This document shows positions 1-44,298 of a stretch of DNA of 44,298 nt, in pieces. A model generated the notes under the pieces. That model was not told the origin of the DNA. It saw only the letters and a list, made by a program, of their open reading frames with translations, and ran no database searches. The translations under genes and the position numbers were made by a program. This stretch comes from a virus. The DNA lies in the IMG/VR virus record IMGVR_UViG_3300010379_000012, positions 1 through 44,298 of that record. One strand, written 5' to 3'. The stretch's first letter is position 1. The number at the start of each line of letters is the position of its first letter.

Positions 1-272
1 GCGTGCTGCGCGGGCACCCCAACGGCAAGCCGCTGCTGGCCAACCGCATCACGCAGATCGTGCAGGACGCGGTGCGCGGCATCGGCCTGGACGCGCGTCT
101 CTATGGCGCGCATTCGTTGCGCGCCGGGTTCGTGACCGAGGCGCTGGAGAAAGGCGCCAATGAAATCGCCATCGCGCGCCACACCGGCCACCGCGATTTG
201 ACCACCTTGCGCCGGTACTTCCGTGGCAAAAGTCTGTTCAAGGGAAATGCCGGCGCCGCTTTGGGTCTCTGA
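1..272 (+). CDS. Tyrosine recombinase / integrase, C-terminal end (5' cut by window)
   Basis: Only the last ~90 residues are present; the reading frame enters from the left edge and the annotated start is the window edge, not a start codon. Three elements of the tyrosine recombinase catalytic domain are visible in order: HSLR (the second catalytic arginine in an HxxR box), HTGHRD (the late histidine) and the nucleophile context LRRYFRG. Such enzymes catalyse site-specific strand exchange between phage and host attachment sites. Position at the outer edge next to phage genes fits a prophage integrase, though a host or plasmid recombinase cannot be excluded because the N-terminal arm-binding part is missing. 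Confidence 0.85.
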   Translation, partial: VLRGHPNGKPLLANRITQIVQDAVRGIGLDARLYGAHSLRAGFVTEALEKGANEIAIARHTGHRDLTTLRRYFRGKSLFKGNAGAALGL

Positions 273-582
273 GGCGTAGTCTTGGCGCGTTCGGCAAATG
301 TTAGGTGACATCGGCCCTCGGTGCAAAAGGGGATCTGGCGGGCCGCCGTTGCACCCTCCCCCAGAACGAGGGAAGACGACGGCCGCAACCAGAAGCTCAT
401 AGCCGGTGATCAACCGGCCGGATCCAGAATAAGGCCTTTGGCGGGGTCTTGTCCAGCCCCGTACATCAAAATGACAGTACTGGGACGAAAGCGGTGAATG
501 GGGTGTTTTCAGGCCTGGTGGGCGCGTGTTACACTCAAACACGTTTCGCTCTCCTTTGCCATTTTGGGTGGTTTAGGAGTTG

Positions 583-671
583 ATCCCCGCGATGAGTCGA
601 TTCCGCCGTCGCGCTCAAATGACCTGCCAGGGCTGGTTGAGCGTTCGGCGAGAATTTACTCTCGCGGGGAT
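583..671. repeat. Interrupted inverted repeat
   Basis: ATCCCCGCGA at 583-592 is followed by T and GAGT; its complement ACTCTCGCGGGGAT lies at 658-671. The arms pair over 10 bases, then GAGT with one bulge, with about 60 bases between them. It could be a structured RNA or a protein-binding dyad; no function is assigned. Confidence 0.45.
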
Positions 672-730
672 TCGCATTTTCGGTTAAAATCGACATTAGG
701 TACAAGACGAATAAAAGTCGAAAGGTTGTT

Positions 731-774
731 TCGGGCCACCTAGTTTCCTACGCCGGGTGGCCCGAGTTGTTTTG
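731..774 (+). terminator. Rho-independent-like terminator
   Basis: A 10-bp perfect stem (TCGGGCCACC at 731-740 with GGTGGCCCGA at 756-765) encloses a 15-base loop and is followed by GTTGTTTTG. It would stop transcription coming from the integrase side. Its complement is followed by a weaker T run, so it may also act for the convergent minus-strand genes. Confidence 0.6.
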
Positions 775-873
775 AGCCATGGTTTGAAATCCTCCACTCA
801 GTCCCCGAGTGCTAGTATTGCCGGGGGTACTTAACTAAGGGGACTGGATAACAGCATATAGCCCTTACGCCGG

Positions 874-1395
874 TTAAACAACTGCGGATTTGGCTTGAGC
901 TGTTTTGACCACAGGGTACTGAACCCCGCGCAGGCTTTCGAAGTCACTGCGATGCACGCGCCAGCGGCCGTGCACGCCGTGCCGCGCGCGCACGCGGCGC
1001 GCCGCAAGCTCGCCGGCGAGGATCATATCTTCCAGATCCTGAGCCGACAGGCCTGTGTGTTCGGCCGCCTCGTCCAGCGTGAACCAGGGCAATGGGTGAG
1101 GCGGCAACGCGGCGGCTTCCCCGAGCAACGCCACCTGGCGCTGCGGTACCGGCGGTTGAGGGTCGATCACGGCCACGGCGCCGCCGTCTTCGATCGCGGC
1201 GGGGCGGCGTTCGCGCAGGCGCGCCACGTCGGCCGCCAGCAGCACGCTGGCCTTGCGGCCGGTGCGCGGATCGACGACTCGCTTGCGCCGGATCTTTTTC
1301 TCTTTGACCAACTCCATCACGCGCCGCACGCTCAGCTCGAGCCGTTGGGCGGCTTGTTCCTTGGGCAGGTACAATTCGTCTGTCTGGTTTTCCAT
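874..1395 (-). CDS. Double helix-turn-helix DNA-binding protein (excisionase/regulator-like)
   Basis: A 173-residue protein with two segments that look like MerR/excisionase-type helix-turn-helix units. The first covers residues ~8-62 (LYLPKEQAAQRLELSVRRV..., then a basic wing and DVARLRER). The second covers ~104-157 (WFTLDEAAEHTGLSAQDLED..., a basic wing ending in RVHRSDFESLRG). They are joined by a proline-rich linker. The start is supported by AGAGGA 8 bases upstream of ATG on the minus strand. It is the last of three minus-strand genes divergent from the early phage genes, which fits a repressor, excisionase or lysogeny regulator. A large dyad lies in its leader. The exact role is inferred; no close family name is recognised. 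Confidence 0.7.
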   Translation of the reverse strand: MENQTDELYLPKEQAAQRLELSVRRVMELVKEKKIRRKRVVDPRTGRKASVLLAADVARLRERRPAAIEDGGAVAVIDPQPPVPQRQVALLGEAAALPPHPLPWFTLDEAAEHTGLSAQDLEDMILAGELAARRVRARHGVHGRWRVHRSDFESLRGVQYPVVKTAQAKSAVV

Positions 1396-1424
1396 GTCTG
1401 TCCTCTACTTGGAGCGGGCGAGAC

Positions 1425-1456
1425 GGCGGAACGGTGGACCGGTCCACCGCGCCGCC
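1425..1456 (-). promoter_or_regulatory. Large GC dyad in the leader of the double-HTH gene (possible operator)
   Basis: A perfect 16-base palindrome, GGTGGACCGGTCCACC (1433-1448), is flanked symmetrically by 3 unrelated bases and then GGCGG (1425-1429) and CCGCC (1452-1456). It lies 30-60 bases before the minus-strand start at 1395. An AT-rich TATATA (1501-1506, same on both strands) upstream could be a -10 box, but no good -35 is seen. The arrangement promoter-dyad-gene suggests an autoregulatory operator or an attenuating hairpin; this is inference. Confidence 0.45.
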
Positions 1457-1531
1457 CGCTGCTCCAGGTCGACTATGGCACACACCCCCCGGCCGTACGC
1501 TATATAAATCGTAGGCGGGAATCTGGCGGCG

Positions 1532-1720
1532 CTACAGCCAGTATTCCGACGGCGGCGATTGCATGTCGCGGTCGATGATGGCCTGCGTTTCGCGCAAGAG
1601 TTTTTCGCGGCCTTCTTCGTCGAGGTCGGCGCGGCGGTGCGCGATGACTTCGGCCAGCAGATAGCTATCCAGCCATCCGGGCCAGGCTCGGGCGGCGTGC
1701 GCGGGCGCGGGCGCGCTCAT
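1532..1720 (-). CDS. Small hypothetical protein, 62 aa
   Basis: A short minus-strand frame between two regulator genes. The product has a small alanine/proline-rich start, a WPGWLDSYLLAEVIAHRRADLDEEG segment split across predicted helices, and a C-terminal helix ending SEYWL. No family is recognised. It is kept because it has the same strand and short spacing as its neighbours (61 bases after the upstream gene) and a protein-like composition. No strong Shine-Dalgarno is seen before the ATG, so it could be translated by coupling or be spurious. Confidence 0.45.
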   Translation of the reverse strand: MSAPAPAHAARAWPGWLDSYLLAEVIAHRRADLDEEGREKLLRETQAIIDRDMQSPPSEYWL

Positions 1721-1781
1721 GCGAATAAGAGTAGCACCCTGGCGCGCGTGGTGTAAGGCGCGCTGCCGTTGCCTTTCGACG

Positions 1782-2117
1782 CTAGGCCGCTTGCTCGTGA
1801 TCGCGTTCGAGAGCCCACAGGGTCAGCTCGACGCGATTGGTGACGCCCACCTTGCAAAAGATGCGCGTCAGGTACTCTTTGACGGTGCCTTCGGTCAAAC
1901 GTAGCTCCCGGGCGATTTCCTTGTTGGCCTTGCCCATGGCCACCAGTTCTATCACTTGCTTTTCGCGCGGCGTCACTTCTTTGCCTGGCGACCAGCGGGG
2001 CTTGCGGCAGGCTGGGCAGATACGCTCGCCGGCGCCGGCCGGGAAGTACGCGCCGCAGCGGTAACACGTGCGTTCGGTCGAAGCGGAAGGAATAGCGGAG
2101 TCAGGGACTATTTCCAT
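1782..2117 (-). CDS. Zinc-ribbon + LuxR-type HTH transcriptional regulator
   Basis: A 111-residue protein. An N-terminal zinc ribbon has cysteines at 18, 21, 34 and 37 (CYRC ... CPAC). A GerE/LuxR-type helix-turn-helix follows at ~49-104 (TPREKQVIELVAMGKANKEI, then LTEGTVKEYLTRI, and a final VTNRVELTLWALE). There is no receiver or autoinducer domain, so activity would depend on metal, a partner or level of expression. AGAGGA precedes the ATG at a normal distance. It is the first gene of the minus-strand block and is divergent from the phage promoter at 2269, so it is a good candidate for the lysogeny or early-gene regulator. No CI- or Cro-type repressor is seen in the window. Confidence 0.82.
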   Translation of the reverse strand: MEIVPDSAIPSASTERTCYRCGAYFPAGAGERICPACRKPRWSPGKEVTPREKQVIELVAMGKANKEIARELRLTEGTVKEYLTRIFCKVGVTNRVELTLWALERDHEQAA

Positions 2118-2268
2118 GACGCTGGTCCTCTTTGGGGTGCCCCGTCCAGGATTGGAAGCGGGGCAATAAAGGGACTTGCCCCGTGCGCCGGTGCGTCTGA
2201 CGCGAGCACAGCACCGGGCGCATTACCCAGGAGGGGGGCGGAATTCAGTGCTTTAATTGTAAGACTAT

Positions 2269-2296
2269 TTGACACCCAAAGGTATTAAATTATACA
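2269..2296 (+). promoter_or_regulatory. Sigma70-type promoter for early genes
   Basis: A perfect -35 hexamer TTGACA (2269-2274) is separated by 16 bases from a -10 TATACA (2291-2296). The region is conspicuously AT-rich in a GC-rich window. It lies in the divergent gap between the minus-strand regulator (start 2117) and the first plus-strand phage gene (start 2349), so it should drive rightward transcription beginning near 2303. Confidence 0.75.
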
Positions 2297-2348
2297 AAGC
2301 CTTTTTTCAGACTATTCAATCGCCGCGAAACACCACACTATAGATGCA

Positions 2349-2762
2349 GTGAAACCCAATTCCCGCACAGCGGTGCTCGACGAGTTCGGAGAGCTTAGCC
2401 GGCGCATCGCGGAATTCAAACCCAACGTCGACCGCCGCGACGAAATTAAGGCCGAAATCCTCTCCTGGTGCGCGGACGTTTCCCCCGAGAAAGGCACCAT
2501 ATTCGAGGGCCAGAAATACTCCGTGCACGTCGGGGCGTGCAAAATCAAGCGCGAAATCGTCAACAAGTTCAAATGCTGGAGCCTGCTGCGGAAGGTATTG
2601 GGGCTCAAGGCAGTCGTTGAAAAAATCACCATCCCGCTCGAAAAGGCAGTGGATGCGTATATCCCCGTCGAGCAACACAAGCTGTTTCTGGTCGAAAAGC
2701 CCGGAAGCCGCGACGTTTCCGCGGTAGCCAAAGCCACGGGGGTGCACGCCCGCGCCGCGTAA
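2349..2762 (+). CDS. Hypothetical early phage protein, 137 aa
   Basis: First gene after the rightward promoter. The start is GTG at 2349; the ATG at 2344 runs into a stop at once. The product is mixed helix/strand and lysine-rich, with an N-terminal helical part (VLDEFGELSRRIAEF) and a central segment that looks like a small beta/alpha fold (GQKYSVHVGACKIKREIVNK). No signal peptide or membrane segment is present. In phages this position often holds host-takeover or nuclease-inhibitor proteins, but no family is recognised and no function is assigned. Confidence 0.65.
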   Translation: MKPNSRTAVLDEFGELSRRIAEFKPNVDRRDEIKAEILSWCADVSPEKGTIFEGQKYSVHVGACKIKREIVNKFKCWSLLRKVLGLKAVVEKITIPLEKAVDAYIPVEQHKLFLVEKPGSRDVSAVAKATGVHARAA

Positions 2763-2856
2763 ACGCCATCACGCCGGTTCCGAGTCTATCTCCGGGCCGC
2801 GCTCGACTCGCGGAAGGGTCGCAAAACTATCCCGACTGGCCGGCCCGAGAATCCCT

Positions 2857-3156
2857 GTGTTCACCGGGCCGCGCATCTTAGAGATGGCGGATCCGGCCCG
2901 GGTGCGGCAGATTCTCAAGGCGCCCAACGTGGAAGTCATCAAGCGCCGCAAGGACCGCGCCATCGTCCAGATCAACCTGGTGGCCTTCGGTGACGACAGT
3001 AAACGCAAAGCGCGCCGCGGCAACCCCTTCGCCTACAGCTATGACGGCGAGAGCGAAGAAAACCCCCAGAACTGCTGGGCGCTGAAACATCTGCCCGACT
3101 CGACGGCGGATATCTTCCGCGCCTCGGTGCTGGACAATCTGAAGCAGGCCGCATGA
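2857..3156 (+). CDS. Hypothetical phage protein, 99 aa
   Basis: The frame starts with GTG at 2857; an ATG at 2884 (product beginning MADPARVRQILK) is an equally possible start and neither has a clear Shine-Dalgarno. The product is basic in the middle (VIKRRKDRAIVQINLVAFGDD) and ends with a helical segment (TADIFRASVLDNLKQAA). Its last four bases overlap the next gene (ATGA), indicating translational coupling. Unknown function; probably part of the early operon. Confidence 0.6.
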   Translation: MFTGPRILEMADPARVRQILKAPNVEVIKRRKDRAIVQINLVAFGDDSKRKARRGNPFAYSYDGESEENPQNCWALKHLPDSTADIFRASVLDNLKQAA

Positions 3157-3485
3157 TGAATGCCGGCCGCCTCACGCCAGAAGTGATTTGCTTCGAGGCC
3201 GTACGCCTGATCGAGAAGGGTCTGGGCCTCGTCAGCACCAGGACCGAAACGGCCTGCGATGAGCAACGCGCGGTGGTAGTTACCACCGCCGGCCTGTGCG
3301 TAGACGTCACCGTCTTTCCCATGGAAGTGTCGGCCTCGCTGGGGCAGAAAAGAGCCGTCGTCTCAATCGGGGGCGCGGACCGGTTTCTGTCGCTGCCCTC
3401 GTTTTCGGTTCGCTTCCTGGAGCCCGCTTGCGCCGTGCTGTGTAACTCGATCGCTCCGGATATTCAAGGCGAGGCGAGCGCATGA
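3153..3485 (+). CDS. Hypothetical phage protein, 110 aa
   Basis: The start overlaps the preceding stop and the end overlaps the methyltransferase start (both ATGA), so it is firmly embedded in the operon. The product begins with a helix (LTPEVICFEAVRLIEKGLGL) followed by a strand-rich part with several cysteines (TACDEQR, GLCVDVTVF, EPACAVLCNS). No known domain is recognised. It might act with the methyltransferase that follows, but only position suggests this. Confidence 0.6.
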   Translation: MMNAGRLTPEVICFEAVRLIEKGLGLVSTRTETACDEQRAVVVTTAGLCVDVTVFPMEVSASLGQKRAVVSIGGADRFLSLPSFSVRFLEPACAVLCNSIAPDIQGEASA

Positions 3486-4714
3486 TCCTCCGGGGCGACC
3501 TGGTGGACGTGCTGCCGACGCTACCCGCTGCCAGCTTCGACGCCTGCCTGTGCGATCCGCCATACGCGCTAAACGACAAGCGCCCGGCCAACTCGGCGTC
3601 ACCGCGCAAATCCTCGCGCGAGCGAACCCGGGGCGGCTTCATGGGGATGGGGTGGGATGCCGGCATTCCCGGGCCCGAAATCTGGACCGCCGTGCTTCGC
3701 GTGTTGAAGCCCGGCGCTTTCCTGCTGGCCTTCGGCGGCACGCGCACGCACCACCGGCTCATGTGCGCCATCGAGGATGCAGGCTTCGAGATTCGGGACT
3801 GTATGATGTGGCTGTACGGGCAGGGATTCCCGAAGTCGCTGGACATCTTGAAGGCGATCGACAAGCGGGCAGGCGCTGAACGTCAGGCAGCGGGCACTTC
3901 AAGCGGGCCAAATGCTTCGCGTTACACCGGCGACCGATACACTGAAAAGCGGCAAACCCGATTCGGCGTTGTGCAGGACCAGCCAACGGCGACACTTCCC
4001 GCCACCGACGCCGCCAAACTCTTCGACGGCTACGGCACAGCCCTCAAGCCCGCCTGGGAGCCCATCATCGTAGCGATGAAGCCGTGCGAGGGCACGTTCG
4101 CAGAGAATGCAGTCAAGCACGGAATAGCGGGTCTGGATATCGATGGGAGCCGGATCGGAAGCGAGCAGATTACGACTTCCAATACAACCTTCATGCGATT
4201 TCAGGGGCAGAACACCAGGCCATGGCAAGATGGGCATGAGAACTACGACACGCAGCATTCTGGCCGCTGGCCCGCCAACCTGGTCCTGGATGAAGACGCA
4301 GCAGCCGCGCTGGACCGGCAGAGCGGCCACCTAGTGAGCGGCAACAACCCCGCCAAGCGCAGCGCCGACAAGCACCGCACGGTCTACGCAGGCTGGAAGG
4401 GTGAGCAATGTTTGGTGCATCGTGGCACGGATTCGGGCGGCGCTTCCCGTTTCTTCTACTGCGCCAAGGCCTCGCGCTCCGAGCGCGGCAAAGGCAACAC
4501 GCACCCGACGGTGAAGCCGCTGAAGTTGACTGAGTACCTGGCTAGATTGATTCTGCCGCCGCGCGCCAACGCCAAGCTGCTGGTGCCGTTCGCCGGCTCG
4601 GGATCGGAAATCATCGGCGCCCGGCGCGCCGGCTGGAAGCACATCACCGGCATCGAACGCGAAGCCGCCTACGTGGCCATTGCCGAGAAACGCTTATTGA
4701 CCATGGCCGCCTGA
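3482..4714 (+). CDS. Phage DNA methyltransferase, beta-class (N6-adenine or N4-cytosine)
   Basis: A 410-residue enzyme that transfers a methyl group from S-adenosylmethionine to an exocyclic amino group in DNA. The catalytic motif IV DPPY is near the N-terminus (residues 25-28). The AdoMet-binding motif (VPFAGSGSE, FxGxG type) is at ~368-376, preceded by HPTVKPLKLTEYL. This IV-then-I order defines the beta class. The middle (FAENAVKHGIAGLDIDGSRI, RWPANLVLDE, FFYCAKASRSERG) is a target-recognition region of a type common in phage enzymes. No restriction endonuclease partner is adjacent, so it is a solitary enzyme, probably protecting phage DNA or regulating expression. The target sequence cannot be read from the gene. 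Confidence 0.92.
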   Translation: MILRGDLVDVLPTLPAASFDACLCDPPYALNDKRPANSASPRKSSRERTRGGFMGMGWDAGIPGPEIWTAVLRVLKPGAFLLAFGGTRTHHRLMCAIEDAGFEIRDCMMWLYGQGFPKSLDILKAIDKRAGAERQAAGTSSGPNASRYTGDRYTEKRQTRFGVVQDQPTATLPATDAAKLFDGYGTALKPAWEPIIVAMKPCEGTFAENAVKHGIAGLDIDGSRIGSEQITTSNTTFMRFQGQNTRPWQDGHENYDTQHSGRWPANLVLDEDAAAALDRQSGHLVSGNNPAKRSADKHRTVYAGWKGEQCLVHRGTDSGGASRFFYCAKASRSERGKGNTHPTVKPLKLTEYLARLILPPRANAKLLVPFAGSGSEIIGARRAGWKHITGIEREAAYVAIAEKRLLTMAA

Positions 4715-4726
4715 AAGGTATTTTTG

Positions 4727-5326
4727 GTGAATAATATGCTCAAACGATTCTTCTGTGCCCTCGTGCTGGCTGGCGCTGTCTTCGCCTTGTCGGCCCAGAC
4801 CATACCCCCGGCGCTGACGCTTACCACCAGTTCGCCGGTCTATCCGGGCGCTACGTTGAGCGTGAATGTCGGCCTGACCGGTTCGGGGGCCAGCAATATC
4901 GCCGCTTTCGGGTTCACCCTGCCCGCCGCGTCGACGGCGCCCACCGTAGGCGTGGCTTCCACGGCCGCCGGGAAAGCGGTCTACAGCAACGCCGCCAACG
5001 TGCTGCTGGTCTCGCCGGTCACGGCTCCCAACAGCACCGCCTACGCGGACGGGCCGGTGGCCAGCTTCACGTACACTGTGCCGTTGACCGCAACCTTTGG
5101 CTCCACGGTGAGCCTGGCGCTCACCAACCCGCTGGCGGCCAGCAGCACCGGCAATGCCGTGGTGGTCACCTCCGCGCCGCTGGTGGCGACCGTGGCCATG
5201 AGCCCGGTGTGCGTGCAGGATATTGTCGCGGCTACCACGGCCTATCTGTCCAGCCCGACGCAAGCCGCTCTGAATTTGATCGTGACCGATCTGGCCGCCG
5301 GCCAGACCGGCGGCGCCTGCCACTAA
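4727..5326 (+). CDS. Exported cohesin-like beta-sandwich protein
   Basis: About 200 residues. A Sec-type signal peptide opens it (MLKRFF, a hydrophobic core, cleavage near FALSAQ). A single domain resembling cohesin/BIL-type beta-sandwiches follows (PGATLSVNVGLTGSGASNIA..., then alternating strands with conserved small residues) and a short helical tail ends in a cysteine. GTG at 4727 is chosen because AAAGG (4714-4718) lies 8 bases before it; TTG 4724 and ATG 4736 are alternatives. Cohesin-type domains mediate protein-protein attachment on bacterial surfaces. Such genes are typical of host secretomes, so this may be acquired cargo. It sits between a methyltransferase and a coiled-coil protein, without obvious link to either. 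Confidence 0.65.
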   Translation: MNNMLKRFFCALVLAGAVFALSAQTIPPALTLTTSSPVYPGATLSVNVGLTGSGASNIAAFGFTLPAASTAPTVGVASTAAGKAVYSNAANVLLVSPVTAPNSTAYADGPVASFTYTVPLTATFGSTVSLALTNPLAASSTGNAVVVTSAPLVATVAMSPVCVQDIVAATTAYLSSPTQAALNLIVTDLAAGQTGGACH

Positions 5327-5432
5327 ATTTCTCCGCGAGAGAAGAAGCCGGGCGGCCCGCACCTTCCCGCCCCCGCATTGCGGACGCGACTGCCCGGCTC
5401 CGCCTTAATCCTGCGAAAGATGACCCCTTTCC

Positions 5433-5843
5433 ATGTCGCTGTCCAACGACTCCGTTGTCCTCATCAACGCCCGCCTGGATCACGTGAGCGAGCACAGCGA
5501 CCGCGCGCTGGAGAAACTGATCGCGCTGGTGGAATCGACGGCGCGCATCGAGGAGCGGCAGGCCGTGGTCTTAAATCAACTGGCTGATCTTAACGGCTCG
5601 GTGGGTAAGCACGACGAAAAGATCCGCAACCTGGAAGAGTTCCGCGTGGCGCATCTGCTGCATTGCCCGCTGGCCGACCAGGTAGCCGCCCTGGATAGAC
5701 GCATGGACAACAAAGCCATTGAGATCCGCGTGCGCAGCCGGCGGTACCGGGCGCTGCGGGCCGCGGCCATGATGCTGCTGGGCGGCGTCTGTGCCGCCGT
5801 AGGTAAATTTCTGGCCGGGCTGTTCCTGGCCCCGAAGTCCTAA
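5433..5843 (+). CDS. Coiled-coil protein with C-terminal membrane segment (holin/anchor-like)
   Basis: A 136-residue protein. An N-terminal helical coiled coil (residues ~5-65, e.g. LEKLIALVESTARIEERQ) is followed by a CPLADQVAALDRRM stretch and a basic RVRSRRYRALR segment. A single hydrophobic helix lies near the C-terminus (~108-130, AAAMMLLGGVCAAVGKFLAGLFLA). The topology is coiled coil, basic boundary, then one transmembrane helix. It resembles small phage proteins often labelled XhlA-type or holin-associated, but no lysis enzyme is adjacent. It may instead anchor a complex to the membrane. The assignment is by topology only. Confidence 0.55.
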   Translation: MSLSNDSVVLINARLDHVSEHSDRALEKLIALVESTARIEERQAVVLNQLADLNGSVGKHDEKIRNLEEFRVAHLLHCPLADQVAALDRRMDNKAIEIRVRSRRYRALRAAAMMLLGGVCAAVGKFLAGLFLAPKS

Positions 5844-5864
5844 CACTTTCAAGAGAGAAACCGA

Positions 5865-6170
5865 GTGGCCGCGCGCGCAAAGCCGAGCCCGGGCGAGCGC
5901 CGGCGCCGCTCGAAAGCCAACATGCCCGGAGTCATCGAGGTAACGCCGGAACAGGAACTCGAATGCGCGCTGCTGAGCGGGAAGGAAATCGCGGAACGGC
6001 TATTGAACGCGACGAATTACCCGCAGTTTATCCGCCGGCAGCCGTGGCTGGTGAAACTGCAATGCCGGGAGGAGTGGGAGCGGGTACTGGCGACGTTCGA
6101 AATGTGCCGCGTGCTGGTGGAGCAGATGAGCCGGGAAAAAGCCCTTCCCTCCCCTACGGCAGGTCATTGA
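5865..6170 (+). CDS. Hypothetical phage protein, 101 aa
   Basis: GTG start preceded by AAGAGAGAAA. The product has a basic N-terminus (ERRRRSKAN) and a helical body (EQELECALLSGKEIAERLL, REEWERVLATFEMCRVLVEQM). It looks cytoplasmic and possibly nucleic-acid binding because of the basic start, but no family is recognised. It begins 21 bases after the coiled-coil gene and continues the same transcription unit. Confidence 0.55.
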   Translation: MAARAKPSPGERRRRSKANMPGVIEVTPEQELECALLSGKEIAERLLNATNYPQFIRRQPWLVKLQCREEWERVLATFEMCRVLVEQMSREKALPSPTAGH

Positions 6171-6198
6171 GTTTCTGGCAACGCTACGGAGAACTGGA

Positions 6199-6339
6199 TT
6201 GAAAACCGCACGCAAATTCTGGCCCGACCTGGAGGTCGACGACCCGGTATACGAGTCGATCCTCTGGGACCTGCCCGGCCTGAAAGCGAAACGGCGGGCG
6301 GGATGGCGGCGGCGCCGCCACCACGGCAAATCCGCATGA
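6199..6339 (+). CDS. Small basic protein, 46 aa
   Basis: TTG start with GGAG (6187-6190) 8 bases upstream; the stop TGA overlaps the ATG of the serine recombinase (ATGA), so the two are likely coupled. The product begins KTARKFWPDLEVDDPVYES and ends in a very basic run (KAKRRAGWRRRRHH). The basic tail suggests nucleic-acid or phosphate binding. It may be a translational leader for the recombinase. No homologous family is recognised. Confidence 0.5.
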   Translation: MKTARKFWPDLEVDDPVYESILWDLPGLKAKRRAGWRRRRHHGKSA

Positions 6340-6992
6340 CGGCAGCCCTCTACCTGCGCGTTTCAAAAGAAGAGCAACACACCGAGAACCAGTTGCCGGA
6401 GCTGGCGGCGTTCGCCGAACGCCACGGCTGGGACAGCATAGTCTACGAAGAGCATGCCTCGGGCAAGGCCATGGTGACGCGGCCGGTGCTCGAGCGTTTG
6501 CTCAAAGACGCCCGCGCCAAAAAGTTCGACGTGGTGCTGGTGTGGAAGATCGATCGGTTTGGCCGGAGCCTGAGCCACTTCGTGGAAAACGTGCGCTTGC
6601 TCGATAGCTGCGGAGTGAGGTTCATTTCCACCACACAGTCGATCGACACCGACCAGCGATCGCCGTTTTCGAAATTGCTGATGCACATGCTGGCGGTGTT
6701 CGCGGAATTCGAGCGCGATTTGATCGCCGAGCGCGTGGCGCTGGGCCTCAAGGAATACCGCCGCGCCTACGCCGCCGGCCGCGTGGGCCGCGAGCGCATC
6801 TCGAAGAGCGGCAAGAATCTGGCCATTGGACGGCCGCCCAAGATCTGGCGGCGCGACCTGGCGCGGACGTTGCGCGCCGAAGGGATGAGCTGGCGCAAGA
6901 TTGCCGCCCAGGTGGGAGTTCCGGCGGCCACCGTCCGCCTGGCGCTGAAGCAAAACCCGCCGCCCGCACCCGCTTTGCCCATGGCCGCCTGA
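6336..6992 (+). CDS. Serine recombinase (resolvase/invertase family)
   Basis: A 218-residue site-specific recombinase. The catalytic serine is in LYLRVSKEEQ (residue ~10), followed by family motifs (VWKIDRFGRS, then a long E-helix AVFAEFERDLIAERVALGL) and a C-terminal helix-turn-helix of Hin/resolvase type (GRPPKI..., GMSWRKIAAQVGVPAATV). ATG 6336 is preferred over the upstream ATG at 6303 because it overlaps the stop of the preceding small gene and makes the protein begin at the family's usual position. These enzymes cut at a dinucleotide with a 5'-phosphoserine link and invert or resolve DNA. Here it lies in the middle of an operon, apart from the tyrosine integrase. No inverted crossover sites were identified nearby. 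Confidence 0.9.
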   Translation: MTAALYLRVSKEEQHTENQLPELAAFAERHGWDSIVYEEHASGKAMVTRPVLERLLKDARAKKFDVVLVWKIDRFGRSLSHFVENVRLLDSCGVRFISTTQSIDTDQRSPFSKLLMHMLAVFAEFERDLIAERVALGLKEYRRAYAAGRVGRERISKSGKNLAIGRPPKIWRRDLARTLRAEGMSWRKIAAQVGVPAATVRLALKQNPPPAPALPMAA

Positions 6993-6998
6993 AAACTT

Positions 6999-7721
6999 AT
7001 GAGCAAATTCGAAGCCGTGATTACGTGCGCCGCCTATAGCGATTTCCTGGCGCACACGCTGCCGCTGAATAAGGCACTGTTCGACAAACTGATCGTGGTG
7101 GCGCCGCCCGAAGACAAAGAGACACAGCGCGTCTGCGAGTACTGGCACGTGCAATGCGTCAAGAGCGACCGCATGGAGACCCACTGGGGCCGCTTCCGCA
7201 AAGGCTGCGGCATCAACGACGGCCTGGCCGAACTGGATAAAACCGGCTGGCTGGTGCACCTGGACGCCGACATCGTGCTGCCGCCCTTGTTCCGCAAAGT
7301 CATGGAGGGTCTCGACCTGGACCCGGCTTACATCTACGGCGTGGACAGGTTCATGGTGCCGAGCTTCGAGGCGTGGGCCAAGTTTTTCGGCGCGCCCAAG
7401 TTACTCCAGGAAAACGAGACCTGGGTGCACCTGGCGGCATTTGACGTCGGGGTGCGCGTCATGCACGCCCATCAGTACGTGCCCATCGGGTTCACGCAGA
7501 TCTGGCACGCCCAAAGCGGCATGCTGAAATACCCGGAGGAGCACGCTAACGCGGCCCGCGGCGACATGGCTTTCGCCGAGTTGTGGCCGCGCAACAAGCG
7601 CGGATTCATTCCGGAGCTGGTGGTTTACCACCTGGAAAGCGCCAAGGCCGACATGGGCGCCAACTGGAACGGGCGCACGACGCCGGCTTTCGGCATCACC
7701 GAAGCCAAGGACTACAGCTAA
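6999..7721 (+). CDS. Glycosyltransferase-like protein (GT-A fold)
   Basis: A 240-residue protein that looks like a small GT2-type enzyme. It starts with a beta strand and nucleotide-binding loop (FEAVITCAAYSDFL), continues with KLIVVAPPED, and has a candidate metal-binding DxD at residues 89-91 (LVHLDADIVLP). Later come PSFEAWAKFFG and a C-terminal HLE segment (VVYHLESAKA). No signal peptide or membrane segment is seen, so it would act in the cytoplasm. Phage glycosyltransferases modify DNA bases or host surface sugars; neither substrate can be read here. It follows the recombinase by 6 bases. Confidence 0.65.
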   Translation: MSKFEAVITCAAYSDFLAHTLPLNKALFDKLIVVAPPEDKETQRVCEYWHVQCVKSDRMETHWGRFRKGCGINDGLAELDKTGWLVHLDADIVLPPLFRKVMEGLDLDPAYIYGVDRFMVPSFEAWAKFFGAPKLLQENETWVHLAAFDVGVRVMHAHQYVPIGFTQIWHAQSGMLKYPEEHANAARGDMAFAELWPRNKRGFIPELVVYHLESAKADMGANWNGRTTPAFGITEAKDYS

Positions 7722-7726
7722 CTCCT

Positions 7727-7882
7727 ATGTGGTTCAAGTGGGTGCTTATCGGCTGGTTCCTGCTGGATACCGCCCTATCGATCGAATGTCTCGGCAGGGG
7801 CCGAATCACGCCTCGCACGGCGCTGGCAGTCTTCGCTATGGATGCCCTGTTCATCACCGGCCTGCTGTATTTCTGGCGTTAA
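7727..7882 (+). CDS. Small membrane protein, 51 aa, two transmembrane helices
   Basis: The product consists of two hydrophobic helices (WFKWVLIGWFLLDTALSI and ALAVFAMDALFITGLLYFW) separated by a short basic turn (LGRGRITPRT). Size and topology fit a pinholin/holin-like or other small phage membrane protein, but composition alone does not prove lysis. It starts 5 bases after the glycosyltransferase stop and ends 3 bases before the small terminase gene. Confidence 0.6.
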   Translation: MWFKWVLIGWFLLDTALSIECLGRGRITPRTALAVFAMDALFITGLLYFWR

Positions 7883-7885
7883 ATC

Positions 7886-8512
7886 ATGCTCAGTGAGAAA
7901 CAGTTCGAAGCCGCCCGCCTGGTGGCGCGCGGCCGAACGACCCTCGTCGAAATCGCGCAGCTCGTCGGCGTGAGCCGGCGCACCATCGCCAACTGGAAAG
8001 CGAACCGCGCCTTCCGGGCCGAGGTGGCGCGCATGGACCAGGCCTGGCGCGACCGGGCGCGCAAAACCGGCATCGGCGATCCCGACCGGCGGCTGCTGCG
8101 CATCAATGAACGCTGGCGCAAGCTGCAGACCGTGATCGAGGAGCGGGCCAAAGACCCGCAGATGCAGGACGTGCCCGGCGGCAAGACCGGCCTGCTCACG
8201 GTCACCTACAAGACGCGGACCTTGGTGGACTATAGCGGCGAAAAGCCCGAGCGCAGCACCGAACTGGTGCCGGAATACGAAGTCGATACCGGGATGCTGG
8301 CGGAAATGCGGCAGCTCGAGGAGCACGCCGCCATCCATGAAGGGCAATGGAAAAAGAAAATCGACGTGGAGAAGCGCAGCAAGCTGGACGTCGACGTGTC
8401 GCCCGAGGCGATGACTCTGGCGCGTTTGTTGACGCCGGCGCAACTGGACGAACTGGAAGCCAAGCTCAAGGCCTCTCAGGGGGAGGACAACATCGGCGAT
8501 GAAAAAGTTTAG
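7886..8512 (+). CDS. Terminase small subunit-like HTH protein
   Basis: A 208-residue protein with an N-terminal helix-turn-helix (SEKQFEAARLVARGRTTLVE, IAQLVGVSRRTIANWKANRAF) of the type found in small terminase subunits and phBC6A51-like proteins. A helical region and a charged C-terminal part (VDVSPEAMTLARLLTPAQLDELEAKL) follow. The small subunit recognises phage DNA for packaging and activates the large subunit. The large terminase gene lies about 1.9 kb downstream, separated by small genes. That spacing is unusual, since the two are normally adjacent. Confidence 0.7.
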   Translation: MLSEKQFEAARLVARGRTTLVEIAQLVGVSRRTIANWKANRAFRAEVARMDQAWRDRARKTGIGDPDRRLLRINERWRKLQTVIEERAKDPQMQDVPGGKTGLLTVTYKTRTLVDYSGEKPERSTELVPEYEVDTGMLAEMRQLEEHAAIHEGQWKKKIDVEKRSKLDVDVSPEAMTLARLLTPAQLDELEAKLKASQGEDNIGDEKV

Positions 8513-8810
8513 CTCTCCCGGGGCATTGAAGCTGCCCAAGGTGAAATTGTCGCTGGCCACCGGCAGCCGCGCCGGCTACCACAACGCACCGGTGGCGCGC
8601 ATCCCGGCCAGCGTGGGCCTGACCCCGCGCGGCCCGCGGCATCGCACGTTTCAGCCGGCGATGGCCACCGGCCCGAAACTCAAGGGCATCCGGCTCACCA
8701 GTATGATGGCGCAGACGAAGCCGTATGCGCCCAAGCAGGCGCAGTGGCTGCCCAATCCCGAAAAGATGGCGGCCAAGTTCGCGCCGACGGCGCAACCCAA
8801 ACCTCTATGA
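8499..8810 (+). CDS. Small basic hypothetical protein, 103 aa
   Basis: Its ATG overlaps the end of the small terminase gene by 14 bases and its stop overlaps the next start (ATGA), so it is translated within the operon. The product is rich in K, P and A with low predicted structure (SPGALKLPKVKLSLATGSRA, later PYAPKQAQWLPNPEKMAAKF). It is probably a disordered basic phage protein. No function is recognised. Confidence 0.5.
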   Translation: MKKFSSPGALKLPKVKLSLATGSRAGYHNAPVARIPASVGLTPRGPRHRTFQPAMATGPKLKGIRLTSMMAQTKPYAPKQAQWLPNPEKMAAKFAPTAQPKPL

Positions 8811-9145
8811 ACGACTCTACCAACGTCCGCGGCGGCGACGTCAACCCGGACCAGCTCGACCGCTGGCTGGAAGACCGCAAGCAGTACCACGAACGCAAAG
8901 CGCGCGAAGCGGCGGCCAGGCGGCGGGTGATTCCTTTCGGCCGCGCTTTCGAAAACCTCTTGCGCCTGGACGCCGCCGGCAAGCTCACGGATCAAGCCAA
9001 AGCGGCGGTGATTGGCATGGCCGCGGCTTACGCGCGGCGTAACAAGATGCCGTTCGACCGCACGCTGCAGGGAGCTATCCAGCTCGCGGCGCAGGCGGAC
9101 AGGATTTTGCGCGATCACATGGCCACTATGGCCAAGCTCAACTAA
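8807..9145 (+). CDS. Hypothetical helical phage protein, 112 aa
   Basis: Starts at ATG 8807 overlapping the previous stop. The N-terminus is charged (DVNPDQLDRWLEDRKQYHER) and is followed by amphipathic helices (RAFENLLRLDAAGKLTDQAK, AVIGMAAAYARRNKMP, DRTLQGAIQLAAQADRIL). No membrane segment is present. It is cytoplasmic and probably multimeric. Position between the terminase subunits suggests a packaging or head-completion accessory role, by context only. Confidence 0.55.
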   Translation: MNDSTNVRGGDVNPDQLDRWLEDRKQYHERKAREAAARRRVIPFGRAFENLLRLDAAGKLTDQAKAAVIGMAAAYARRNKMPFDRTLQGAIQLAAQADRILRDHMATMAKLN

Positions 9146-9170
9146 CAAAGGTGATCCAAAGACCCACTTT

Positions 9171-9737
9171 ATGAATCCTTCTCTTCCAACTTCGACTACC
9201 GCCAATCAGAATCCGCGGTTTTACACCCAGCTTCTGGCCTGGATTCAGGCCAACCTGGTGGCTTACCTGAAAGCCAATTACGGCCTCACCGTCACAGTGT
9301 TCGGAGTCCAGGTTTCCTTGCCGCTGGTGGATTCCAATACCGGGCTGGCCTATTACGATCAGTTCTATCTGGTGTGGCCGGATCGCTACATGAATCCGGT
9401 GGACTACCAAACGTGTCTGATCCTGGGCGCGGACGTGGCTTCGATTGCCAGCAAGCTGCTGGCGGATTATGCCGACGACGCCGGCATCCCCGTTCCCCAA
9501 CCGCTGCCCCAGCAGGCAGTGACGACGGTACCGGTTATTCCGCCGGCGCCATCCGACCCGGTGGGAGCCAAGCTGCCCGACGGCCGCTACAACAACCTGG
9601 CCGGCAATTCACTGCCGATCGGCGCGGTGTACACCGATTCGCGGGGCCCATTCGCTCTCGCCGGCGTAGCGACTCCATTCGGCACGATCACGTGGTGGGT
9701 GCCGACCATGCCAACCACACCGTCCACGCAGGATTAA
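9171..9737 (+). CDS. Hypothetical phage protein, 188 aa
   Basis: ATG at 9171. The product has an N-terminal helix (FYTQLLAWIQANLVAYLKAN), a strand-rich middle mentioning YYDQFYLVWPDRYMNPVDYQ, a proline-rich linker (PVPQPLPQQ ... PPAPSDPVG) and a C-terminal part with SLPIGAVYTDSRGPF. It looks like a two-domain virion-associated protein. No family is recognised. It is separated from the previous gene by 25 bases that include AAAGGTG. Confidence 0.5.
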   Translation: MNPSLPTSTTANQNPRFYTQLLAWIQANLVAYLKANYGLTVTVFGVQVSLPLVDSNTGLAYYDQFYLVWPDRYMNPVDYQTCLILGADVASIASKLLADYADDAGIPVPQPLPQQAVTTVPVIPPAPSDPVGAKLPDGRYNNLAGNSLPIGAVYTDSRGPFALAGVATPFGTITWWVPTMPTTPSTQD

Positions 9738-9760
9738 GACCCCATGCGAGACCCGTAAAT

Positions 9761-10015
9761 ATGACTTTCAAGAAAGCGCGCACCGAAAACGCCAAGAGCC
9801 GCCAGATCCGCATCCTGGCGCGGCGCATTCCCAACGCTCTCGCGCTCGACCGGATTCTATGCGACGCCAAGCCCGAGCTGCGCTGGCCGGTCTTCGAGCG
9901 CATCCGGCCGTTTCTGCCGTTCGCCGTCGAGGCCAAAGAGCTGCCCTGCCTGGCTGGTCTGGCTGGCAGCGGAGAGGCGGAAGCCGCCGCCGCGCCGCCT
10001 GCTGTTTCATCCTGA
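9761..10015 (+). CDS. Hypothetical phage protein, 84 aa
   Basis: ATG at 9761, 23 bases after the preceding stop. The N-terminus is basic (TFKKARTENAKSRQIRILAR), followed by a helical segment (ALALDRILCDAKPELRWPVF, RIRPFLPF) and an alanine-rich tail. It is possibly DNA or RNA binding by charge. No close family is recognised. Confidence 0.45.
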   Translation: MTFKKARTENAKSRQIRILARRIPNALALDRILCDAKPELRWPVFERIRPFLPFAVEAKELPCLAGLAGSGEAEAAAAPPAVSS

Positions 10016-10016
10016 T

Positions 10017-10094
10017 ATGCACCCCATCCTGTATTTTCTGTTGTGCCTGTGCGGCGGTGCGCCGCACGAGCCGGTCATTATCATCGTTGACTGA
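10017..10094 (+). CDS. Possible tiny membrane peptide, 25 aa
   Basis: ATG at 10017, one base after the preceding stop. The product is a short hydrophobic peptide (HPILYFLLCLCGGAPHEPV, then IIIVD). Tight packing in the operon argues for translation, but with 25 residues and no ribosome-binding site of its own it may be meaningless. Confidence 0.25.
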   Translation: MHPILYFLLCLCGGAPHEPVIIIVD

Positions 10095-10108
10095 GAGCCG
10101 ATGACAGC

Positions 10109-10222
10109 ATGAAACTTCTCGGATTTACCGCCCGGATTATTCAGGAGTCCATCCACCTGGTCTGCTACATGGAAACCTTGGATGGAGAGTGGGAAATCCG
10201 CATTCGCTACTGCCTCAACTGA
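10109..10222 (+). CDS. Small hypothetical protein, 37 aa
   Basis: ATG at 10109. The product begins KLLGFTARIIQESIHLVCYM and ends EWEIRIRYCLN, compatible with a helix followed by strands. It ends 8 bases before the next start. Kept as a likely small phage gene because it fills the gap between two packed genes; no function is suggested. Confidence 0.35.
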   Translation: MKLLGFTARIIQESIHLVCYMETLDGEWEIRIRYCLN

Positions 10223-10230
10223 GCAAGCCA

Positions 10231-10437
10231 ATGCCTTTCAAGAGTCAATCCCAGTGGGACAAATTCGGCGAACTGCTCAGCCAGGGCAAGATCACGCAGG
10301 CGACGTTTGACGAGTGGGCGCACAGTTCGCCGGCATATCACACGCTGCCGGCGCACGTGGGAGATACCAAGCGCGTCAAAGCCGGTGGCCTGGCCGCCAT
10401 GATGGCGAAGCGGGCGAAGCCCAAGAAGGCCGCCTAG
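10231..10437 (+). CDS. Small hypothetical phage protein, 68 aa
   Basis: ATG at 10231. The product is MPFKSQSQWDKFGELL..., with a C-terminal basic tail (MMAKRAKPKKAA). The motif pattern F.SQ.QW.KF...L..GKI....F.EW is common in small proteins encoded just before large terminases. It may bind DNA through the lysine-rich tail. It ends 3 bases before the large terminase. Confidence 0.6.
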   Translation: MPFKSQSQWDKFGELLSQGKITQATFDEWAHSSPAYHTLPAHVGDTKRVKAGGLAAMMAKRAKPKKAA

Positions 10438-10440
10438 CGC

Positions 10441-11949
10441 ATGGGTAACCAATTCTGGCCGCCGGGATTCAACCCCGAGACGGTGGGCGAACTGCCGGTG
10501 TCGCTCGCCTTGTCCAGCCAGGCGAAGTACCACCAGCGGTACTGCCGGTACGATGCGATGTTCCCCGCGGTGGGGGAATTCCGGCGCGAACTCTACCGCA
10601 AGCAGCTCGACTTTTTCGCCGCCGGCAAGCGCTTCAAAGAGCGCCTGTTCATGGCCGCCAATCGGGTGGGCAAAAGCGAAGCCGGGGCTTACGAAGTCAC
10701 GCTGCACTTGACGGGCCTCTATCCCGACTGGTGGCGCGGACGGCGCTTCGACGGGCCGGTCGAAGTCTGGGCGTGCGGCACGACGTCGGAGACCACGCGC
10801 GACATCGTGCAGGCCAAACTGATGGGGCCGCTGGGCGAGGACGGCACGGGCATGATCCCGGGTAAGCTGATCCAGCATACGCAGATGCGCCGCAATGCGC
10901 TGGCCGGTGCCATCGAGACGGTCTGGGTGAACTGGGGCGAGAAAAAGAAAGACGGCACCTATCCCGGCGTGAGCCGCCTCGGGTTCAAGACCTACGAACA
11001 AGGGCGCAGTTCCTTCGAGGGCACCGCCAAGCATGTGCTGTGGTACGACGAGGAGCCGCCGCTCGATATCTACACCGAGGGCGTGTACCGGACACTGACC
11101 ACGCGCGGCATCATCCTCACCACGTTCACGCCGCTGCAGGGCATGAGCGATGTAGTCAAGAGCTTTCTCGAGCCGGAAACCGAAGAGCAGGCCAACTACA
11201 AGTGTTATATCCAGGCCGGCTGGCGGGACGTGCCGCACATTCCGGAAGAGGAAAAGCAGGCGCTGCTGGCCACCACGCCCATGTACCAGATCAAGGCGCG
11301 GACGGAAGGCGAGCCATCGTTGGGCGCCGGGGCGATTTACCCGATCGCGGAGAGTCAGATCGTCTGCGACCCGTTCCCCATCCCCGACCACTATCCCCGA
11401 GGGTACGGATTAGATGTAGGCTGGCGCGTGACGGCGGCGGTGTGGGCCGCGCTCGACCCGGGCAATCAGCGCATCTATCTCTACGACGAGCACTACCAGG
11501 CGCAGGGCGAGCCGGCTTCGCACGCGCTGGCCATCAAAGCCCGCGGGGAGTGGATCCCGGGCGTGGTGGACCCGGCGGCCGAAGCGCGCAACGTGACGGA
11601 CGGGCGGAAAGCCATGGAGCTGTACCGCCAGGCGGGGCTGGATCTGGAAGCGGCCGACAACGCGGTGGCCACCGGAATCTCGACTGTCTGGCAACTCATG
11701 GTTTCCGGACAGTTGAAGGTCTTTTCCACCTGTCAGAACTGGCTGAAAGAATTTCGTAAGTACCACCGCAAAGAAGACGGCAAGGGAACGATTGTCAAGA
11801 CCGACGACCATTTGATGGACGCTTCGCGCTATCTGGTTTTAAGCGGACGGCAGCGCATGAAGATCAAGCCCGTCAAGCGCGAGCCCGAGACGCGCTACAT
11901 CACCACCGGCCGCTACGGGCCGGGGCAGTCGGGATGGATGGCGGGATGA
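10441..11949 (+). CDS. Terminase large subunit
   Basis: A 502-residue packaging motor with both expected activities. The ATPase part has a Walker A-like MAANRVGKSEAG (residues ~71-82) and a Walker B HVLWYDEEPP (~198-207). A motif III-like TTFTPLQGM lies downstream. The C-terminal RNase H-fold nuclease starts with YGLDVGW and has late acidic residues (VVDPAAEARN, KTDDHLMDASRY). It cuts concatemeric DNA and pumps it through the portal. Length is normal for the family and the next gene overlaps its stop (ATGA), supporting coupled expression. Confidence 0.95.
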   Translation: MGNQFWPPGFNPETVGELPVSLALSSQAKYHQRYCRYDAMFPAVGEFRRELYRKQLDFFAAGKRFKERLFMAANRVGKSEAGAYEVTLHLTGLYPDWWRGRRFDGPVEVWACGTTSETTRDIVQAKLMGPLGEDGTGMIPGKLIQHTQMRRNALAGAIETVWVNWGEKKKDGTYPGVSRLGFKTYEQGRSSFEGTAKHVLWYDEEPPLDIYTEGVYRTLTTRGIILTTFTPLQGMSDVVKSFLEPETEEQANYKCYIQAGWRDVPHIPEEEKQALLATTPMYQIKARTEGEPSLGAGAIYPIAESQIVCDPFPIPDHYPRGYGLDVGWRVTAAVWAALDPGNQRIYLYDEHYQAQGEPASHALAIKARGEWIPGVVDPAAEARNVTDGRKAMELYRQAGLDLEAADNAVATGISTVWQLMVSGQLKVFSTCQNWLKEFRKYHRKEDGKGTIVKTDDHLMDASRYLVLSGRQRMKIKPVKREPETRYITTGRYGPGQSGWMAG

Positions 11950-12134
11950 GTGACCTGGCAGACCGCGACCGCGCAAAGCGGATTCTGGATATCCTTTTGG
12001 ACCGGCCCGCGCCGCCGGCGCCGCCGGCGTCGAAAGTCACCATCGAGGAAATCGTGCGCCGCAAAACTTCGATCGTGCGCGTGGGCGGAAAACTTTACCG
12101 TATCCGGGCGACCGAAGTGGAACTAACAGGATGA
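11946..12134 (+). CDS. Small hypothetical protein, 62 aa
   Basis: ATG at 11946 overlaps the terminase stop. The N-terminus is helical and charged (LADRDRAKRILDILLDR), then comes a proline/alanine linker and a strand-rich part (VRVGGKLYRIRATEVELTG). It overlaps the following gene by four bases. A small operon-embedded phage protein of unknown function. Confidence 0.5.
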   Translation: MSDLADRDRAKRILDILLDRPAPPAPPASKVTIEEIVRRKTSIVRVGGKLYRIRATEVELTG

Positions 12135-12358
12135 TGAGGCTCTGGCTTTTGCGCCGCACCGACACGTGTTGCATATACGACGCCAACGAGGGCTTTGTCG
12201 TGAGAGCCGAAGATTCGGCCAGTGCCCGTCAATACGCCGAAGAGGAGTGCTGCGACGAAGGCAGAGGGACCTGGCTTTCGGAAGTGAATTCGAGTTGCAT
12301 CGAATTGCGCGCAGAGGGCGTGCCTGGCGTCGTCATCAAGGATTTCCTCGCGGGCTGA
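12131..12358 (+). CDS. Small hypothetical protein, 75 aa
   Basis: ATGATG start overlapping the previous stop. The product has four cysteines (DTCCIYDAN, EEECCDEGRG) and a pattern typical of a small alpha/beta protein (LWLLRRTDTCCIYDANEGFV, then VRAEDSASARQYAEEE). Similar small proteins that read as W.LRR.D...YD...GFVV.A....AR are frequent in phage and actinobacterial genomes, but no function is established. Confidence 0.55.
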   Translation: MMRLWLLRRTDTCCIYDANEGFVVRAEDSASARQYAEEECCDEGRGTWLSEVNSSCIELRAEGVPGVVIKDFLAG

Positions 12359-12361
12359 TTC

Positions 12362-12607
12362 ATGAACTGGGCCGAGTTCGACCGCACCATCGAAGAGTTC
12401 GATAAGACCGGCGAGTGGCAGCCGCCCCGATGGATGGGTGAGCCGGCTACCGCGCCGGCGCCAGAGGTCGCCGTGCCGGAGCTGCCGGCGGAAGAGCGGA
12501 CTGGTCCGCCGCCCCGCCTTCCCTCCCGCGTCGAGCCGGTGAGAGTGCCGAGTTACCGCACGAGCCAGTACGCCTCGCGTGTGATCGAGGCCAAGAGTTT
12601 CGACTGA
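12362..12607 (+). CDS. Small hypothetical protein, 81 aa
   Basis: ATG 3 bases after the previous stop. The product opens with NWAEFDRTIEEFDKTGEW, then a long proline-rich and acidic region, and ends with VPSYRTSQYASRVIEAKSFD. It is mostly disordered. Unknown function. A near-perfect 26-base palindrome begins at the first base after its stop codon. Confidence 0.5.
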   Translation: MNWAEFDRTIEEFDKTGEWQPPRWMGEPATAPAPEVAVPELPAEERTGPPPRLPSRVEPVRVPSYRTSQYASRVIEAKSFD

Positions 12608-12633
12608 CGACTTAATTCCCCGGAATTTAGTCG
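12608..12633. repeat. 26-base near-perfect palindrome
   Basis: CGACTTAATTCC (12608-12619), CC, then GGAATTTAGTCG (12622-12633); the arms match except one T/T position. It starts at the base after a stop codon and is AT-rich compared with its surroundings. It could be a weak terminator, an operator or an RNA-processing hairpin. Confidence 0.5.
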
Positions 12634-12662
12634 CATTCTTTCATAAAGCGTTGACGCGCGGC

Positions 12663-12965
12663 ATGATAACCGAAAAACAGCCATCCCCCTACGCCTTCCG
12701 CACTCTGCCTGCTACCGCACAGTGCAATCAAACGACGCCCGACGCGCCCCCGCTCACCGGCCGCGCCGCCGACCAGGTGGCGTCGCTCTACGAACTCAAC
12801 AGGTCCCTCGGCAGGCTGCGCGAGCGCCTGTTCGGCGAGGGCGAAACGGTCCCGGATGAAGTTCCGGGCCCCAAGGGTCCCGCCCTCGAAGTATCGATCG
12901 GCGGCATGGAATACCAGACGCGCAACGCACACGCACAGGTCAGCTCGATCCTGGAGCGCCTGTAG
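12663..12965 (+). CDS. Hypothetical phage protein, 100 aa
   Basis: ATG at 12663; an in-frame TTG at 12651 is an alternative start. The product starts MITEKQPSPYAFRTL, has a central helix (RAADQVASLYELNRSLGRLR) and ends in another helix (NAHAQVSSILERL). It resembles small coiled phage proteins. It is followed by a pair of strong GC hairpins. Confidence 0.5.
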   Translation: MITEKQPSPYAFRTLPATAQCNQTTPDAPPLTGRAADQVASLYELNRSLGRLRERLFGEGETVPDEVPGPKGPALEVSIGGMEYQTRNAHAQVSSILERL

Positions 12966-12970
12966 AGCCA

Positions 12971-13011
12971 GCGGGGGCTAAAGCCCGCCGGGGCGGCTCG
13001 AAGGCCGCCCC
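12971..13011. repeat. Two adjacent GC hairpins, REP-like
   Basis: The first hairpin (12971-12988) pairs GGGCT with AGCCC and adjoining GC pairs. The second (12990-13011) has a perfect 8-bp stem GGGGCGGC/GCCGCCCC around a TCGAAG loop. Neither is followed by a T run, so they look more like dispersed REP-type hairpins or mRNA-stabilising structures than terminators. Hairpins of the form GGGGGCTAAAGCCC are, as I recall, widespread in acidobacterial genomes. Confidence 0.55.
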
Positions 13012-13046
13012 ACGAATTCCCAACGATTTCCCAACGGAGTTTTCCC

Positions 13047-13373
13047 ATGGCAACCAAACACGAAGTCAAGGTCACCGCTTCGCGCGGCGGCAAACGGCCC
13101 AGCCGCGAGCTGGAGCGCATCGTCATCGAACCCGGCGCCAACGGCGGCCACACCGTCAAGCACCACTACAAACCGCCCAAGGCGCGCAAGGGCATGTCGA
13201 TGCCGTATGAAGAGCCGGAGAGCTTCCCGTTCTCGAATAAGGCCGACACCATGCAGCACCTGGACCAGAACCTGCCGGGCCCGAGCGTGATGAGCGCGAG
13301 CAACGGGCCGGACGGCGACGAAGGCGAGGGCGAAGGCGCCAGCGGAGCCGCCGATAGCGGCGAGGGGGAGTAG
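13047..13373 (+). CDS. Hypothetical phage protein with acidic tail, 108 aa
   Basis: ATG with ACGGAG upstream. The N-terminal half is basic and strand-rich (ATKHEVKVTASRGGKRPSRE, then a HTVKHHYKPPKARKG stretch). The C-terminal 25 residues are almost purely D, E, G, A and S. This charge polarity suggests binding to nucleic acid or to another virion protein. No family is recognised. Confidence 0.5.
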   Translation: MATKHEVKVTASRGGKRPSRELERIVIEPGANGGHTVKHHYKPPKARKGMSMPYEEPESFPFSNKADTMQHLDQNLPGPSVMSASNGPDGDEGEGEGASGAADSGEGE

Positions 13374-13377
13374 CCCC

Positions 13378-13551
13378 GTGGCGATCGACATCAATCCGGC
13401 CCACAAGGGCATGTTGCACCGCGAGACGCATACCAAGGCCGGCCAGAAGATTTCGCTCTCCAGGCTCATGGGCGCGAAGCATTCCGCCGATCCCGCGGAG
13501 CGCCGGCGCGCTACGTTTGCGCTGAACGCCAGGTCCTGGAACCACGCATGA
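13378..13551 (+). CDS. Small basic hypothetical protein, 57 aa
   Basis: GTG start at 13378, 4 bases after the previous stop, with GGGGGAG upstream. The product starts AIDINPAHKGMLHRETHTKA and ends with ERRRATFALNARSWNHA. Its stop overlaps the next ATG. Small proteins with the pattern INP..KG..H....K.G..I...M..K...D......R...FA.NAR.W are common in phage and environmental sequences, usually unnamed. Confidence 0.6.
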   Translation: MAIDINPAHKGMLHRETHTKAGQKISLSRLMGAKHSADPAERRRATFALNARSWNHA

Positions 13552-14225
13552 CGGCCACCGTGGATTCCCGCGGAGGCGTCCGCGTCACCGCGGCGGATAT
13601 TCCGATTGAAGGCCTGCCCGCAGGCCTGCGGCCGGTGCGCTTCGGTGTGCCTGCCGCCGGCGAGCGCGTCTGGGACGGCGAACTCCGCACGGCCCACGCC
13701 GGCTGGGCCGTCTCGGTTTTGATTGTGGAAGTGCTCCCCGGCTACGACCTGCTGTACGACGTGTGCCGCGATCGCTGGCAGCTAGCCAAGGAGGCGCCGC
13801 CCTTCCCGCGCCCGGAAACAGGCGATTGGCTGGACTTCGCCGGCGAACTGCTGCACAGCCTCGTCCAGACGCCGTGCCGCCATGCGCCGGAACTCTTCCC
13901 GCCCTGGCTGATTGCGGATCTCGGCAAACCTGGCGCCATGGTGCGGCGCGCTTCGGCGGTCCTGACCTTCGCCGCAACCACGCGCGAAGAAGTACTCGCC
14001 TCCATCCGGCAAGCGGTGACGGAAATGGCCGCCGAACTGAATAGTCAGCCGGTCGAAACGATTCTCACCGGCGATCTCCCCGTGCCGCAGGGAGTCCGCG
14101 AGGCACGCGCGGAAGTCCGCCGCGGCGTCGCCATGCGCTACGTGCTCGCCCGCGACATCGAGCGCGGCTGGGTGCTGCGTTTCGACGTGCTTTACCAAAT
14201 TCAACCCAAGGAAACAAACGAATGA
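13548..14225 (+). CDS. Hypothetical phage protein, 225 aa
   Basis: Starts at ATG overlapping the previous stop. The product is a strand-rich protein with a WAVSVLIVEVLPGYDLLYDV segment, a middle with LDFAGELLHSLVQTPCR, and a C-terminal part ending VLARDIERGWVLRFDVLYQI. No signal peptide or membrane helix. Its end overlaps the next start by four bases. Unknown function, embedded between terminase and portal. Confidence 0.5.
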   Translation: MTATVDSRGGVRVTAADIPIEGLPAGLRPVRFGVPAAGERVWDGELRTAHAGWAVSVLIVEVLPGYDLLYDVCRDRWQLAKEAPPFPRPETGDWLDFAGELLHSLVQTPCRHAPELFPPWLIADLGKPGAMVRRASAVLTFAATTREEVLASIRQAVTEMAAELNSQPVETILTGDLPVPQGVREARAEVRRGVAMRYVLARDIERGWVLRFDVLYQIQPKETNE

Positions 14226-14482
14226 AAACCTCTAGCGATTTCTCGAAAGGCTCCCTCGGCAGCGCCAAGGGCAAAGCCGCCGACTCCTGTTCCAAGAGCC
14301 TCGGGTCGAGCACACAGGGCGCACACGACGCCAGTGTGCCGGCGACGGGCGAAATGAGCAAGGTGGCCAGTGTGGCGGACGCCAAGGGCAAGACCGACAG
14401 CATGGGCAAACCGACCGGCGCGGCGCCCAAAGCGGCCCCAACCGGCATGGACACCGTGCGCCGCGTCGCGGACGGCAAGTAA
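14222..14482 (+). CDS. Low-complexity small protein, 86 aa
   Basis: ATG with AAGGAAA upstream, overlapping the previous stop. The product is built of S, G, K, A and T with no hydrophobic core (KTSSDFSKGSLGSAKGKAAD, later DAKGKTDSMGKPTGAAPK). It is probably intrinsically disordered. It is the last small gene before a terminator-like hairpin and the portal gene. Confidence 0.5.
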   Translation: MKTSSDFSKGSLGSAKGKAADSCSKSLGSSTQGAHDASVPATGEMSKVASVADAKGKTDSMGKPTGAAPKAAPTGMDTVRRVADGK

Positions 14483-14549
14483 GCGGGCGAAGCGGCGGGC
14501 CGCCGCCGCGCCGCCGTCCGCTATTCATTTATTCACTTTTATGCAATAG

Positions 14550-14573
14550 CGCGGGCGGCAATCCCCGCGTTTT
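14550..14573 (+). terminator. Terminator-like hairpin before the portal gene
   Basis: The stem CGCGGG (14550-14555) pairs with CCCGCG (14564-14569) around an 8-base loop and is followed by TTTT. The surrounding 14483-14586 interval has no gene; upstream it contains another GC-rich inverted stretch (GCGGCGGGCCGCCGCC). It may partially separate packaging genes from the structural operon. Confidence 0.45.
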
Positions 14574-14586
14574 CCCGTCTTCCCTC

Positions 14587-16920
14587 ATGTCCCCCATCCA
14601 GCCTTACGGTTATAACCCGCGCGTGGCCTCGCCCACCGGTTTTTTCGGCGCCCGTGCCGAGCGTGTGCCGGTGGTCGAGACCGCCCCGGAAGATCCGGAG
14701 CGCGACCGCAAGGAGCAACTGCTCAAGACGGCGCGCCAGCGCTTCCGCAACATTCTCGAATACGAATCCGAGATGCGGCGCGAGATGCTGGAGGACTTCA
14801 ACTTCAGGGCGGGGAAGCAATGGGACCTCCAGGCGCAGAACGAGCGCATGCTGGCCAACCGGCCATGCCTGACGATCAACCGCATCAACCCGGTGATCAA
14901 GATCATCGTCAACGAGATCCGGCAGAACCGGGCCTCGATCGTGATCAACCCGGTGGGGAACGGCGCCGACCGCGACACGGCGGACGTGCTCGAAGGCATC
15001 ACGCGGCACATCGAGATCCGCTCGGATGCCGACAGCGCCTACGACACGGCGGCCGAACACCAGGTGACCTGTGGCCGGGGCTGGCTGCGCGTACTGGTGG
15101 ATTGGGTGCCGGGCACCATGGACCAGGAAATCCGCATCGAGCGGATCCCCAATCCCTTCGCGGTGCTGATGGACACCGCGGCCTCGCATATCGATTTTTC
15201 CGATGCGCAGTTCGGTTTCATCGTCGAGGACCTGGACCAGGCGGCTTTTGAACGAAAGTTCCCAGGCAAGGTCTTCTCGCCGCTGCGCGACTTCGAGGGC
15301 ATCGGCCAGTATGCCGACTGGTATCCGGAGCGCAAGTGCCGCGTGGCGGAATACTTCTACCTCGAGCCGCAGTCAGTCACTATTTCGCAGCTCGACGATG
15401 GCAGCATCCTGGAGGACGATGACGTCATTCCGGCCGGCCGCACGATCGTAGCCGAGCGCGACGAAACCAAGCAGCAGGTCAAATGGGCCAAAATCACGGC
15501 CCGCGAAGTGCTGGAAGAGCGCGACTGGCTGGGCGAGCATATCCCGATCGTGCCGGTGCTGGGCGATGAGATCCTGCTCGACAACAAGCGGCAATACATC
15601 GGCCTGACCCGGTACGCGCGCGATCCGCAACGCATGTTCAACTACATGCGCACGGCGGCTACGGAAGCCATTTCGCTGGTCCCCAAGGCCATGTGGCTAG
15701 CGGCCGAGGGACAGATCGAGAATTTCGAGGAGTTCTACCGCACTTCGAACACGCGCAACATCAGCGTGCTGTATTACAAGCCAGTGTCCAGCAACGGGCA
15801 GCCGCTGGCCGTGCCGCAGCGATTGCACGGCGAAGTGGATCTCACTTCGATCAGTGCCGCGCTGGCGCAGTCGGATCAAGACTTCAAGATCGTTACCAAC
15901 GTCTTCGATCCCAGTCTCGGCCAGCACGGGCCGGAGGAGTCGGGGCGGGCGATTTTAGCCCGGCAGAAGCAGACCGATACGGCGACGTTCTCGTTCGGCG
16001 ACAACCAGGCCAAGGCGATACGGCAAATCGGCCGCATCATCATGGAGCTGATTCCGCATGTCTATTCCACCGGCCAGATGATGCACATCGTGAATCCGGA
16101 CGGCACGCGCAAGCCGGTGATTCTCAATCACCCGTTTGTGCAGGGGCCGAACGGGCAGCCGCAGCCGGTGGATCCGCGGGCGCTGGCCGCCCAGCAGACC
16201 GGGCAGACCCTGCAGACGATCAAGATGTACAACGTCCGCCAGGGCGAGTACGACGTGAGCGTCTCGAGCGGGCCGAGCTACCAATCGCGCCGGCAGGACG
16301 CCGCGACGAGCATGATCGAGTTTTTGAAGGCCTACCCGCAGGCGGGGCCGTTAGTTGGCGACCTGGTGGCGGGCAACATGGACTGGCCGGGCGCCGCCGA
16401 GTTCGCCGAGCGGCTGAAAAAGATGCTGCCACCGGCGTTGCAGGACCAGCAGGGCGGCCAGCCCCAAGTCAACCCGCAACAATTGATGAGCGCTTTGCAG
16501 GGACTGCAGCAGCAGAACCAGCAGCTCATGCAATTAATCCAAGGCCGCACGCTCGAAAAGCGCCTGGAGCTGACCTCGAAAGAACGCACGGCGGCGGCCG
16601 ACCGCGCCTCGCGCGAGCGCATCGCCGACAAGCAGGCCATGGCCAGCGTGATCGGCAACGCCGAAAGGGCGCATTCGGCATCCGCCGACAAATTGGCGGG
16701 ACTCGATTACGCCGCCACCGAGCATCGCCTCAACTTATTCCAAGATCAGCAGCTCGCCCAGGTCGAGGCCGCCAACGAACTCAGCCAGGCCGAGGCCGAG
16801 CGCGCCCACGAACTCGAACTACAGCAACAGGACCATCAGCACGACCAGCAGCAACTGGACCAGCAGCAGCAATTCCAGCAGCAGCAACCACCGCCGGCCG
16901 GGCCGGAGACACAGCCATGA
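14587..16920 (+). CDS. Portal protein, P22 type
   Basis: A 777-residue protein that forms the dodecameric DNA channel at one head vertex. It has the features of P22-type portals: an N-terminal helical clip/wing region (RQRFRNILEYESEMRREMLE, FNFRAGKQWD), conserved NRPCLTINRINPVIKIIVNE, then a long mixed domain with the PNPFAVLMDT segment. The C-terminal part is helical and highly glutamine-rich (QQDHQHDQQQLDQQQQ), resembling a barrel extension. The length is slightly longer than usual because of this tail. It overlaps the next gene by four bases, which is an exported protein rather than the scaffold expected in P22. Confidence 0.93.
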   Translation: MSPIQPYGYNPRVASPTGFFGARAERVPVVETAPEDPERDRKEQLLKTARQRFRNILEYESEMRREMLEDFNFRAGKQWDLQAQNERMLANRPCLTINRINPVIKIIVNEIRQNRASIVINPVGNGADRDTADVLEGITRHIEIRSDADSAYDTAAEHQVTCGRGWLRVLVDWVPGTMDQEIRIERIPNPFAVLMDTAASHIDFSDAQFGFIVEDLDQAAFERKFPGKVFSPLRDFEGIGQYADWYPERKCRVAEYFYLEPQSVTISQLDDGSILEDDDVIPAGRTIVAERDETKQQVKWAKITAREVLEERDWLGEHIPIVPVLGDEILLDNKRQYIGLTRYARDPQRMFNYMRTAATEAISLVPKAMWLAAEGQIENFEEFYRTSNTRNISVLYYKPVSSNGQPLAVPQRLHGEVDLTSISAALAQSDQDFKIVTNVFDPSLGQHGPEESGRAILARQKQTDTATFSFGDNQAKAIRQIGRIIMELIPHVYSTGQMMHIVNPDGTRKPVILNHPFVQGPNGQPQPVDPRALAAQQTGQTLQTIKMYNVRQGEYDVSVSSGPSYQSRRQDAATSMIEFLKAYPQAGPLVGDLVAGNMDWPGAAEFAERLKKMLPPALQDQQGGQPQVNPQQLMSALQGLQQQNQQLMQLIQGRTLEKRLELTSKERTAAADRASRERIADKQAMASVIGNAERAHSASADKLAGLDYAATEHRLNLFQDQQLAQVEAANELSQAEAERAHELELQQQDHQHDQQQLDQQQQFQQQQPPPAGPETQP

Positions 16921-17390
16921 AACTTCTGACCGCTCTCTTTTTCTCTCTGGCGTTTCTGGCCAGCGCGCAAACGTCCAATTATTCCGCCACGACCGGCGAC
17001 GTGTCACTCTCGGCGGCGGCAACCGCTTTCACCATTCAGCAGCCGGCCAGCAACGCGCGCCAGGTCCAACTGCAGAGCGCCCTCGTGTTCTGTTCCGTAA
17101 GCTGCAACGTAACGCAGTCGCAGGACGGCACGGCGGCCACGTCCACCGCCGGCACGGCCAATCCCCTGCTGCCCACCACGCGGCCGGCCACGGCCACGGT
17201 ATGGACGGCTTCGAACGTGGGGGCGGGAACCGCGGCCGGAGGCATTCTGCACCTGGCGGCGGCGCAGTGGGTGGTGATCGATCTGTCGCAGATCTCGCTC
17301 GGCACCGGCGGCACGGGAACGAACTACACCGTTGCGATTTCGAGCATCACGGGTACGGCCAACATCACCCTGTTCTGGAGCGAGAGGTAA
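16917..17390 (+). CDS. Exported beta-rich protein, 157 aa
   Basis: ATG at 16917 overlaps the portal stop (ATGA). The N-terminus is a clear Sec signal peptide (MKLLTALFFSLAFLASAQ, cleavage near SAQ). The mature part is a threonine/alanine-rich beta-sandwich-like domain with one cysteine pair (VFCSVSCNVTQ) and ends TANITLFWSER. No family is recognised. Because the portal overlaps it, it must be expressed with the head genes, yet its product should leave the cytoplasm. It is the first of four such genes in a row. Confidence 0.7.
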   Translation: MKLLTALFFSLAFLASAQTSNYSATTGDVSLSAAATAFTIQQPASNARQVQLQSALVFCSVSCNVTQSQDGTAATSTAGTANPLLPTTRPATATVWTASNVGAGTAAGGILHLAAAQWVVIDLSQISLGTGGTGTNYTVAISSITGTANITLFWSER

Positions 17391-17394
17391 GCCC

Positions 17395-18534
17395 ATGCAG
17401 AAACTGGCGCTATTTCTTCTCTTGCCGGCGCTGGCGCTGGCGCAGGCGCCCAAGCCGGGCGGGGGCGGAGGCGGCGCGGGGCAGGGAATAGTGGTGGAGC
17501 AGGACGGCACAGCAGTCGGCTCCACAGCAACTCTGAATTTCAGCACCGGGTTCGGCATGACCTTGACGCCCAGCCTCTTGGGTGGCATCCTCACCGAACA
17601 GATCAACGTCAACACGGCGATTGTGCCGAGTTTAGCCAATCTACAGAGCGGCGTGCCGGTGACGTACATATCAGCCAGCGACAGCAGTAGCACCTATACG
17701 GCCTGCGCCACGCCGGTTTTGACGGCTTACACCACAGGCATGACGTTTGGGTGGAAACCTGACGTAAACGGCACAGGGGGCGCGACGACTTTGAATCTCT
17801 GCTCTCTGGGGGCGAAGTCCGTCACCCTGTGGGATGGGTCTACCAATCCCGGCCCGATCGACATCGTGGCGGGGCGCCTGCTGCCCATGTGGTACGACGG
17901 CACGGTGGCCCGCATCCAGGGACCAGTCGCCAGCCAGTTCGTCGCGCTGGGCGGAAACAACGTATTCACGGCCTCCAACGATTTCTCGGGCGCGACCCAC
18001 ACGCTGCCCGCCAAGAGCGGGACGATTGCCAACCTACCCGGTACGTGCTCTGTGGGCGAAGTTTATTTCGCCACCAACGCGACGGCCGGCCAGAATCTGT
18101 ACTTTGCGACTTCGGCCAGCCCTTGCACCTGGACACAGCAGCTTTATAACGCGGGCGCAGTGGCCCCGATGCACGTGATTTCGTTCTCAATTGGCTCAGG
18201 GTCGGTAGGCTCACCCCCCATCGTGACCGGACCGTTGAATGTCTTTCCATCAGCCGTCTATTCCTGCACGATCCTGGGGAGCGCGACGATTTCGGCCAAC
18301 GGCAGCGGATCGATCACCGTGGACATCTGGAAAACAAACGCGGCCATTCCGACGAGCGGCAACAAGATTTCCGCCAGCGCTCCAGTCACCCTGTCGAGTG
18401 CGCAATTGAATCAATCTTCGAGCACGTCCACCTGGAGCACGGCCGCTGTATCGACCGGAGACGTCTTCGGCGCCAGCGTGGCCACCGTGGATGGCGTACT
18501 TACGTACGCACTGGTGCAAGTCTGGTGCCAATAG
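17395..18534 (+). CDS. Exported fibre-like protein, 379 aa
   Basis: ATG at 17395 preceded by GAGAGG. The signal peptide is MQKLALFLLLPALALAQ, followed by a glycine-rich linker. The mature region reads like phage tail-fibre material: repeated short strands, WDGSTNPGPIDIVAGRLLPM (the V..G.L..M.YDGT pattern common in fibre repeats), then a C-terminal segment with SGSITVDIWKTNAAIPTSGN. Tail fibres normally lack signal peptides, so either this is a host-surface protein or an adhesin released from the cell. It begins 4 bases after the previous stop. Confidence 0.65.
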   Translation: MQKLALFLLLPALALAQAPKPGGGGGGAGQGIVVEQDGTAVGSTATLNFSTGFGMTLTPSLLGGILTEQINVNTAIVPSLANLQSGVPVTYISASDSSSTYTACATPVLTAYTTGMTFGWKPDVNGTGGATTLNLCSLGAKSVTLWDGSTNPGPIDIVAGRLLPMWYDGTVARIQGPVASQFVALGGNNVFTASNDFSGATHTLPAKSGTIANLPGTCSVGEVYFATNATAGQNLYFATSASPCTWTQQLYNAGAVAPMHVISFSIGSGSVGSPPIVTGPLNVFPSAVYSCTILGSATISANGSGSITVDIWKTNAAIPTSGNKISASAPVTLSSAQLNQSSSTSTWSTAAVSTGDVFGASVATVDGVLTYALVQVWCQ

Positions 18535-18542
18535 GAGACGCG

Positions 18543-20021
18543 ATGAAGCGACTGATTCTACTGTGGGTGTGGGCGACCTGTGCCTTTGCGGCGCTTCCCT
18601 CTGGAATCGTCTGGGAAGTCCGGCAGACTGGGAACAATTCGAACGGTGGGGGCTTTCTGGCGGGAGCGGCCGGGACGGACTACAGCCAGTTTGATGCGGC
18701 GCATGTAACCGACTCGACGCTGGCATCGACCAACGGCACTACGTCTCCCTGCATCATCTCCGACTCGGCGCATAACTTCGTCGCGGCGGACGTGGGAAAC
18801 ATCATCCAGGTCACGGCGGGCACAAGCTGGCTCACCGGCTTCTACCAGATAGTTTCTGTGGCTTCTAATAACGCCACACTGGACCGCGCGTGCGGCTCGG
18901 CCGCCTCTTTGTCGGCTGGTACCTGGGCCGAAGGCGGCGCACTGGCGTCACCGGCCACCGTGCTCGTGGCCGGCGGCCCACAGACGACCAACTCCAAGCT
19001 CTTCCTGAAGTATTCCTCTACGCCATATTCGATCACGACGAATCTCGCGGTCACCGCGGGGCAGACTCCCAGTTATTCGACCTACGGTTTCATGGTGATC
19101 GGATACAACTCCTCGCGGACGGACGGCTACGCAGTTGGGTACGCCAACCGGCCCACGGTCCAGATCACGAGCGGAAATTCCGGCGTGAGCATGATCTCCA
19201 GCGCGGTCAGCGGCACCTATGTCTACAATCTGATCCTGAACTGCAACTCGCAGTCCACCTCCATCGGGGCCAGCCTCACCGGCAACTATACCAGTGTCTA
19301 CAACACTTTAGTCGAGGGCTGCGACACGGGGGGTATCAAGACAAACGGCCAGGTGCTGTCGAGTGAAATCACGGGACTGACGACCAATGCGACCTACGGC
19401 ATCCAGGGAACCGGCATTTATACGCGCAATTTGATCCACGACAGTGCCGGTGCGTCGGGATTCGGCGCTATCCAGGGTAATGGGCAGGGCGGAACGTTCG
19501 CGCATAATCTGATTTACAACTTGACGAGCGCCACGAGCTGCGCGACCTGCGACGGAATCCAGTTTGAGTTTATCGCCGCGATTGTCGGAAACACCGTCTA
19601 CAACGTCTCGCGGGACGGCATGCGTGAGTCCAGCGGCACCTACCCCATGAACACCGTCTACGACAATCTGGTGGTGGCGGCGGCGGGCAACGGGTTCACG
19701 GTGTACTCCGGCAACGGCTTCAAGTCCCCCTTTCTGGATGGCAACTGTTTCTATGGCAACGGCGCCAACACGGCCAGCGACACACTGGCGACTGGGGTGA
19801 ACGGCAGCACGTTCGGTCCTTACGGCTACCAATGGAACGTGGTGGATGGTGCTAATAACCTGAATGGCACGTCATCCAAGGACTTCCGCCTGAAGGCCGC
19901 GTCTGCCTGCGCGCGCGCCGCGCAGCCGGGCGTGATGCCGGAGGGGGTGGTCTCGGGCGTGATGCCGTTTGGTGCGTTCGGCGGTATCGCCGCGCAGGCC
20001 AATGGAGCCTCGGCACAATAA
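18543..20021 (+). CDS. Exported right-handed beta-helix protein (tailspike/depolymerase-like)
   Basis: ATG at 18543 with AGGAG upstream; signal peptide MKRLILLWVWATCAFAA. The mature protein has an N-terminal beta domain and, from residue ~210 to ~420, successive rungs typical of a parallel beta-helix (YVYNLILNC, YTSVYNTLVEGC, TYGIQGTGIYTRNLIHD, FAHNLIYNLTS, IVGNTVYNVSRDG, NTVYDNLVV). Pectin-lyase-like helices of this kind bind or cleave polysaccharides and occur in phage tailspikes. Catalytic residues cannot be assigned by eye. Exported location and neighbours suggest an extracellular polysaccharide-active protein. Confidence 0.7.
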   Translation: MKRLILLWVWATCAFAALPSGIVWEVRQTGNNSNGGGFLAGAAGTDYSQFDAAHVTDSTLASTNGTTSPCIISDSAHNFVAADVGNIIQVTAGTSWLTGFYQIVSVASNNATLDRACGSAASLSAGTWAEGGALASPATVLVAGGPQTTNSKLFLKYSSTPYSITTNLAVTAGQTPSYSTYGFMVIGYNSSRTDGYAVGYANRPTVQITSGNSGVSMISSAVSGTYVYNLILNCNSQSTSIGASLTGNYTSVYNTLVEGCDTGGIKTNGQVLSSEITGLTTNATYGIQGTGIYTRNLIHDSAGASGFGAIQGNGQGGTFAHNLIYNLTSATSCATCDGIQFEFIAAIVGNTVYNVSRDGMRESSGTYPMNTVYDNLVVAAAGNGFTVYSGNGFKSPFLDGNCFYGNGANTASDTLATGVNGSTFGPYGYQWNVVDGANNLNGTSSKDFRLKAASACARAAQPGVMPEGVVSGVMPFGAFGGIAAQANGASAQ

Positions 20022-20023
20022 AC

Positions 20024-23000
20024 ATGCGACGGATGCTTGTTTCCCTGGCGCTTCTGGCCAGCGCTTGTTGCGCGGCCCAGTCAGTTGCCCTGAACGGCAG
20101 CTTCACGGGTACGTACACGATCCCAAACGCAGCGCCCTACAACAGCCTGGGCTCGTTTTATTACGATTTCCGTATTCATGGCTGGACCTATCCGGCGACC
20201 GGATGCGATAAGAGCCCACTCTTTCAGGGGGTCCGAAACAACTCCCTCGGATTCATGTCCGTTACGGTTTGCACCTATGGGGGCAGGGTGATCGTGCTTT
20301 ACACCTCAGACACGGTGACCGGCGGCGTCCCTCCCTCTGTGAACGCGCCGCACCTCTCGATCACTGCTGTCTCGGCCACCAATCCAGCAGTGTTGACGTT
20401 GGCTTCCACACCCTTTATCGCCTCCATGGCGGTCGGCGCGAGCATAACCTTCACGGGCATCACCAGCACGGGCTGCACTGGGCTGAATGACACGAGTCAG
20501 ACGATTTCCGCTGTGTCGGGCAATACGATCACCATACCGTGGGACGCGACCAGCTGCAGCTACAGCGGCACGGCGGGTCTGGCCTGCGCCGAAGACATGC
20601 TGGTGCGGGTCCACCGCGATTTGGTGCTGCAGGAGTGGATCCTGGAAGCGTGGGACGTGGGCGGCCAGGGCTACACCAGCTCCACCAACACGATCACCTT
20701 ACAGGGCACGATTGCGCTACCGTACACCTCCGCGATCGGCGACGCCACGGCGGCCACGGTGGACCTGGCGTATCTCCGCTGGTATTCCGGCACCATCCCC
20801 ATGGGCGCGCCGCCGCCCTCCGGAGCGAGCGGCGGCAACTTGGCGGATTGGGAGTTTGAGGGAAACGGCACCGACAGTTCGAGCAACGGCCTCAACATCA
20901 CCTTCGGCTCTGGTGCGAGTTACGCGACGAGTCCGGCTTATGCGCCCGCGTGCAACGCAGGCCCGTCACAATCGTTTCGCGCCGGATTTCCCGCGACGCT
21001 GAACGGAAGCCAGTCCTTCGCGCTCGATGGTGGCGGAACACTGACCTACGCCTGGACCGAGACGCAGGCGGTCGTGAGCACGTACGATCCCGGCGACGGG
21101 CAGAGCTTTGCGCAGACCTTTCCGCTACAATCCATCACGTGGAGCAGCCAGACCGCGGTGAATCCGACTATCACCGGGGTATGGACGTTTGGCCCGATGA
21201 ATTTCGGGCTCACCGTGACGCAGGGGAACGGCCAGTCGTCGTCTTGCTCAGTCCATCACGGCGTGGTGTTTACAGACAGTAATCGGGCCACCGTGGCGGC
21301 CACCGGCAATCCGGCCCTAAATAGCGCCATCGCCACGCTGATTGGTTCGGAGATCCAGTTTGGTTTTCACCCCTGGCCTTACTACGATCAGGCGGCGGTG
21401 TGGGACGCCGCTTATCAGGCATCCCAGTTGGACGTCGCGTACGCGAATTATTGGGACACCCCGCTGCAGGGCACGATCAGCGTGACCGCGGGCAGCAATA
21501 TTCTCACCGGGAGCGGAACCAACTTCCTGACGACGTTCTGCAATTCCGGCGGCGCGTCGCTGGGCTATTCGATCATCGTCTGGTATCCGACCGGACGCAC
21601 GATCAACGGCACAGCGGAAACCGGGCGCCGCGCGATGACGGTGGGCAGTTGCCAGGGCAACAGCCAGATCACCATGGGCGCGGTGTGGGGCACGGATGCA
21701 CCCGCCGGCACGGGGCTGCAATACGCTACCACCAACTCGCCCGGCAGCGCGTGGCCATACAGCGCAGCGCCGGCCAATTACTACGACAACGTGCAGGCGT
21801 ATTACGAGCTGTACTTCCGGAGCGGCATCGACACCTATCTGGCGGCTGCCCGGAAGTTTGCGGATCGTTTCTGGACATGCACCGAAATAGACCGGGGGAT
21901 GGCGTATGCCGCCGGCGACTTTTTCCAGGGCCCGTTTCGCTCACAGTCTGCCTCGGGGTTAGTGCTCCGCGCGCTCGACACCGGCGACGGACATCCCGAT
22001 ATGTGGGCTGGGCTGCACCTGATCTGGAGCTTCGCGGGCAACTACCTGGTGAACATTTACCCCGGCTGGGCGCAGCAAATGTGGACCCCCAAGACGACTT
22101 TTGGCGGTCCGCGGGAATGGGGCTACCCCCTCGCAATGCTGGGGTACTGCGCCTTGTTCGACACGAGCCCCACCGAACAGGCCTGGTGCCGCGCCAGCAT
22201 CAAGACTACTTTTTTGCCGACGACCGCCGGGTTGTGGGCGCAGACCTTCGACAGCGTGGAGCAGGCCTGGCTGGGCTGGAATTCGGAGAAGTCCACCTTT
22301 GACGGCTCGTGCCCCTACGAGTGGTGCGGAGCCGATCCGAGTTGGGCTGGATCCACGGTCGGGCTGACGAACGGATCGACAGCGGTGGCCTGTACGGGGA
22401 CCAATTGCGGCTGGATCGCGTCGGATTTCAACAAATACAATACCTCCGGCGCATCCTGCTCAAGCGGCTCGACTTGCGGCTATGTGCCTGTGCTGTTCAC
22501 GGATGGGGCAGCGTTCCCTTGGGACAGTTCGCACACCGATGCAGATGCGTATTGCTACCCCAACGGCTGCACTTTCATAGATTCGAACCACTTTACGCTC
22601 GACCGACCATACGACGGAGTTTCGGGTACGCACGGCTGGGTCATGGGTGTATCGGGCGGCTCGCTGGGCAGCGACTACAGGGGCATGGTCGGATGGGGGC
22701 AGGATTCCTTTATGGAGGGCATCCTGGCGTGGGGTTTCTATGTCGCGGGCGAAGCCATGGCCTGCAGCAGCAGCGGGCCCCCCAACTGCGACAACCCGAC
22801 TGCGGCCCAGGCTTACGCGGACGCCGTGCTGGCCGGCACGTGGCTGACCACCTATGGCAGTCTGCCATCGTCGTACGCGATCTCGTATTATGGCGGATTC
22901 CCTTCGTGCGGCAATCCGGTGAGCGCCACCAACACATGGTGCACGGCCGGCTACAGCAGCGTCCAGTCGCGTGAGATCGGCGGGGATTCGTACCGTGGGC

Positions 23001-23497
23001 TGCTGGACGCCTACATGGTCTCTCCCAGCACGCCACTCGAAACCAACATCGACGACTGGTACGCCGGCATGTGGGGCAAGCCTGGAACCAACCCAGTGGT
23101 TGCTTCGCCGGATGGCCTCTACGACAACAACTTTGATGGCTCCGGGTGTAGCGGCTGCGGCAGCTATCTGGAGGCCGGTTCCAGCGGGGACAAGTTTTTC
23201 GGACAGCATTTCGGGATCTCGGACCAGGCGACCTGGCCGGTGGCCCGCGCCGGCGGCGCTCTTGCGCAAGTGACGGTCTACGTGGGCGTGCGCATGGCGG
23301 ACGTGCCGAATGCCACGCAGCTTCAGGTCACGTACACTGAGCCGAGCGGCGCAGTGTCGGTCCCTGTAGTGTGTGCCGCTTCGCCCTGTCAGGTCACGGT
23401 GAGCAAGGTGGCGAATCAGCTACAGGTCGCTTATCTCTCCAGTGGCAACGCGGTCTTGGCCAGCGGCCAGAAGTTTGCGCTGCAGGTCGGGCAGTAA
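20024..23497 (+). CDS. Exported 1157-residue multidomain protein, alpha-toroid with beta inserts
   Basis: Starts 2 bases after the beta-helix gene; the signal peptide is MRRMLVSLALLASACCAAQ. The mature order reads as follows. A jelly-roll-like domain (LGSFYYDFRIHGWTYP ... VRVHRDLVLQEWILEAWDVG) is split by a small beta module. A PKD-like domain comes at ~320-420 (SFALDGGGTLTYAWTE). A long helical region with tryptophan/tyrosine-rich repeats (YELYFRSGIDTYLAAARKF, GLHLIWSFAGNYLVNIYPGW, REWGYPLAMLGYCAL) looks like an alpha/alpha toroid of glycoside hydrolases or polysaccharide lyases. Two beta modules (starting GTISVTAGSNILTGSGTNF and STVGLTNGSTAVACTGTNCG) interrupt this region. Many paired cysteines suit an oxidising extracellular site. 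A polysaccharide-degrading role is inferred, not proven. Confidence 0.65.
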   Translation: MRRMLVSLALLASACCAAQSVALNGSFTGTYTIPNAAPYNSLGSFYYDFRIHGWTYPATGCDKSPLFQGVRNNSLGFMSVTVCTYGGRVIVLYTSDTVTGGVPPSVNAPHLSITAVSATNPAVLTLASTPFIASMAVGASITFTGITSTGCTGLNDTSQTISAVSGNTITIPWDATSCSYSGTAGLACAEDMLVRVHRDLVLQEWILEAWDVGGQGYTSSTNTITLQGTIALPYTSAIGDATAATVDLAYLRWYSGTIPMGAPPPSGASGGNLADWEFEGNGTDSSSNGLNITFGSGASYATSPAYAPACNAGPSQSFRAGFPATLNGSQSFALDGGGTLTYAWTETQAVVSTYDPGDGQSFAQTFPLQSITWSSQTAVNPTITGVWTFGPMNFGLTVTQGNGQSSSCSVHHGVVFTDSNRATVAATGNPALNSAIATLIGSEIQFGFHPWPYYDQAAVWDAAYQASQLDVAYANYWDTPLQGTISVTAGSNILTGSGTNFLTTFCNSGGASLGYSIIVWYPTGRTINGTAETGRRAMTVGSCQGNSQITMGAVWGTDAPAGTGLQYATTNSPGSAWPYSAAPANYYDNVQAYYELYFRSGIDTYLAAARKFADRFWTCTEIDRGMAYAAGDFFQGPFRSQSASGLVLRALDTGDGHPDMWAGLHLIWSFAGNYLVNIYPGWAQQMWTPKTTFGGPREWGYPLAMLGYCALFDTSPTEQAWCRASIKTTFLPTTAGLWAQTFDSVEQAWLGWNSEKSTFDGSCPYEWCGADPSWAGSTVGLTNGSTAVACTGTNCGWIASDFNKYNTSGASCSSGSTCGYVPVLFTDGAAFPWDSSHTDADAYCYPNGCTFIDSNHFTLDRPYDGVSGTHGWVMGVSGGSLGSDYRGMVGWGQDSFMEGILAWGFYVAGEAMACSSSGPPNCDNPTAAQAYADAVLAGTWLTTYGSLPSSYAISYYGGFPSCGNPVSATNTWCTAGYSSVQSREIGGDSYRGLLDAYMVSPSTPLETNIDDWYAGMWGKPGTNPVVASPDGLYDNNFDGSGCSGCGSYLEAGSSGDKFFGQHFGISDQATWPVARAGGALAQVTVYVGVRMADVPNATQLQVTYTEPSGAVSVPVVCAASPCQVTVSKVANQLQVAYLSSGNAVLASGQKFALQVGQ

Positions 23498-23581
23498 ACC
23501 GCTTCACCACTTAACAGCTTTTTTTCAAACCAACCCCTCACGGCCGGGGTCGAAGACCGCGCATTCACAAAGGAACCAACT

Positions 23582-24706
23582 TTGATTACAGTAGCCTCCA
23601 CCACCGAGAGCCCGGAACAGATTAAAGCCGACCTGGTATCGGCCGGCTTTAAGGTCAACGATGAGACCACCGATGTCACGGGCAAAACGGTGGAAGCCAC
23701 ACCCGCCACACCCCCCACGCCCGCGGCAGAAACGGCGACCACGGTCGCTACCGACCCCGCCGCAGGCCAAACCGCCGCCGAATTGGAAACGGCAACCAAC
23801 CACGAGCCGGAAACCACGGAAGCACCCGCCGGTACACCGGATAAGACGAACAAGAAATTACTGAAGCGCATCGACAAGACCACCGCCAAATGGCGTACGG
23901 AACAGTCGCGGCGAGAGCAGCTCGAAGCGGAAAACGCGGAACTGCGGCGCAAGCTGGCCGGAGGCGGCGAGGGTGTACAAGCGCCCAAACCGCCGGTAGA
24001 GCCAGCCGCGCCCGAAACCGCGACTACTGCCGCCGAAGAGCCGGCCGCCGCTGCCGCGCCCGCCGCCCAAGAGCCGGCGCCGCCCAAACGGCCCCGCCAG
24101 GCCGACTACGCGGACTGGGACGAATACGAAGCCGCTTTGGACAAACACGAACAGGATCTTATCCAGTATCACCGGACGCTGGCGCAAGCCGAGACGCGCA
24201 AGCAGCAGGAAGCCGAGCAGGCTAACAAACAGGCGCAGCAGGCCAACGAACAGTGGGCGACCATCGCCACCGAAGGCCAGAAGCGCTATGCCGACTGGGA
24301 CGCGGTAAAGCCCCAGGCCGGCAGCGAGAACGATGTCCAGTTCCAGGCGGAACTGGGCGCGTTGATCCAGGTATCGAAGATCGCTCCCGACATTCTCTAC
24401 CACCTGGCCAAGAATCCCGCCGATGCACGCTATATCGCGGGATTGCCGGTGCCGGTGGCCGCGCGGGAGCTGGGACGCCTGGAAGCCTATCTCGAACAGA
24501 ACACGGCCGCACCCTCCAGGGGCGCCGCGCCCGCTCGTTCCGCCGCCGCGCCGGCAACCCCGGCGACCGCTCGTGAAACCATCACACCCAAGTCCACTCC
24601 CATTAGTCCCGTGAACACGGGAACCGCCAGCCTGGGGGCCAGCGATCCGGGGCAACTGACGCCCCGTGAGTACCGCCGGCGCCGTATGGCGGGCGAGATC
24701 CACTAA
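23582..24706 (+). CDS. Scaffold protein (capsid assembly)
   Basis: TTG start with AAAGGAA (23569-23575) upstream; no ATG fits. The 374-residue product is highly charged and low in hydrophobics. It has a Thr/Ala/Pro-rich start, a coiled-coil segment (~95-125, RREQLEAENAELRRKLAG), a Pro/Ala-rich linker, a second helical region (DLIQYHRTLAQAETRKQQEA) and a C-terminal basic PREYRRRRMAGEIH. This organisation is that of phage scaffolds, which drive coat assembly through a basic C-terminal end and then exit. Position directly before the coat gene (apart from an HNH insertion) supports it. Confidence 0.85.
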   Translation: MITVASTTESPEQIKADLVSAGFKVNDETTDVTGKTVEATPATPPTPAAETATTVATDPAAGQTAAELETATNHEPETTEAPAGTPDKTNKKLLKRIDKTTAKWRTEQSRREQLEAENAELRRKLAGGGEGVQAPKPPVEPAAPETATTAAEEPAAAAAPAAQEPAPPKRPRQADYADWDEYEAALDKHEQDLIQYHRTLAQAETRKQQEAEQANKQAQQANEQWATIATEGQKRYADWDAVKPQAGSENDVQFQAELGALIQVSKIAPDILYHLAKNPADARYIAGLPVPVAARELGRLEAYLEQNTAAPSRGAAPARSAAAPATPATARETITPKSTPISPVNTGTASLGASDPGQLTPREYRRRRMAGEIH

Positions 24707-24740
24707 CCGACTAAGGGGAGCAGGGGCTCGCAATCGCATG

Positions 24741-24787
24741 CCTCCGCGTCAGGAGGAGTACTGCTACCGGCAGTACAGAAAAAGGAG
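24741..24787 (+). promoter_or_regulatory. Two hairpins followed by a strong Shine-Dalgarno
   Basis: The first hairpin is CCTCC-GCGTCA-GGAGG (24741-24756), the second GTACTGC-TACCG-GCAGTAC (24758-24776), and AAGGAG follows at 24782-24787. No T run follows, so this is not a terminator. The Shine-Dalgarno is about 53 bases before the HNH start. It serves only an 8-codon TTG frame (24799) or the ATG at 24825. It looks like the original leader of the coat gene, now separated from it. Confidence 0.5.
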
Positions 24788-24832
24788 ACGAGTTCTATTT
24801 GAGAGCTTCAGTGGTGGCTGCATAATGAATCT

Positions 24833-24846
24833 GGTCACCAATGAAG
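24833..24846 (+). repeat. 14-base near-copy of the coat-gene start region
   Basis: GGTCACCAATGAAG here matches GGTGACCAATGAAG at 25641-25654 at 13 of 14 positions, 808 bases apart. The first copy spans the start codon of the HNH gene, the second lies near the start of the coat gene. It may be a target-site duplication or a remnant of the interrupted coat leader. Confidence 0.45.
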
Positions 24847-25548
24847 AAGAAGGCTTGCACCAAATGCAAGGTCGAGAAACCGCTCGACGACTTCGTTCCG
24901 CACAAGCAATGTCGGAACGGCCGCGCTGGAGTATGCAAGGCATGCCAACGCGAGTACTTCTCGAAATGGGCCAAAAAGCATCCCGGCCCGGTTCATGTTA
25001 AACCGGCGCCGACCCACAAAGTCTGCGCTAAGTGCGGTCTCGACCAGCCGATCAAGGAATATGTGCGGGACAAGAATCGCACGAACGGGCGATACCCGAC
25101 GTGCAGAACTTGCCGCATCGCTTATTACGAAGAAAACCGGGGGCGGCTCTGCCAGCAGATGGCAGCTTATCGGGAAGCCAACGCCGCGAGCGTGCTTTCG
25201 GACAAACAACGATATGCCAGAAAGCGCTTTTTCTACAAGCGGGCCAGTAACCTGCTCATCCGGGCGCGTAACGACGGCGCCACGCTGCTTCCCCAATGCG
25301 CAGACCTTACGACGGCCCTGTCGCGGCTCTGGAAACGCCAGCGTGGTATCTGTCCTGTTACGGGCAGGCGCCTCAACCGGGACAATGCGCAACTCGATCA
25401 CATTGTGCCGCTCAAACGCGGCGGAAGAGATGAGATCGAAAACCTGCGCTGGGTTCACCGGGACGTGAACTACGCCAAGCGCGACCTGCTCGACCAGAAT
25501 TTCTTTCGGCTTTGCATCGACGTAGTACAGCACCTAAACCTGATCTAA
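24841..25548 (+). CDS. HNH endonuclease with zinc-ribbon repeats (homing type)
   Basis: A 235-residue protein. Two zinc-ribbon-like repeats lie at the N-terminus (CTKC at 6-9 with CKAC at 32-35; CAKC at 62-65 with CRTC at 88-91). They are followed by a helical linker and a C-terminal HNH nuclease (ICPVTGRRL, then DHIVPLKRGG with D186-H187, and N201 in ENLRWVHRDVN). Such genes are mobile endonucleases that cut phage DNA lacking the insertion. The location between scaffold and coat, which are normally adjacent, supports insertion of a free-standing homing gene. No ribosome-binding site lies at a normal distance from the ATG. Confidence 0.88.
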   Translation: MKKKACTKCKVEKPLDDFVPHKQCRNGRAGVCKACQREYFSKWAKKHPGPVHVKPAPTHKVCAKCGLDQPIKEYVRDKNRTNGRYPTCRTCRIAYYEENRGRLCQQMAAYREANAASVLSDKQRYARKRFFYKRASNLLIRARNDGATLLPQCADLTTALSRLWKRQRGICPVTGRRLNRDNAQLDHIVPLKRGGRDEIENLRWVHRDVNYAKRDLLDQNFFRLCIDVVQHLNLI

Positions 25549-25605
25549 GAGTCAGGCCTCTTCAGCCCCCACTAAAGCTCTCGAATCAGCACTCGTTCGT
25601 AATTA

Positions 25606-26847
25606 GTGCCATTACCCAACTCGTTGCTCACGATTAGCATGGTGACCAATGAAGCCCTGCTAGTCCTCACCAACAACCTGGTTTTTGCCAGGAACGTCAA
25701 TCGCAAGTACGACAACTATTTCGGACAATCGGGCGCCAAAATCGGCGCCCAAGTTTCCGTCCGGAAACCGCCCCGTTACGTGGGTCGCCGCGGCCAAGGT
25801 CTCAAGGTCGAAGGCATCGTCGAGTCCGCCGTGACTGTGACGCTCTCCACGCAGTACGGCTGCGACATCGAAGTCTCGACCGCCGACATGCTGTTGTCGA
25901 TCGACGAATTCAGCGACCGCATCCTGCACCCGCAGGTAGCGACGGTCGCCAACATGATCGATTTCGACGGCACCGGCCTGTATAACACCATTCCGGATTT
26001 CGTCGGCACGCCGGGCACGGTTCCCGGCGCGAGCGCCGGCACCGCCGCTCTCGTGTTCCTGAATGCCGGCGTGGCTCTGGATAACAACGCCGCTCCCAAT
26101 GACGGGCTGCGGCGGGCTTATGTGACGCCGCAGATGCAGGCGTACCTGGTCAACGATCTGAAGGGCCTTTTCCAAAGCGCCACCAAGATCAAGGAGCAGT
26201 ACGAAAAGGGCGAGATGGGTACGGCCTTCGGGCTGGACTTCAGCATGGACCAGAACATGCGGACCCATACCATCGGCACCTTCACCGGCACGCCGACCAT
26301 GAACGCCACCGCCGGCCAGACCGGCTCCAGCCTGCTGACCACGGCCTGGACCTCGGGCGACACCTTGAATGTCGGCGACATCATCACCATCGACGGCGTG
26401 TACAAGATCAACCCGCAATCGCGCCAGGTGGTCAATCAGCTTCAACCGTTCGTGGTCACTGCTCCCATGGTGGCCGCCGCCGACACCACCGCGACGATTC
26501 AGATTTACCCGCCGATCGTGCCGCCGGTCAACGGCCTGTCCGTACAGGGGCAGACTGTTTCCGCCGCCCCGGGCGCCACTGCCGCCATCCACGTGTGGGG
26601 CGCAACCGCCACCGTAACCCCGCAGGGCCTGGTCTGCCACCGCGACGCTTTCACGTTCGCTTCGGCCGACCTCCCGCTGCCCAACGGCGTGCACGCTGCT
26701 TACCGCATTTCGGACGACGAGAGCGGGATCTCGATCCGCGCCATCCAGGCCTACGACATCCAGACCGACCAGATGCCGCTGCGCCTCGACGTTCTCGGCG
26801 GCTGGGCCACGCTCCGCAATGAGTTGGCCTGCAGGGCCGCCAGCTAG
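25606..26847 (+). CDS. Major coat protein, P22 coat family
   Basis: A 413-residue HK97-fold shell protein. The N-terminus NSLLTISMVTNEALLVLTNN and the following RKPPRYVGRRG, STADMLLSIDEFSDR, KGLFQSATKIKEQYEKGEMG and GLDFSMDQNMRTHT match the coat group related to P22 gp5. An inserted beta domain is visible around 245-330. GTG at 25606 is chosen because the family consistently begins N.LLTI.M.T.EAL; ATG 25639 would delete this. Neither start has a Shine-Dalgarno. It is followed by a hairpin that may set expression levels. Confidence 0.93.
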   Translation: MPLPNSLLTISMVTNEALLVLTNNLVFARNVNRKYDNYFGQSGAKIGAQVSVRKPPRYVGRRGQGLKVEGIVESAVTVTLSTQYGCDIEVSTADMLLSIDEFSDRILHPQVATVANMIDFDGTGLYNTIPDFVGTPGTVPGASAGTAALVFLNAGVALDNNAAPNDGLRRAYVTPQMQAYLVNDLKGLFQSATKIKEQYEKGEMGTAFGLDFSMDQNMRTHTIGTFTGTPTMNATAGQTGSSLLTTAWTSGDTLNVGDIITIDGVYKINPQSRQVVNQLQPFVVTAPMVAAADTTATIQIYPPIVPPVNGLSVQGQTVSAAPGATAAIHVWGATATVTPQGLVCHRDAFTFASADLPLPNGVHAAYRISDDESGISIRAIQAYDIQTDQMPLRLDVLGGWATLRNELACRAAS

Positions 26848-26867
26848 CTCGACGTTCCAGTCTTCGA

Positions 26868-26885
26868 GGGGCGCACGGGCGCCCC
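26868..26885 (+). terminator. GC hairpin after the coat gene
   Basis: A perfect 7-bp stem GGGGCGC/GCGCCCC with loop ACGG. It is followed by TTGCGGG, not by a T run, so it is probably a partial terminator or an mRNA 3'-end stabiliser for the coat transcript. Confidence 0.45.
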
Positions 26886-26926
26886 TTGCGGGCTGGGCTC
26901 AAAACCTTTTCAGGAGATTTTCAACC

Positions 26927-27532
26927 ATGACAAAACGAATCGTTTCTCTCTTCGCTCTCGTCGCGCTGGCCGCCGTTCTCGCGTTTGGCCAGGGCGGCAT
27001 CAACAAGACCACGCTTTCCAGCGCCGTGGACGCCAATCAGACTTCGCTCTACCTGGTCGCCGGCACGAGTCTTGTGCCGGGCATGATCGGCTACATCGAT
27101 ACGGAGGCCTTCCAGGTGGTCGCCGTGCTTCCGCCCAACACCACGGCCGCGGTAACCGTGCTTTCTATCCGCGGCTACAACGGCACGCAGCAGACCGCTC
27201 ACGTGAAAGCCACGCCGGTATTTGTCGGCACCGCGACGGACTGGGCGAACCTGGGGGCGGTCCCCGGCTCCAGTTCCGCCATCAGCGCTACGGTAGCCTC
27301 CGGCACGACCATCACGGCCTCCGGCACGATGTTCCACGTCAGCGGCACGACCACCATTCAGACCATCAACCCGCCGCCTAATTTCTTCGGCGGGTGCATC
27401 ACCCTCATTCCGGATTCGACGCCGACCTTGGGTACTTCCGGCAATATCAAGCTGGGTTCCACCGCGGTGGCGTATAAGGCACTCAGGGAATGCTACGACG
27501 CCAACACGGCGCTCTGGTATCCCAGCTACTAA
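26927..27532 (+). CDS. Exported protein next to the coat gene, 201 aa
   Basis: ATG at 26927 with CAGGAGA upstream at a normal distance. The N-terminus is a Sec-type signal (MTKRIVSLFALVALAAVLAFGQ). The mature part starts with a beta domain resembling fibre/decoration repeats (TTLSSAVDANQTSLYLVAGT, IGYIDTEAFQVVAVLPPNTT) and continues with a threonine/serine-rich strand region and a C-terminal SGNIKLGSTAVAYKALRECY. The second half resembles phage fibre-type beta repeats. Location after the coat gene would suit a head decoration protein, but decoration proteins are not exported. It lies between two GC hairpins, so it may be a separately controlled unit. Confidence 0.6.
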   Translation: MTKRIVSLFALVALAAVLAFGQGGINKTTLSSAVDANQTSLYLVAGTSLVPGMIGYIDTEAFQVVAVLPPNTTAAVTVLSIRGYNGTQQTAHVKATPVFVGTATDWANLGAVPGSSSAISATVASGTTITASGTMFHVSGTTTIQTINPPPNFFGGCITLIPDSTPTLGTSGNIKLGSTAVAYKALRECYDANTALWYPSY

Positions 27533-27566
27533 CCAGCCTTGTAAGTTGCGGTTTCTCCAACCGTGA

Positions 27567-27594
27567 GGGGCGGCCCCGCGCCGCCCCTGTTTTT
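27567..27594 (+). terminator. Rho-independent terminator after the coat cluster
   Basis: A perfect 8-bp stem GGGGCGGC (27567-27574) and GCCGCCCC (27580-27587) around CCCGC, followed by TGTTTTT. It is the best terminator in the window and closes the scaffold-coat unit. The same stem sequence occurs in the hairpin at 12990-13011. Confidence 0.85.
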
Positions 27595-27610
27595 CCCTGC
27601 CCAAAGACTT

Positions 27611-27955
27611 ATGACCTACGCCTATCCCAAGTGGAAACACCACGCCTCCCTGCCTTCGCGCATGGTGAAGGACCCGGACGAAGAAGCGGCGCTGGGGCCG
27701 GAATGGACCGACCGCCGGCAGCAGCCCATGCACGCCGGGCCGGTAACGCGCTGCCCGCACTGCGAGCGCGTTGAAAAGCAAATTTTTGAAATGAAACAGA
27801 AATTCGATGCGAGCTGGGCCGAAACCATCAAGGACCAGGACTACCTCAATAGCGAGATCGCACGCCTGACGGCCGACAGTGCCGCGCTGCAGAAGCAACT
27901 GGCCGCCGCGAGCAAGCCCCCGCGCAATAAGCCGCCGAAAGCTGCCACCCCATGA
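27611..27955 (+). CDS. Hypothetical coiled-coil protein with CxxC, 114 aa
   Basis: ATG at 27611, just after the terminator. The N-terminus is basic and aromatic (TYAYPKWKHHASLPSRMVKD), followed by a CPHC pair and then a helical coiled coil (EIARLTADSAALQKQL). The C-terminus is proline/lysine-rich. It overlaps the next gene by four bases. It may be a small structural or assembly protein; no family is recognised. Confidence 0.55.
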   Translation: MTYAYPKWKHHASLPSRMVKDPDEEAALGPEWTDRRQQPMHAGPVTRCPHCERVEKQIFEMKQKFDASWAETIKDQDYLNSEIARLTADSAALQKQLAAASKPPRNKPPKAATP

Positions 27956-28683
27956 TCGTCCAGGACCTCATCTACGCCGCGCTGCGTTTGAACGGCGTGC
28001 TGTCCGGGCCCGGCCGCACGGCCAGCACCTACGACCTGGCGGATGGCCTGTGGGCGCTGAACAGTTTGCTCAACCGCTGGTTGAACGAACGCCTGATGGT
28101 CTACCAGGTGGCGCGGACGCTGGTCAACACCGTCGCCGGGCAGCCGGCTTACCAGATCGGCGTGGGCGCGCCCGACTGGAATCTGCCGTGGCCGCCGCGC
28201 ATCGAGCGCGCCTCGATCGTGCTCCTAAGCGCCACGCCCGGGCCGCAGGAACTGCCCATGTATGTCATGGCCACCGTCGAGGAGTGGCAGGCGGTCCCGC
28301 TCAAAAACACGGCCTCGACTTTCCCGCTGTGGTGCTACTACGACCGGGCTTATCCCATCGGGATTTTCAACGTCTGGCCGGTGCCGCAGGAAAACGACCA
28401 GATCGCGCTCTACCTGTGGGAGCAGATCGCACAGTTTGCGGCCGTGACCAGCACCGTGGTATTGCCGCCGGGCTATCAGCGGGCGCTCGAATACGGCCTG
28501 GCGGTGGACCTCATGCCGCGCTATCCGGCCGAAGCCGTGGCCAATCCGCTGGTGATCCAGGAAGCGCGCGACGCCAAAGCGCAGATCAAGTCCATCAACG
28601 CCACGCCGCTCATCGCCGCCTGCGACGCGGGCGTACGCGCGCGGCGCGGCCTTTGGGACTGGCGCATAGGAGATTTCCGGTAA
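27952..28683 (+). CDS. Head-tail adaptor, P22 gp4-like, copy 1
   Basis: A 243-residue protein of the P22 gp4 tail-accessory type, which extends the portal and bridges to the tail hub. The N-terminal helices (VQDLIYAALRLNGVLSGPG, LWALNSLLNRWLNERLMVYQ) are followed by a strand-rich core (WCYYDRAYPIGIFNVWPVP) and a C-terminal helix (LPPGYQRALEYGLAVDLMPR). The next two genes encode diverged copies with the same order of motifs. Position after the coat unit and before the tail hub fits. Confidence 0.85.
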   Translation: MIVQDLIYAALRLNGVLSGPGRTASTYDLADGLWALNSLLNRWLNERLMVYQVARTLVNTVAGQPAYQIGVGAPDWNLPWPPRIERASIVLLSATPGPQELPMYVMATVEEWQAVPLKNTASTFPLWCYYDRAYPIGIFNVWPVPQENDQIALYLWEQIAQFAAVTSTVVLPPGYQRALEYGLAVDLMPRYPAEAVANPLVIQEARDAKAQIKSINATPLIAACDAGVRARRGLWDWRIGDFR

Positions 28684-29402
28684 TGGCTTTCACGGTGCAG
28701 AACATCGCCGACGAAGCGTTGCAGCTCATCGGCATTCTGGTGCCTGGCCGCGGCGCCAACCCCGCCGAATATCAGGCCGTGCTGGACGCGCTCAACCAGA
28801 TAGTGGATGCTTTCTCGGCCGATGGCCTGACGATCTACCAGATGGTGCGCGAGGTCTTCGTCCTGACGGGGATGCCGAGCTACACCATCGGCGCCAGCGC
28901 CACTTTCAATACCACGCGCCCGGAGAAGATCCGCGCCGCAGCCGTGATTTCGACCAACGGCTCGATGCCGTGCCAGGTAGTCAGCGCGGAGAAGTTTTCG
29001 AGCATTATTGACCGCTCGGCGACCGGCGCTTTCGCGGATTTCGTGTGCTGCGATTATGACTTCCCTATTTCGACCATTTACCTGTGGCCGGCGCCGGCGT
29101 CGGGTTCGCTCGAGCTGTGGAGCTACAAGCCACTCACCGGGTTTGTGGCGCTGACGGATACGGTCAACTTCCCGCCGGGTTATCTGGAATGCCTGAAGTT
29201 CAACCTGGCGGTGGTGATTGCGCCCATGTTCCCGGGGGCGCGCCTGGCGCAGACCATTCCCGCCAAGGCACAGATGGCCAAAGCCAGCCTGGGCGCCCTG
29301 AACGCGGTGACCATCGGCAACCCCGCGCCGCCCATGACGCCGGTCCCGCTGCAGCAGCCGTTGACGGCCGTGGATATCGAAAAGGGAAAGGCGGTGGCGT
29401 GA
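28683..29402 (+). CDS. Head-tail adaptor, P22 gp4-like, copy 2
   Basis: ATG overlaps the previous stop (TAATG). The 239-residue product repeats the layout of copy 1: VQNIADEALQLIGILVPG, ALNQIVDAFSADGLTIYQMV, FVCCDYDFPISTIYLWPAP and FPPGYLECLKFNLAVVIAP. Overall identity to its neighbours looks low but the motif order is the same, so these are old tandem duplicates or three subunit types. It is separated from copy 3 by one base. Confidence 0.8.
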   Translation: MAFTVQNIADEALQLIGILVPGRGANPAEYQAVLDALNQIVDAFSADGLTIYQMVREVFVLTGMPSYTIGASATFNTTRPEKIRAAAVISTNGSMPCQVVSAEKFSSIIDRSATGAFADFVCCDYDFPISTIYLWPAPASGSLELWSYKPLTGFVALTDTVNFPPGYLECLKFNLAVVIAPMFPGARLAQTIPAKAQMAKASLGALNAVTIGNPAPPMTPVPLQQPLTAVDIEKGKAVA

Positions 29403-29403
29403 C

Positions 29404-30087
29404 ATGACCATTACCGCCTCCCAACTCATCAGCGATGCCTTGCTGACTATCGGCTCCATCGCCTCGCAGGGCACGGCCGACGAAACGCCGGTCACCAGCG
29501 AAACCGGCGACGGACTCGTTTCGCTCAACAAATTAATCGACTCCTGGAGCGTGGTGGACGCGGACCTGATCCAGCTTGTCGAGACCGCGATCTCGATGGG
29601 CGGCGCCGGGCCTTACACCACGGCGCGGCCGGTGAAGATCAAAGCCGCGAGCTGCAAATCCGGCCAGATTTCGGCGCCGGTGGAGATCTGTTCGGCCGAA
29701 GAATGGTCGGAGATCGTGGACGCCTCGCGCGCCGGGCAGTTCTGCACCAAGCTGTTTTGCGATTACGCCTGGCCCAACTCCAATATCTCGGTCTGGCCGG
29801 CGGCCTCGGGCTCGACCTTGACCCTCTATGCCTTCATGCCGCTGACGCAGTTCACGGCCTTGAGCACTTCGCTCAACCTGCCGCCAGGGTATGCGCGGGC
29901 ATTGACGCTCAACCTGGCGGTGGACCTGGCCGAGCAGTACGGGCGGCCTGTCACGCAGAGTCTGGTGGCCAGCGCGCAGCAGGCGCGGGCCGACCTGGTG
30001 GCGGTCAACGCGCGGATTCTGGGCGCGGGCCTGCCGCCGCGCCAGCCGCTGCCGCAGTCGCCGGCCGAAGGGCAGCAGGCCGCTTGA
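29404..30087 (+). CDS. Head-tail adaptor, P22 gp4-like, copy 3
   Basis: The 227-residue product has the same motif order: ASQLISDALLTIGSIASQG, SLNKLIDSWSVVDADLIQLV, KLFCDYAWPNSNISVWPAA and LPPGYARALTLNLAVDLAEQ. It lacks the RW/DAF-type helix residues of copies 1 and 2 but keeps the PPGY helix. The tail hub gene follows 9 bases later. Three adjacent copies are unusual, since P22 has one gp4. Confidence 0.78.
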   Translation: MTITASQLISDALLTIGSIASQGTADETPVTSETGDGLVSLNKLIDSWSVVDADLIQLVETAISMGGAGPYTTARPVKIKAASCKSGQISAPVEICSAEEWSEIVDASRAGQFCTKLFCDYAWPNSNISVWPAASGSTLTLYAFMPLTQFTALSTSLNLPPGYARALTLNLAVDLAEQYGRPVTQSLVASAQQARADLVAVNARILGAGLPPRQPLPQSPAEGQQAA

Positions 30088-30096
30088 GCTTCTCCC

Positions 30097-31845
30097 ATGA
30101 AAATCCCGTTCTTTGGCGCTTCCTATACCCTCGATTCGCTGAACGCGGAAGCCCAATCCACGATTAATCTCATTCCGGAGGTGATTGAAAGCCAGGCCGG
30201 GAAGGCCGTGGGCCGCATGCGCGGCACGCCCGGACTGAGCGTGTTCGCCACGCTGCCGGGCGGCCCGGTGCGCGGTCTGTGGTCGGGCGAGGGGATGCTG
30301 TTCGCCGCGGCCAAGGACGCCACCGGCCTCGGCGCCTGGTTCCAGATCTATAGCGATGGCACATGGGATTTTCGCGGCAACATCGCCGACGACGGCAAAC
30401 CGGTACTCATTTTTCCCAATGGCCAGCAGTTGATGGTGGTCTCGGCGGGAAATGTCTACTTCGATAACGGCGGACCGCCGCCGAGCGCCGGCCCGGGCAT
30501 CGTCGAGATCTCGCCCGTAGTCTGCAATTACACCGATCTGGCGATTCCGGCCGGCAACAACATGCAGGTTTCGAGCGCGGCGCTACCCTTCACGCCGGAA
30601 CACAACCTGGCGACGCTGGTCATCACCGGGGGCACGGGATTCACCGCCGGGAGCTACACCATCCTGTCGGTCGATGGCGACGGCAATGCCACGCTGAATA
30701 ACTCGCCGGGCACGCCCGGGTCGACCAACGGCGCGGGCAACCAGACCGTCACGGGCGCGATCGGCGGCACGGGGGCGTCGCTCGACACCTACGGCATCGC
30801 CGCACCGGCCCATAGCCGCAAGGTCTACATCTCGGCGCTGAACAACTTCGGTAGCTGGCAGACCATCGACGAAAACGACAAAGAGGGCTATCCGGACAAT
30901 ATCCTGGCCATGCTGGCGGATCACGAGGAGCTGTACCTGTTCGGCGATCTGGAATCGACCGAGATCTGGCAGGACACGGGCGCGGCGAATTTCCCGTTTC
31001 AGCGCATGCAGGGCGGCCTCATGCACTTCGGCCTGGCGGCGCAGTACACGCCGGTGCGGCTGGGCATGAACGGCGTGGCGTGGCTGGCGTGGAGCGCCAA
31101 CCGCGGCGGGGTGCAGGCGGTCTACGCGCAGGGCTTCGTGCCGCAGCGCGTCTCGACGCACGCCATCGAGCAGGTCTGGCGCGGTTACTCCCGTCTGGAC
31201 GACGCCATCGCCTATTCCTACATGGAGGACGGGCACGACTTCTGGGTGATTCACTTCCCGAGCGGGGATGCGACCTGGGTCTACGACTACACCGCCAGCC
31301 AACAGACGGGAATGCCTATGTGGCATCAGCGGGGCTACTGGGACGGCGCCACACTCGACGGCAACGGGCAGCCGGTACTGCACCGGCAGTTGCAAATGTG
31401 CCACACCTATGGCTACCTTTCCGACAGCCACAGCGGCAGCCCGACTTACATCGCGCCCGAGCACTACGTCGGCGACTACACCAGCGGGAACGTATATCTC
31501 CAGTCACTGACGAACTGGACCGACAACGGCAAGCCCATCGTGCGCCAGCGGGCCTGCCCGCACCAGTCGCAGGAAAACCTGCGCACGTTCTACTCCAGGT
31601 TCCAGTTGGATGCGGAAGTGGGCAACCAGGACATCGCCGTCACTTTCGACTACTCGCGCGACTTCGGGCACACTTTCATCAACGCCATCACGCTCACCGC
31701 GCCGGCGACGGGCGGGTATATCCAGCGGCTGATCTGGCGGCGCCTGGGCAACGCGCGCGACCTGGTGCCGCGCATCACCATCACCAGCGCGGCCAAGATC
31801 GCCCTGGTCAATGCTTTCATGGACGCCATCCAGGGGGCAAGTTAA
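30097..31845 (+). CDS. Tail hub / packaged-DNA stabilisation protein, P22 gp10-like
   Basis: A 582-residue beta-rich protein beginning with the conserved start of this family (SLNAEAQSTINLIPEVIESQ, then GKAVGRMRGTPGLSVF). The central part reads like a beta-propeller with repeated strands, KVYISALNNFGSWQ, LYLFGDLESTEIWQDTGAAN and FGLAAQYTPVRLGMN. In P22 gp10 plugs the portal/adaptor channel after packaging and provides the tail platform. It follows the three adaptors and precedes the fibre gene, as expected. Confidence 0.88.
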   Translation: MKIPFFGASYTLDSLNAEAQSTINLIPEVIESQAGKAVGRMRGTPGLSVFATLPGGPVRGLWSGEGMLFAAAKDATGLGAWFQIYSDGTWDFRGNIADDGKPVLIFPNGQQLMVVSAGNVYFDNGGPPPSAGPGIVEISPVVCNYTDLAIPAGNNMQVSSAALPFTPEHNLATLVITGGTGFTAGSYTILSVDGDGNATLNNSPGTPGSTNGAGNQTVTGAIGGTGASLDTYGIAAPAHSRKVYISALNNFGSWQTIDENDKEGYPDNILAMLADHEELYLFGDLESTEIWQDTGAANFPFQRMQGGLMHFGLAAQYTPVRLGMNGVAWLAWSANRGGVQAVYAQGFVPQRVSTHAIEQVWRGYSRLDDAIAYSYMEDGHDFWVIHFPSGDATWVYDYTASQQTGMPMWHQRGYWDGATLDGNGQPVLHRQLQMCHTYGYLSDSHSGSPTYIAPEHYVGDYTSGNVYLQSLTNWTDNGKPIVRQRACPHQSQENLRTFYSRFQLDAEVGNQDIAVTFDYSRDFGHTFINAITLTAPATGGYIQRLIWRRLGNARDLVPRITITSAAKIALVNAFMDAIQGAS

Positions 31846-34800
31846 GTGGCCAAGGGCACTGCCGCCAATCCGGGCGTTCCGTTCCGCACCAAGATGTTCG
31901 ACGAGAACGGCAACCTGACGAAGCCGTGGATTACGTTCTTTCAGAACACGGGCAACGGCCAGGCCGCCAGCTCGTCGAGTGCCGGCGGCGCGCTGGCGCT
32001 GGTCTTCACCGGCGCCAACGGAGTGGTGGGGACGCCGTTCGCGGGATTGCTGAAAGCCAGCGGCGGCGCCGAGCCCTACACCTATTCGTTGTCTTCGGGC
32101 ACCCTGCCGGCGGGGCTGGCGCTCGATCCGGCTACCGGCGCAATCACGGGCACGCCCACGGCGGTAGGCGCTTCGACGTTCACCGCGCAAGTGACGGACA
32201 GCACCAGCACGACGGCGACCGAGGGCTGCAGCATCACGATTTCGGCGGCGACGACTGGCAGCTCGAGCGGCACGCCGGGCACGGTGAGCGACGTAGCACT
32301 CTCCGAGGCCGGGCCGCGCGTGCTCTATCCGGACGCCAGCACACACACGCTATTGCAGATGGCGCCGACCATCACCGGGGGAACGGGACTCCAGTACTTA
32401 GCCATTTACCTGAGCTTCGACAGTGGCAGCACGTGGGCGCGGCAAGGATATTGGCCGTATAGACTGGGCACGGACACTTTCCTGGATCTGGATTACCTGA
32501 TCCGCACCAAAGCCGAGTGCGGCGGTCTGACGGCCGACAATCTGCAGCTCTATGTGCTGGAGGGCGAGATCGGCGGCGGCCCCAATCTCATGCCGGCGGC
32601 GGACCTGCCGGTGGGGGGAGTGTTCAGCAACAAGCTCACGGTGCTGCTGGCCTCGCCGCTGGCGACCGGCCCCACGGCGACATTGACCAATGCGCAGGGC
32701 GAGACAGCCACCCCATCGAATATCTACATGGGGTTCAACTCGGCGAACAACCCTTACTGCTCACTAGTAATTACCCTGACGCCGGGCTCGGCACTCGACC
32801 CCAATACCTGGTTTTATGAACTGACCTGCGAGGCGGTGGATGCGGATGGCAATCCGGGCAGCCCGGGGGGAGTGGACCACGCGCCCGGGGAAATCGAAGT
32901 CAACGAGTTTCCCAACGACGGCAAAACGCGAAGCTACACCTTGCTGTGCAACTATCCGGCGCCGGGTTCGCCTTACACCTACCTGCGGCTGAAGTTCTAC
33001 GGCATCAACCGCGACAACACAGCCGTGCCGGCATTCACGGCAAGCGACGGCACGGCGACTCTGCTCACAACCTGCTGGGGCGGCGCCAGCTCCGCCACCA
33101 TCGATGAGATCGTGCCGCCGGCGGTTTCGATTACGGCGGGGGATGCTTCGGCGCTGGACCCGAGCGACCCAAAATACGCCGCGCGGTATGCCTCGAGCGA
33201 TGGCCAGCGCTCCACCATGACCAAGGTCTGGTATCAGCCGGCCATCGAGGGAGACATTTACCCCTGCACTGTGGCCGTGTTTTGGAACGACGGCACGGGC
33301 TCGGGCTGGCACTTCGACCAGACCGTCACGGTAACGGGCGCGGATCAGTGGTTTTATAAATCGGGCGACGCCTGGGTGCCGGATGCCAGCCAGACGTGGC
33401 AGATCGCGGCGCTGGCGACAGGGGGCTATAACGCCAGCTACAACGCGGGCGACACGCTGCCCATCGGTAGCTGCGCGCCGGCGTCGTTCGTGCTGGCGGG
33501 GCTGAGCCTGCCGGCGGCGGATTTGATCACGTCGCTCACGATTTCGCCTCCGTTTGCCGGCGACAGTCCGGACTTCCCGTACAACGCCATCGATCCCACT
33601 TCCGGCTACCAGGTTTTCTGGTTCGACCAGCTCAGCTTCGACGATACGCCGGCGTTGGCCGACCCGAACGCTTTTTTCACCGGCCTCACGATCCAGGGCT
33701 TAGACGCCAGCGGCAACCCGTGCGCGCCGGAGGCGATGGTGGATTCGCGCCTGGTCAGCGGCAAGGTCGAAAACATCGGGCCGGTCAAGGGCGGCTACGG
33801 ACTCCACGGCGGCCCCGACCGGACGGCCAGCCCGGCTAAAGTCCGCTTTCGTTTATGGATCGGCAACCGCGCCGCGCCGGTGGACAATGCCTGGAACGAT
33901 CCGGCTTACCACACCCAACAGATGGCGATCGGCGGCGGCCTGGGGTACGTGGACGTGCTGGTGGCCACCGGCGGCCAACTGCCGGGCCCGGGAATCCCAG
34001 CCACGCAGATCGACCCGACTACGCTCGGCTCGGGCGTGAACAAGAACCCGACCACCGGTAACCTCCAGCTCAATTACAGCCCCACCGGCCCCTTGGGCGA
34101 CGACGGCACGGGGGCGGTGACGCTGTTTCTCTCGGCGCCGCTGTCGGTCGTGGACAAGACGGTCATGCTCACCGAAGCGGCGGCGGCGGCTTTGATGCTG
34201 TCGGCGCAGGCGGACGGGCATGCGATTCTGGCCAATCAGGCGGTGGCGGCCAATAACATGGCGGCGGCGGCCATCACCTACGGCAATGCCGCGTTGGGCG
34301 CGCTGGCGGTGGTCGACGCCAATATGTACAGCGTGGCCATGAACAAGGTCACGTATGGGACGTCGATCTTTGCCGGGCCGGTGGTCTTGTGCCGCGGCAA
34401 CAACTACCCGCTGATCTATCTCAACTACGATTCGATCACGCTGTTCAGTAAGTGCACGGCCTCGGGCACGGCGGGCGCGGCGGGGTCGAGCGCCCCCAGT
34501 TACAGCGCGGCGGGGCTGACCACCGCGCCCTACCTGGTGCTGGCGGCCGGCAGCCTGGGCCTGTTCTCGGGCGGCAATCCGGCGGCCACGCTCACGGCGG
34601 CGGCGCTGACGTTCTGGTCGGTCAACGGCAACACCGGGCAGCCTTACGCGCAGATGGGCTACGGCGGTTTCATTATCTACGCGGGCCTGTTTACCTCGAC
34701 CTTCGGGGCGTCGTATGCGCAGTTGTCGGTGGCGGGCGGCCCCAGCATGACGCTGTTTCCCACCAGCCTGACCTTGCAGGCCGGCAGCAGCCAGATGTCG

Positions 34801-35277
34801 CTCTATGCGACGGGGCTGATCTTTCAGAGCGGGGCGTACGTTCTCAATATCACCAACAACGGAACCAACCAGTTCATCCAGCTCTGGACTTCGGCGACCG
34901 TGACAGCGGGGGTAGTGACGGGGGATACGACCAAGCCGTACCTGGTGTTCGGCAGCATCTTGGGCACTCCCACTCTCACTATGGCGGCGGGCAGCTACTC
35001 GCTTACGCTCAGCCCGTATGCGCTGCAGTTAGCCACGACGGCGGGGACGATCCAGTTGAATTATGTGGACACCATCCGCGGGGGCAACTCCGCGCTGGGG
35101 ATCAATGGGGGTTTGAGCGTAGACACGCTCTACGTGCGGGCGGCCTACGCGAAGACGCTAGGCGGCGCTTACGCGCCGGGAGTCACTGGGCTCACCCCGT
35201 CCTTTAGCGACGGCACCAACATAATAGCGCTTGGATTCGCACAGGGACTCTATATCGGCTATTCGGTCGTCGGCTAG
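31846..35277 (+). CDS. Tail fibre with Ig-like domain, 1143 aa
   Basis: GTG start directly after the hub stop. The first ~40 residues (NPGVPFRTKMFDENGNLTKP, WITFFQNT) match the particle-binding start of many phage fibres. A putative Ig (He_PIG) domain follows at ~62-145 (ASGGAEPYTYSLSSGTLPAG, ATGAITGTPTAVGAST). The rest is a long series of beta segments. The C-terminal region is alanine-, serine- and glycine-rich with short repeated strands (e.g. TGLTPSFSDGTNIIALGF) and probably carries the receptor-binding end. No catalytic domain is seen. Confidence 0.85.
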   Translation: MAKGTAANPGVPFRTKMFDENGNLTKPWITFFQNTGNGQAASSSSAGGALALVFTGANGVVGTPFAGLLKASGGAEPYTYSLSSGTLPAGLALDPATGAITGTPTAVGASTFTAQVTDSTSTTATEGCSITISAATTGSSSGTPGTVSDVALSEAGPRVLYPDASTHTLLQMAPTITGGTGLQYLAIYLSFDSGSTWARQGYWPYRLGTDTFLDLDYLIRTKAECGGLTADNLQLYVLEGEIGGGPNLMPAADLPVGGVFSNKLTVLLASPLATGPTATLTNAQGETATPSNIYMGFNSANNPYCSLVITLTPGSALDPNTWFYELTCEAVDADGNPGSPGGVDHAPGEIEVNEFPNDGKTRSYTLLCNYPAPGSPYTYLRLKFYGINRDNTAVPAFTASDGTATLLTTCWGGASSATIDEIVPPAVSITAGDASALDPSDPKYAARYASSDGQRSTMTKVWYQPAIEGDIYPCTVAVFWNDGTGSGWHFDQTVTVTGADQWFYKSGDAWVPDASQTWQIAALATGGYNASYNAGDTLPIGSCAPASFVLAGLSLPAADLITSLTISPPFAGDSPDFPYNAIDPTSGYQVFWFDQLSFDDTPALADPNAFFTGLTIQGLDASGNPCAPEAMVDSRLVSGKVENIGPVKGGYGLHGGPDRTASPAKVRFRLWIGNRAAPVDNAWNDPAYHTQQMAIGGGLGYVDVLVATGGQLPGPGIPATQIDPTTLGSGVNKNPTTGNLQLNYSPTGPLGDDGTGAVTLFLSAPLSVVDKTVMLTEAAAAALMLSAQADGHAILANQAVAANNMAAAAITYGNAALGALAVVDANMYSVAMNKVTYGTSIFAGPVVLCRGNNYPLIYLNYDSITLFSKCTASGTAGAAGSSAPSYSAAGLTTAPYLVLAAGSLGLFSGGNPAATLTAAALTFWSVNGNTGQPYAQMGYGGFIIYAGLFTSTFGASYAQLSVAGGPSMTLFPTSLTLQAGSSQMSLYATGLIFQSGAYVLNITNNGTNQFIQLWTSATVTAGVVTGDTTKPYLVFGSILGTPTLTMAAGSYSLTLSPYALQLATTAGTIQLNYVDTIRGGNSALGINGGLSVDTLYVRAAYAKTLGGAYAPGVTGLTPSFSDGTNIIALGFAQGLYIGYSVVG

Positions 35278-35290
35278 AAAAAAATCCTTT

Positions 35291-35653
35291 ATGAAAAATC
35301 TTAATCTGACTTTCCCCCAACGGGTGGCTATTATGAACTACCTCTCGCCGATCGACGCTCCGCTGGGCGAGTTGCGAGCGCTCGGCAGGGTGCTCGATGC
35401 CGTCCGCTTCACCGATCACGAGCAGCAGGAGTTGAAGTTGAGCCCGCCTAATGCCGAAGGCAAACAGGCCGTTACGGCGCCGCGGCCTTCTTTCGGCGAA
35501 CTGTGCGCGCAGATCGAAGACGCCGACGCCGCGGTGTGGGTAGCAGAGATTGAAGGGCGGCCCAAGCAGAGCATGGCCAATCTGGCTTGGATCGATCACG
35601 TTCTACCGCAACTCAAGGCCACCAGCGCGACCCCAAAGAAAGGCGGCAAGTAA
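35291..35653 (+). CDS. Hypothetical phage protein, 120 aa
   Basis: ATG at 35291, 13 bases after the fibre stop. The product is helical (NLTFPQRVAIMNYLSPIDAP, LGELRALGRVLDAVRFTDHE, FGELCAQIEDADAAVWVAEI). It resembles small phage proteins sometimes found near fibre genes as chaperones or tail-completion proteins, but no family is recognised. The leader contains an A-rich run and no strong Shine-Dalgarno. Confidence 0.55.
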   Translation: MKNLNLTFPQRVAIMNYLSPIDAPLGELRALGRVLDAVRFTDHEQQELKLSPPNAEGKQAVTAPRPSFGELCAQIEDADAAVWVAEIEGRPKQSMANLAWIDHVLPQLKATSATPKKGGK

Positions 35654-36349
35654 GTGGCGCTATCGTTGTTTTCGGTCTCGGTGCAGGTCCCGGGCGAGCC
35701 CGTCAGTGTAGCCAAGAACGTGCTGGCGGCCGACACCAGCGGCCAGACCGCCATGCAGATAGCGGTGGCGGCGGCGATCGCGGCGGCGGGCGAGGGCGCG
35801 GTGCTGCAGAACGCCAGCGAAGTGGGCGGCAGGCCCATCGACCTGAGCGTTTCGACAGGCACGGCGACGGACCCGAAAGTAGTGTATAGCGTGCAGTTCC
35901 GCCCCGGCTCGGGGCCGAACGGCAGCACGCCGAATCCGGTCATGGTGTACGTCAACCCGGCGGCGGCGACATCCCCCGAGACGCTGGCGCTGACGACGGC
36001 CGCGCAGACCGGGGCGACGCCCACTTTCGTCACGCTGATGGGCAACGTCGATATCGACGCCACCGGCGCCCAAGCCGCGGTGAACGTGACGTTGAGCAAG
36101 TTCGCGTTTAGATCCTTGTTCACGCTGGCCGAACAGATTGCCATCGACAACCACGCCAGCAATACGGCGCTGACGGCGGACCAGCAGGCCACTGTCACTA
36201 CGCTGCTGGTGAATTTCTCGATCGCGGATACGATTACACTGACCGATCCCATGACGGTGATGGGCGTGAACTATATCGCCTCGCTGGGACTGATCACTAG
36301 CGACCGGGCGGCGGCGATTTTGGCCGATCAACCGGCGCCCACGAGCTAA
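35654..36349 (+). CDS. Hypothetical virion protein, 231 aa
   Basis: GTG start immediately after the previous stop. The product is alanine/threonine-rich, with an N-terminal beta part (LSLFSVSVQVPGEPVSVAKN), a helix, a stretch RPGSGPNGSTPNP and a C-terminal helical part (SNTALTADQQATVTTLLVNF). The composition fits a fibre-associated structural protein. No signal peptide is present. Confidence 0.5.
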   Translation: MALSLFSVSVQVPGEPVSVAKNVLAADTSGQTAMQIAVAAAIAAAGEGAVLQNASEVGGRPIDLSVSTGTATDPKVVYSVQFRPGSGPNGSTPNPVMVYVNPAAATSPETLALTTAAQTGATPTFVTLMGNVDIDATGAQAAVNVTLSKFAFRSLFTLAEQIAIDNHASNTALTADQQATVTTLLVNFSIADTITLTDPMTVMGVNYIASLGLITSDRAAAILADQPAPTS

Positions 36350-37291
36350 ATGTCAACGTCTGTATTCAGCACCCCCGGCACCTGGTACTGGACGTGTCCG
36401 TCCGATGGCAGCATCACGAGCGTGCAGATTGAGTGCTGGGGGCCGGGCGGAAATGCTAGCGGCGCGGTTTACTATTCCGGTTCGGGCGGCGGCGGCGGCG
36501 GTGGTGCTTACGCTAGGGTCAATTCATTCGCCGTAACGCCTGGGAACACTTACACGATCGTGGTGGGCGCTGCCAACAGCGTCACCAAGACCACGTTTAA
36601 CGCCACTACCTGCGTGGCGGATTACGGCCTCGGGTATGGCGCCATTGTCAACGTGAATGGGCTGGCGGGCGGTCTCACGGCCAACAGCACGGGAGACGTA
36701 ACCACCGCTGGCGGCGCAGGTCAAAACGGCAACACCTCGGCCGGTACCGGAGGCAATGGAGGCGCTAGTCCCAATGGTGGAGCAGGAGGCGCGGGGGGCG
36801 GCTATCCGGTCTCAAATGCCGGCAACGGCATTGCGCCCGGTGGCGGCGGTGGTGGCGCTGGATGGGGTGGCAGTTCCTGGAACAACGGGGGCAACGGCGC
36901 CCCCGGGCAAGTGACGCTCACCTATACCGTAATTCTCAGCGTCACTGTCTCAATCGCGGGTATCCAGATCTCGGGCGGCCAGGGCTCGGAAAGCGAAAGC
37001 GGCTCGGCCAACCCCGCGCCCGTAGGAGTGCAGGGCACGCTGCAGACGGGCGCGCCGGTGCCGCACGGCACGGGCAACGTGGCAATAGCGGGCATCCAGG
37101 CGGTGATGGCGATCGCCGTGATTGTCTTCCCCGGGTACGTGAACATCAGCGGCCAACAGGCGGCACTGGCGCTCGGCGCGCCGGCGCCGAAGGGGACCGC
37201 CATAGTCGCCCTCGCCGGAATCGCCCTCGCCGCGCGCGTTGGCACGCCGGCAGCGGCGGGCTTCCAGCGCGTGTATATGTGGCCCAAGTAA
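36350..37291 (+). CDS. Glycine-rich adhesin-like tail protein, 313 aa
   Basis: Starts directly after the previous stop. The N-terminus has the STPGTWYWTCPSDGSITSVQ segment typical of glycine-rich virion domains. Glycine-dense stretches follow (GSGGGGGGGAYARV, GGNGGASPNGGAGGAGGGY, GGGGGGAGWGGSSWNNGGNG), as in polyglycine-helix receptor-binding adhesins. A C-terminal region with short repeats (VSIAGIQISGG, VAIAGIQAVMA, VALAGIALAAR) probably forms strands. A host-recognition role is likely by analogy with adhesins of other phages. The gene ends inside a 15-base tandem repeat. Confidence 0.7.
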   Translation: MSTSVFSTPGTWYWTCPSDGSITSVQIECWGPGGNASGAVYYSGSGGGGGGGAYARVNSFAVTPGNTYTIVVGAANSVTKTTFNATTCVADYGLGYGAIVNVNGLAGGLTANSTGDVTTAGGAGQNGNTSAGTGGNGGASPNGGAGGAGGGYPVSNAGNGIAPGGGGGGAGWGGSSWNNGGNGAPGQVTLTYTVILSVTVSIAGIQISGGQGSESESGSANPAPVGVQGTLQTGAPVPHGTGNVAIAGIQAVMAIAVIVFPGYVNISGQQAALALGAPAPKGTAIVALAGIALAARVGTPAAAGFQRVYMWPK

Positions 37292-37329
37292 CACACCGGC
37301 AAGTAACATACCGGCAAGTAACACACTGA
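37285..37329 (+). repeat. Three tandem copies of a 15-base unit
   Basis: CAAGTAACACACCGG, CAAGTAACATACCGG and CAAGTAACACACTGA follow head to tail, spanning the stop codon of the glycine-rich gene. The copies differ by one to two bases. No spacers are present, so this is not CRISPR. It may come from replication slippage or be an iterated protein-binding site. Confidence 0.8.
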
Positions 37330-37355
37330 GTTCCGTTGAACCAGGGAGCCCGGTT

Positions 37356-37601
37356 TCACTTTGCAGGGGGAGTGGGGCAGACGCCAGGTTGCTCCGAAGC
37401 TCTCTGGTTCCATCGCGCCTGAAGCATATGGCCCTCTTGCTCAAAAGAGGCCCGGACACATCGGCCACAGATAGAGGGATTGAGCTTGTTCCGGACAATC
37501 CGACGCATCTCGATGCGCCGGTCAGAGAGAAGGCCGCAGCGGGGACAGGACAGGTAGGTAGTACATAGCCCCTCGAAGCAACTGCGAGATGCCGTACTCA
37601 C
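37356..37601 (-). CDS. Possible minus-strand zinc-ribbon protein, 81 aa
   Basis: An open frame on the minus strand in the only long plus-strand gap of the virion module. GTG start at 37601. The product has two CxxC pairs (cysteines 19, 22 and 45, 48; CPRC ... CGRC) separated by a basic helix-like segment (SDRRIEMRRIVRNKL), the usual spacing of a zinc ribbon. No proper Shine-Dalgarno is seen. It could be a small regulator inserted opposite to the operon (a moron-type gene) or a chance frame. Confidence 0.4.
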   Translation of the reverse strand: MSTASRSCFEGLCTTYLSCPRCGLLSDRRIEMRRIVRNKLNPSICGRCVRASFEQEGHMLQARWNQRASEQPGVCPTPPAK

Positions 37602-37648
37602 GCCCCCAATTCTAGCGCCCTCCGAAGGTTCAAAGGCCGAAAGATTCT

Positions 37649-37924
37649 ATGTCACACGCAAAGCTCTTGTTTCATCCGCACATTGTAGTCGCGGCCGAGA
37701 GTGTAGCCCAAAAGCTACAGATCGAAATCGAACAGGCGGACCAGCTCCTGAGCCGGCCGGATACGCACGGACTGCTGGAACAGGCCATGGCCGAGGCTTT
37801 TCAGGACGCGATCTTCAAGGCCTTGCTCCAGATGCGCCGCGTGCCGCACGAGCGCGTGCCGGTGCGCGTGGACAGCGCGGTCGCGCTAACCGGCCTCGCT
37901 CTCAACTGCAGGGAAGGGAATTAA
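37649..37924 (+). CDS. Hypothetical phage protein, 91 aa
   Basis: ATG at 37649 resumes plus-strand coding after the gap; CCGAAAGATT precedes it without a clear Shine-Dalgarno. The product is helical (FHPHIVVAAESVAQKLQIEI, QADQLLSRPDTHGLLEQAMA) and ends in a strand-rich part. It may be a small tail or head assembly factor. No family is recognised. Confidence 0.5.
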   Translation: MSHAKLLFHPHIVVAAESVAQKLQIEIEQADQLLSRPDTHGLLEQAMAEAFQDAIFKALLQMRRVPHERVPVRVDSAVALTGLALNCREGN

Positions 37925-37927
37925 ACA

Positions 37928-38410
37928 ATGGCAGGCATTACCACCGCAATCTGCGACTCGTTCCGCAAGGAACTTTTCATGGGGCTGCATGTTTTTGCAG
38001 CCGCCGGCGGCCATACGTTCAAGATGGCGCTGCTGCGCGCGGGCGCGAGCATTGTCGGCACGTACGGCGCTGGAAGCACCAACTATTCCAACGTCACCGG
38101 CAACGCCGACGAGGCCACCGATAGCAGCGGCAACGCCCAGTACACCGCGGGTGGCTTCACCATGACGCCCAACGCCGATCCCGGCCTCGACACGGGCAAC
38201 CATGTGGCTTACATCAGTTGGTCGACCAACCCCAGTTGGGGGCCGGCGGCGTCGATTATCGCCTCGGGGGCGCTGCTCTACAACACCAGCTCGTCGAACA
38301 AGGCGGCGGCGGTGTGGAGTTTCGCTGGGGACAAGACGTGTACGCTCGGAACTTTCACGATTACGTTGCCGGCGGCGGCGTACAACACCGCGCTGTTGCG
38401 CCTGGCGTAA
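37928..38410 (+). CDS. Phage structural-type protein, 160 aa
   Basis: ATG 3 bases after the previous stop. The product starts with ITTAICDSFRKELFMGLHVF, then FKMALLRAGASIVGTYGAGS and a beta-rich remainder with TAGGFTMTPNADPGLDTGNH. This pattern (short N-terminal helix with SF..E...G.H, F.MAL, then strands) is widespread in phage genomes as an unnamed virion-associated protein. Its function is not known to me. Confidence 0.65.
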   Translation: MAGITTAICDSFRKELFMGLHVFAAAGGHTFKMALLRAGASIVGTYGAGSTNYSNVTGNADEATDSSGNAQYTAGGFTMTPNADPGLDTGNHVAYISWSTNPSWGPAASIIASGALLYNTSSSNKAAAVWSFAGDKTCTLGTFTITLPAAAYNTALLRLA

Positions 38411-38412
38411 AC

Positions 38413-38877
38413 GTGACGTTTGAACGCACGTTCGACATGAAGCTGGTGCGCTGGGTGTTGACGCATCCCAGTGTCTGGCCCCACCTGGTGGACGACTTCC
38501 ATCCGGCACAGCAAGACTTCGAGCCCTGCGACCATCCCGAGATCTGGTATGTGCTGGTGCGCGACGGCGAAGAGCTGCTGGGCATGTGGATGTTCGTGCC
38601 CGAAAACGGCGTCTGCTGGGAAGCGCACACGTGCCTCTTGCCCGGGCATGGCTACCGGCGCGCCCGCCAGGCGGCCCGCGAGTTGGCGCCATGGGTCTGG
38701 CAGCACACGCCCTGTAAGCGGCTGCTGGCCAAGATCCCGGCTTACAACTACTGGGCGCTGCGCTTCGCGCGCGACGTGGGGTTTCAGCAATTCGGCGTGA
38801 ACGACAAAAGCTATCAAAAGCACGGCAAGATTTACGGCCAGGTATACCTGGGACTCAGCCGTCCGGAGGCAGTGTGA
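38413..38877 (+). CDS. GNAT-like protein, copy 1
   Basis: GTG start at 38413. The 154-residue product has an acetyltransferase-like core: IWYVLVRDGEELLGMWMFVP (strands), CWEAHTCLLPGHGYRRARQA (with an R/QxxGxG/A-like turn), and a C-terminal YWALRFARDVGFQQFG segment typical of the GNAT end. GNAT proteins use acetyl-CoA, but in P22-like phages members of this fold sit among head genes and may be structural. It overlaps the next GNAT gene (GTGA). Confidence 0.6.
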   Translation: MTFERTFDMKLVRWVLTHPSVWPHLVDDFHPAQQDFEPCDHPEIWYVLVRDGEELLGMWMFVPENGVCWEAHTCLLPGHGYRRARQAARELAPWVWQHTPCKRLLAKIPAYNYWALRFARDVGFQQFGVNDKSYQKHGKIYGQVYLGLSRPEAV

Positions 38878-39368
38878 TCGAGATCGTCAGTCCGTTTCCG
38901 GAGGAAGCATTGCCGGAGGCCTGGGAGTGGGCGCATGAATTTCCGGCCAGCAACTTCGACGATTATGGGCCGCGGAGCTTCGAGCAGTTCGAGGCCGAGA
39001 TACTGAGCCGCAATGAGCGCGAGCAACGCACCTGGGGCGTAAAACATGACGGCCGCTGGTGCGGGCTGGTGGGGTTCTACTCCGGTAATCAGCGCACGGG
39101 CATGATGCGCGGCATATTATTCGCGCGCCATGTCCACGGCCAGGGGGTCGCGCGGCAAGCCGTGAGCCGGATTCTGAACGGCCTGTTCGACGACGGAATT
39201 GAAAAAATCGGCGCGGCATATTTTGCCGACAACTACCACGTCGACCGCTTTCTCAAGAACCTGGGTGGGGTGCAAGAAGGATATTTACGAGCGCAGACGA
39301 TGCGCGCCGCGAGGCCGGTCGATATGCGCTTAGTCGCCATTTTCAAGGACGGTTTCAAATGCCAGTAG
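38874..39368 (+). CDS. GNAT-family acetyltransferase-like protein, copy 2
   Basis: GTG start overlapping the previous stop. The 164-residue product has a GNAT layout: RTWGVKHDGRWCGLVGFYSG (strands beta2-beta4), then an acetyl-CoA loop-like segment MMRGILFARHVHGQGVARQA, followed by a YHVDRFLKNLGGVQEGYLRA end. The substrate is unknown. Two GNAT genes in a row between virion genes is unusual. It overlaps the following ejection protein gene by 10 bases. Confidence 0.65.
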   Translation: MIEIVSPFPEEALPEAWEWAHEFPASNFDDYGPRSFEQFEAEILSRNEREQRTWGVKHDGRWCGLVGFYSGNQRTGMMRGILFARHVHGQGVARQAVSRILNGLFDDGIEKIGAAYFADNYHVDRFLKNLGGVQEGYLRAQTMRAARPVDMRLVAIFKDGFKCQ

Positions 39369-40528
39369 CAGCGGGAATCAGCGTCGGAGGAAGTCTCCTC
39401 GGGGGACTGTTCGGGTCGAAGGGAGCGAAAGCCGCGGGCCAGACGCTTTCGAACGCCGGCAAGGCGACGTCGACGGCCATGAACACGGCGACCAACGACG
39501 CCACCGCGGGCGTGGATGCAGCGACTACGAGCGGCCAGACGGGGATCGCCAACGCGACTAGCGGCGCGCAGGCGACCGTGGGTAATGCGGTTACCGGCGC
39601 TAACCAGGTCTTAGGCAGCACGCTCAACAACGAAACCGGCAATCTCAATCCCTACCTCGCGGCGGGTACACAGGGTCTCTCGCAGATGATGGCGGCCACG
39701 GCGCCGGGCGGCTCGCTCTCGACCACTTTCACCGCACCCACCGCGGCCGAGGTCGCGGCCACGCCCGGCAATCAGTTCATGATGCAGCAGGGCCAGCAGG
39801 CCCTGGAGCGATCGGCCGCGGCCAGCGGCAGCTCCCAAGGCATGGGGACGGACAAAGCGTTGCTGCAATACGCGCAAGGGATGGCGTCGACGCAGTATCA
39901 GAACGCCTACAACAATGCGCTGACTGCCTACAACACCAACCGCAACTCGACGCTGCAGAATCTCTCCACGCTCATGAACACGGGCGAGTTCGGCACCAAC
40001 GCCTACAACCAGACCCAGCAAAACTACGGCAACACGGTTTCCTCCAACACCATGATGGGGGGCACCACGCAGGGCGGCTACCAGATGACCGGCGGCCTAA
40101 ATTCGGCGCAACTGGGCCTACAGGGAGCCAGCACCGCCGGCGCGCAGGAACTGCAGGGGACGCAGGCGGCCAATAACTTCTACATGCAGGGAGCGGAAGG
40201 TCTGGCGGGTGGCCAGGCGGGCGCGGCCAACGCCTGGGGTACCGCCGTCAACGGCGCGGCGGGCGGTTTGGCGGGGTATATGAACCCGATGGGTATGAGC
40301 CCGGGCATGACTGGCACCAGCGGCATGAACTACCTTTCTCAGGTGCCTTACGCCAACTCGGGAACCTATGGGCTTGACCCGACGCTCATGGGTAGCGGCC
40401 CCATGGCGCCGCAGATGAGCACGATGATGACACCCATGTCTCCCTATGGCATCGGCCCGAGTACCGCGAGCGGTATGCCGAGCTGGATGTTGCCCAACAA
40501 CGTGCAGTATCTGCCGGCCACCGCTTAA
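39359..40528 (+). CDS. DNA-ejection protein, P22 gp7-like
   Basis: A 389-residue glycine/alanine/glutamine-rich protein. The N-terminus is hydrophobic and glycine-rich (AAGISVGGSLLGGLFGSKGA), as in many ejection proteins. The middle contains the family's typical PGNQFMMQQGQQALERSAAA, SGSSQGMGTDKALLQYAQGM and ASTQYQNAYNNALTAYN. Ejection proteins are carried in the head or tail and form a conduit for DNA across the cell envelope. The C-terminal half is low-complexity with M, G and P. It starts inside the GNAT gene, so it is coupled. Confidence 0.82.
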   Translation: MPVAAGISVGGSLLGGLFGSKGAKAAGQTLSNAGKATSTAMNTATNDATAGVDAATTSGQTGIANATSGAQATVGNAVTGANQVLGSTLNNETGNLNPYLAAGTQGLSQMMAATAPGGSLSTTFTAPTAAEVAATPGNQFMMQQGQQALERSAAASGSSQGMGTDKALLQYAQGMASTQYQNAYNNALTAYNTNRNSTLQNLSTLMNTGEFGTNAYNQTQQNYGNTVSSNTMMGGTTQGGYQMTGGLNSAQLGLQGASTAGAQELQGTQAANNFYMQGAEGLAGGQAGAANAWGTAVNGAAGGLAGYMNPMGMSPGMTGTSGMNYLSQVPYANSGTYGLDPTLMGSGPMAPQMSTMMTPMSPYGIGPSTASGMPSWMLPNNVQYLPATA

Positions 40529-40552
40529 ACCATCCCGACAAAGGAAAAGATT

Positions 40553-42610
40553 ATGGCATCCCCCGGAGCAATCCCGTTCGGCGCAGTGGTCCAAGATCCC
40601 ATGCGCCTCCAGGTCGAAGGCGCGTCGCTCGGCCAGATGATGCAGCAGCGGCAACTGCAGCAGCAGCAGATGCAGCTTATGCAGCAGCAGACGCAAGGCG
40701 AGCAGATCCAGAATGAGCAGGCGCAGATGAAAGTCATGCAGCAGAAGCTGCTGATGAAGGCGTATCAGGACACCACCGATGAGTTGGCTGCACGCGGTAC
40801 AGCCGCTCCGGCCGCATCGCCCGCTGCCGCGCCTGCGGCTACGGCAGTAACGCCGCCAGCCACCGCTGCTCCAACGGGCCAGGGGTACCTGCCGGTGGGA
40901 GAAGGCTACATGCCCCTGGCTCCCTCTCTCTCTTCCGCCATGGGAGGGCCGCCGGATCTACCCGCCAACCCGCCGTCTACGCCGGCCGCCGCAGCTTCGG
41001 CCCCCGCGCCGCAGGCTGCCCCTCCTCCAGCAGCTTCCCCGCAGACCGCGCCGGATTTCCACGAAGGCCTGATCCGCAATCTCTACAAGAACGGTCTGGG
41101 GTTCATGGTGCCCGGCGTGGATAAACAGTTCTCGGATATGGCGATCGCACACGCCAAGGTTCTCTCCGATCAGGCCGCAGCTCACCAGAGTATGGCCGAC
41201 CAGGCCACCGGCCTGCTGCAGGGCGCGGCATCGCTCCCCATCGAGGACCGCGACGCGCAATACCAACGCATACGGCCGCAACTGGCAGCCATCGAGCAGA
41301 GGATGGGAGCCGACACGAGCCAACTTCCGCAGCATTGGGACGCCACCACGGACGGCACTATCCAGTCTTTGATGGCCCAGGCGTACAAGGCCTCGGATTG
41401 GACTAATCACGTCCATCAGGCCGCGGAAACCGCGCGCCTGGCGCAGGAGGGAATCGTCAACAACGCACCCAAAGCCGCCGAATACCTGCAAAAGGAAATG
41501 GCTTCGATCAGTACCCCGCAGCAGTACACCGAACTCCGCAACCGCATTTCGACCTATGCCGCGGCCGAGCAGCGCGCCAACCCGAACGGAACGAGTTACT
41601 GGCAGACGGCGCTCGACGCTTATCCCGAGCAATGGAACACCGGACTGGCACAGCAGGCCACGTTGGCCTCGATGCCGGCACAGGACCGTGTTACCGCTCT
41701 TCAGAAACATCTGGAATTGACCACCCAGCGGTTGTCGGCGGCGGCAGGCCTCGGTCCGCAGTCGTATGCCACCGAACTGGCACAAACCGATCCCACCGAA
41801 GCGCCGCTGTTTCCAAAAACGGCCGGCGCCAGCAACATGAAGCAGATCCGCGATATCGGGCTGACGGCAGCCCAGGCCACTATGGCCGACTTCCGCGGAC
41901 AAGAGATTGGGATCCAGGACCAGAAAATTCAGCTCATGCGGGACAGGCTGGACTTCATGGACGCCCATAACGCGCAGGCCCACAAAGACGTGCTCTCGGC
42001 CGCGCAGAACAAAGTCTGGGCCGACGTCTCCGCCGTGATGCAGGGTCAGGGCAAGACACCCGCGCCGGCCGATGCCATCGCCTACCTGCGGGATCCCCAG
42101 CGCTGGGCCGACAATCCGGACGTCGACAACAACCGCAGCGAGTTGATCGCGGCTTTCCAGAAGAGCAATGCGGCAGACCTGAGCGCGGCCGGAAGCGCGG
42201 CCCGTACCGCCAGAGCGCAAAGTGGGGGCGGATCTGCCCTAGCCAAGCTGCAATGGATGAAGGATCATCCCGGCCAGCCAATCCCGGCGGCACTTCCCCC
42301 GGCTTCCTCTGCCGCCGCGCCATCGACGCCACCGCCTACGGCCGCCCTAACCTCTCCTCCCGCCGGGCCACGCGCGCAACCTCCGGCCGCGCTGCCCCCG
42401 CCCACTGCCAGATCGCCCCTGCCGCAGCCCCTCCAGCCACCTACTGCGGGCCCGGGGCCGCCCGCTGCTTCGCCCGCGCAACAGGCGCCCCCGAACAAAG
42501 CGCCTCAGCAGAAAGTCCGCGTCACCATCGACGGCAAGCCCTGGGATTTCCCCAACCAGGCGGCCGTAGATCAATTCATCCAAGACCATCCCGAGTACCA
42601 GCGGAAATAG
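40553..42610 (+). CDS. DNA-ejection protein, P22 gp20-like position
   Basis: A 685-residue protein with CAAAGGAAAAG upstream of its ATG. The N-terminus is methionine/glutamine-rich and helical (LGQMMQQRQLQQQQMQLMQQ), followed by a Pro/Ala linker, a long helical body (FSDMAIAHAKVLSDQAAAHQ, AAEYLQKEMASISTPQQYTE, LGLTAAQATM-type repeats) and another long proline-rich tail. The end KPWDFPNQAAVDQFIQDHPE looks like a small C-terminal motif found in several phage virion proteins. By order it corresponds to the second of three ejection proteins in P22-like phages. Sequence identity to P22 itself is probably low. Confidence 0.72.
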   Translation: MASPGAIPFGAVVQDPMRLQVEGASLGQMMQQRQLQQQQMQLMQQQTQGEQIQNEQAQMKVMQQKLLMKAYQDTTDELAARGTAAPAASPAAAPAATAVTPPATAAPTGQGYLPVGEGYMPLAPSLSSAMGGPPDLPANPPSTPAAAASAPAPQAAPPPAASPQTAPDFHEGLIRNLYKNGLGFMVPGVDKQFSDMAIAHAKVLSDQAAAHQSMADQATGLLQGAASLPIEDRDAQYQRIRPQLAAIEQRMGADTSQLPQHWDATTDGTIQSLMAQAYKASDWTNHVHQAAETARLAQEGIVNNAPKAAEYLQKEMASISTPQQYTELRNRISTYAAAEQRANPNGTSYWQTALDAYPEQWNTGLAQQATLASMPAQDRVTALQKHLELTTQRLSAAAGLGPQSYATELAQTDPTEAPLFPKTAGASNMKQIRDIGLTAAQATMADFRGQEIGIQDQKIQLMRDRLDFMDAHNAQAHKDVLSAAQNKVWADVSAVMQGQGKTPAPADAIAYLRDPQRWADNPDVDNNRSELIAAFQKSNAADLSAAGSAARTARAQSGGGSALAKLQWMKDHPGQPIPAALPPASSAAAPSTPPPTAALTSPPAGPRAQPPAALPPPTARSPLPQPLQPPTAGPGPPAASPAQQAPPNKAPQQKVRVTIDGKPWDFPNQAAVDQFIQDHPEYQRK

Positions 42611-42616
42611 GAAACC

Positions 42617-44298
42617 TTGCCCATCCCTGACGATCTGGCGCAGTACGGCGCGACGCCGGCGAGCGATTCGCCTCCGCCCGCACCCGCTGCCCAGATCGAT
42701 TTTTCTAAGTACGGAGCTGTCCCCGCGTCGAACGCCCCCGCCCAAGCTGCGCCCGCGCCCATCGACTTCGGTAAATACGGTGCTGTGCCAGCGTCCGGGG
42801 CCCCCGCAGCCCAGGCTGCGGCACCCATCGATTTCAGCAAATATGGCGCGACGCCGGCCAGCGCTGCTGCTCCGGCTTCCTCGCGCCAAGCGCGTCCTTC
42901 CGCGCAACACTCGCTCGCCCTCGATCTGGGCGACGAACTCTCCTCCTTCCCTCCGGTTTCCCGCCAACCCGCTCCTGGAAGAGCTGTCCCCGCGTCGAAC
43001 GCCCCCGCCGAAGCTGCGCCCGCGCCCATCGACTTCGGTAAATACGGTGCTGTGCCAGCGTCCGGGGCCCCCGCAGCCCAGGCTGCGGCACCCATCGATT
43101 TCGGCAAATACGGCGCGACGCCGGCCAGCGCTGGCCCCTCAGCGCCTCCTTCTACACCGCAACTGCGGCCTTCCGCACAAGACTCGCTCGTTCCTGGTGG
43201 CCTCGACTGGGCTCGCGTCGGCCACGGCATGAATCCCGGGGCTTACCCGACCGCCCGCGACTACATCATGGACGCGCTCGACGATCCTAACCACCCGGAA
43301 CACGCGCGGGCCATCCGAGAAATTCAGAACAACCCGCAGATCCCTAAACTGCTGGGCTTCCAGGTAACGCCATCTGCCGCGCGCCGGTACGGCATTGTGC
43401 CCACCGACGCCGCCGGCAATCCCCTTGCGTTCGCCAGCACGCCGCAGACACCCCCGCAGATCTCGCCCGACCAGCCAGCCGCCTTCGTCACCCTCAACCG
43501 TGTGGACCAGCAGGGCAACCGCGTGCCGATGGAAGCGACCCCGGGCTATCAGGCGGCGCAGAACTACGTGGAGAGCGCGACGCCGCTCAATGTAAGCCGA
43601 CACCCGGGCGCCATCGGCCCCACTCAGGGTTCGCAGCGGGCGCAGGACTACCTCAACGGAGTGGCTGAAGCGGTGTACAAGCCAGACCCGAACGCTGTGG
43701 CGCGGAGCCTGGATTTCTTGGTTGGGCCGTTCGCCGTGTATCGGGGTGCCGCGCAAGAGGCTGCCCAACTGGCGACGCCCGAAAATGCCGCCATCGTACT
43801 GGCCACTGCGGGCATCGGCGAAATGGGTGTCGCCGGTCAGGCTATCCAGCGCGGCGTCATGGCGCTCTTCTCCGGAGACGCAGCTTACGGCGCGGCCAAA
43901 CAAGGGGGTGCCGCATACCAGGCCTTTGCCGGTGGTGACTGGGATAGCGGATTCGAACACCTGGGGCTTGGAGGCACGCAAGCGTTACTGGGAGCGCTGG
44001 CCGCGCGGGCCGCGTTCCGCGGTGCGTGGGACGCTTACCGGACCTTCACCAAGGCCCAGCAGGCGGACACCGCGCTCGCCGGCGGCGGTGCCCAGCCCGC
44101 GCCGGGTGCCCCCCCCGAACCAGGCGCGCCGCCGACACCACAAGGAGAAATTCACCCGCCTGAGCCAGAAACCGTCCTGCAAACGCACCCATTAGTGGAC
44201 GAACGCACCGGCCAAATTACTCTCGTCCAGACCAAGACCGGCCAAATCGATCCGCATCAGGCTGCGGCGCTGCTCGACCAGATCATCGATGAGCACGA
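42617..44298 (+). CDS. DNA-ejection / internal virion protein, 3' cut by window
   Basis: TTG start at 42617, 6 bases after the previous stop, preceded by TAGGAAAC. The frame stays open for about 560 codons to the window edge. The N-terminal ~170 residues contain six copies of a DF[GS]KYGA[TV]PAS-type motif separated by Ala/Pro linkers, partly from a 153-base DNA duplication. Then come a probable globular part (RVGHGMNPGAYPTARDYIMD, ALDDPNHPEHARAIREIQNN) and a glycine/alanine-rich helical region (VLATAGIGEMGVAGQAIQRG) that could be membrane-active. A role as the third ejection protein (gp16-like place) is inferred from position and composition. Confidence 0.7.
   Translation, partial: MPIPDDLAQYGATPASDSPPPAPAAQIDFSKYGAVPASNAPAQAAPAPIDFGKYGAVPASGAPAAQAAAPIDFSKYGATPASAAAPASSRQARPSAQHSLALDLGDELSSFPPVSRQPAPGRAVPASNAPAEAAPAPIDFGKYGAVPASGAPAAQAAAPIDFGKYGATPASAGPSAPPSTPQLRPSAQDSLVPGGLDWARVGHGMNPGAYPTARDYIMDALDDPNHPEHARAIREIQNNPQIPKLLGFQVTPSAARRYGIVPTDAAGNPLAFASTPQTPPQISPDQPAAFVTLNRVDQQGNRVPMEATPGYQAAQNYVESATPLNVSRHPGAIGPTQGSQRAQDYLNGVAEAVYKPDPNAVARSLDFLVGPFAVYRGAAQEAAQLATPENAAIVLATAGIGEMGVAGQAIQRGVMALFSGDAAYGAAKQGGAAYQAFAGGDWDSGFEHLGLGGTQALLGALAARAAFRGAWDAYRTFTKAQQADTALAGGGAQPAPGAPPEPGAPPTPQGEIHPPEPETVLQTHPLVDERTGQITLVQTKTGQIDPHQAAALLDQIIDEH
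42714..43133 (+). repeat. 153-base direct repeat within the last gene
   Basis: Bases 42714-42866 and 42981-43133 match at about 150 of 153 positions, offset by 267 bases (89 codons), so the frame is kept. Each copy encodes two KYGA-type motifs with linkers. The near identity indicates a recent duplication or ongoing gene conversion. Confidence 0.85.

Follow-up and report, generated by a model that had tools for sequence, protein, structure and literature searches.

The genes between portal and scaffold

The window, the whole 44.3-kb stretch analyzed here, is the IMG/VR virus record IMGVR_UViG_3300010379_000012, positions 1 to 44,298. It contains a P22-type podovirus head module in which the portal (14587-16920, + strand; PF16510, E = 1.2e-164; phrog_156), the head scaffolding gene (23582-24706, +; phrog_8865, 7e-19) and the coat (25606-26847, +; PF11651, 3.3e-36) follow in P22 order. 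Terminase genes, three gp4-like paralogues, a head-closure protein and an ejection protein are also encoded, and an apparent integrase remnant lies at the left end. The window is from a soil phage, and because the best genome match and the relatives of gpD point to Acidobacteriota, its host is probably of this phylum.

Between portal and scaffold, at 16917-23497, four signal-peptide genes (gpA, gpB, gpC and gpD) lie consecutively, with exactly the coordinates and spacings that the initial annotation had given. The ATG of gpA overlaps the portal stop codon (ATGA), the gaps gpA/gpB, gpB/gpC and gpC/gpD are 4, 8 and 2 bases, and the scaffolding gene is directly 3' of gpD. Shine-Dalgarno-like sequences precede gpA, gpB and gpC, with none obvious for gpD, and a promoter and terminator scan around the cassette gave no site clearly above chance. 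Since the coupling of gpA to the portal through ATGA indicates late expression, the cassette is expected to be expressed late, together with the head genes.

The signal peptides were scored with a home-made Sec/SPase-I scorer that considers the n-region charge, the hydrophobic core and an A-x-A-type site within about 35 residues. gpA (16917-17390, +; 157 aa), the core gene of the cassette, encodes a signal peptide (MKLLTALFFSLAFLASA, followed by Q; 16917-16967, +; score 8.19, 2 of 2000 shuffles) and a small beta-rich protein that does not look enzymatic. Its AF2 model is weak (pLDDT 61), and Foldseek returned a fold like that of phrog_5335 phage proteins (6e-7). Homology to phrog_5335 was rejected, the fold likeness being seen on the weak model only and the hhalign probability being 0.2%. 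A genome-contig scan found no gpA in bacterial genomes, and 396 Acidobacteriota genomes gave one weak, broken match.

gpB (17395-18534, +; 379 aa) consists of a signal peptide (MQKLALFLLLPALALA, followed by Q; 17395-17442, +; score 8.65, 1 of 2000 shuffles), a Pro/Gly linker and a tail-fiber module. Residues 71-211 match a signal-free tail fiber in contig L042 (1.6e-8), and the gpB signal and linker occupy the place of that fiber's N-terminal segment; the N-terminus of gpB also matches the gpB of contigs L006 and L008. gpC (18543-20021, +; 492 aa) has a signal peptide (MKRLILLWVWATCAFA, followed by A; 18543-18590, +; score 8.67, 2 of 2000 shuffles) and a repetitive beta-rich body, with no family (Pfam, PHROG) or phage-record match. 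The initial annotation called it a beta-helix protein, an assignment that can be made by eye only and that no Pfam, PHROG or PDB match supports.

gpD (20024-23497, +; 1157 aa) carries the highest-scoring signal peptide of the four (MRRMLVSLALLASACCAA, followed by Q; 20024-20077, +; score 9.08, 0 of 2000 shuffles), a beta-rich N-terminal half and possibly a helix-rich C-terminal half, with 28 cysteines in the mature part. The large alpha-toroid proposed for it was not confirmed, as no Pfam, PHROG or PDB match says so and the model, built from a two-sequence alignment, yielded no usable fold (pLDDT 28). A relative that is 38% identical occurs in phage contig L005, whose product has a PKD domain. 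Parts of gpD also have relatives, likewise with signal peptides, among proteins encoded on Acidobacteriota chromosomes (G034, G196 and G316) beside genes that by eye resemble glycosyltransferase and exosortase genes. These chromosomal proteins are apparently secreted and unconnected with virions, so that one possible origin of gpD is an exoenzyme acquired from a host.

Signal peptides and translation starts

Ranked by the scorer, the top five of 149 ORFs (at least 100 aa) are gpB, gpC, gpD and the genes at 4727 and 26927, and of 1297 other called phage proteins only 20 equal or exceed the gpA score. For each of gpA to gpD, 0-2 of 2000 shuffled N-termini score as high as the original. By our scorer, and in comparison with shuffled N-termini and with other proteins, all four have the scored features of Sec and signal peptidase I substrates, and the same two comparisons reject chance hydrophobic N-termini.

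The cleavage sites share a further feature. Across nine phages we gathered 36 signal-peptide proteins, chosen by the same signal criteria and not by Q; in 32 of them Q directly follows the predicted site, versus 31 of 268 non-signal proteins (p about 2e-21). Among 17 predicted signal proteins sampled from one Acidobacteriota genome, five have Q at this position; this sample is small and gives no more than a hint that the Q preference is adapted to the peptidase of the host. Porphyromonas gingivalis phages encode proteins for Sec export in which Q follows the cleavage site (the Bacteroidetes Q rule), proposed to be host-adapted (PMC10367356); those are five genes of unknown function, whereas here fiber-like arrays stand in the head module of another phylum's phages. 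The cysteine content of the signal-peptide proteins is modestly higher (median 1.45% versus 0.94%, p = 0.005), and cysteine counts are even in 26 of 31.

Relatives of gpA, 62-70% identical to it in the mature part, occur in four viral contigs (L006, L007, L008 and L009). The portals of these contigs share no more than 28-35% identity with the window portal. Among the gpA relatives the mature part is 59-74% identical, while the N-terminal segment is just 14-55% identical and nevertheless keeps its signal character, the pattern that a functional signal peptide should show. Mis-set starts were rejected on the basis of the cleavage sites and the conserved mature proteins behind the signals in relatives, together with the ATGA-type portal/gpA overlap, which recurs in L007 and L009. 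The initial annotation had named ordinary fibers with mis-set starts as an alternative; the fiber-like character is borne out, but the signals are real and the starts are not mis-set.

Two further genes of the window encode signal peptides. The first, directly after the coat (26927-27532, +; 201 aa; signal MTKRIVSLFALVALAAVLAFG, followed by Q), has a homologue without signal in the same slot of the Acidobacteriota prophage G202 (L172, 15937-16506; 6e-7 in 31 sequences, 8.5e-6 in 1947). This homologue begins just behind the signal of the window gene, its residue 3 being aligned to residue 25. The second is a cohesin-like gene outside the head module (4727-5326, +; PF00963, 4e-4, under the curated cut-off), with a relative in L129 (436-1083). 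The post-coat pair bears on the proposal that the products are ordinary virion fibers in which the hydrophobic N-terminus serves as an assembly or membrane-contact segment and not as an export signal. Fiber homologies agree with this proposal, but we consider it very unlikely, given the A-x-A-type sites followed by Q in most of the signal-peptide proteins, the divergence of the segment with retention of its signal character, and the absence of the segment from the G202 homologue.

Relation to tail fibers and tailspikes

The products of the cassette look like tail fibers or tailspikes, as judged from proteins in comparable positions. In the same slot, the signal-peptide gpB of L007 matches GDSL hydrolases and the tail-protein family phrog_15881 (1.6e-15), and the signal-peptide gpC of L008 matches the tail fiber family phrog_4201 (1.1e-48); a further gene of the L008 phage that encodes a signal peptide matches the tail spike phrog_2234 (1.5e-10). 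L128 has a pectate-lyase-like tail spike of 714 aa, L006 gpB is collagen-like, and L005 has concanavalin-like and PKD domains. Signal-bearing and signal-free versions form pairs, namely the post-coat gene and its G202 homologue, gpB and the L042 fiber, and gp12 of phage Tunturi_1 and the tailspike of Serratia phage MTx.

For gpA to gpD themselves, Pfam and PHROG gave no significant match and INPHARED phages no match, nor do gpC and gpD match a PDB sequence. Against reading the cassette as a fiber array, gpA, gpC and gpD are without a significant phage-family match, the gpA model being weak and that of gpD useless; gpD has the apparently secreted chromosomal relatives described above; and the phage also has a large tail-fiber candidate without signal peptide (31846-35277, +; Ig-like PF05345), 3' of the head-closure gene (phrog_578). 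The latter provides an internal contrast, a signal-free gene of the same phage, and owing to its existence the array need not be the receptor-binding set of the phage.

As to the reading of the set in the initial annotation, a genuine signal-peptide set within the head module, with late expression expected, stands; that it is simply a set of secreted enzymes does not, because several products of the same slot in relatives, and in part gpB, belong to phage tail-fiber or tailspike families. The term polysaccharide-active is at most tentative: sugar-targeting folds (GDSL hydrolase, pectate-lyase-like, concanavalin-like, collagen-like) occur in comparable slots of relatives, but no catalytic family (Pfam) was found in gpA to gpD.

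The set resembles P22 tailspike gp9 and other podovirus tailspikes in that it accompanies P22-type head genes and that slot neighbors match tailspike and tail-fiber families, some with pectate-lyase-like or beta-helix bodies. It differs from them in that the signal precedes or replaces the N-terminal part. Tailspikes described so far fold in the cytoplasm and are not known to carry a Sec signal. A literature search for signal-bearing tail fibers, with subscription journals and preprints outside its scope, found no report of this arrangement.

A cultured example is available in Tunturi_1 and Tunturi_2, podophages of Tunturiibacter, the former (PP887698) isolated on Tunturiibacter psychrotolerans, of which X5P2 is a host strain; both are plaque-forming isolates, and recombinase/integrase genes are reported only for Tunturi 3-5 (PMC11924767). 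Signal peptides and mass spectrometry do not come up in the main text of that paper. The stretch 10371-23028 of Tunturi_1, flanked by a tail gene and the endolysin gene, encodes five products on which we found signals, namely gp12, gp13, gp14 (the annotated tail spike), gp16 and gp17; in gp12, gp13, gp16 and gp17 the residue predicted to come first after cleavage is Q. The same genes occur in Tunturi_2 at 97-100% identity. The large signal-peptide proteins of Tunturi_1 contain 10-32 cysteines, versus 0-7 in the other structural proteins compared, and gp12 carries behind its signal the N-terminal module of signal-free Serratia phage tailspikes, with which that of MTx begins. By inspection, with not every gene modeled, the only other fiber candidates in Tunturi_1 are small proteins of 98 and 124 aa. 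The fibers of Tunturi_3 (same host) and Tunturi_4 (related host) are without signals. Tunturi_1 and Tunturi_2 are thus like the window in having a run of signal-peptide fiber- or tailspike-like genes, but their array stands between a tail gene and lysis genes, and that of the window between portal and scaffold.

Among the four contigs with gpA, three have more signal-peptide genes behind it. L006 has four signal-peptide genes between gpA and the scaffold, two more after the coat and another (933 aa) between tail factors; in L008 the cassette is upstream of the portal, and in L009 the reading frames after gpA are broken. A comparison of portal-scaffold intervals in Acidobacteriota prophages, proposed in the initial annotation, revealed an empty site in L010, a prophage of Candidatus Sulfopaludibacter with a portal 42% identical, in which portal, scaffold and coat are adjacent and portal and scaffold only 48 bases apart. 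Four further Acidobacteriota genomes with P22-type portals had no strong signal-peptide genes nearby. The trait is therefore patchy, the cassette being present in some phages and absent in others, and the cassette behaves like a unit that can be inserted.

Such presence and absence between related phages, the signal peptides and the integrase remnant would also suit moron genes, expressed in the lysogen and changing the cell surface or blocking superinfection. The known model is lambda lom, a signal-peptide gene among the tail genes (PMC12309495). The window resembles it in that signal-peptide genes are embedded among virion genes, and differs in its products: Lom forms a barrel in the outer membrane and is made in lysogens, whereas several large fiber-like proteins are encoded here in a run. 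We regard moron genes as unlikely, because the surroundings of the cassette lack a promoter or terminator clearly above chance, the ATGA coupling to the portal indicates late expression, the domains are fiber-like and not those of membrane proteins, and Tunturi_1 and Tunturi_2, both plaque-forming, are not among the phages with reported recombinase/integrase genes.

Proposed export and action outside the cytoplasm

The best reading of the sequences is that phage fiber- or tailspike-type proteins have been fitted with host export signals. On balance we favor, with some reserve, a cassette of tailspike- or fiber-type, glycan-directed proteins that would be exported by Sec late in infection and act outside the cytoplasm at lysis. 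In this scheme the four genes would probably be translated at the late stage together with the head genes; their products would pass the host Sec translocon and be trimmed by signal peptidase I, mostly leaving an N-terminal glutamine. Folding would take place outside the cytoplasm, where the cysteines could form disulfides. The proteins would gather in the periplasm or beyond the cell, encounter the virions upon lysis and there bind or cut surface glycans, with gpA as a conserved common partner and gpB to gpD as exchangeable glycan-directed parts. Late co-expression, export, oxidative folding and glycan action are all inferred.

Given export, attachment to the virion and free action are about equally likely, with attachment slightly ahead; the MTx comparison favors attachment, and the gpB comparison and the chromosomal gpD relatives favor free action. 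As a sub-branch of the export reading, the proteins could never enter the particle and serve as diffusible depolymerases or glycan-binding proteins that loosen capsule or biofilm for the progeny. This we hold possible but rather doubtful. It accords with the exosortase-like and glycosyltransferase-like genes beside the chromosomal gpD relatives, with the lack in gpB of the N-terminal segment of its signal-free fiber relative, and with the separate signal-free fiber at 31846-35277. It is at odds with Tunturi_1, in which nearly all large fiber-like genes are signal-bearing, there is no obvious other receptor-binding protein, and gp12 retains a tailspike N-terminal module.

The textbook view is that tailed phages assemble all virion proteins in the cytoplasm. 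We put forward only tentatively that a group of Acidobacteriota tailed phages builds Sec-exported, trimmed and disulfide-bonded spikes or fibers beyond the cytoplasmic membrane, to join the particles at lysis. P22 tailspikes are added last, and their addition is possible in lysates, so that joining after lysis is physically plausible. An exported glycanase with a tailspike fold is known from bacteria, WceF of Pantoea stewartii (PMC7949094); it is encoded by a bacterial gene in an exopolysaccharide operon and has a Tat signal, whereas the window genes belong to a phage and have Sec-type signals.

If the tailspikes are exported, part of phage assembly would be extracytoplasmic, the spikes would fold under oxidizing conditions, and assembly would newly depend on Sec and signal peptidase. 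Should the proteins remain free, lysis by soil phages would release sets of tailspike-derived, glycan-directed proteins, in a phylum that ranks among the most abundant in soil. An existing phage-host pair, that of Tunturi_1, allows a decision between the two outcomes.

The gpB N-terminus and other signal-peptide genes

The mature N-termini of gpB from the window (17395-17475) and of its counterparts in the viral contigs L006 and L007 have in common a Q-x-P-(K/R)-P-G segment followed by a Gly/Ser-rich stretch, and this shared segment is possibly a docking peptide. Outside the head module, a signal-peptide gene at 4727-5326 encodes a cohesin-like product, with a counterpart in a related phage (L129 436-1083; 1.4e-9). 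On the chromosome of the Acidobacteriota genome G196, three signal-peptide genes, two of them gpD-related, lie side by side (L122 7398-15640) and adjoin glycosyltransferase-like genes; no phage genes were seen.

The head module and downstream genes

An inserted HNH/endonuclease VII-like gene (24841-25548; phrog_1035, 2.5e-28) lies between scaffold and coat. Three genes of the phrog_12985 (gp4-like) family are arranged in tandem at 27952-28683, 28683-29402 and 29404-30087, and tandem genes of similar appearance are found in L023 and L028. The large last protein (42617-44296) begins with a repeated motif like 'IDFSKYGAVPAS', which is also present in the L007 phage (L126 3-5075).

Recombinases and lifestyle

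A serine recombinase/invertase gene is located at 6303-6992 (phrog_125, 4.5e-48). At the left end, where the record is cut, there is what looks by eye like the C-terminal part of a tyrosine recombinase (3-272), which suggests that the phage is temperate.
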